Origin: Desulfobacterales bacterium | GTDB taxonomy: Bacteria > Desulfobacterota > Desulfobacteria > Desulfobacterales > UBA5852 | DNA length: 35,925 bases | NCBI GenBank assembly: GCA_030065275.1 | Contig: JASJCV010000001.1 | Location: forward strand, 1 to 35,925 | Direction: 5' to 3' | Shown here: piece after piece, positions 1 through 35,925 of the stretch | Position numbering within the stretch: the first letter of the stretch is position 1 | How the letters are laid out: every line of letters starts with the position of its first letter | The notes under the pieces: generated by a model | Databases searched by the model: none | What the model was told of the DNA's origin: nothing | Seen by the model: only the letters and a program-made list of their open reading frames with translations | Made by a program: the position numbers and the translations under genes

Positions 1-2
1 CC

Positions 3-1565
3 CGGCGGCTGGAAAGCCTGCATCAGGAGCTGGATGCGGCCGACGGCTGGGATGCCGAGCGGGATGTCGACCGGATACTGAGCGAGATGGCCCTCGATCC
101 CGATGCCCCCTACGACCGCTTGTCCGCAGGGATGAAGCGCAACGTGCTACTGGCGCGCGCGCTGGTGGCCCAGCCCGACCTGCTGCTCTTGGACGAGCCC
201 ACCAACCATCTCGATATCGCCAGCATCGAACGGGTCGAGGCCATGATGCATAACTGGCCGGGCACACTCCTGTTCATTACCCACGACCGCGCTTTTCTGG
301 AGCGTCTGGCCGGACGTATCGTCGAACTCGACCGCGGACGTCTGACCACCTGGCGCTGCGACTACGCCACCTATCTGCAGCGTCGCGAAGCGGCGCTCGC
401 GGCCGAAACCCAGGCCAACAAACGCCTGGACCGCAAGCTGGCCGCGGAGGAGAGCTGGAAAAGCAAGGGGCTCAAGGCCCGCCGACGCCGCAACGAGGGA
501 CGGGTGCGCGCTCTCAAGGCGCTGCGGGCCGAGCGCCAGGCCCGGCGCGAGGCGGCCGGAGATCCGAAGATGCTGGCCCAGCAGGCCGAGCGCAGCGGTA
601 AACTCGTACTGGTGGCCGAGGACATCGCCTGCGCGTATGACGGGCAGGCCATCATCCGCTCGTTTTCTGGCGTGGTCATGCGCGGGGACAAGGTCGGCAT
701 CATCGGCCCCAACGGCTGTGGCAAGTCGACCCTTCTGCAGATCCTGCTGGGTCAGCTGGCACCGCAAGCCGGGCACGTCCGTCACGGCACCCGCCTCGAG
801 ATCGCTTATTTCGACCAGCTGCGGGCCCAGCTCGACGAGAGCTGCAGTGTGCAGGACAGCGTGGCCGATGGGAACGACAACCTCGTCATCAACGGCAAAC
901 GCCGGCACGTGCTGGGCTACCTCAAGGATTTCCTCTTCACCCCCGAACGCGCCCGCAGCCCGGTGAAAGTGCTATCCGGCGGGGAACGCAACCGGCTGCT
1001 GCTGGCCAGGCTATTCGCCAAGCCGGCCAACCTGCTGGTTCTGGACGAGCCCACCAACGACCTGGACCTGCAAACCCTCGAACTGCTCGAGGACCTGCTG
1101 GTGGCTTTCGAAGGCACCCTGCTGTTGGTGAGTCACGACCGGGCCTTTATCAACAATGTGGTCACAAGCACCCTGGCGTTCGAGGGCGATGGCCGGGTGG
1201 CCGAGTACGTGGGCGGCTACGACGACTGGATCAGGCAGCGGCCGCTGCTCCGGGAGGCCGCTCGGGCGACGGCCCGGCCGCCGGCGCCCGAGCGGCCTAA
1301 GCGGACGTCGCGGCCGCGCAAGCTGACCTACCGCGAGAAAGAAGAATTGAAAGCGCTGCCCGGCAGGATCGAAGAACTGGAATCCGAACAGGCCGGCCTT
1401 TTCGAGACCCTGGCCGATCCGCAATTCTACCAGGGGGAGGGCCAGGCGGTGGCGGCGGCCCGCGGACGTCTGGCCGCCGTCGAAACCGAACTGCAGTCTG
1501 CCTACCAGCGTTGGGAAGAACTGGAAGCCGTTGGACAACGCACGGAAACGAAGGCTGCAAACTGA
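3..1565 (+). CDS. uup: ABC-F family ATPase, Uup-like (5' truncated by window edge)
   Basis: Frame is open from the window start (RRLESLHQELDAADGWDAERDVDRILSEMALDPD...). ABC signatures LSAGMKRN and LSGGERNR, Walker A GPNGCGKST, two LLLDEPTN/LVLDEPTN Walker B motifs, and a C-terminal coiled coil typical of Uup. Confidence 0.9.
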   Translation, partial: RRLESLHQELDAADGWDAERDVDRILSEMALDPDAPYDRLSAGMKRNVLLARALVAQPDLLLLDEPTNHLDIASIERVEAMMHNWPGTLLFITHDRAFLERLAGRIVELDRGRLTTWRCDYATYLQRREAALAAETQANKRLDRKLAAEESWKSKGLKARRRRNEGRVRALKALRAERQARREAAGDPKMLAQQAERSGKLVLVAEDIACAYDGQAIIRSFSGVVMRGDKVGIIGPNGCGKSTLLQILLGQLAPQAGHVRHGTRLEIAYFDQLRAQLDESCSVQDSVADGNDNLVINGKRRHVLGYLKDFLFTPERARSPVKVLSGGERNRLLLARLFAKPANLLVLDEPTNDLDLQTLELLEDLLVAFEGTLLLVSHDRAFINNVVTSTLAFEGDGRVAEYVGGYDDWIRQRPLLREAARATARPPAPERPKRTSRPRKLTYREKEELKALPGRIEELESEQAGLFETLADPQFYQGEGQAVAAARGRLAAVETELQSAYQRWEELEAVGQRTETKAAN

Positions 1566-1576
1566 AAGGAAGACGC

Positions 1577-1984
1577 ATGACCACTGATACCGATACCCAC
1601 CGCAAGACGATCGGCTATATTCTCTGGATCTTCGGTTTCATGGGGGCCCACCGCTTTTACTATGGCCGGGCGATTACGGGGACGATCTATTTTTTCACGC
1701 TGGGGCTGCTCTTCGTGGGCTGGATCATCGATCTTTTCCTCATTCCCGCCATGGATGCCAAGGCGGATCAGCGGTTCATGCCTGGCCCCCTGGATTACAA
1801 CGTGGCCTGGATCCTGCTGACCTTTCTGGGGGTGCTGGGGATTCATCGGTTCTATATGGGCAAATGGCTGAGCGGCGTTATTTATCTTTTGACCGGGGGG
1901 CTCTTCCTGGTGGGCATCGTCTACGACTACTGGACGCTGAACGAGCAATTGACGCTGATCAACAGGCGCACACAGCATAACTGA
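1577..1984 (+). CDS. TM2 domain-containing membrane protein
   Basis: Internal ATG at 1577 after an A/G-rich RBS; two TM2-like repeats (GYILWIFGFMGAHRFYYGRAITG and LLTFLGVLGIHRFYMGKWLSG). Confidence 0.85.
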   Translation: MTTDTDTHRKTIGYILWIFGFMGAHRFYYGRAITGTIYFFTLGLLFVGWIIDLFLIPAMDAKADQRFMPGPLDYNVAWILLTFLGVLGIHRFYMGKWLSGVIYLLTGGLFLVGIVYDYWTLNEQLTLINRRTQHN

Positions 1985-2099
1985 GCGTTGAGGCCCGAAA
2001 GCGCCCTTGCGTGCGGATCCCTGCGGTGTCGACAAGCCGTGCGACCACCGCCGGACATGGCAAAGAATTGATTTAACCCGCCCGAACCGGACACCTTCC

Positions 2100-3326
2100 A
2101 TGGAGATCGTCCTGGCCATATTCGGTAGCGAGGGGGATGTGCGGCCCAATCTGGCTCTGGGGCGCGCGCTCCGAAACCGGGGTCACCTCGTCCGGGTGCT
2201 CTCCTCACCCGACAGCCGGAACCTGGCCGCTGCGGCCGGGCTGACCTTTCAGCCCGTGGGCAGCGACGTCCGGGCGCTGATGGCTGCCAAGGCCCGCGAT
2301 TACATCGACCGGCCGGTACGGGCGGCGGGCCCAATGACCCGGGCGCTTAAAACCGATCTGCGCAAACAGTTTCAGGAGCTGCCCGGGCTGATCGGCCGGC
2401 CGGACATGGTAATCGGCTCGGGCCTCATGCTCGCGGCGCCTTCGGTGGCCGAAGCCATCGGCCGGCCTTACCGCCACACCCTGTTCACCCCGGTCGCCCT
2501 GCGCTCCTCGGCCCACGGGCCGGCCGTCTTCCCTTTCCAGCGAGGGGCCCCTCTGCTGAATCGCCTGCTGTGGGGCCTGGCCGACACCGGCCTGAATGCC
2601 AGCCTGCGGGGGTTGCTGAACCGTGGCCGCCGCCGTCTGGGACTGGCACCCGTCACCAGCGTCTACGCCCATCTGGCTGCCCGTGCGCTACTGGCTGTCG
2701 ATCCGGAGCTGGCCCCGCTGCCCGCCGATGCCGCACCTTCCTGCCCCCAGACCGGCTACTGGCACCTGGCCTCCGAATCCGGCCTGCCACCCCGGCTGGA
2801 ACGTTTTTTGGACCGGGGTCCGGCGCCGGTCTATATTGGCTTTGGCAGCATGGGGGATCCGCACGCCAGACGCACGGCACGGGCGGTGGCGCGGGCCGTC
2901 CGCTGGGCGGGCGTTCGCGCCGTGGTGCAGGCCGGTTGGGCAGGGTTGCAGGTCCGGGAAAATGAAAAGGTGCTGGCGGTTTCCGGGCGTCTGCCACACG
3001 ATCGGCTGTTCCCGCGCATGGCCGCTGTCGTGCACCACGGCGGGGCCGGGACGGTATCGACGGCGGCACGTGCCGGGGTGCCCCAGGTGCTGGCGCCGCA
3101 CCTGCTGGACCAATATTACTGGGGGCGCCAGGTACACCGCCTGGGGCTGGGCCCCCGTCCGCTGGCGCGCCGCAATCTTGCGCCCCGGGCCCTGGCGGCC
3201 GCCCTCCGGGAGGTGGTCGACGACCCGGGCTACCGGCATCGCGCCGCGGCGCTGGCCGTGCCGCTCGGGGCGCGCGACGGTGTTGCCGAGGCCGTGCGCC
3301 TGCTGCCCGCGTTGGCGGCCGCCTGA
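2100..3326 (+). CDS. Glycosyltransferase, MGT/UGT-like (GT1 family)
   Basis: N-terminus MEIVLAIFGSEGDVRPNLALGRALRNRGHLV and C-terminal VVHHGGAGTVSTAARAGVPQVLAPHLLDQYYWG motif of GT1 glycosyltransferases. Confidence 0.85.
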   Translation: MEIVLAIFGSEGDVRPNLALGRALRNRGHLVRVLSSPDSRNLAAAAGLTFQPVGSDVRALMAAKARDYIDRPVRAAGPMTRALKTDLRKQFQELPGLIGRPDMVIGSGLMLAAPSVAEAIGRPYRHTLFTPVALRSSAHGPAVFPFQRGAPLLNRLLWGLADTGLNASLRGLLNRGRRRLGLAPVTSVYAHLAARALLAVDPELAPLPADAAPSCPQTGYWHLASESGLPPRLERFLDRGPAPVYIGFGSMGDPHARRTARAVARAVRWAGVRAVVQAGWAGLQVRENEKVLAVSGRLPHDRLFPRMAAVVHHGGAGTVSTAARAGVPQVLAPHLLDQYYWGRQVHRLGLGPRPLARRNLAPRALAAALREVVDDPGYRHRAAALAVPLGARDGVAEAVRLLPALAAA

Positions 3327-3329
3327 CGC

Positions 3330-4106
3330 CTAACAGCCTTTCCAGACCGCCTGGCGCTTGGTGAGGAAGGCGTCCACGCCCTCACGCGCATCCTCGGTCA
3401 CACACAAAGACGCGAACATTTCGTTGGAATAGACCAGGGCCTCGGGGAGCGGCATATCGGTCATGCGGTGGATGGCCTGTTTGCCCATCTGCACGGCCAC
3501 CGGGCTCTTGGCGGCCAGTTTGGCGGCCATCGCCGTGGTGGCGGCTTCCAACTGGTCGTCCGGCACCACCTGGTTGACGAGGCCCCATTCCAGGGCCTGC
3601 CCGGCGCTGATGAGATCGCCCAGAAGGAGCAGTTCCATGGCCCGCTTGCGAGGCACCGTCCGGGTGAGGGGAACGGCCGGGCCCATACAGAACAGGCCGA
3701 TATTCACGGCCGGCACCGCAAAGCGGGTGTCGTCGGTGATCACCGCCAGATCGGCCGCCAGGACGATGCCGGCCCCGTTGGCCACCGCGAAGCCCCGCGC
3801 CGAGGCAATGACGGGTGTTTTCATCTTCGCGATGGTCAGCACCATCTCCTCCATGCGGGTCACCCAGGTGCGGTAATCACCATGGGTTTTGCCGGCGTAT
3901 TCCGAAAGGTCGATCCCGGCGCAGAAGGCGCGGCCGGTGCCGGCCACGACGATCACCCGTACGCCGGGATCGTCGTCCAACGCCAGCAGGGCCTGGTTGA
4001 GTTCCACGGCCAGCGGTGTGCTGAAGGTGTTCATTTGTTCGGGACGGTTGAGGGTGATGGTGCCGATATAGTCGGCGGTCTCGACCAGGATAGGACGGTT
4101 GGTCAT
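3330..4106 (-). CDS. Enoyl-CoA hydratase/isomerase family protein
   Basis: Crotonase fold motifs: GTITLNRPEQMNTFS, AGTGRAFCAGIDLSEY, ARGFAVANGAGIVLAADLAVITDDTRFAVPAVNIGL. Confidence 0.9.
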   Translation of the reverse strand: MTNRPILVETADYIGTITLNRPEQMNTFSTPLAVELNQALLALDDDPGVRVIVVAGTGRAFCAGIDLSEYAGKTHGDYRTWVTRMEEMVLTIAKMKTPVIASARGFAVANGAGIVLAADLAVITDDTRFAVPAVNIGLFCMGPAVPLTRTVPRKRAMELLLLGDLISAGQALEWGLVNQVVPDDQLEAATTAMAAKLAAKSPVAVQMGKQAIHRMTDMPLPEALVYSNEMFASLCVTEDAREGVDAFLTKRQAVWKGC

Positions 4107-4375
4107 GGCGGCGCCTCCAATCGAAGGGCGCTGCTCGCGCCCGTAAAGGGTGAATGACGAACGGCAACCTGATGTCTTAAGCTATAGCCAAGAGCCACGC
4201 CGGGGTCAACCGGCTCCCGGAGGCTCACGGGAGGGCTTCATCCGGCGGCGACGGCGGCCTCTTTCATAAACCGATTGGAACGTATATGATCCACGCCTTT
4301 GCGCGCCGGCAAATCCCGCGGCCGAGTGGGGCGCCCGGCCGATCGAAGGCCGGCGGGGTTGCCCGCGCGACATCC

Positions 4376-4403
4376 TTGACATTAAACGATCGCGTCGTAT
4401 ATT
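4376..4403 (+). promoter_or_regulatory. Sigma70-type promoter for the DUF134-mrp operon
   Basis: TTGACA (4376-4381), 16-nt spacer, TATATT (4398-4403), about 40 nt upstream of the DUF134 ATG with a GGGAGG RBS. Confidence 0.65.
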
Positions 4404-4441
4404 CAACGTTTTGAGAATATTCCCATAAATGGGAGGTGTTC

Positions 4442-4873
4442 ATGCGACCGCAAAAAAATCGTATCGTCGCTTTCAATCCGGATGTGAGCTATTTCAAGCC
4501 CCGGGGTATCCCCCTGATGGACCTGGAGGAGGTTCGCCTGACCGTGGACGAATGCGAGGCGCTGCGGCTTTCCGATCTGCTCGACCTCTCCCATGAGGAC
4601 GGGGGCAAACAGATGGGCGTCTCGCGGGCCACATTCGGACGCATTCTGCAGAATGCCCGCCGGACGGTGGCCGACGCCCTGATCAACGGCAAAGCCATCA
4701 ACATCGAGGGCGGCAACTACAAGATGACCACGAAGGAGCGGGTTTTCGAGTGCGATGGCTGCACCAAGCGCTGGAGCGAACCGCAGGGCACCGGCCGTCC
4801 CCGGAAATGTCCGGCCTGCGGCAGCAGAAAGCTGTTTCGCATCAGTACCCGCAAGACGGGCTCGCCGGGATGA
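4442..4873 (+). CDS. DUF134 family DNA-binding protein with C-terminal zinc ribbon
   Basis: FNPDVSYFKPRGIPLMDLEEVRLTVDECEALRLSDLLDLSHEDGGKQMGVSRATFGRILQNARRTVADALINGKAI is the DUF134 HTH core; C-terminal FECDGCTKRW...RKCPACGSRKLF has two Cys pairs. ORF track starts at a GTG at 4436; ATG at 4442 is better placed relative to the RBS. Confidence 0.88.
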   Translation: MRPQKNRIVAFNPDVSYFKPRGIPLMDLEEVRLTVDECEALRLSDLLDLSHEDGGKQMGVSRATFGRILQNARRTVADALINGKAINIEGGNYKMTTKERVFECDGCTKRWSEPQGTGRPRKCPACGSRKLFRISTRKTGSPG

Positions 4874-4964
4874 CGCCCGTCTTCGGATAACGCCTTTGAA
4901 TTCCCCGACCACGACGGCCGGGGCGTTTGGAATGATCCACGCCAATACGCAGGAGAAAGCAGCA

Positions 4965-5807
4965 ATGACGCAAATTATGGGTTCCCCGGATGAAGCCTCG
5001 AAGGGGCAGGCTTCCGGGGTGGACAAAGACGAAGAAGTCAAAGCCTCTTTGAACCGCATCAAACACAAGCTGGTTATCATGAGCGGCAAGGGCGGCGTCG
5101 GAAAAACCAGCACGTCGGTCAATCTGGCCATCGCGCTGGCGCGCCAGGGCCGCAAAGTCGGACTCATGGATGTTGATCTCCACGGTCCCGACGTACCCCG
5201 GGTGCTGGGACTGACCGCCATGCTGGGCCTCAGCGCCAACCAGAAGCTGGACCCGCTGCACTACAACGATTATCTCAAGGTGGTTTCCATCGAGTCCCTG
5301 ATGGCCAGCAAGGACGATGCCGTCATTTGGCGCGGCCCGATGAAATATTCGGCCATCCGCCAATTTATCTCCGACGTGGATTGGGGCGATCTCGATTTCC
5401 TGCTGATCGACTCGCCACCGGGCACGGGTGACGAACCGCTGACCGTGGCCCAGACCATTCCGGATGCCAAGGCCGTGATCGTGACCACGCCCCAGGAAGT
5501 CTCCCTGGCGGACGTGCGCAAATCCATCAGCTTCTGCCACACGCTGAAGATGGAAATTTTCGGGTTGGTGGAGAACATGAGTGGATTCGTCTGCCCGCAC
5601 TGCGGGGAAGGGGTGGACATCTTCGGTGTCGGCGGCGGGGAAAAGACCGCCCGGGAGGCCCGGATCGACTTCCTGGGCCGCATCCCCCTGGACCCCAATG
5701 TGGTGACCTGTGGGGACGGCGGCAAATCCTATCAGGAGGCCTTTCCCGAAAGCCCGGTTACCCGGGCCTACGAGGCCATCGCCGCCAAAATCGGAAAGCT
5801 GACTTAG
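4965..5807 (+). CDS. mrp: Mrp/NBP35 family P-loop ATPase
   Basis: MSGKGGVGKTSTSVNLAIALARQGRKVGLMDVDLHGPDVPRVLG, DFLLIDSPPGTGDEPLTVAQ, and C-terminal CPHCGEGVDIFGVGGGEKTA. Confidence 0.92.
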   Translation: MTQIMGSPDEASKGQASGVDKDEEVKASLNRIKHKLVIMSGKGGVGKTSTSVNLAIALARQGRKVGLMDVDLHGPDVPRVLGLTAMLGLSANQKLDPLHYNDYLKVVSIESLMASKDDAVIWRGPMKYSAIRQFISDVDWGDLDFLLIDSPPGTGDEPLTVAQTIPDAKAVIVTTPQEVSLADVRKSISFCHTLKMEIFGLVENMSGFVCPHCGEGVDIFGVGGGEKTAREARIDFLGRIPLDPNVVTCGDGGKSYQEAFPESPVTRAYEAIAAKIGKLT

Positions 5808-6215
5808 AACGCCCGGTTCCCCGGTCGGCGCGCCAACTGCGGATGCATTCAACATGCAAGCGGGGGCGACAGCATGGAAACGGTCTTGATCGTGGGATGC
5901 TGACGAAGGATGGACGTTGCCTGTATCGGTCGCTCCCGGTGCATGCCGGGCTACAACCGGCGGTAAGAGGCCCCTGGTGCATAGCGCGAGACGTCGGCCG
6001 GACACGTGGGTGCGACCGGTTGCGGGAACCGCGCCGGGCCCGGATGAACCTGCGGAACAGCGCATTTCGTATAGGAACACGCGGCGCCCTGCATCCGCGA
6101 CAATGGCCCCCGCGCCGAGACCCAAATGAAAAAGATTGATTCCAGGTCCACGGTGGATGTGATCGAGCGGATCCGCCTATCCATCCCGGAAAATATTATG
6201 GCCGCATGAGGATGC

Positions 6216-6635
6216 TCAGCGGATGAGCAGCACCGGGCAGGGGGCCAGATGGGACACCTTGCGGCTGACCGAGCCGAAAAGTAGCCCTTCGATCGATCCC
6301 CGCCCGCGGGTTCCCATTACGATCAGGTCCGATCCATGGGTGTCAGCCGCTTTGAGGATGGCTTCAGCCTCCGGGCCTTCGAGCAGATTTTCCTGAACGC
6401 GGTCCTCGACCGCCCCCAGCCGCTTGCGGGCTGTCGCGATGATTTCCTGCCCGGCGGCCTGGCGCCGGGACACGAGGCGTTCAAAGTCCTTGTAGCCCAG
6501 GAGATCCGACGTCTGGGGATAGGCGTGGACCAGCATGAGACGGGCGCCGAAGGCTTCGGCCAGGCCGCGGGCATAGTCGAGAGCCTTATCGCTGTGGGGC
6601 GAGCCGTCCACCGCTATCAGAACATCTTTAAACAT
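6216..6635 (-). CDS. Universal stress protein (UspA family)
   Basis: MFKDVLIAVDGSPHSDKALDYA...SDLIVMGTRGRGSIEGLLFGSVSRKVSHLAPCPVLLIR, including the nucleotide-binding Gly/Ser motif. Confidence 0.92.
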   Translation of the reverse strand: MFKDVLIAVDGSPHSDKALDYARGLAEAFGARLMLVHAYPQTSDLLGYKDFERLVSRRQAAGQEIIATARKRLGAVEDRVQENLLEGPEAEAILKAADTHGSDLIVMGTRGRGSIEGLLFGSVSRKVSHLAPCPVLLIR

Positions 6636-6791
6636 GGTGCCTCCTGTTTTTCGACGCGTTTCCCGCAAGCGGGTAGGCGCCGTCGTTCGTGATGCCTATA
6701 TTCGAATAGGTCGCACCGTATGGTGGGCCTGATTCATGCCCGCGTCAAAACGCTCACCATCATAACCATGGCCGCGCGGGGAATCGGAACC

Positions 6792-7571
6792 ATGCCTTCT
6801 GACAATAACCGAACGCAATGGATGCTGCTGGATCTGCCGCTGACGCCCTACGCCCAGTCCCAGGCCCTGCAGGTCGATTGCGTCACCGCCCGACAGGCAG
6901 GCCGCCTCGTCCAGGATCTTCTCATTCTCGTGGAGCACCCGCCGGTGTTTACCCTGGGGCGCAATGGTGGCCGCGAGAATCTGACCGTCTCCGATGCCTT
7001 TTTGTCCAAGGCCGGTGTTGCGGTGGCGGCCTCCGAGCGGGGCGGCAATATCACCTACCACGGCCCCGGCCAGCTCGTGGGCTACCCCATCGTGGACCTC
7101 GAGGCTGCTCGCCGGGGTGTCGCCGATTACGTGCGGGCCCTGGAAACCGTCATGCTCGAGGTTGCCGCCGCCTTCGGTGTGACCGCGGAGCGCAATGCCC
7201 GCAACAGCGGCGTCTGGGTGGGCGACCGCAAACTGGGCAGCATCGGCTTGTGCCTGCGCCGCGGTATAACCTTCCACGGTTTCGCCCTGAACGCCAACAA
7301 TTCGCTCAAGCCCTTCGACTGGATCCATCCCTGCGGTATGGCCGATGTCCGCATGACATCCCTTCGTTGCGAGCGCGGACGCGATGTCCATCCCGGGGAG
7401 CTGCGCCGGGTAACGCGCGGCGCCATGGAGGGGGTCTTCAATGTCAAGTTTCAACCCGTCAGCCTCGTCACCCTGCAGGACACGGTGTCAAGGGGCCGGG
7501 AAAGCGGCCGCCGTTTGACCCCACAGGGGCCAAGCCCCCTCCCATCGGCGGCTCAGACGGACGAGTCATGA
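6792..7571 (+). CDS. lipB: Lipoyl(octanoyl) transferase LipB
   Basis: HPPVFTLGRNGGRENL, GGNITYHGPGQLVGYPIVDL, RNSGVWVGDRKLGSIGLCLRRGITFHGFALN, HPCGMADVRMTSL. Confidence 0.93.
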   Translation: MPSDNNRTQWMLLDLPLTPYAQSQALQVDCVTARQAGRLVQDLLILVEHPPVFTLGRNGGRENLTVSDAFLSKAGVAVAASERGGNITYHGPGQLVGYPIVDLEAARRGVADYVRALETVMLEVAAAFGVTAERNARNSGVWVGDRKLGSIGLCLRRGITFHGFALNANNSLKPFDWIHPCGMADVRMTSLRCERGRDVHPGELRRVTRGAMEGVFNVKFQPVSLVTLQDTVSRGRESGRRLTPQGPSPLPSAAQTDES

Positions 7572-8449
7572 AGGAATCGGAGTCCCCAAAAAAGGAAGTA
7601 CAGCGCAAACCGCCCTGGCTCAAACGTCGGCTCCCGGCCGGCCCCGTCTATGGCACGGTCTGCCACACCATCGGAACGCGCAAGCTGCACACCGTCTGCC
7701 AGGAAGCCCAGTGCCCCAACCAGTGGGAATGCTTTTCCAACCAAACCGCCACCTTCCTGATCCTGGGTGCCCGCTGCACCCGGCGCTGCCGCTTTTGCGC
7801 GGTGGCGCACGGCCCCCAGGGTCCCCCCGATCCGGATGAACCCGTCCGTCTGGCCGAGGCGGCGGCCGAAATGGAACTGGCCTACGTCGTCGTCACTTCG
7901 GTCACCCGGGACGATCTGCCCGACGGAGGGGCGGGCGCCTTCGCCGCGACCATCCGCGCCATCCGCCAGCGATTGCCCCAGGCGCGGATCGAGGTCCTGA
8001 TCCCCGACTTCCAGGGAAGCCGGGAGGCTCTGGACATGGTACTGGAGGCCCGGCCGGACGTGCTCAACCACAATCTCGAAACCGTGCCCCGTCTCTATGC
8101 CACGGTGCGCCCCGAGGCCGACTACGCCCGCTCGCTGGGCCTCCTGAAAGCCAGCCATGTGCGGGCGCCGACCATCCCGACGAAATCCGGCCTGATGCTG
8201 GGGCTGGGGGAAAGCGATGCCGAAATCCGGCAGAGTCTTGCAGACCTTGCGGCGGTCGGCTGCCGAATGGTCACCCTGGGGCAGTATCTGCAGCCATCTC
8301 CGGACCACCTTCCGGTGGCGGCGTTCGTAACGCCGCAGGCCTTTGAAGGCTGGCGTCGGGAGGCGCTGGCCATGGGGTTCGATCAGGCGGCCTGCGGCCC
8401 TCTGGTTCGCAGTTCCTACCAGGCGCGCGAACTTTTCAAATCACTCTGA
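7568..8449 (+). CDS. lipA: Lipoyl synthase LipA
   Basis: ATGA overlap with lipB. CQEAQCPNQWEC auxiliary cluster motif, CTRRCRFC radical-SAM motif, C-terminal RSSYQARELF. Confidence 0.95.
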   Translation: MKESESPKKEVQRKPPWLKRRLPAGPVYGTVCHTIGTRKLHTVCQEAQCPNQWECFSNQTATFLILGARCTRRCRFCAVAHGPQGPPDPDEPVRLAEAAAEMELAYVVVTSVTRDDLPDGGAGAFAATIRAIRQRLPQARIEVLIPDFQGSREALDMVLEARPDVLNHNLETVPRLYATVRPEADYARSLGLLKASHVRAPTIPTKSGLMLGLGESDAEIRQSLADLAAVGCRMVTLGQYLQPSPDHLPVAAFVTPQAFEGWRREALAMGFDQAACGPLVRSSYQARELFKSL

Positions 8450-8522
8450 AAGCCCGAAGAATCAGATTTGGCCCTAAAATATGAAGGCTGGGGCCGTAGC
8501 TGCCTTCAAGCATCCTTTCGTC

Positions 8523-8708
8523 CTACTGCGGGCGGTCCGGTTGGCGGTCCCGGCGCTTGCGGATTTTTTCCATGCAATGGATGAGGCAGGAGGAGCGATG
8601 CTTGCAGTAGAGTTCCGGATCGCTGCAGCGGGGCTCCCGGCTGTCCTGGTAGCGGCTGTACTTGGCGCAGGGCAGAAGCTGCGGATGGTCGTTGACGGCC
8701 GCGTCCAT
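8523..8708 (-). CDS. Small Cys-rich protein translationally coupled to thioredoxin
   Basis: MDAAVNDHPQLLPCAKYSRYQDSREPRCSDPELYCKHRSSCLIHCMEKIRKRRDRQPDRPQ; five Cys; ATG lies one nt after the trxA TGA. Confidence 0.65.
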   Translation of the reverse strand: MDAAVNDHPQLLPCAKYSRYQDSREPRCSDPELYCKHRSSCLIHCMEKIRKRRDRQPDRPQ

Positions 8709-8709
8709 T

Positions 8710-9072
8710 TCACTGCACCACGAAGGGGGACGCCGGGGCCGCGCCTTCGAGCAGCTTCGTGACCGCCGTTTCCAGGGCAGGGCGCGTGACCATGCCGGTC
8801 ATCTGCTCGAAGAGGTTGCCGTCTTTGAAAAACATGATGGTGGGGACCGATTTGATGCCGAAGCTGGCCGGGGTGGCGGTGTTGTCGTCCACGTTCATTT
8901 TAAGGAACCGGATGCGACCCTCGTATTGATTGGCCAAGTTGTCAATCATGGGGCCGATGGCCTTGCACGGGCCGCACCAGGGGGCCCAGAAATCCACCAG
9001 GACGGGCAGATCCGACTGCAGAACGTTCTTTTCGAAATCCTGATCTGATACTTCCTGTAAAACGTCACCCAT
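8710..9072 (-). CDS. trxA: Thioredoxin
   Basis: VLVDFWAPWCGPCKAIGPMIDNLA...SFGIKSVPTIMFFKDG; start Met placed at MGDVLQEVSDQDF. Confidence 0.93.
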   Translation of the reverse strand: MGDVLQEVSDQDFEKNVLQSDLPVLVDFWAPWCGPCKAIGPMIDNLANQYEGRIRFLKMNVDDNTATPASFGIKSVPTIMFFKDGNLFEQMTGMVTRPALETAVTKLLEGAAPASPFVVQ

Positions 9073-9296
9073 GGGGTTGATCCTTTCAGATGGTGTTGGC
9101 TGGATGCATTGCGTGGCGCGTTGTTCATCAAGAGCGCATTTAGCGTATTCGGTTACAATTATTAAGGCATCTTCCGGCCGATGACAACGGTTGTGGCGTA
9201 AAGTCTCCCCGCCGCCTGGCCGATAACATGAACACCGGGCGCGAGATGCGTCCGGCCGGACGGACCCGTCATCAGGGGGTCGATTGAACAGCGTCG

Positions 9297-10091
9297 ATGA
9301 ATTCGAAAGCCCATGACATAGCGGTGCCGACGGCAAGGCCGGTGCCGGCCGGAAGAGCCGCCAACCCGAATCGGGACGGGGATGGCGCTCCGCGCATTCT
9401 CCTCATCGTTCAACAGGGGGCGGCCCGCGACCGCTATCGCCGGGAAATTCTCGAGACCGGGGCCTGTATCGATACCGCCGCCTCGATCGAGGAATTCCAG
9501 GGGGCGTTGACGCAGTCGGCCTACAATGGCATCGTGATCGATATTCCGACCAAGATCCAGGCCATGAATCGCCACAAGGCGCTGGTGCACAGCATCCTGG
9601 AGCGCTTCCCGGTGATTCAGGTCAACCAGGAAAAGGGCAGCGGTCGCGTCCGGGCCCTGCTGCACGGCCGCAACAGCCGCCAGGGGGAATTGCAGGCCTT
9701 GATCCGGGAGGCTTGCCTGAGCCGGCCTCCGCGCCGTCTCCGGGCCAGGCAACGCCATGCGATCCACTTCAACCTCCTGCTGATGCGCGAACGGCACCCC
9801 GAAGCGGATGGCATCGAGCGCAGCGTGACGATCAATATCTCCCCGGACGGGTGCTTCCTCTACACGACGGGGCGGTTTCGAGAAGGCCTGCGCGTGTGGA
9901 TCCGGATCCTGGAGTTCCGCGACCAAACGCCGATCGCCTGTGAAGTCATTCACCACCGCCCTTGGGGCGACACCATGACGATTCCCGGCATCGGGGTCTG
10001 TTTCCAGTCGATAACGGATGCCCAGGCGTATGCTCTGACCGGCCATTGCCCGCCCCCCTTCAACGCGGAAAGGACAGCCGGCCAGCCATGA
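9297..10091 (+). CDS. Pseudo-receiver + PilZ domain protein
   Basis: N-terminal receiver-like segment (ILLIVQQGAARDRYRREIL...YNGIVIDIPTK); PilZ motifs RARQRHAIHF and NISPDGCF. Confidence 0.72.
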   Translation: MNSKAHDIAVPTARPVPAGRAANPNRDGDGAPRILLIVQQGAARDRYRREILETGACIDTAASIEEFQGALTQSAYNGIVIDIPTKIQAMNRHKALVHSILERFPVIQVNQEKGSGRVRALLHGRNSRQGELQALIREACLSRPPRRLRARQRHAIHFNLLLMRERHPEADGIERSVTINISPDGCFLYTTGRFREGLRVWIRILEFRDQTPIACEVIHHRPWGDTMTIPGIGVCFQSITDAQAYALTGHCPPPFNAERTAGQP

Positions 10092-10543
10092 ACGCCAGCT
10101 ACATCAATCCCTTCATCAAGGCCGTCTCCGGCGTATTCGCCACCATGATCGAACAGCCCGTCCGCCTGGGCAAACCGGTCCTGAAAAAGGATCCCGTGGC
10201 CAGCCACGCCATCAGCAGCGTGGTCACGATCCAGGGTCCGGCCAGCGGCTGCGTGGTCGTGAGCTTCGCGGAGCCGGTTGCCCTTTCACTGGCCTCGGCG
10301 CTGCTGGACGAAACCATGGAAGCGCTGGGTGCGGACGGGATCGATGCGCTGGGCGAGATCGCCAACATGATTGCCGGTAATGCCAAGAATGAATTCCCCG
10401 AGGATGCCGGCAGCATGTCGGTCCCGCAAGTGGTGACGGACAGGTCCGACATCGCCTATCCTCCGAACGTCCCGATCATCTCCATCCCCTGCCAAACCGA
10501 AGACGGCGAGTTGATCATCGATGTCGCCCTGGCCGGGGTCTGA
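10088..10543 (+). CDS. cheX: CheX-like chemotaxis phosphatase
   Basis: MNASYINPFIKAVSGVFATMIEQPVRLGKP...DALGEIANMIAGNAKNEF (CheX/CheC E..xN signature). ATGA overlap with the preceding PilZ gene. Confidence 0.8.
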   Translation: MNASYINPFIKAVSGVFATMIEQPVRLGKPVLKKDPVASHAISSVVTIQGPASGCVVVSFAEPVALSLASALLDETMEALGADGIDALGEIANMIAGNAKNEFPEDAGSMSVPQVVTDRSDIAYPPNVPIISIPCQTEDGELIIDVALAGV

Positions 10544-10569
10544 AATCGCCACGATCGGACCGGCCGTTT

Positions 10570-11601
10570 TCAAAAACGCTTTTCCTCGAGGAAGTCTCGC
10601 AGTGCCTTCGGGAGGCAGCTTCGGACCCTTGGCGTGATCCGCGCTTCATTCTTTTGCCAGACCAGGCCCAGATAGATGATGCCCAGGCCGATGGCGGTCA
10701 GGGCGAGGGGGAAAAGCCAGCTGTCCTTGAAGACTTCGTTGGCCAGATGGCCAAGATAAACGCTGACGCCGATGGCGCCGAAGACGACGAAAACGCGGCG
10801 GACAAGGACGACCCCCGATCCGATCAGGACCAGATTGGTACAGGCATAGATGAATTTGGACAGCTCGCTGTCGGAATGCTGGGACGTCAGCCCGCCCCAG
10901 AAGGCCATGACGCCGAACAGGTAGAGCCAGAAAGCGTGGTCCCCGGACCTGGTCGAACGCATGTCCACCCAGAAGGCGAAGAGCGTCATGGCCAGTCCGA
11001 AAACCATGGACACCAGGGCGCGCAGCTCGAAGTCGGGCCGTCCCCCGGCGAGCATGGCCGCCACGTCCATGGACATATACCAGAGGGTCACCGCGACGGG
11101 CATGAGGAGAAACGGATAGCGGAAGCGGTAGGCCACGACGGCACCCGCGGCCAGGGTGCCCAGTTCGAGGAAAATCCAGTGCCATCGAATGTAGCGGTGG
11201 TATTCGCGATAGACGGATTCGTCCGGCCACCAGCCCATGGCCTGCAGCAGCCCGTAGATGGCCAGAGGGGTCAGGGCGACGACGAACGCGGCGCAAATGC
11301 CCGCCGGGATGGCGTGACCCCGGGCCTGGAAAAAGTGCGTCAGCCTGAGACCCGCTCCCGCATACGCCAGGGCGATGGCGAAAATACCCCATCCGCCGAA
11401 GCGCTCCCAGCCCAGGTTCATGAACAGCGTCATGGCGACGATGGCCACCAGGCCGCCCATATATTAGAGGAGATGGGTGAAATCAAAACGGGGTCCCGCG
11501 GTCGGCAAGGTCTCGAGGAAAGCCAGGAGACGATCGCGTTGGTCGGCCGTGATAATGTCGGCGGCCACGGCCTTTTCGAGGGTTTGGGGGGTGATCTGCA
11601 T
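10570..11601 (-). pseudogene. Multi-TM membrane protein (possibly DUF2157-like) interrupted by one in-frame TAA
   Basis: ATG at 11601 opens MQITPQTLEKAVAADIITADQRDRLLAFLETLPTAGPRFDFTHLL, then TAA (11466-11464), then in the same frame YMGGLVAIVAMTLFMNLGWERFGGWG... to 10570. The two parts read as one continuous protein. Confidence 0.7.
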
Positions 11602-11731
11602 TGCTATCTGCCCGTTTAAGGGAATCGATACGCAAGATTAAAACAAAAAAACAACGGATCGAGGTCACGCCATCAAGGCGCGGCCGACTTCCGGAGCATC
11701 ATCCGTCCCGGACCGGCGCTCGAAGTCGGCT

Positions 11732-12943
11732 TCAGTCGAACGGAAAGCGCTCCGCCCACGCGACCGCGCGGCGGTACGCGGCCGGCAGGCTTGCGGTCTC
11801 GAAGCGGCAGGCGTTGCTGATGTCGTCGCAGTCTTCCCACCGGCCGCGCTCGTAGCCGCGGATCAGGCGCAGCAGTTCCCCGGCCGCACCCTTTTCGTCC
11901 AGGAGAGCCTCGCGAACGGTGGCCGAAAGGGGCAGGGCGTCGATGACCGTCCTCATGGGGCAGTCCAGAATGGCGTCCATCAGCGAAAACAGCCCCATCA
12001 GGAACAGTTCGGATGCCTCGGCGGCCGGGACGAAATGGCGGCCGACGGATTCGCAGAACTTGGCCCGGATGATGCTCGTACGGATCAGCTCGTTGGGTTT
12101 GCCGGCCGCCAGGGCACCGGTGGCGATCATGGCGATGAACTTGCGGGTTTCCTCGAGGCCCAGGAGGACGATGGCGTGTTTGATCGAGGTGATCTCCCGC
12201 GCGCGCCGGAAAAAAGCCGAGTTGATGTGGCGCAGCAGCTTGTAGGACAGGGAGACGTCGGTCTTCACCAGCGTCTCCACCCGGTCGAGGCGGCATTCCG
12301 GGCGGTTGATTTCGGCAATCACCTGAAGCAGCTGCACGCGCCCGGGAGCGATGTCGCGGCCATGCACGATTTCGGGCTGGCTGAAGAAATAGCCCTGGAA
12401 ATAACTGAAGCCCATATCCCTGGCCGTCTCGAAGGCTTCGAGGGTCTCCACTTTTTCAGCCAGCAGCTTGACGCCGAAGCTAGGCAGGATTTCGGTCAGC
12501 AACGCGATCTCGGTGGCGGGGGTGCTCAGAAAATCGATTTTGACGATGGTGGCCAGGCGCAGGAGGGCATCCATTCCCTGGGCATAAACAAAGTCATCCA
12601 GCGCCAGTTGATAGCCCTTGTCCGCCAGTTCGCGGCAGGCGGCGATCAGATCCGGTTCCGGCTGCACGTCCTCGAGGATTTCGACCACAATGTTTTCACG
12701 CGGAAAAAGGGTCGGGATCCGCCGCATCAGCAGTTCCCGGGTGAAGTTCACGAACGCCATGCGCCCGCCGGTCAATTCGTCGATACCGATATTGAGGAAG
12801 GTGTTGGCCAGCAGGTTGCAGCTGGCCTGGTCGCCATCCACCTCCGGGTAGAAATTGGCCATGCCGTTCCGAAAGAGGAGTTCATACGCATATATCTTCT
12901 TGTGGCGATTGAATATGGGCTGCCGGGCCACAAAGGCGTCCAT
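11732..12943 (-). CDS. EAL-HDOD (YuxH-type) signalling protein
   Basis: VARQPIFNRHKKIYAYELLFRNG, ALDDFVYAQGMDALLRLATIVKIDFL, FSYFQGYFFSQPEI; HDOD segment LSYKLLRHINSAFFRRAREITSIKHAIVLLGLEETRKFI. Confidence 0.88.
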   Translation of the reverse strand: MDAFVARQPIFNRHKKIYAYELLFRNGMANFYPEVDGDQASCNLLANTFLNIGIDELTGGRMAFVNFTRELLMRRIPTLFPRENIVVEILEDVQPEPDLIAACRELADKGYQLALDDFVYAQGMDALLRLATIVKIDFLSTPATEIALLTEILPSFGVKLLAEKVETLEAFETARDMGFSYFQGYFFSQPEIVHGRDIAPGRVQLLQVIAEINRPECRLDRVETLVKTDVSLSYKLLRHINSAFFRRAREITSIKHAIVLLGLEETRKFIAMIATGALAAGKPNELIRTSIIRAKFCESVGRHFVPAAEASELFLMGLFSLMDAILDCPMRTVIDALPLSATVREALLDEKGAAGELLRLIRGYERGRWEDCDDISNACRFETASLPAAYRRAVAWAERFPFD

Positions 12944-13113
12944 GCGTTGTCGCTTGTCCTTGAGAGCGTATGACGGTTGCCGGTAAAACGCCGGGGCGTT
13001 TCCGGTACCCGGGCATCTTCATGTCATGGACCCTTCCGAGCCCATCCGTCGCTTCCGCGGGCCAACCGCCCGCAGACGCCTGGGTACCGCTATCGGCCCA
13101 TTGCGGTCTTTCT

Positions 13114-14172
13114 TTACGGCCCCCGGCGCTGACGGGGGGGCAGAATGCTGGTGAAATCGGTGATCCCGCCCAGGTCCGTACGGCGGGCAAACCCGTCCTC
13201 CACCAGTCCGCTGATATCGGTGTGAACCACCAGGCCGAAGCGGTGCATCTTCTCCGCCAGGCTCTGGATTTCATCGGTACGCGGCGTGAATCGATCGTAA
13301 GCGATGCGGGCTTTCGGGGTGGTCAGGGCATAGCGGATGATTTCCGGGGGCTGGTTCCAGTAGCGCGCGGCCACTGCGGCGGCTTCCTGCGGATGCTGCC
13401 GGGCCCAGACCCCCGAACGGGCGGCGCCGCTCACCAGCTGCTGCACCGCACGGCGTTCACGCGCAATGAGCGTCTGTTTGACGATGACCAGGTTGCAGAT
13501 GAAATGCGGCCAGATGTCCTCCACGTAGTGCAGCACTTCGGCTTCGCCGCTGAGGAGGGTCTGGGCGGCAAACGGTTCGCCGACAAAATAGGCGTCCAGC
13601 GACCCGGTGGCGAGGGCGGAGGCCATGTCCGGGGGATTCATCTCGACGATGTCGACCCGCCCCTCCGCCGTCGTGCCTTGGAGCATCTCGAGAACGGCGA
13701 GATGGTGCCCCGAATAGCGCATGGGCACGGCCAGGGTTTTGCCGCTCAAATCCTCGATGCGGCGGATCCCCAGTTCTTTGCGGGCCACGAGGGTGCTTTC
13801 GTGGCGATTGCCGATGTAGACGATGCGCACATCCGCGCCCTGCTGTTTGAGCACGATGGCCAGCGGGGCAATCATGAAGGCCGCCTCGATGTGTCCGTTG
13901 CGCAAGGCCTCGGCCATTTCGGCAAAGGACGCGAACTTGATGGCCTGGAAACGGTAGTCGCCCTGCTGGCGGCTGGCCTGATCCAGAAGGGGAGCGGCCA
14001 GATTGGTCACCACCGGCATGTAGCCCATGCGGATCGTGGTGCGTTCGTCCTGACGGTAGTTGAGCCCGTAGTGCAGAAACGAAATCAGCACCAGCCAGCC
14101 GATAACGGCGATGGAGAGCCGCCAGGGACCGGAACGGGCCCTCTGCCACCAGCGCTTGCCGTCAGACCGCAT
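13114..14172 (-). CDS. ABC transporter substrate-binding protein (nitrate/sulfonate/taurine type), N-terminally membrane-anchored
   Basis: IRMGYMPVVTNLAAPLLDQ...AAFMIAPLAIVLKQQGADVRIVYIG...GKTLAVPMRYSGHHLAVLEML...DAYFVGEPFAAQ; N-terminal TM helix LSIAVIGWLVLISFLHYGL. Confidence 0.85.
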   Translation of the reverse strand: MRSDGKRWWQRARSGPWRLSIAVIGWLVLISFLHYGLNYRQDERTTIRMGYMPVVTNLAAPLLDQASRQQGDYRFQAIKFASFAEMAEALRNGHIEAAFMIAPLAIVLKQQGADVRIVYIGNRHESTLVARKELGIRRIEDLSGKTLAVPMRYSGHHLAVLEMLQGTTAEGRVDIVEMNPPDMASALATGSLDAYFVGEPFAAQTLLSGEAEVLHYVEDIWPHFICNLVIVKQTLIARERRAVQQLVSGAARSGVWARQHPQEAAAVAARYWNQPPEIIRYALTTPKARIAYDRFTPRTDEIQSLAEKMHRFGLVVHTDISGLVEDGFARRTDLGGITDFTSILPPRQRRGP

Positions 14173-14959
14173 AAGCCACTCCCAGCATCAGAAAGATTTC
14201 GCTGCGCAGCCGGTTGAGCGCCGGGTCTTTCTGGAAATCGCGCGGTCGGCTGAAGTCCAGGGCCTGGTTCATCTTGACCCGTGCCGGGCGTTCACTCATG
14301 ACCACGATGCGGTCGCCCATGATCAGGGCGTCGTCGATGTCGTGGGTGACCACGATGGTGGTTTTGCCGATGAACTCGTGCATGTTGACCACTTCTTCGC
14401 GCATCTTCATATGGGTCAGGAAGTCCAGGCCGCTGAAGGGCTCGTCCATGATCAGGATGTCGGGATTGACCGCCAGCGCCCGGGCCAGTTCGGCCCGGCG
14501 TTGCATGCCACCCGAGAGCTGGTGCGGGTAATGGTGCTCGAACCCGTCGAGTTCGACCATCTCGATATGCTCGCTGATCTTTTCCGCCCGCGCCTCGGGG
14601 TCCGGCATGCGGCGCAGACCCAGACCGACATTTTGCCAGACCGTCATCCAGGGCAGCAGGCCGTTGTGCTGGAAGACGAAGATATGGTCCGATCCCGGAC
14701 GCTTGACCCGATGCCCGTCGATACTGACGCTGCCGGCGGTGGCCCGTTCGAATCCGGCGATAATGCGCAGGAGGGTCGATTTGCCGCAACCCGAGGGCCC
14801 CAGGATGCAGACCATCTCCCCGTCGGCAAAGTCAAGATTGACATGGTCGAGCACCTGAATGCTGTCGCCGTAGCCGACAGACGGGTCTTCGCCCAGGCGG
14901 TTCTGGCGACGCCGGTTGCAGTAGGCCTGACAGACATCCTCGATGACGATCCGTCCCAT
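14162..14959 (-). CDS. ABC transporter ATP-binding protein (SsuB/TauB/NrtD type)
   Basis: Walker A LGPSGCGKSTLLRIIAGFE, signature QLSGGMQRRAELARALAVNPDILIMDEPFSGLD, H-loop VVTHDIDDAL. Confidence 0.93.
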   Translation of the reverse strand: MGRIVIEDVCQAYCNRRRQNRLGEDPSVGYGDSIQVLDHVNLDFADGEMVCILGPSGCGKSTLLRIIAGFERATAGSVSIDGHRVKRPGSDHIFVFQHNGLLPWMTVWQNVGLGLRRMPDPEARAEKISEHIEMVELDGFEHHYPHQLSGGMQRRAELARALAVNPDILIMDEPFSGLDFLTHMKMREEVVNMHEFIGKTTIVVTHDIDDALIMGDRIVVMSERPARVKMNQALDFSRPRDFQKDPALNRLRSEIFLMLGVAYAV

Positions 14960-14962
14960 GGC

Positions 14963-15796
14963 TCAGCCGTTTCGATACCAGCCGGCGGATTCGATCCGGC
15001 CCAGCCGCCGCATGATGGCATCCAGCAGCAGGCCGATCAGCCCGATGACGATCATGCCGTTCATGACATAGTCCATGCGCAACGCATTGCGCGAATCCAG
15101 TATCAGGTAGCCCAGACCGGACTGCACCGCGATCATTTCGGCCGCCACCACCACCAGCCAGGCGATGGTCACCGAAATGCGCAGCGCCGTGATGGTTCCG
15201 GGAATCATGGCCGGTAGCACGATTTTGGTGATGACCTCCCGGCGGGTAAAGTTGAAATTGGCGGCCACCTGGAAGAACACGGGATTGATGGCGCCCACCG
15301 TGATCGTGGTGGAGACCACCAGCGGAAAAAAGCTGGAAAGGAAAATCAGAAATACGGCCGGCTTGTCCCCGATGCCGAACCAGAGCATGGAGAGCGGTAT
15401 CCAGGCCAGAGGCGATATCGGCCGTAAAAACTGAATGATCGGATTGATCAGCGCCCGGGCCATGGCGAGCCGTCCGAGCAGGATGCCCAGCGGCAGCCCC
15501 AGCGCAACCGCCAGGTAAAAGCCGGCCGTGACGCGGAACAGGCTGGCCACGGTGTGCTGCAGCAGGGTCCCGTTGGCGGCCAGTTCCCCGAAACTCACGA
15601 AGACCTGTAGCGGGCCCGGAAAGACCTGCCGGCTCCATCCGGAAAACCGGGCCAGCAGATCCCAGGTCACCAGCAGCAGCACGAATGCCAGGGAGGGAAT
15701 CACGACATGCCGCAGCAGGTGGCGGGCCGTATTGGCGGGAAGAGTGCGTGTATTCAAAATTGCCGTTTCCGTCCAACCGCTCCAGCGCCCGTCCAA
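14963..15796 (-). CDS. ABC transporter permease (SsuC/NrtB type)
   Basis: Multi-TM; permease EAA-like region VVAAEMIAVQSGLGYLILDSRNALRMDYVMNGMIVIGLIGLLLDAIM. Confidence 0.9.
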   Translation of the reverse strand: MDGRWSGWTETAILNTRTLPANTARHLLRHVVIPSLAFVLLLVTWDLLARFSGWSRQVFPGPLQVFVSFGELAANGTLLQHTVASLFRVTAGFYLAVALGLPLGILLGRLAMARALINPIIQFLRPISPLAWIPLSMLWFGIGDKPAVFLIFLSSFFPLVVSTTITVGAINPVFFQVAANFNFTRREVITKIVLPAMIPGTITALRISVTIAWLVVVAAEMIAVQSGLGYLILDSRNALRMDYVMNGMIVIGLIGLLLDAIMRRLGRIESAGWYRNG

Positions 15797-15844
15797 AAGG
15801 CGTTGCCGATCAGGTGAATGCCGATGGGAAATCTCAGCCGGATG

Positions 15845-16477
15845 CTAACCATGTGAGCCGGTCCGTTCGATGGCATCAAACTTGAGGCAGCCGACCAGTT
15901 CGCGCAGGGCGGTCAGTTCGTCCTCCAGGTGCCCGAGTTGCGAGCGCACATTGGCGATGTCGTCCGGCGCCAGGGCGTCGTGCGCCAGCAGGGCTTTGGC
16001 CCGCATCACGGCCTCGCCGCCGGATTGGCAGGTGTTGCGCGAAAGATGGATGATCTCCTGCAGGTTGCTGGCCATTTCGTTGATGACCCCACCCAGGTCG
16101 GCCAACTCGTTATCGGCCTCGATACGGATGGTCTGGCTGAGGTCGCCGCGGGAGATATCCCGGGCCTTTTCGATCATGTGCTGCAGCGGCTCGGTGATGT
16201 TTTTGACGAACATGGTCAAAACAATCACCATGACCGACATGATGATACCGATCATGAGCACGGCTTTGTTGCGCAGGTGGTCGAGCGGCTTGAACACGGC
16301 GTCGCGGTCCAGCCCCGCCGCCGTCTGCTGCTCGATCTGATCCAGCCAGTAACCGCGCAGATGACGCCCGTGGGTCTCGGCCACGAATTCAACCCCCACC
16401 AACAGCGAGGCGAAACCCACCAGGAGAAAATAGATGATCATGGTCCGCTGGAGCGAGTATTTCGGCTTGGTTTTCAT
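15845..16477 (-). CDS. HAMP-domain membrane protein without a recognisable output domain
   Basis: Two TM helices; VKNITEPLQHMIEKARDISRGDLSQTIRIEADNELADLGGVINEMASNLQEII is a HAMP; short helical C-terminus only. Confidence 0.8.
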   Translation of the reverse strand: MKTKPKYSLQRTMIIYFLLVGFASLLVGVEFVAETHGRHLRGYWLDQIEQQTAAGLDRDAVFKPLDHLRNKAVLMIGIIMSVMVIVLTMFVKNITEPLQHMIEKARDISRGDLSQTIRIEADNELADLGGVINEMASNLQEIIHLSRNTCQSGGEAVMRAKALLAHDALAPDDIANVRSQLGHLEDELTALRELVGCLKFDAIERTGSHG

Positions 16478-16498
16478 GTCAGCGTCCCTCCTGATCGT

Positions 16499-17488
16499 TT
16501 AAGGGTCTTCTCCGGGTCCGATGACCGTCAGGGCGTCGTGCTCGCTTTTAAGCGCCAGGTAGGTGCTCAAGTCGTTTTTCATGACGCCCCAGAGGAGATC
16601 GTAACGGCCCCCGGCCAGCTTGGGCGGCAGGCGAAACGGGCGGGTGAATACGTTGATCCCCGGGCGGACGCGAACTTTGAGATCGCCTTGCGTGCTGTGA
16701 ATCGGCGCGTCCTCGCCGCGGTTGAGGGACGCGCCCAGAATAAGATCGTGGGCGAAGGTGTTGAAGTTGAAAAGGGTGAACTCCAGCCTCAGCTCGTCGC
16801 CCGGGCGGCATTCGCGTCGATCGAGGCGGTGGGCTTTGAGCAGGACGTGCTCGCCGTTGGCCTTGGGGGCCAAGGGTCGGTAATCCACCTGCGCGTTGAC
16901 CGCATCGCCCCTGCCCGGGCCGGCCCCGCCGGGGCCGTCGGCGGCGCCCCAGTAGTTGTCGGGCGCATTCAGGCGTTTGCGTCCCGCCTTGTAGACCGCA
17001 AAGTAGCTGTTGTGCTGAAAATCGTTGCGCGCAATGAAGGGGGCCGCCTGGCGGGCGACGGTAACGCCGCTGCCGTTGCGGTTGGCGATCAGGTTGTCGC
17101 TGACGGCCACATCGCCGGTTTCAAGGGTCAGTTCCAGGTTCTCCAGGATGCTGCGGCGCACATATCCGGTGCTGCCGGGGCGGTAGACGATCCCCTCCCG
17201 ATTGGCCAGGTCTTCCCGGCCATCGAAATAGACCTTTTCCGCCGCCAGCCGGCCGTGGATCAGCAGGCGGGCCCCGGGCTGAAACCGCACGGTTACCCGG
17301 GGTTCGATGCGCAGGCGGGCTTTCGGGCTCAGCTCGATCGTGCCGCTCAGCAGGTAGGGGGCCTGATCCGCGGTCCAGACCGTGTCTTCGGTGATATCGC
17401 CGTGGACCAAATGGCGGGTCTCGGCTGCAGCACCCGGCGTGAACGCCAACAACAGCATAAAGACCCCCAGGCGCTTAAGGGATCGCAT
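16499..17488 (-). CDS. Exported right-handed beta-helix-like protein
   Basis: Signal peptide MRSLKRLGVFMLLLAFTPGAAAET; TWTADQAPYLLSGTIELSPKARLRIEPRVTVRFQPGARLLIHGRLAAE and NLIANRNGSGVTV...NDFQHNSYFAVY repeats. Confidence 0.72.
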   Translation of the reverse strand: MRSLKRLGVFMLLLAFTPGAAAETRHLVHGDITEDTVWTADQAPYLLSGTIELSPKARLRIEPRVTVRFQPGARLLIHGRLAAEKVYFDGREDLANREGIVYRPGSTGYVRRSILENLELTLETGDVAVSDNLIANRNGSGVTVARQAAPFIARNDFQHNSYFAVYKAGRKRLNAPDNYWGAADGPGGAGPGRGDAVNAQVDYRPLAPKANGEHVLLKAHRLDRRECRPGDELRLEFTLFNFNTFAHDLILGASLNRGEDAPIHSTQGDLKVRVRPGINVFTRPFRLPPKLAGGRYDLLWGVMKNDLSTYLALKSEHDALTVIGPGEDP

Positions 17489-17507
17489 CAGGCCTGAGGC
17501 CTGTCGG

Positions 17508-18467
17508 TTATGCCGGATTCTGCTTCGCACGGCCGGTGGATTCCATTATTTCACGGGCCAGCGCCATATAGGCCTGCCCGGAATGGCTCTGGGCGTCGTA
17601 ATGGTAGACGGGCATGCTCATGATCTGGGCCTCCCGTAATCGTCCGTCGTGGGGGATGACCGTCTGATAAAGTCTTCCCCGGTAGAGTTCCTGCAATTTG
17701 GACTGGATCACGCAGGCCGCGGTTTCATCCGCGTTGAACATCGTGACCAGGATGCGGGCCTCGATCGCCGGATTGGTTTTGCGCCGTATGAGGTCGATGA
17801 TGCCCAGGATCTGATCGACGCCGTGGGTGGACAGGTAGTCGCACTGGGTCGGAATGATCACGTGGTCCGAGGCGGTCAGGGCATTCAGGGTGAAAAATTC
17901 GATCGACGGGGGGGTGTCGATGAGGATGTAGTCGTAACGGTCTTTCACCAGGTTGAGGCGGTCGTTGAGGATGTATTCGTAGTCGTCGGCCCCGAAGTAC
18001 TTCTTGTTGAGGAGCACCATGTTTTTGCTGGCCGGCAGGAGCCACATGTCCGGGTAGGGGGTTTCCACTACGGCCCGGTCCATGGCCTGGGGACCTTTCT
18101 GGAGCACGTCGTAGAACGAGGCGGCTTCGCGGGCGCCGAGGAGAATGGACAGGTTGGCCTGAACATCGAAGTCGATGAGCAGCACTTTTTTGCCGCGCCG
18201 CGTCAGGGCCAGCCCCAGGTTGAGGCAGGTCGACGTCTTGGCGACCCCGCCCTTCTGGTTGCTGACGGCGATCGTATTGCCCTGGTGGGCGATGTGCTTG
18301 GCGGCCGACAGGTCGACAAAGGGGATTTCCTGGATGCGCACCGGACGGTAGGCCGTGAAAACGTGCCGGCAGCGGGAGCAGCGCGCGGTGAAGCTTTTGG
18401 TGTTGGGCTTGATCCGATTCTCGTCCAGGCGGAAGCGGCTCTGGCATCTTTCGCAGATAACTATCAT
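17508..18467 (-). CDS. ParA/Soj-family ATPase with N-terminal MJ0042-like zinc finger
   Basis: MIVICERCQSRFRLDENRIKPNTKSFTARCSRCRHVF zinc finger followed by AVSNQKGGVAKTSTCLNLGLAL, LLIDFDVQANLS, ILIDTPPSIEFFTLNAL. Confidence 0.9.
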   Translation of the reverse strand: MIVICERCQSRFRLDENRIKPNTKSFTARCSRCRHVFTAYRPVRIQEIPFVDLSAAKHIAHQGNTIAVSNQKGGVAKTSTCLNLGLALTRRGKKVLLIDFDVQANLSILLGAREAASFYDVLQKGPQAMDRAVVETPYPDMWLLPASKNMVLLNKKYFGADDYEYILNDRLNLVKDRYDYILIDTPPSIEFFTLNALTASDHVIIPTQCDYLSTHGVDQILGIIDLIRRKTNPAIEARILVTMFNADETAACVIQSKLQELYRGRLYQTVIPHDGRLREAQIMSMPVYHYDAQSHSGQAYMALAREIMESTGRAKQNPA

Positions 18468-18477
18468 GGGCGCTCCT

Positions 18478-19635
18478 TCATCCGGCCATGATCGAACTGA
18501 TGGCCTGGGGCAGTTCAATCTCATCCAGCACGATGTCCACCGTTCCCTGCTGGATAGCGTTATGGGTCAGGTTGGGGTAGACGCAGCACTGGGTGTCCTG
18601 GGCCAGGGTGACACCCGAACACTCCCGGATCTGGCCGAATCCCTCGGCCCCGTCGTTGCCGATGCCCGTGAGCAGGACACCCACCGTGTTCTGCTGGAAG
18701 ACTTCGGCCGCCGAGGTAAACAGCATGTCGAGGGGGACCGCATCCGGCCCGGCCGACTGGAGACAGGGTGTGCCCTCGCTATTCGTGGCGACGCGAACGG
18801 CGTTCTGGTACGAACTGATATAGCAGGTGCCCTGCTCGATGGGCATGCCGTCCCGGGCTTCACGGATGCGCCAGGGCACCGAGGCGTCGAACTGTTCGAC
18901 AAACGCGCCGATGATTTTCGGGGAGATCTCCTGGACGGCCACTACGGCAGCCGGCAGGGTGGGCGGCAGGTTGGCGAGCATCCGGATGACCGTGTTGGGG
19001 CCGCTCAAGGTCGTGCCGAGGGTCAGCAGGTATTCCAGCGGATGATAGCCGTAGAGATCGGGAAAATGGGCCTGCCGGTCCCAGCGATTAAGCCGGACAC
19101 GGCGGATATTGTCGAGGTTCACTGCGCTGGCCAGCTTGATGCGGTCGATGAGCTGCTGCCGGGATTGCTCGATATCGGTCGATACGGCCCCCGACGGTTT
19201 GGGGATGAAATCGACCACGCCCAGTCGGAGGGCATCGAAGGTGATGGCCCCGTCGCTGAACAGCGAGCTCAGCACCACGACCGGAACGGGCGACTCGATC
19301 ATGATGTGCCGGATGCTGGTCAGCCCGTCCATGATGGGCATGTCGATGTCGAGCGTGACCACGTCGGGGTCGAGGGCCTTGATCAGCTCCAGGCCCTCCT
19401 GACCGTTGCGGGCGGTGCCGACGATGCGCAACCGGGAATCGGTGGCGAGGACGTCCACGATGGCTTTGCGCATGAAAGCCGCATCGTCCACGACGAGCAC
19501 CTTGATTTCTTCCGCCGTCGCCTCTCCCGGGACCGGCCGATGCGATTCGACTTCACACCGCGGCGTGTTGCCGGCTTCAGCCCCCCCAGGCGGCAATGCG
19601 TGCGGCGATGTTGTGTGGTTCACATTCTTCATCAC
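18478..19635 (-). CDS. REC + CheB-like methylesterase homologue with degenerate active site (copy 1)
   Basis: Intact REC (VLVVDDAAFMRKAI, VVTLDIDMPIMDG, DFIPKPS); CheB-like domain LTLGTTLSGPNTVIRMLANLP...VVAVQEISPKIIGAF...LLTGIGNDGAEG. Confidence 0.85.
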   Translation of the reverse strand: MMKNVNHTTSPHALPPGGAEAGNTPRCEVESHRPVPGEATAEEIKVLVVDDAAFMRKAIVDVLATDSRLRIVGTARNGQEGLELIKALDPDVVTLDIDMPIMDGLTSIRHIMIESPVPVVVLSSLFSDGAITFDALRLGVVDFIPKPSGAVSTDIEQSRQQLIDRIKLASAVNLDNIRRVRLNRWDRQAHFPDLYGYHPLEYLLTLGTTLSGPNTVIRMLANLPPTLPAAVVAVQEISPKIIGAFVEQFDASVPWRIREARDGMPIEQGTCYISSYQNAVRVATNSEGTPCLQSAGPDAVPLDMLFTSAAEVFQQNTVGVLLTGIGNDGAEGFGQIRECSGVTLAQDTQCCVYPNLTHNAIQQGTVDIVLDEIELPQAISSIMAG

Positions 19636-21364
19636 AGAGATCTTCCTCGATAGTGGCGTTCAGCGACGCCGGCATTATACAGGTGGCGCGTTCCTGAATC
19701 AGCAGCCGTCCGCCGTTTTCGCGCATATAGCGCAGCCCTTCCAGATTGCCGGTTTCGGCCCCGGACAAGAGCACCACCTGCAGCCGGTCGCCCAAACAGT
19801 CAGAAGCCGAGAAGAGCAGTAAATCGAAATAGCTCGGGCCGTAGCCGAAATCCTGGCGGCCCTCCTGCATCCGCAGGATCACCTCCGTGCTTTCCTCGCC
19901 GAGGCGCAGCGAACAGCCGTGTGTGCCCAGGTAGGATTGGCCGCGCCGCAGCGAGACCTCCCTGGAGACGATGTTGATCGGCGCCGGGGCGTAGCCCTGC
20001 AGATGGGACGCCAGGGCCGGCAGGAAAGCGGGGGGGATGGATTGCAGCCCGATCAGGGCGGTGGGCGCATCGGCCGGCAGTCCGGCAAGCATTTGCCGCA
20101 TGCTCCCATGACCGCTGCAGCCCGCCGATACGATGACGAGATGATCGGCCGGCAGGGCGTCGCCGACCGGGCCGCGCCCGGCATGATCGGCCGGTGTGCA
20201 GCGCAACCGACGAAAAGCCCTGATATCGGCGGAGGCGGCCTGCTGGATGCGCTCCACGATTTTTTGCTGCTGCAGCAGCAGGTCTTTGTTTTTGACCGGC
20301 TTGGCCATGAAATCCACGGCACCCAGGTCGAGAAATGAGAGAACCGTATCCGGCGCGCCGCTGCCCACGTTGCTCATCACCACCACAGGACAGGGATTTT
20401 TGATCATGATGTGCTTCAGGGCGGCTTTGCCGTTCATGACCGGCATGTTGACATCCAGCAGGATGAGGTCGGGACGCTGCGCCTCGGTGAGTTCAAGGGC
20501 CTCCTCGCCGTTGCGGGCAATGCCCGTCACTTCGATGTCGCCCGTGGCGGACAGCATGCTGCCCAGAATCTTGCCCATGACCGTGGAGTCCTCGACCAGC
20601 AGGACGCGCAGTTTATCCGGCGCCAGGGTGACCATGTCTTCCTCTTCGGCGGCGCTCTCCTCTTCGGCCAGCATGGCGGCCTCATCCGCGCGGCGGGCGG
20701 CTTCCATCAGCAGGAATTCGTAGCTTTTCTTGATGGTGGCCACCTCGCTGACCCCGCCGTCAAGCGTTTCGAAACCGCCGCTCTTCCAGCCCAGAATCGC
20801 GTAGAAGGCCTCCTCGCCGGTCACCTGGCCGCAGACAGCGTGGGCGATCTCCCCGTCCCATATGTAGATCGTGCCCTGCAGGGCGCCTTTTGTCACCCGG
20901 ATCGTGATGGTGGCCGAGGAGAGGCAGCACATCTGGATCAGATCGTCGAGCTGGATATTCTTGAGCGTTCCGGCAAATCCCTGGGCATGCCCCTCGGAAA
21001 GCGTGTTGATACGCCGGCCCAGTTCGGCGGCGTCGCAGGGCCCCTCGACGATCTGTAGATTGGATTGGGACGGTATGGCGCGGCGCACCTCGGCGCTGTC
21101 GGGGGGCAGGATCAGGATCGTTTCCAGGTGGGGATACCCGGCCATGACTTCCTTCAGATAGGGCTGGGGGAACGCATCCCCGGCGGCGACCCCGACCACT
21201 GCCAGGAAGATGTCCTCGCGCGCGAGGATCTCAAGCGCATGGGCGCCGGTCTCGGCGGTCAGCAGCCGATAGGAGACTGTATCGGCATACAGGTGCTCCG
21301 CGAGCGCTTCACGCAACGGCGCTTCACAGTCGATCAGCAGTATTTTTTTGAGGCCTGCTTCCAT
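19577..21364 (-). CDS. Pseudo-REC / DUF4388 (PATAN) / REC / CheB-like protein (copy 2)
   Basis: N-terminal REC-like without phospho-Asp; GFAGTLKNIQLDDLIQMCCLSSATITIRVTKGALQGTIYIWDGEIAHA is DUF4388; intact REC VLLVEDSTVMGKIL/LILLDVNMPVMNG/DFMAKPVK; degenerate CheB domain VSAGCSGHG/LQSIPPAF/LLSGAETGN. Confidence 0.82.
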   Translation of the reverse strand: MEAGLKKILLIDCEAPLREALAEHLYADTVSYRLLTAETGAHALEILAREDIFLAVVGVAAGDAFPQPYLKEVMAGYPHLETILILPPDSAEVRRAIPSQSNLQIVEGPCDAAELGRRINTLSEGHAQGFAGTLKNIQLDDLIQMCCLSSATITIRVTKGALQGTIYIWDGEIAHAVCGQVTGEEAFYAILGWKSGGFETLDGGVSEVATIKKSYEFLLMEAARRADEAAMLAEEESAAEEEDMVTLAPDKLRVLLVEDSTVMGKILGSMLSATGDIEVTGIARNGEEALELTEAQRPDLILLDVNMPVMNGKAALKHIMIKNPCPVVVMSNVGSGAPDTVLSFLDLGAVDFMAKPVKNKDLLLQQQKIVERIQQAASADIRAFRRLRCTPADHAGRGPVGDALPADHLVIVSAGCSGHGSMRQMLAGLPADAPTALIGLQSIPPAFLPALASHLQGYAPAPINIVSREVSLRRGQSYLGTHGCSLRLGEESTEVILRMQEGRQDFGYGPSYFDLLLFSASDCLGDRLQVVLLSGAETGNLEGLRYMRENGGRLLIQERATCIMPASLNATIEEDLCDEECEPHNIAARIAAWGG

Positions 21365-21393
21365 ATCGTATTACCATGCCGACGGCCAGGCGG

Positions 21394-24300
21394 TCAGAGT
21401 ACCGCGGCTTTGGCTTTCTTTTGTGCCTCCCGGTCGATGGAAAGATTGACAAGCTCGTAGACATCCAAAATCAGCGAAATATGGCCGTCGCCCAGGATCG
21501 TGGCGCCGGAGAACCCGCTGCGCTCCTGGAGGTAATCTTCCAGCGGCTTGATGACGACTTCCTCCTGTCCCAGGAGTTCGTCCACCACGAGCCCGACGCG
21601 TTTCAGCCCCGTGCTGACCACGACCACGAACGCCCGGTCGATCGAGCCGGCGGCGTTCATGTTGAAAAGCCCGTCCAGACGCACCAGGGGCAGGGTGCTT
21701 TCACGCAGCTGCATGACTTCGACGCCCTCGATGGTGTTGATCTGCCTCTCGTCGATCCGCAAGGTCTCCTCGACGGTGGCCAGCGGTATGGTGAACAGTT
21801 CGCCGCGCACCTTGATCAGGAGCGCTGGAATGATCGCCAGGGTCAGGGGGATCTTGATCCGGAAACGGGTTTCGACGCCGGGGGTGGTGTCGATTTCGAT
21901 GGTGCCGTTGAGTTTTTCGATGTTTTTCTTGACCACGTCCATGCCTACGCCGCGGCCGGATGTGTGGGTGATTTTCTCGGCCGTGGAAAAGCCGGGCAGC
22001 ATGATGAGGCTGCTCAGGTCCTTGGGTGCCATGCGATCGAGTTCGTCGCTGCTTGCAAAGTCGCCCGCCAGGGCTTTGGAGCGAATGCGGTCGAGATCCA
22101 GGCCGCGGCCGTCGTCGGCGATTTCGATCACCACATGGTTGCCTTCGTGGTAGGCCTCCAGCCGGATGGTGGCGGTTCCGGGCTTGCCCTGGCGTTGCCG
22201 CTCGGCGGTCGGTTCCACCCCGTGATCCACCGCGTTGCGGATGATGTGGATCAACGGATCGGAGATCTCTTCGATGACCATCTTGTCGAGCTCGGTCTCT
22301 TCGCCGCGGATATCCAGTTCGACCTTCTTGTCGGTGTCGCGCACCAGATCGTAGACCAGCCGTGGGTAGCGGTTGAACAACTGCGCAATGGGCAGCATGC
22401 GCACTTTCATGACCCCTTCCTGCAGTTCGTTGGCCACCCGGCCCAGGGCCACCGTGGCCTCGCTCAGGCGGAAGGTCAGCCCCTTGACCTGCTTCATCTC
22501 GCGGGTGTCGAGCTTGAAGCTTTGCTTCAGGTTCTGCTGCAGTTCGCGCATCTCGCTGAAGAGCTGGGCAAACCAGGCCCGGCTGACCACCAGTTCGCCC
22601 ACCTGGTTCATGAGGGCGTCGATTTTGCCGGCGTCCACCCGGATACTCTGTTTGAGAATCCTGTCGCCAATGCGATCGGACCGGCGGCGGCCGGCGTTAG
22701 CGGGATCGCGGCGATCCGTCGATGCCGCCCGATCCGTGACCGGGGCGACGTCTTCGTCCTCGACCGCGGCCGTCGCCGTAATGTCGGCGACCTCGGCAAT
22801 GATATCCGCGGCCGGCGCCCCGGGTTCATCCCCCTCGCCCGGCAGGTCGTTTTCGCTGTCGTCAAACAGCGGAATCTCGAAGTCGGCGTCATCCGGATCG
22901 CGGCTTCCGGGGGCAGGGTCGGCGTCGGCTATCAGCGGTGCGGACGGGGAGATGTCCTGAAGGCCCTGGATGCGGTCCAGGAGATCGTCGATGGCGTTCT
23001 CCTCCGCGCCCGTCTGCTCCAGATCCTCGGTCAGCAGACCGATACGGTCCCGGGCCGCGATCAGCAGCTCGATCGTGGCTTGATCCGCCGGTCTCTCGCT
23101 GCGCCGCATCTGGTCCAGCAGGTTTTCCAGCTGGTGGGAAAGCTCGGCGATGCGCGCCATGCCAAGGTATTCGGCCGCGCCCTTGATGGTATGCGCCGAG
23201 CGGAAGATGTCGTCCAGGGTGGTTGGGTCCTCGGGCGATTTTTCGAGCTGCAGCAGGCTGTTCTCCATTTCCTCGAGATGCTCCATGGTTTCCACCAGGA
23301 AGTCATGGAGGAGGCTGTTCTCCGGTTTTTCGCCCTGTGCTGCGACGGTGGCGGTCGCCACTTCGTCTTCGAAAACCGAAACAAGAGCCTCAAGGTCTTC
23401 CGAATCCTCAACGGCGGCTTCCGGGCGTTCTGCGGCCGCCGTATCTTCGGAACCGGAGGCTTGCCCGGAATCGGGGACCGCATCGGCGTCGGTTGTGAGC
23501 AGGGCGGCGTCGGTCGCCCCTTCCGCCAGTCTGATTTGCGGGAACCGTTCGACCACGGCGGCGATCTTGGCTTCCAGATCGGCAGCGATGAAGGCGGGCA
23601 GAAACGCATCCTCGCCTTCGGCCAGACGCGCGCGGGCGTCCTGAATGGCAGCCGTCCAGTCGTCGTAGAGGGCGGTCAGTTTGGAATAGCCCATATAGTT
23701 CGCCGAGGAACGCAGCGGATCGATGTTGAGCAGGCAGGCGGCCAGAATGCCATCGCGTTCCGAAGCCTCGGCGCAGGCCAGCGCGGCGGCCCGGGCCTTG
23801 AGGGCCCCCAGGCTCTCCTCGAGCTGCTCCAGGAAGATCGTGAAGAGCTCTTCGTCGTATTCCTCTTCATAATCGTCGTTGCTGGATGGCATGGCCGCGC
23901 TCGCAGCATCATCCGTCAACGCGGCCGCTGCTGCGCTCGTCAGGCTTTCCGTTGCGGAAGACGCCGGCTCCGGGGCGGGGTTGGTGCCGGTTGCAGCGTC
24001 TGGAGCGGGGTCGCCCCCGTCGCTTGAAATGGTTGCATGCGACGTCGAGAAAAGCTCCGCGGCGATTTCAGCCGTCCCGGCGGCGCGCTGGGGGGCGATC
24101 CCCTGACGGCGGCAGTCGTCGAAAGAGCGGCTGAGCCGGTCGAAGAGATCGGAGGCTTCGGCGTCGGTCGGCACCTGCGGCGCAAAGCGGTTTTCAAGAT
24201 CGCCATCGTCTGCAGCGGCTTCATCTTCCATGCCAGGCACCGGGGGTCGGTTGCCGGCTTGGGCGGCCTCCGGCGCGGCTGTTTCTATCGGGGCTTGGCG

Positions 24301-25092
24301 ATCGATCTGAACCTTTGGGAAACGAACGGCCACGCTGTCCAGGTTGGCTTCCATGTAGTCGCGGATGAAATCGGGCATAAAGCTGTCGTCGCCGGTTTCG
24401 AGACGCTCGCGCGCGTGGCGGATGGACTCACTCCAGCCGTCGTAGAGGCCGGCGAGGGTGTCGTAGCCCATGTAATTGGCCGATGCGCGCAGCGGCTCCA
24501 TGCGTTTCAGACAGTTCGCCAGGATGGCCAGCCGGTCGTCGTGGTCGGCCGTTGTCAGGGCCCGGGTGTTCGCCGCCAGCGCGGTGAGACCCTCTTCGAG
24601 CTGTTCGAGGAAGATGGCGAAGAGTTCTTCGTCGAACTCTTCCTCGTAGGTCGTCGCGCCGCCGGTTTCACCCGACGGCGGGGTGCTGACCGGGATTTCG
24701 TCTTCGCGTCCGCTCCGTGGCTTCAAGGCTTCGAGGCGTTCAACCAGATCCGCGATCACGGTTTGCTCGGTCTGCGTGGATTCCAGGTCTTCGACCAGCT
24801 GGCCCATCCGGTCCCGCACGGCCATCACCAGGTCGACGGTGTTGCGATCGGCGACAAATTCGTTGCGGCGCAGCCGGTCCAGCAGATTTTCGAGCTTGTG
24901 CGAGAGCTCGGCCAGACCCTCCAACCCCAGATATTCCGAGGCGCCCTTGATGGTGTGCACGGATCGGAAAATATGGTCGAGGGGCTCCCGGTCATCGGGA
25001 TTGGCCTCAAGACGGAGAAGGTGGCTTTCCATCTCTTCAAGATGTTCCACCGTTTCCACGATGAAATCCTGAAGCAGGGAATAGTCCGTCAT
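21394..25092 (-). CDS. cheA: CheA-family histidine kinase with four tandem Hpt/Hpt-like domains
   Basis: HTIKGAS and HTIKGAA Hpt motifs, two additional PLR(A/S)SANYMGY modules, N box HIIRNAVDHGVE, G1 IADDGRGLD, PGFSTAEKITHTSGRGVGMDVVK, C-terminal CheW-like domain. Confidence 0.93.
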   Translation of the reverse strand: MTDYSLLQDFIVETVEHLEEMESHLLRLEANPDDREPLDHIFRSVHTIKGASEYLGLEGLAELSHKLENLLDRLRRNEFVADRNTVDLVMAVRDRMGQLVEDLESTQTEQTVIADLVERLEALKPRSGREDEIPVSTPPSGETGGATTYEEEFDEELFAIFLEQLEEGLTALAANTRALTTADHDDRLAILANCLKRMEPLRASANYMGYDTLAGLYDGWSESIRHARERLETGDDSFMPDFIRDYMEANLDSVAVRFPKVQIDRQAPIETAAPEAAQAGNRPPVPGMEDEAAADDGDLENRFAPQVPTDAEASDLFDRLSRSFDDCRRQGIAPQRAAGTAEIAAELFSTSHATISSDGGDPAPDAATGTNPAPEPASSATESLTSAAAAALTDDAASAAMPSSNDDYEEEYDEELFTIFLEQLEESLGALKARAAALACAEASERDGILAACLLNIDPLRSSANYMGYSKLTALYDDWTAAIQDARARLAEGEDAFLPAFIAADLEAKIAAVVERFPQIRLAEGATDAALLTTDADAVPDSGQASGSEDTAAAERPEAAVEDSEDLEALVSVFEDEVATATVAAQGEKPENSLLHDFLVETMEHLEEMENSLLQLEKSPEDPTTLDDIFRSAHTIKGAAEYLGMARIAELSHQLENLLDQMRRSERPADQATIELLIAARDRIGLLTEDLEQTGAEENAIDDLLDRIQGLQDISPSAPLIADADPAPGSRDPDDADFEIPLFDDSENDLPGEGDEPGAPAADIIAEVADITATAAVEDEDVAPVTDRAASTDRRDPANAGRRRSDRIGDRILKQSIRVDAGKIDALMNQVGELVVSRAWFAQLFSEMRELQQNLKQSFKLDTREMKQVKGLTFRLSEATVALGRVANELQEGVMKVRMLPIAQLFNRYPRLVYDLVRDTDKKVELDIRGEETELDKMVIEEISDPLIHIIRNAVDHGVEPTAERQRQGKPGTATIRLEAYHEGNHVVIEIADDGRGLDLDRIRSKALAGDFASSDELDRMAPKDLSSLIMLPGFSTAEKITHTSGRGVGMDVVKKNIEKLNGTIEIDTTPGVETRFRIKIPLTLAIIPALLIKVRGELFTIPLATVEETLRIDERQINTIEGVEVMQLRESTLPLVRLDGLFNMNAAGSIDRAFVVVVSTGLKRVGLVVDELLGQEEVVIKPLEDYLQERSGFSGATILGDGHISLILDVYELVNLSIDREAQKKAKAAVL

Positions 25093-25173
25093 GGTGATCT
25101 CCTTATCCTCCGGACCGAGTGCGTGGCGGCCGGGTGGCGCGGCGCCCGTCCCGGTCCCCGGAGGGTGTTGCGG

Positions 25174-25875
25174 TTAGTGGGCCCGGTCGACCAGTTCCTC
25201 CGTGGCCACGGCTTTGCGGCCGGTCAGAAGAACGTCATAGAGGTCGAACGATCGGGCGACGGTTTGCATGGTCCCCAAGTTCTGTCGTGCCGATTGCAGA
25301 TGGGTGTGAATCACCTTGTCCATCGGGGGGCTCTGCGGATCATCGAGCTGCCGGTGGATGCCCTCGAGGGCATCCATGGCGCTGCCGGTCTGGTTCCAGA
25401 CCAGCAGGAGGAGTTCCTGCAGATTGACGCCCATGTCGTTGAACAGCTCCCCGATGCGGCCGATTTCGTCCGTGTCGTGCACCGGCACGGTGGCATCCAG
25501 GCGACCGTCGGCCATGTGGCCGGCGGCGGTCGCCGTGTTCTCGAGCGGGTGCAGAATGCGCCGTGCGACATAGAGGTAGAGCGCACTCAGCACGGCGAGC
25601 GCCAGCAGCGTGCCCCCCATCAGGCCGTAGCGGACGCGTTGCACCAGCTGCGCATGCGCGTTTTCCCCCGCCTCGGTCCTGGGCTCCAGCATCATAAACG
25701 GCGAGCTTCGATCGACCCCTGTCAGCTGCACGGTCAAGCCGCCGCCGGTCAGCAGCGTGAGCAGCATGGCCAGAAGAAAGCCGGCCCGAATTCTGCGGCG
25801 CAGCGATTTGGTCCGCCGCCTGTTGGACGGCGTCGTCGCGTCGATTGTGTTGTTCGTATCGAAGTTCATGGCCAT
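25174..25875 (-). CDS. HAMP-domain membrane protein without output domain (second copy)
   Basis: Two TM helices, VARRILHPLENTATAAGHMADGRLDATVPVHDTDEIGRIGELFNDMGVNLQELL HAMP, helical C-terminus. Confidence 0.78.
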   Translation of the reverse strand: MAMNFDTNNTIDATTPSNRRRTKSLRRRIRAGFLLAMLLTLLTGGGLTVQLTGVDRSSPFMMLEPRTEAGENAHAQLVQRVRYGLMGGTLLALAVLSALYLYVARRILHPLENTATAAGHMADGRLDATVPVHDTDEIGRIGELFNDMGVNLQELLLLVWNQTGSAMDALEGIHRQLDDPQSPPMDKVIHTHLQSARQNLGTMQTVARSFDLYDVLLTGRKAVATEELVDRAH

Positions 25876-25941
25876 CGTGACCTATCCCGTGGGTCGCTCG
25901 CCGCCGCCTCGATCCGGATGGCGGGCGGCCGACCCGTTCTT

Positions 25942-26295
25942 CTAAAGCCGATTGATCAGCTCTAGAATCTCCTTGGAACGGTGCTTGTTCAAATATCCCT
26001 TGGCCCCCAGTTTCAGGGCATCCGCGCCATACTCGGCCTCATCGAGATTGGACAGAAATATGATGGCGGCCTCGCTGTCGTAGGCCAGGATCTCCCGGGC
26101 CGCGGTAAATCCGTCCATGCCGCGCATGGTGATGTCCATGGTGACGAGGTCGGGTTTGAGTTCCTTGTACAGGGTCACGGCGGCGCTGCCGTCCTTGGCC
26201 TCCCCGACCACCTCGTGCTGGCCGGTCTGGAGGGTCGTTTTGATCATCCGGCGCATGATGGTGGAATCGTCCACGATCAGGATTGTCTTGCCCAT
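25942..26295 (-). CDS. cheY: CheY-like single-domain response regulator
   Basis: MGKTILIVDDSTIMRRMIKTTLQ...PDLVTMDITMRGMDGF...LGAKGYLNKHRSKEILELI. Confidence 0.9.
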   Translation of the reverse strand: MGKTILIVDDSTIMRRMIKTTLQTGQHEVVGEAKDGSAAVTLYKELKPDLVTMDITMRGMDGFTAAREILAYDSEAAIIFLSNLDEAEYGADALKLGAKGYLNKHRSKEILELINRL

Positions 26296-26363
26296 GGCTG
26301 CTTGCCTTTCACACATATTCTCGGATCGCCTCGCTCCGATCCTTCCGATCGGCAGCGGCCCCA

Positions 26364-26897
26364 CTACGGAGCCACCCGCATTTCCCGGCCGACCGTGTTG
26401 ATTTCACGCAGTTTCTTGATTTCCTCCACCAGCAGGATCCTGTCAAAATCGAGCAGGATCAGCAGCCGCTGGTCGATGCGGCACACGCCGGTGATGTACT
26501 GGCTGTGCAGACCGGAGACGACGATGTCAGGCGGCGGTTTGATGCTGTTGGCGGGCACCTTGAGCACCTGCGTGACCGAGTCCACGATGAAGCCGGTCAC
26601 CCGGCCCTCCACATTCAGGATCATGATCCAGATGTTGCCGTCGGAGGCCTCGGCGTTGCGCAGGTTGAGACGGCGGCGCAGGTCGATTACGGGAATGATG
26701 TTGCCGCGCAGGTTGATGACGCCCTCGATGAAATCCGGCGCGTTCGGGATCGGGGTGATCGGGGTTTCCCGGATGATTTCCTGAACCATCAGGATATCTA
26801 CCCCGAACATTTCGCGGCCGATTGCAAAGCCCACGAGCTGCATGAGCTTTTCTTTTTCTTCCTGGTCCGTTTCCTGGTTCAGATACGGCTCGTTCAT
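26364..26897 (-). CDS. cheW: CheW coupling protein
   Basis: MQLVGFAIGREMFGVDILMVQEIIRETPITPIPNAPDFIEGVINLRGNIIPVIDLRRRLNL. Confidence 0.93.
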   Translation of the reverse strand: MNEPYLNQETDQEEKEKLMQLVGFAIGREMFGVDILMVQEIIRETPITPIPNAPDFIEGVINLRGNIIPVIDLRRRLNLRNAEASDGNIWIMILNVEGRVTGFIVDSVTQVLKVPANSIKPPPDIVVSGLHSQYITGVCRIDQRLLILLDFDRILLVEEIKKLREINTVGREMRVAP

Positions 26898-26964
26898 GGG
26901 ATGCTTTCTCCTTGACGGGTGCCCGCCGTGGCGCCGGCGGACACCCGGATCGTATGCATGGGGC

Positions 26965-29580
26965 CTAAACCTCGTTTGCCGGAGCGGTTTCGGACGCGTC
27001 ACCCACCTTGAACTGTTCCACCTGACGGGTCAGGGATTGGGACAGCTTCTGCAGTTCGTCGGTGATTTCCACGACCACGCCCGCCCCTTCGCGGGTCTGG
27101 GCGGCGGCTTCGGCCGACTCCCCGGTGATCTCGGTGAGCTTCTGGGAACGCTCGGCCTGGGTGTCGGTCATGTCCCGCATGGCGTGGGTGCGTTCCACCA
27201 CACCCTGCATCTGCTGGCCGATTTCGCTCATTCCCTGGTTGGCGTTGACGATCAGCTCGGAAATGGCGTTCGACTTCTCCACCAGCGCGTTCAGGGCCGC
27301 CTGGGCGGCCGCACGGCGTTCACCCTGCTGACCGGCCATGTCGGCAATTTCGCGGGCCAGGTTGTTGAGGTCTTCCATCATGGTGTTGACCTCCTGGGTC
27401 CCCTTTTCGATGTTGTCCGCCGCACGGGCGATCTCCTGGATGGCCTGCATGTTGGTACCGCCACCCTGGGCGATTTTTTCCAGGGCCTGGCGGGAGCGGT
27501 CGGAGAGCTGGGTACCTTCCGCGACCCGGGCCGAAGAGTCTTTGATCAGCTGGGTAATCTCCTTGGCGGCTTCCGAGGAGCGCTGGGCCAGCTTGCCGAC
27601 TTCGTCGGCGACGACGGCAAAACCCTTGCCGTGGGCGCCGGCGCGGGCGGCCTCGATGGCGGCGTTCAGCGAGAGCAGGTTGGTCTGCTCCGCGATTTCG
27701 GTAATAACGGTGATGATTTCGGAGATCTGTTCCGAAGACTCGGCAATGGCGCGCATACCATCCACGGTGGCGGACACCGATTCGGTGCCCTCCTCCACCG
27801 CCTGGAGGGCGTCGCTGGCAAAGGTCATGGCGTTGGTGGTGGCGCCGGTGAGTTCCTGCACCGCCGTCTCCATGCGTCCGACGGCTTGGGTAACCGCCTC
27901 CACCTGCTCGCCCTGCTGCTGGGCGGTGGCCACAACCTTGGCGCCGGTTTCACCCATCACCTCCACGCGGTCGGTGGCGGTGTTGGCTTCTTCCACCTGG
28001 CTGGCGGAGGCTTCGGTGACCGAGCCCATATCGACCGTCAGGGATTCGATGTTGGTGTTGGAGATGTCGGCCGCTTCACGCTGGGATTCCGAGGAACCCG
28101 CGACCTCGCCGGCTGTGGCCCGCATGTCCTCCACGGTCTGCTGCATGATGCGCATCTGCTCGGCCTGGCGCTCGGCGCGCTCCCGGTTGGAGCTGGCACG
28201 CTGGGCCACGTCGCCCGAGTAGCTTTCCACGTCCCGGGCGGCCTTGGAGACGAGTTGGAAGGATTCGCGCAGCAGGCGCATCATCTTGTTGAACTCGCCG
28301 GCCATAATGCCGACCTCGTCCTTGCTGCCCACCGGCACCTCGATGGTCAGGTCGCGCTCGCGGGCCACCGTCCTTACGGCGTTGGCGATGGCGATGATGG
28401 GGTTGGCGATGCCGCGCGCCACCCATAGACCGAGCACACCGGTGATAAGGCCGGCCACGACGGCGATCGACCAGAGAACGACCTTGGAGCGGTCGCGGAT
28501 CTTTTCGATGATCGTGGCGGATTCGAGGTATTCCTCCTCGTAGGAACCGGCGCCGATAATCCAGTCCCAGGGTGCGAAATACATCAGGCGAACAGTCTTG
28601 TAGCGCGCCTTGGGGTCGCCCGCGTTCTTCCAGGGGTAGCGGTGCTCGGCCACTTCGCCCGGTTTCAGAACCTTGGTTTTGGCCACGATTTCCTGGATGA
28701 AGAGGTTGCCGTCGGTGTCCTTGGCCTGGGAGATGTCTTCGCCGTCACGGGTTCCGTTTTGGGAAATGACGTAGTGGCCCTTGCTGTCGAGCACGTACAC
28801 GTAGCCGGTCGTCCCCACCTTGATGTCGTAGATGGCTTCACGCAGACTCTTGACACTTTCCTGGGGCAGGCCCACGTAGAGCATGCCCACGATGCGCTTG
28901 TCCTTGCTGTAGATGGGCTCGTAGGCCGTCAGGTACCACTTGTTGACCACATAGGCGCGGCCGACGAAGGTCTGGCCCCGCAGCACGGTGCTGATGACCG
29001 GGTTGGGCTTGCCGTCCGGGTTGGTGCGCGGGATATAGGTGCCGATGGCGCGCGTGCCGTCGTCCTTGACCACGTTGGTGGCCACGCGCAGCATGTCTCC
29101 GCCGCTGTTCATGCGCTGGAAGATCGTGCAGGTGAGGTCTTCGGCCAGGTTGCGGACCTCGTCCACCACAGGCACCGAGGCCGTCAGGTCGGTGGTCTGG
29201 CCGAACCAGCTGTTGCCCACGAGCATCTTGGGAAGCTCCACCGGGACCATGGTCTTGGTGTACTGGTTGACCGCGTTCCAGGTGACGTTTTCGTAGGCGA
29301 AGGCGATGCCGCCGTTGTCCGTAACCACCCGGCGGGCCACGTTGAGGTCGCTGCGCAGGGATTTGCGCAGCAGTTCGTCCTGGGTCTGGACCATCCGGTA
29401 GACGCCTTCGGCGATGTGGTCGAGGTCGATGCGGGCCAGTTTGATACTTTCCTGCCGCGCCACCTCGAACGTCTCGTTGCTCTGCTTGGTCACGAAGATA
29501 CCGGCAATGATCAGCGGCACGAAGGTCGCGAACATACCGAGCATGACCAGTTTGGTTCTGAGTTTGAGGTCTCTAAGCAT
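26965..29580 (-). CDS. Methyl-accepting chemotaxis protein with extracytoplasmic Cache domain
   Basis: Periplasmic segment ([27 protein letters not shown]... [16 protein letters not shown]), HAMP, and signalling hairpin [48 protein letters not shown]. Confidence 0.93.
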
Positions 29581-30781
29581 GGGTCTTTCCTCCCAATCGG
29601 TGGTGTTGATTGATGAAAAGGGTTTTGATCGCCGTGGCGATTTCCGAATCGTTGAGCGGCCGGCCGCTCCGGCACAGGCGCAGGGCCGACAAGGCCATTT
29701 CCTTGAACAGGCAGGTCCTGGGGTCCTGGATCAGCACTTCGCCCCCGACGCGGGCGATTTCGGCGGCCCCCTCGGCCCCGTCCACGTCCTTGCCGGTCAG
29801 CACGACCGCGACCGTGCGGGCGGCCATGACCTCGGAAACCGACAGCATGAGCATGTTGATGGCTCCGCGGCGTTCGGGAAAAGGGGAGGGGTGGACGCGC
29901 AGGGACGTTCGGTCGCCGTCCCGCACCGCCGTGACATATTCGCTTCCCGAGGCCAGATAGCAGGTGCCCGCCTCGAGCGGTGTGCCGTCCGCGGCCCGCC
30001 GGACCCGCAACGCGCTGTTGGCGTCGAGGTAATCCACGAAAGCGTCGAGATGGGCCTCGGCGGCGTATAAAACCGCCAGGTAGGCCGCCGGCCAGGTTGG
30101 ATCGAGCTGGGGGATGATTTTCAGCAGGGCGCCGTAACCGCCTTCGGAGGCGCCTAAAACGACGCAGCGCTCGATGGCCTTGGCCAGCACCCCCCCATTC
30201 CGCGGGCGGGTGCGCAGCAGGCGCACGTTGTCCATCTTGACCCCGGCGGCCAGCTTGACCTTGTGCTTGATCAGGCGTTCCTGGTCTTCGAGGCTTGCGT
30301 TATCGCGCTGGGACGGTTTGGGCATGAAATCGATGGCGCCCAGACGCAGGGCATCGAAGGTCTCGGTGGCCCCGTCGCGGGTCAGGGCGCTGATCATGAT
30401 GGTCGGCGTGGGGCGTTTGATCATGATATGCTTCAGGGTGGACAGCCCGTCCATTTCGGGCATTTTGATGTCCAGGGTGATCACGTCGGGCACGATCGCG
30501 GCAAGCATGTCCAGGGCCTCGCGGCCGTTGGCCGCTTCGCCCACCACCTGGAACCGTTCGTCGGCGTCAAACATCTGACGGACCACCTTGCGAATCAGAC
30601 GGGAATCATCGACGATCATCAGGCGGATGGGCGTCTCGGCGGGTGCGGCGACCGGGGCGGGCGCGTCAGGGACCTTGAGGGTCTCCTCGCAACCGTCGCA
30701 GGCCAGCAGGGCCTCGCTGCCGCTGTTCTGCGGGCATCGGATCTCATGCTGCCGGCCGCACTCTTCACAAAAAATGATCAA
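29573..30781 (-). CDS. Zinc-ribbon + REC + CheB-like protein (copy 3)
   Basis: TTG start (30781) with an AGGGGAAA RBS gives [18 protein letters not shown]...[12 protein letters not shown] zinc ribbon; [37 protein letters not shown]; CheB-like [13 protein letters not shown]...[13 protein letters not shown]. An upstream ATG at 30823 is also open. Confidence 0.83.
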
Positions 30782-30977
30782 AACGTTTCCCCTGCCTCGG
30801 CCACCGCGTTTTCCAGGAGGCACTGCGGTCGGCGGCCCGTTATGTTGGCACCGGTCGAATGAAGGTTTACTGCTGGATTGGTTCTCAACATGCCTCGCTG
30901 TGTCTCGTCTCCCGTCTTATGTTTTCGACCGGATAACCCGGTGACTTGAGCGCCCGGGGTCTTCCGATCCATGGGAT

Positions 30978-31613
30978 TCAGCTCAGGGGCTTTTCCCGGA
31001 ACATCTTCAAAAGCAGCTGGTAGAGGTCCTCATCCCGGTGGTTGAAGCGAAACTCGCATTCCTTGAGATGCAGACCGAAGCGGTCCGTGACCGCCAGCGG
31101 CATCTTGAACATGCGTTGCTGGGTGAACCCCAGAAAGTCTTCGATCACGCCGCCGCAGGCGTTGCCGGGGTCGCGCTCGTCGCCGAAGGCCGTCAGGCCG
31201 TAAAGCCGCCGGCTTTCCATATCCACGATGCCGTCGTAGCAGGCCCAGCGCTCGGGCAGGCAGAGGGCGCCGCCGTTGCCGTTGTTTCGGAGGCATTGCC
31301 GCAGACGGGCCGAGGACTGGACCGGTATCAGGTCGGTGCGCACCTGCCGGCCGACTTCCTTGAGGCCGAATATGGGCGCTTTGCCGTTCGTGGTCTCCAG
31401 GAGCGCCAGCGGATGCTGACCGAAAGGCGACTGATGCACGCAGACGGTGTAAATGCGCTCGCGGATGCGAATCAGATAGCGATTGACCGTATTACGGTTC
31501 AGACCGGTCAGCGCGGCGATTTGCTGCGCATCGAGATCCAGGGCAAAATATCTGATTATTTTGCGGAATTTATTTTCGGAGATTTTCGAACGACAAACGT
31601 ATTTGTTTTTCAT
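30978..31613 (-). CDS. IS1595-type transposase-derived HTH protein, probably catalytically inactive
   Basis: N-terminal KNKYVCRSKISENKFRKIIRYFALDLDAQQIAALTGLNRNTVNRYLIRIRERI and C-terminal FGLHLKECEFRFNHRDEDLYQLLLKMFREKPLS match the IS1595-family transposase layout; catalytic Asp positions appear lost. Confidence 0.75.
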   Translation of the reverse strand: MKNKYVCRSKISENKFRKIIRYFALDLDAQQIAALTGLNRNTVNRYLIRIRERIYTVCVHQSPFGQHPLALLETTNGKAPIFGLKEVGRQVRTDLIPVQSSARLRQCLRNNGNGGALCLPERWACYDGIVDMESRRLYGLTAFGDERDPGNACGGVIEDFLGFTQQRMFKMPLAVTDRFGLHLKECEFRFNHRDEDLYQLLLKMFREKPLS

Positions 31614-31884
31614 GGTCGGTGGCCGTCTTTGCGCGCGATGAATGATGCTGTTCTGATCAGGTCCGGTGTGGGCACTTTAACCATATGAAATAAATATAAA
31701 TAATTCTGGGTTTATCGTTTCGCGCGCCCTTTCCGCTGCTATCGCCCCAAAATACGGGGTTTCACGCGTTTGCGGACGTGGTGTTCTGGGGAGCTTGCAA
31801 GCTTCGTGCCCGTATATAATTGTACACGATCTAGTGGTTCTGCCGGGTGTCGATATCCATCGGGTCTAAAAATGAAGGAAGGTG

Positions 31885-31923
31885 CTGACGGATTTTGTCA
31901 GTCGAATTGACAAAATCTGTCAG
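31885..31923. repeat. 16-bp near-perfect inverted repeat, 7-nt spacer
   Basis: ctgacggattttgtca (31885-31900) gtcgaat tgacaaaatctgtcag (31908-31923); one mismatch between arms. Confidence 0.9.
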
Positions 31924-32008
31924 GTGCCGACGGGGAGCCGGGGAGGCCGGGTCGTGCCCGGGACCGGCGTCGTCGGCATCGGAAGAGGGCCCCTGTGTCC
32001 GGGTGCCG

Positions 32009-32419
32009 CTAGTTGAGTTGGGAGGCGGAAATGTATTTCTGGAGCGCCTGATAATCGTCCGGATAGATGTCCACGAAAGTCACACCGATATCATAGCCGT
32101 CCTGGTCCGGACGCTCCTTGCACCAGGCCACCCGTGAGACGGCGGTGAGGGGGGCCAGGGCCTGACCGTCGTCGATGACGGCGGCATAGCTTCGTTTGTG
32201 ATGCTGCCAGCCCGTCAACTGGATTTCGAGGCCGATCAGGTCACCGGGTTTGAAAGGCGTCGGGCCGGTAAAGCAGATCCCGCCGGCGCTGATATTGACC
32301 CCGACGCCGCGCTGGATGTCTTCCGTCAGGGGATATTCGATCTTTTTGGCTTCGATGGTGACATCCTCGGAAATACGGTGGAATTTGCGCTGATCGCTGA
32401 GATGCTGATCCGTGGGCAT
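32009..32419 (-). CDS. PilZ domain protein
   Basis: DQRKFHRISEDVTIEAKKI and VNISAGGICFTGPTPFKPGDLIGLEIQL (RxxxR-like and (D/N)xSxxG motifs). Confidence 0.85.
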   Translation of the reverse strand: MPTDQHLSDQRKFHRISEDVTIEAKKIEYPLTEDIQRGVGVNISAGGICFTGPTPFKPGDLIGLEIQLTGWQHHKRSYAAVIDDGQALAPLTAVSRVAWCKERPDQDGYDIGVTFVDIYPDDYQALQKYISASQLN

Positions 32420-32513
32420 GGGTGATCTCCTTGGTGGCCGTCACGTGATACGGGCGCTGGGTTTTCTTTCCGGCTATTTATCCTAGTGTCCGCCAAATGA
32501 AAAGTCTTTCCGT

Positions 32514-32567
32514 GGCCCCCGGCTTGCTCTCCAAGGGCGAATGCTCTATAAGGTGGGGGCCTTTTTT
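32514..32567 (+). promoter_or_regulatory. Possible terminator/attenuator-like hairpin in the pyrD leader
   Basis: ggccccc (32514-32520) ... gggggcc (32555-32561) followed by TTTTTT, ending 17 nt before the pyrD ATG; loop is long (34 nt). Confidence 0.4.
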
Positions 32568-32584
32568 CACGAGCGGGAAACGCC

Positions 32585-33520
32585 ATGCATCCAGATAAGC
32601 CGCAGATGGGCATCGATATCGCCGGTCTGCACCTGAAAAATCCGGTCATGACCGCTTCCGGGACCTTCGGATACGGCGGGGAGTTCAAGGACCTGGTCGA
32701 TTTGAACCGGCTGGGCGCCATTATCGTCAAGGGGCTGTCGCTGCGGCCGACGGCCGGCAACCCGCCACCGCGCATCGTGGAAACACCCGCCGGCATGTTG
32801 AATGCCATCGGGCTCGAGAACATCGGCATCGAGGCCTTCCGTAAGACACGGCTCAAATTTCTTCGCCGGCTGGAAACGCCGGTGATCGTCAACCTTTACG
32901 GTCAACAGGCCGAAGATTACGAAGCGCTGGCGGACATCGTGGACGAAACGCCCGACATCGCGGCCGTTGAGGTGAACATCTCCTGCCCCAACGTGAAGGC
33001 CGGCGGCATTGCCTTCGGCGTGAGCGCCGCCGCGGCTGGCGATCTGACCGCCCGCATCCGGGCGCGCACCGCCAAGCCCCTGATCGTCAAACTTTCCCCC
33101 AACGTGACCGATATCGTGCCCATCGCCCAGGCCGCGGCCGCGGCCGGAGCCGACGCGCTTTCGCTGATCAACACGATTACCGGCATGGCGGTGGATATCG
33201 AAAACCGCCGGCCCAAACTGGCCAACATCACCGGCGGCCTTTCCGGCCCGGCCATCCGGCCCGTGGCCGTGCGCATGGTCTGGCAAGCGGCCCGGGCGGT
33301 CGACATCCCCGTGATCGGGATTGGCGGCATCATGAACCACCGCGACGCTCTCGAGTTTTTCATCGCCGGGGCTTCGGCCGTCCAGGTGGGTACGGCCAAC
33401 TTCGTCAACCCGGGGGCCAGCATGGCCATCCTCGACGGACTGGAGGACTACATGCGGGCCCACGGGATTGCCGACATCAGCGATCTGGTCGGCAGCCTCG
33501 AAACCGCGACAGCCGATTGA
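32585..33520 (+). CDS. pyrD: Dihydroorotate dehydrogenase (class 1B catalytic subunit type)
   Basis: LKNPVMTASGTFGYGGEF, NAIGLENIG, VEVNISCPNVKAGG, LSLINTITGMAVDIENRRPKLANITGGLSGPAIRPVAVRMV, VIGIGGIMNHRDALEFFIAGASAVQVGTANF. Confidence 0.95.
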   Translation: MHPDKPQMGIDIAGLHLKNPVMTASGTFGYGGEFKDLVDLNRLGAIIVKGLSLRPTAGNPPPRIVETPAGMLNAIGLENIGIEAFRKTRLKFLRRLETPVIVNLYGQQAEDYEALADIVDETPDIAAVEVNISCPNVKAGGIAFGVSAAAAGDLTARIRARTAKPLIVKLSPNVTDIVPIAQAAAAAGADALSLINTITGMAVDIENRRPKLANITGGLSGPAIRPVAVRMVWQAARAVDIPVIGIGGIMNHRDALEFFIAGASAVQVGTANFVNPGASMAILDGLEDYMRAHGIADISDLVGSLETATAD

Positions 33521-33642
33521 GGCCGGCGCCGCGGCTCACCGCCGAATCCCTCTGGGAGGGTGGGGCCGATGGAACCGCCAACCATGGAGACAAGGACAGC
33601 CGGACAGCCGACAACCGCAGCGACCAACCGAAAGGAGGCGGA

Positions 33643-34110
33643 ATGGAATTCAAGACACCCAACGACATCCTGGACTACGCGATCGGCAAAGAGAAGGAAG
33701 CCAAACAGTTCTACCTCGATATCAGCGAAGAAGAGACCCTGTCCGGCAATCGCCAGGTGTTTAGAGATTTTGCCAAGGAAGAAGACAAGCACGTGGTCCT
33801 GCTCGAAAAGCTAAAGGCGGGCGTTATCGCCGAGGGTATCGACAATTATGAATTCAAGTGGATCAAGGATATCAAACGCAGCGATCTGCTCCTGGATATT
33901 GAATACGAGAAAGGCATGCACTATCGTGACATTCTGATGCTGGCCATCAAGCGCGAAGAAAAGGCGCTCAAACTCTATAACGATCTGCAGGTCCGGATCG
34001 AGGATCCCGACCACGTCAAGATTTTCAAGATGCTCTGCCAGGAAGAAGCCAAGCACAAGCTCGCCCTCGAGACCATGTACGACGACCATATGGCTGAAAT
34101 GGGGGATTGA
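33643..34110 (+). CDS. Rubrerythrin-like ferritin-family diiron protein (no rubredoxin domain)
   Basis: GKEKEAKQFYLDI, FAKEEDKHVVLLEKL, AIKREEKALKLY, LCQEEAKHKLALE; AAAGGAGGCGGA RBS. Confidence 0.87.
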   Translation: MEFKTPNDILDYAIGKEKEAKQFYLDISEEETLSGNRQVFRDFAKEEDKHVVLLEKLKAGVIAEGIDNYEFKWIKDIKRSDLLLDIEYEKGMHYRDILMLAIKREEKALKLYNDLQVRIEDPDHVKIFKMLCQEEAKHKLALETMYDDHMAEMGD

Positions 34111-34224
34111 ACCCGATTGTCGTCGGGCATCAACCGGAGCGCCATCCGGCGCCGGGACGTTCGAGCGCGGTACGCTGCAGGCCAGGGCGTTACGGTTAGC
34201 CCCGGTCGTTTACAGGAGGCATGT

Positions 34225-34965
34225 ATGCGGATGTTCTTGCAATGGGGATTGATGCTGGTGCTGCTCGCCGCACCGGCCGCAGCGTCCGACCCGGCCCTGC
34301 GGAAAGCGGACGCTCGCCATGCCGCCGGCGGGCTGGAGGATCTCGAGGCCGCGCTGGACCTGTATGCCCGGGCCCGACAGGCAGCACCGCTGGATTATGA
34401 AACCCTGTGGAAAAGTGCGCGGGCGCATCGCGATTACGCCGATCGGGCCAAACAGGATACGCTTGCCGACTGGAAGGCGATCTGTAAAACCCAGGGCAAA
34501 ATCGCCATGCAACTGGCCGAAAAGGCCGTCGGCCTGGCCCCGGAACGTGTGGAGGGGCACTATTATTACGGGCTGAGCGTGGGCATCTATTCCGATGGGG
34601 TCAGTATCTTTACGGCCTTGAGTGAAGGTCTCAAGGACAAAACCCAGACCAGTTTCGAGAAAGCCTACGCGCTCGACAAGCACTACAACGATGCCGGGCC
34701 GATCCTGTCTCTGGGCCGTTTCTGGACGGTGTTGCCCTGGCCGATGCACGATCGCCAGAAGGCCCTGAACTATTTTCGCGAGTATGAAGCCACCGGATTT
34801 CTGGACACGTATGCCGAAGCGCAGGTCTATTTCGGTGAATTGCTGATGAAAATGGGCGGCAAGGCCAACAAGCAAGAAGCCCGGCGCTGGCTGGAACGCG
34901 CCGCCCAGGCGCCTGAGCGCTATTACGCCGAATGGGCCGCGCGTCTGCTGGCTCAACTCGGCTGA
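34225..34965 (+). CDS. Exported TPR-like protein (TRAP transporter TatT-like)
   Basis: Signal peptide MRMFLQWGLMLVLLAAPAAASD; helical repeats (LEAALDLYARARQAAPLDYETLWKSARAHRDYADRA...; AEKAVGLAPERVEGHYYYGLSVGIYSDGVS). Confidence 0.7.
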   Translation: MRMFLQWGLMLVLLAAPAAASDPALRKADARHAAGGLEDLEAALDLYARARQAAPLDYETLWKSARAHRDYADRAKQDTLADWKAICKTQGKIAMQLAEKAVGLAPERVEGHYYYGLSVGIYSDGVSIFTALSEGLKDKTQTSFEKAYALDKHYNDAGPILSLGRFWTVLPWPMHDRQKALNYFREYEATGFLDTYAEAQVYFGELLMKMGGKANKQEARRWLERAAQAPERYYAEWAARLLAQLG

Positions 34966-35015
34966 TGGCCGATGCGAATGCTGTTCCCCCGAATAATGGA
35001 AGGAGATATGTGACC

Positions 35016-35597
35016 ATGACGCGAAAAACACCATTGATTGTCTCCCTGGCCCTGGGGTGGATGCTCCTGTCGGTTTTTGCGGCAGGCGCCGCCGACCGGG
35101 AAATTGCCGGTGTGAACTTTCCCGGCGAGAAAACCGTTGAAGGCAAGCAACTGCAGCTCAACGGCGTGGCCCTGCGCACCAAATTCTTCATCAAGGTCTT
35201 CGCCGGTGGTTTCTACCTGGAAAATCCCACCCGTGACGCCGAGGAAGCCATCACCTCCGAGCAGATCAAACATTTTCACCTGCATTACCTGACCAGCAAG
35301 GCCACGGCCAAAAAATTGCAGGACGGCTTCAAGGAAGCCATTATCAAGGCCAATCCGCCCGAAATGGTGGCAAAGCACATGGCCGATATTGAACGCTACG
35401 CCTCCTGGCTGGACCAGGACATGGCCCCCGGGGCCACATCGATTGCGACCTACGTTCCCGGCAAGGGCCTGACCCTGATCTACAAAGGGCAGGAAAAAGG
35501 CACCATCGCCAACCCGGCCTTCGCCCAGATGTACTTTCGCTACAACCTGGGGGAAAAGGCCGATAAGAAGCTGCGTAAGGGGTATTTGGGGGAGTAG
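35016..35597 (+). CDS. Exported chalcone isomerase-like domain protein
   Basis: Signal peptide; EIAGVNFPGEKTVEGKQLQLNGVALRTKFFIKVFAGGFYLENPTRDAEEAI...HFHLHYL is characteristic of bacterial CHI-like proteins. Confidence 0.82.
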   Translation: MTRKTPLIVSLALGWMLLSVFAAGAADREIAGVNFPGEKTVEGKQLQLNGVALRTKFFIKVFAGGFYLENPTRDAEEAITSEQIKHFHLHYLTSKATAKKLQDGFKEAIIKANPPEMVAKHMADIERYASWLDQDMAPGATSIATYVPGKGLTLIYKGQEKGTIANPAFAQMYFRYNLGEKADKKLRKGYLGE

Positions 35598-35633
35598 ATC
35601 CGGTCCCGGCCGCGCTGTGTCGTCTCAAAAAAG

Positions 35634-35667
35634 ATAAAGCTGGAGCATCATACTGCTCCAGCTTTAT
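35634..35667 (+). terminator. Rho-independent terminator (probably bidirectional)
   Basis: Perfect 14-bp stem ataaagctggagca-tcatac-tgctccagctttat, flanked by an A-run on the left and T-rich tail on the right, directly after the 35597 stop. Confidence 0.9.
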
Positions 35668-35789
35668 TATTTGAACGCGAAACGTCTCCTCTGGTGCATA
35701 GACAAGGACTGTCCAGTCAAGGAAATTGCAATTAAAGTCATGTTCATTTTCTTGCACGAGCAAGAAAACGAACCAAAAGAAACCGCCCG

Positions 35790-35903
35790 CGTCCCGCTTA
35801 GCCCTGCGCGTCGATGCCAGGTTCGGCGCGTGTCGGAACTCGCTGCGCTCAAACAAGCCGACACGCTTTTTCCGAACCTGCCACCGATGCTCAGCGCGGG
35901 ACG
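35790..35903. repeat. Highly structured, probably dispersed, intergenic repeat with nested inverted repeats
   Basis: Nested arms: cgtcccgc (35790-35797)/gcgggacg (35896-35903); caggttcgg (35818-35826)/ccgaacctg (35872-35880); gcgtgtcgg (35828-35836)/ccgacacgc (35858-35866). Confidence 0.65.
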
Positions 35904-35925
35904 ATGGGGAGAAACTCGAAGCCCC

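Follow-up and report, generated by a model that had tools for sequence, protein, structure and literature searches.

Histidine-less, Hpt-related modules located between the Hpt domain and kinase core in a family of CheA proteins

What role is played by Hpt-like domains of a CheA kinase in which the phospho-histidine is missing? This question is raised by a CheA-encoding ORF found within a 35,925-nucleotide stretch of DNA from a Desulfobacterales bacterium (GCA_030065275.1 JASJCV010000001.1:1-35925), here termed the window. An earlier note had described two closely similar, His-less modules lying between two canonical Hpt domains in this protein, considered the pairs to be a duplicated two-domain unit and proposed that the modules bind regulators, such as the extra receivers of CheB-like proteins, without phosphotransfer. 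The ORF, its strand and the codons of both phospho-His residues, H46 and H634, had been correctly assigned in that note, and the two middle modules, M1 and M2, are indeed similar, sharing 54% identity, with the corresponding value for Hpt-A and Hpt-B being 60% (Table 1). In the encoded protein, Pfam identifies two Hpt domains together with H-kinase_dim, HATPase_c and CheW domains, and the ATP-binding boxes are intact (RNAVDH, DDGRGL and GRGVGMD); neither a P2 nor a receiver domain is present, and the middle region that comprises M1 and M2 is without any Pfam match. The closest named relative is the Desulfobacterales MAG MO_140.B12, in which the CheA is 72% identical and of the same architecture. 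The source genome (a 3.8-Mb assembly, 81% complete) also encodes a second CheA, of the ordinary type, on another contig.

Table 1. Positions, strand and character of the CheA, its parts and the neighboring genes in the window.
Feature	Position	Strand	Residues	Remarks
CheA-type kinase	21394..25092	(-)	1232 aa	Hpt - M1 - M2 - Hpt - P3 - P4 - P5
Hpt-A	24727..25083	(-)	4-122	AF2 boundaries; phospho-His H46
H46 codon	24955..24957	(-)		
M1, His-less Hpt-fold module	24307..24648	(-)	~149-262	
E199	24496..24498	(-)		M1 counterpart of phospho-His
SANYMGY family motif, M1	24463..24483	(-)	204-210	
Linker motif DLFDRLSRSFDD	24115..24150	(-)	315-326	
M2, second His-less module	23530..23871	(-)	~408-521	
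D458	23719..23721	(-)		M2 counterpart of phospho-His
SANYMGY family motif, M2	23686..23706	(-)	463-469	
Hpt-B	23002..23319	(-)	~592-697	phospho-His H634
H634 codon	23191..23193	(-)		
P3 dimerisation + P4 ATPase + P5 CheW-like	21445..22650	(-)	815-1216	N, G boxes intact
DUF4388(PATAN)-REC-CheB-like protein	19577..21364	(-)		CheB catalytic residues replaced, catalytic His = Ser; co-operonic
REC-CheB-like protein	18478..19635	(-)		catalytic Ser-His-Asp = Thr-Glu-Asp; co-operonic
Zn-ribbon ParA/MinD-type ATPase	17508..18524	(-)		conserved neighbor of module-CheAs
Small HAMP protein	25174..25875	(-)		conserved neighbor in many relatives
CheY-like single receiver	25942..26364	(-)		
CheW	26364..27002	(-)		
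Cache-type chemoreceptor (MCP)	26965..29580	(-)		
REC-CheB-like protein	29573..30823	(-)		catalytic His = Tyr

M1 and M2 are Hpt-related domains. When a profile of the module was compared by hhalign to a profile of the Hpt domains of the same proteins, the two aligned over 104 columns with a probability of 94.5% (E 7.5e-8), and the top PDB sequence matches of the module profile were to Thermotoga maritima CheA P1 (E 5e-5 and 7e-5). Pfam scans of single modules reached 2.2e-4 at best for Hpt (PF01627), with M1 alone yielding no match. AlphaFold2, supplied with 70 relatives, predicted the module to be a four-helix bundle (helices 2-36, 39-63, 66-87 and 94-112; pLDDT 91.8), in line with the Hpt-like layout that had been proposed. 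A Foldseek search of the PDB recovered CheA P1 (1tqg; TM 0.65/0.77, rmsd 2.9) with an E-value of 0.1, among other helical bundles, and gave no PDB match with an E-value below 0.05; with E-values this weak, the fold search supports the likeness to Hpt but does not prove it. When Hpt-A and M1 were modeled together, two confident bundles were obtained, connected through a disordered, low-confidence linker (residues 129-145), and the pTM of 0.54, low despite the two confident domains, indicates that their packing is not fixed.

In the column of the phospho-His, occupied by E199 in M1 and D458 in M2, the module family presents E, G, N, K, Q or D, with His being found in only one of 144 distinct members; the earlier claim that this residue is absent from M1 and M2 is thus confirmed. 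The presence of an alternative phospho-His elsewhere in the modules, also raised in the earlier note, was considered and ruled out, as no conserved His was found among the 144 sequences, the commonest His column containing this residue in only 26. Across the Hpt domains of module-containing CheAs, active-site residues H46, K49, H65 and E68 are conserved at levels of 97, 97, 89 and 98%, respectively; the module columns aligned with these positions (His, Lys at +3, His at +19 and Glu at +22) are unconserved, holding only 0.9-1.3 bits. The residues that are conserved in the modules are module-specific, with D7, E9, N57, Y58, M59, Y61, W71 and P105 being 90-100% conserved, Ser54 and Ser55 being 78 and 84% conserved, and Tyr58 and Tyr61 being invariant or nearly so. 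Likewise, D, E, L, I, N-Y-M, Y, W and F are each invariant at one or more positions in an alignment of 20 modules. Judging from the AF2 helix boundaries and the helix order of an up-down bundle, these residues would form a patch at a single end: DxELFxIF opens helix 1, SSANYMGY is found at the turn between helices 2 and 3, the W in helix 3 and FP after helix 4. The invariant residues include hydrophobic ones, some of which may simply belong to the core.

The module was detected in 13 genomes in a search of 58 relatives and at 76 loci when 84,980 species genomes were scanned. Carriers were found in Desulfobacterota, including cable bacteria, in Gammaproteobacteria (Chromatiales, Methylococcales, Competibacteraceae and Achromatium) and in one bin labelled Acidobacteriota. 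In a phylum-level sample, 27 of 297 genomes contain a match at 1e-6, with the weaker members (SAHYMDY, SSRYMDY) also lying between Hpt and P3 and also lacking the His. All of the approximately 90 module proteins examined, a few of which are cut by contig ends, are CheAs. Each contains one to four modules, placed throughout between Hpt and P3 or the kinase core, in the orders Hpt-M, Hpt-M-M, (Hpt-M)2-3 or Hpt-M4 and, in the clade of the window, Hpt-M-M-Hpt. As Pfam detected neither P2 nor another CheY-binding family in 41 such CheAs, the module can be said to occupy the place of P2. At one locus, L133 (G134:C99), the CheA is split, with Hpt and modules encoded by one ORF and P3-P4-P5 by the next (3188-6010 and 1512-3080, respectively; (-) strand). 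The family is thus widespread, strongly conserved and apparently unnamed: neither Pfam nor NCBIfam contains a model of the module, and a literature search of incomplete coverage returned no paper describing it. Because domain libraries miss the module, the CheAs that contain it are annotated as possessing one or two Hpt domains and a long, empty linker.

The linkers themselves contain a further element, with the motif [DE]xLFxKLSSALD, which reads DLFDRLSRSFDD in the window, being present in those of 40 of 83 module-containing CheAs (shuffled mean 0.06, maximum 1) and absent from the five module-less CheAs checked. In the CheA ORF of L088, three tandem copies are found at residues 1018-1060. 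The motif, which lies within disordered linkers, is possibly a docking peptide.

The description of the domain pairs as a duplicated two-domain unit holds for certain relatives and not for the window. Relatives L024, L061 and L065 present true tandem (Hpt-module)n arrays, and in L024, where the Hpt-module copies are 95%/94% identical, and L061, where the modules are 98% identical, recent tandem copying of the unit is evident. In the window, the order is Hpt-M-M-Hpt, and the modules are therefore not tandem copies of one two-domain unit. In a tree built from a short alignment, the clade with the Hpt-M-M-Hpt order contributed 12 modules, all of which fall into a single clade (100/99). Within it, M1 and M2 from the window and from its sister cluster with one another (99/94), tentatively suggesting homogenisation or a separate duplication in that lineage.

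The surroundings of the gene are also conserved. The order in the window, namely CheB-like, MCP, CheW, CheY, HAMP protein, CheA, PATAN-REC-CheB, REC-CheB and Zn-ribbon ParA, is seen again, in whole or for the most part, at most module loci. The REC-CheB-like protein encoded by 18478-19635 has orthologs at 56 other loci and, in these 57 proteins, the positions of the methylesterase triad are occupied by Thr (57/57), Glu or Asp (57/57) and Asp (56/57), which makes this protein a conserved pseudo-CheB or a re-purposed one. With all CheR matches of the source genome being on other contigs and the catalytic His being replaced in the CheB-like proteins, the cluster seems to be without a working methylation pair of its own. 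Two further observations were made. In the protein encoded by 19577-21364, residues 1-115, which precede PATAN, resemble by eye a degenerate receiver that has no acceptor Asp, with no Pfam match being obtained; at the edge of the cluster, the segment 30978-31613 (-) matches Sigma70 region 4 weakly and, again weakly, an ISXO2-like transposase domain.

Six relatives offer insight into the dependence of the module on phosphotransfer. In the CheAs of L110, L113, L115, L119, L123 and L127, the G2 box is degraded (e.g., ARIPGLD in place of GRGVGMD), and these proteins look like kinase-dead versions. The Hpt His is truly missing only in L113, L123 and L127, where Arg is found instead; upon inspection, most other Hpt domains with an atypical motif retain the His and differ at a neighboring position (HNVK, HAIK). 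Both modules, the only ones in their respective genomes, are kept in all six proteins, and their motif has hardly changed (SAHYMG in one case, SANYMS in another), showing that the module outlives phosphotransfer. The gene clusters of the six are conserved and encode an MCP-like protein as well as the Zn-ribbon ParA, which is kept in every case, and five of the six still include a PATAN-REC-CheB protein nearby. No CheY or CheW was detected within about 6 kb of these CheAs, and all six genomes lack a REC-CheB ortholog. Contendobacter/Competibacter, on the other hand, keep a typical module, CheY and CheB, yet contain no ortholog of the window ParA (best match 150 bits, generic). Taken together, neither the CheB-like proteins nor the window ParA is a universal partner. 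Indeed, no protein among the operon neighbors co-occurs with every module-bearing system and, as such, co-occurrence does not point to any partner. A link between the SANYMG or SANYMD variant of the motif and the type of ParA, which looked promising within the order, was dropped, as L101 and L129 pair D-type modules with a Zn-ribbon or related ParA.

In the explanation that we favor and consider probable, M1 and M2 are pseudo-Hpt tethering modules that act at the place of P2 through a new interface. In these Hpt-derived four-helix bundles, neither the phospho-His nor any of the phosphotransfer face has survived, and conservation has shifted to a new patch that would lie at one end. Carried on flexible linkers between Hpt and kinase core, where P2 is found in Escherichia coli CheA, they would tether a partner protein of the signaling array near the Hpt and core, neither taking nor giving phosphate. 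Fold and homology, the missing acceptor His, the lost active-site face, conservation, position, the lack of P2 and persistence beside a broken kinase all come from the computations themselves, whereas protein binding by the patch is what we infer. That modules are retained even where the kinase is broken speaks for a binding role that does not depend on phosphotransfer. The role without phosphotransfer that the earlier note had foreseen thus gains support from the absence of an acceptor His and from the persistence of the modules in such proteins. The same cannot be said of the example that it gave, the additional receivers of CheB-like proteins, as the defining partner, since PATAN-REC-CheB was not detected beside gammaproteobacterial or cable-bacterium module-CheAs, the REC-CheB ortholog is missing from the six genomes in which the kinase is degenerate, and the modules show no conservation of the face by which the Hpt fold docks receivers. 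Our first candidate for the partner, tentative and on balance somewhat doubtful, is a protein from the operon itself that bears a receiver and is bound via the bundle end, not via the old His face.

Several other explanations have to be weighed against tethering. P2 is the usual CheY dock of CheA, and the plant pseudo-phosphotransfer protein AHP6 provides an analogue for modules that would bind the receivers of CheY or CheB-like proteins via the canonical Hpt face, competing with or staging them. Such decoy docking, which corresponds to the idea in the earlier note, would agree with operons that encode CheY and several REC-CheB proteins and with modules standing where P2 is absent; the face around the His position, however, ranks with the most poorly conserved regions of the module, and six module-CheAs are without adjacent CheY and CheB orthologs (the nearby PATAN-REC-CheB of five notwithstanding), making this explanation unlikely, although receivers may be bound through another surface. 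We assign a similarly low probability to the modules and linker motif serving to dock the array onto the ATPase of the Zn-ribbon ParA type, in the manner of CheA-LID. An ortholog of this ParA adjoins module-CheAs at 56 loci besides the window and persists in the six kinase-degenerate systems, and, among the 58 relatives, all eight genomes with an ortholog scoring above 250 bits also contain the module. Nevertheless, Contendobacter/Competibacter manage without it, SANYMD-type systems carry a different ParA-family protein, and operon linkage alone could account for the co-occurrence.

No more probable is an intramolecular role, in which the modules would bind P3, P4, P5 or Hpt and so tune kinase activity or access to the Hpt. 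The modules are found only in CheA, nearly always in the same protein as the CheA body, but the unfixed packing of Hpt-A and M1, the persistence of modules beside a degenerate kinase and the split CheA of L133 all speak against such a role. Far less probable still is the use of another acceptor, with the well-conserved Ser and Tyr residues of SSANYMGY being modified, or Glu or Asp at the His position, as in the window, being modified or mimicking phosphate; in most members the His position is non-acidic (G, N, K and Q being common), and the His-less Hpt domains of ChpA are unphosphorylated in vitro (PMC10782961). It is just as hard to believe that the modules are inert remnants or spacers retained for length alone. 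While copies turn over and range in number from one to four, the motif hardly varies across the 144 sequences, drawn from Desulfobacterota and Gammaproteobacteria, a tighter constraint than a spacer would need. Returning to tethering, one could go further and propose that the module marks a class of chemosensory systems whose key output is independent of phosphotransfer, although the chances of this being so appear slim. Such a class would combine the pseudo-Hpt module, the Thr-Glu-Asp pseudo-CheB, the lack of an adjacent CheR and a dedicated ParA, with some of its kinases having shed the active site and kept the modules.

Comparison with known systems places the module family among, yet apart from, earlier examples. 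Like P2, the module is found at the same place in the chain, on flexible linkers, and is predicted to be without a part in phosphotransfer, whereas P2 is an alpha/beta domain and the module an all-helical relative of Hpt. In Vibrio, the CheA-LID is a CheA-specific extra domain that links arrays to ParP/ParC and thereby to ParA-type positioning (PMC5706961). The module is likewise a CheA-specific extra domain encoded near a ParA-type gene, although, compared by description, the ParA here is of the Zn-ribbon type. In Rhodobacter sphaeroides CheA3, two extra Hpt domains without His lie between P1 and P5, in a region called largely non-functional after the splitting of CheA (PMC10782961). His-less Hpt-fold domains within CheA are thus shared by the two systems; unlike CheA3, the window CheA retains intact P3-P5, and its modules are strongly constrained across Desulfobacterota and Gammaproteobacteria. 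Finally, ChpA of Pseudomonas aeruginosa (Pil-Chp/Tfp class) is a multi-Hpt CheA in which some Hpt domains lack the His (PMC10782961), as is true of the window CheA. ChpA, however, contains many Hpt domains and a C-terminal receiver, which the window CheA is without, and the module, compared by description, seems to be a family apart, which has a motif of its own and alternates with true Hpt domains. Accordingly, His-less Hpt domains of CheA were already known from ChpA and CheA3, and the module family is probably a separate, conserved variant of these. With the role of such domains being regarded as still to be worked out (PMC10782961), the family, having a defined conserved motif and variants of one to four copies, provides natural tests of that role, as do those relatives that combine a broken kinase with surviving modules.

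Follow-up and report, generated by a model that had tools for sequence, protein, structure and literature searches.

The DNA considered here, referred to as the window, is a stretch of 35,925 nucleotides from a Desulfobacterales bacterium. On its minus strand, between a PilZ-domain gene and a cluster of chemosensory genes, lies an open reading frame that begins with ATG, ends with TGA and encodes 211 amino acids (Table 1). The chemosensory cluster comprises genes for CheY/CheB, MCP, CheW, CheY, CheA, and further CheB proteins; between positions 17508 and 30823, three CheB-domain proteins are encoded, one of them fused to DUF4388, and the CheY/CheB protein heading the cluster has a CxxC zinc-ribbon-like N terminus (CEECGRQH...CDGC). 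An orthologue at this locus is carried by two species only, the source of the window and its congener G003, and the order PilZ, gene, CheY/CheB, and MCP is common to both.

About 230 bp of leader upstream of the gene and a palindrome beyond it are recognizable in both species, as would be expected for a gene with its own regulation, while the downstream spacer is not conserved. A promoter scan gave no match on the strand of the gene, and direct repeats in the leader were within the shuffled range and not significant. The palindrome has 16-bp arms with a TTTGTCA-N7-TGACAAA core, exact matches to which occur only twice per genome. It folds well as RNA (z of -3.9 in the window and -2.3 in G003) and may therefore be a hairpin or an operator. 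A former insertion sequence (IS) end acting as an operator was also considered on the basis of a weak upstream GGACCTGATCAGAAC similarity and was rejected, as this similarity is not conserved in G003.

Table 1. Features of the locus (positions in the window)
Feature	Position	Strand	Basis
IS1016-subgroup (IS1595 family) transposase-derived protein, catalytically dead, 211 aa	30978..31613	-	models, alignment, orthologue
Helix-turn-helix (N-terminal), aa 13-61; strongest constraint of all parts, omega 0.05 over aa 1-62	31431..31577	-	dN/dS, model, conservation
Degenerate catalytic core, aa 63-165; D1 to L, D2 to E, N to G; omega 0.49 (weakly constrained)	31119..31427	-	alignment, dN/dS
C-terminal helices, conserved, IS1016 signature LHLKECEFRFN, aa 179-211	30981..31079	-	dN/dS, model, conservation, PMC12561309
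Upstream leader, aligns to congener (67%, 230 columns); likely region of the gene's own promoter	31620..31847	-	comparison with G003
Palindrome CTGACGGATTTTGTCA-N7-TGACAAAATCTGTCAG between PilZ and the gene, also in congener; candidate operator or hairpin	31885..31923	.	sequence, RNA fold
Downstream neighbor, CheY-like receiver and CheB methylesterase; start probably near 30778	29573..30823	-	domains; syntenic in G003
Upstream neighbor, PilZ-domain protein	32009..32419	-	domains; syntenic in G003

Family assignment and loss of the catalytic residues

The initial annotation described the gene as an intact, unframeshifted reading frame for an IS1595-type transposase with transposase-like termini, an altered core, and the same orientation as the che genes, and these descriptions hold up. 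The frame is uninterrupted over its whole length, and the gene shares its strand with the che genes, with a gap of about 200 bp to the CheY/CheB start. The two termini quoted there were found again, and they align with those of relatives in our genome collection, which are mostly intact IS1016-type transposases with about 40% overall identity to the window protein. Matches to family models fall under their cut-offs, both for the NCBIfam IS1595 transposase model NF033547 (E=1.1e-8, 35.3 bits, cut-off 75) and for Pfam DDE_Tnp_IS1595 (E=5e-4). Within the IS1595 family, the definition of which is credited to Siguier et al. 2009 in PMC12561309, the protein belongs to the IS1016 subgroup: it lacks an N-terminal zinc finger and has the C-terminal KECEFRFN block of the published signature, E-DESYFG(53)VYTD----Y(24)HINGIENFW..AK(14)..KECEFRFN (PMC12561309). 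The invariance of KECEFRFN among the relatives is partly an artefact, since the motif served as one search pattern, and protein-level searches also recovered KETEFRYN-like variants.

The rest of the signature of active elements, E-DESYFG...D...HINGIEnFW..AK, is not preserved. Of 80 aligned proteins, 53 keep D-D-N-E-K. The window protein has L-E-G-(E)-Q in place of the catalytic D-D-N-(E)-K, so that the E of NGIE is retained, a refinement of the initial description, and N and K are lost. The VDESYFG...RGKRGRG segment is replaced by and shortened to LALLETTNG, SDGW(R)GY has become LPERWACY, and HINGIESFWxxAK has become CGGVIEDFLGFTQ. With about 13 residues missing from the core, the protein has 211 amino acids, compared with about 224 in intact relatives.

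An AlphaFold2 model (pLDDT 85, pTM 0.85) predicts three N-terminal helices of a helix-turn-helix (HTH) at residues 13 to 24, 29 to 36, and 40 to 61, with pLDDT values of >90, and two C-terminal helices; the middle region is less certain. This model and the constraint described below support an HTH fold with a maintained recognition region; matches to HTH profiles were weak and under cut-off. PDB sequence and fold searches with the protein returned no significant match. A control model of the intact relative L003 was poor in the same region, the catalytic segment; we therefore do not read the loss of a catalytic strand from the model and confine the claim of a lost active site to the sequence.

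Most intact relatives are surrounded by 15-bp ends of the GGGTCATGACTAGAA type, the right one of which overlaps the TAG stop. No such pair of terminal inverted repeats is found around the window gene, which leaves the element without defined borders at which the 8-bp target duplication of active members would be expected, and the number of sites or motifs resembling these repeats across the genome is no higher than in the control. Moreover, a protein search and the IS1595 model identified the gene as the sole IS1595-family match in its own genome, which is 81% complete. Within that part of the genome, it is a single copy without signs of mobility, as a domesticated gene would be. Of the observations that the initial annotation listed as refuting its reading, neither intact catalytic residues nor flanking IS ends nor multiple copies were found.

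Purifying selection at a shared locus

The G003 orthologue is 73% identical to the window protein and has lost the catalytic residues at the same positions. Catalysis was therefore lost at this one locus before the two species split, as is expected of a domesticated transposase. For this one species pair, in which dS is about 0.7 to 1.3 and approaches saturation in places, dN/dS (NG86) is 0.24 overall, compared with 0.09 to 0.20 for neighboring genes, and amounts to 0.05 for residues 1 to 62, 0.49 for residues 63 to 165, and 0.23 for residues 166 to 211. There are no indels in 211 codons, and 58 amino acid changes are observed, whereas 87 +/- 4 are expected under neutrality; in 2,000 neutral simulations the minimum was 70 changes, and the probability of finding no stop codon was 0.036. 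In this pair, the gene has thus been under purifying selection since its inactivation, and this selection is strongest in the HTH. The combination of a dead enzyme and a constrained HTH indicates that the presumed DNA-binding part is maintained and supports domestication, in agreement with the earlier proposal that the gene is retained under selection and is not a decaying IS.

The PilZ, CheY/CheB, and MCP neighbors are shared with G003, but the orthologous che cluster of G124, another genome of the order, has no such gene alongside. Lying beside che genes is thus characteristic of this genus and not of the protein class, and, given also the poorly conserved spacer, a tight operon with the che genes was rejected. 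The tie to chemotaxis is positional, and nothing beyond adjacency in two species supports a role in chemosensing. The IS1016 relative of G124 sits elsewhere, between CBS-domain genes (L116:6593-7273); its first catalytic Asp is replaced by Lys and imperfect terminal repeats remain. It possibly shows this process at an early stage.

Catalytically dead relatives in other phyla

Full-length dead IS1016-type proteins with conserved termini are encoded at at least 12 other loci in several phyla, with representatives in Desulfobacterota, Neisseriales, Snodgrassella, Campylobacterota, Acidobacteriota, Planctomycetota, and Bacteroidota. When dead-copy genomes were checked with the Chitinophaga protein, seven of eight had a single locus, and one Neisseriales genome had many partial copies. 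A homologue is present in 19 of 148 Chitinophagaceae genomes, one of which has two loci, and the catalytic signature is absent in all 19; Neisseriaceae, in contrast, have mostly intact elements. Three weak homologues outside Chitinophagaceae lack a clear C-terminal motif. The neighborhood prs-rplY-pth-FAH hydrolase-E1 dehydrogenase is shared by 12 of the 21 Chitinophagaceae loci examined, where gene names, as for all neighbors outside the window, were read from the sequence by eye without a domain search. At L175 to L193, L044, and L047, the dead gene either follows this series or, in Chitinophaga relatives, lies between genes for an MMPL exporter and SusC. Other recurrent settings were noticed: in two delta-group genomes (L060:4084-4734 and L068:2100-2759), the dead gene lies beside the same HMA-like small proteins and an ArsA-like ATPase, and in three Neisseriales-like genomes (L045, L051, and L058), a divergent gene adjoins it, the same one in all three (MNKVDNFRLKF..., by eye resembling nitronate monooxygenase).

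The pattern of constraint recurs in these groups. The dN/dS is 0.05 between two Chitinophaga orthologues and 0.20 for the delta-group pair L060/L068. Information per column in the HTH and the core, respectively, is 2.59 and 3.10 bits in intact proteins, 3.19 and 1.73 bits in Chitinophagaceae, and 2.99 and 2.11 bits in the dead delta group; across dead groups, conservation of the HTH and the C terminus stays high or rises, while the core collapses.

Trees from the conserved termini place the window and G003 proteins with dead proteins from three further Desulfobacterota genomes (97/78), and the other dead group does not divide the Chitinophagaceae proteins. In several well-supported pairings, a dead protein falls among intact ones (L055 with L029, L038 with L035, and L015 with L010), and inactivation therefore happened more than once; trees of the wider set require 7 to 11 changes. 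The AU test on the termini alone does not reject one common dead clade of the delta and Chitinophagaceae sets (p=0.23), and the trees are compatible with one early domestication as well as with several.

Interpretation and comparison with known systems

Taken together, we consider the gene to be probably a domesticated transposase that is catalytically dead, has lost its ends, and is kept as a putative DNA-binding regulator. An IS1016-subgroup element would have inserted ahead of the che cluster in an ancestor of the genus, after which the ends and the catalytic residues were lost and the protein was kept. The present protein would use its HTH to recognize a defined DNA site, and, judging from general transposase biology, its C-terminal half may assemble it into a multimer as in a transposase. 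On the same grounds, the protein may be a small transcriptional regulator that controls its own promoter and perhaps the neighboring PilZ and che genes.

The main rival is that the dead protein inhibits transposition, binding the ends of related IS1016 elements or poisoning transposase multimers and thereby shielding the genome. The parts retained are exactly those for end binding and putative assembly, and among related bacteria, intact IS1016-type elements are in circulation; a transient invader could be the target. This reading is weakened, and in our view unlikely, since the genome holds no other IS1595-family match, its repeat-like sites do not exceed the control, and most other dead-copy genomes hold that copy alone, the Neisseriales genome with many partial copies being the exception. 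Less probable still is a protein-protein role in the PilZ and chemosensory neighborhood in place of DNA binding: the conserved adjacency to PilZ and CheY/CheB in both species would fit, but the strongest constraint lies on the HTH, G124 has the che cluster without the gene, and dead relatives elsewhere adjoin unrelated genes.

The two remaining explanations concern the core. Its degeneracy could mean that the gene is the remnant of a decaying IS with a frame that is open by chance, and the relatives L015, L021, and L096 do resemble dead elements at a less advanced stage of decay, L096 with imperfect ends that can still be recognized. For the window gene, this is very improbable and was rejected as strongly disfavored by the selection analysis of the pair, given the strongly constrained HTH over a branch of this depth, the absence of indels and stops, a number of replacements below the simulated minimum, and a conserved locus and leader. 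The lowest probability is assigned to catalysis that persists through relocated acidic residues. One signature E and other acidic residues remain and the D-to-E change at the second position is conservative; nevertheless, neither orthologue has the first Asp or the Lys, the segment bearing the first Asp is shortened, and constraint on the core is relaxed.

Beyond this locus, we see an even chance that IS1016-type transposases have been converted, repeatedly or once very early, into an unrecognized class of dead DNA-binding proteins in Desulfobacterota, Bacteroidota, Neisseriales, Campylobacterota, and Acidobacteriota, which would be inherited vertically at fixed loci (at one place in part of the Chitinophagaceae) and function in regulation or in protection from mobile elements. 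For eukaryotes, the domestication of DDE transposases is well documented, but to our knowledge few bacterial cases are known. In a search of the open-access literature, we found no published account of domestication or inactive transposases for bacterial IS1595/IS1016 elements. In several phyla, genes that automatic annotation would label transposase, or leave unnamed, behave as conserved genes of the host would. One can therefore test whether the recruitment of IS transposases, for regulation or for defense against those very elements, is a regular occurrence in bacteria.

With the IS1016-subgroup transposases such as ISApl4 (PMC12561309), the window protein shares the length class, the lack of a zinc finger, the N-terminal HTH, and the C-terminal LHLKECEFRFN block with its spacing; it differs in the loss of D-D-N-K, the absence of inverted repeats, its single copy at a fixed locus, and a score under the NCBIfam cut-off. 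The Merlin transposases of eukaryotes, for which domestication has been suggested in Stentor (PMC8101967), likewise have a DDE_Tnp_IS1595 domain, and several have lost the DDE motif, with no ends found and synteny conserved, but they are eukaryotic and longer. The TldR proteins (PMC13418256) are nuclease-dead, TnpB-derived, RNA-guided regulators in bacteria. Their fold is unrelated, and the window protein, a DDE transposase with an HTH, shows no sign of a guide RNA (no Rfam match). In both cases, however, a transposon-encoded nuclease has lost catalysis and is kept as a DNA-binding regulator, putatively so for the window gene, and TldR is the nearest functional analogy.
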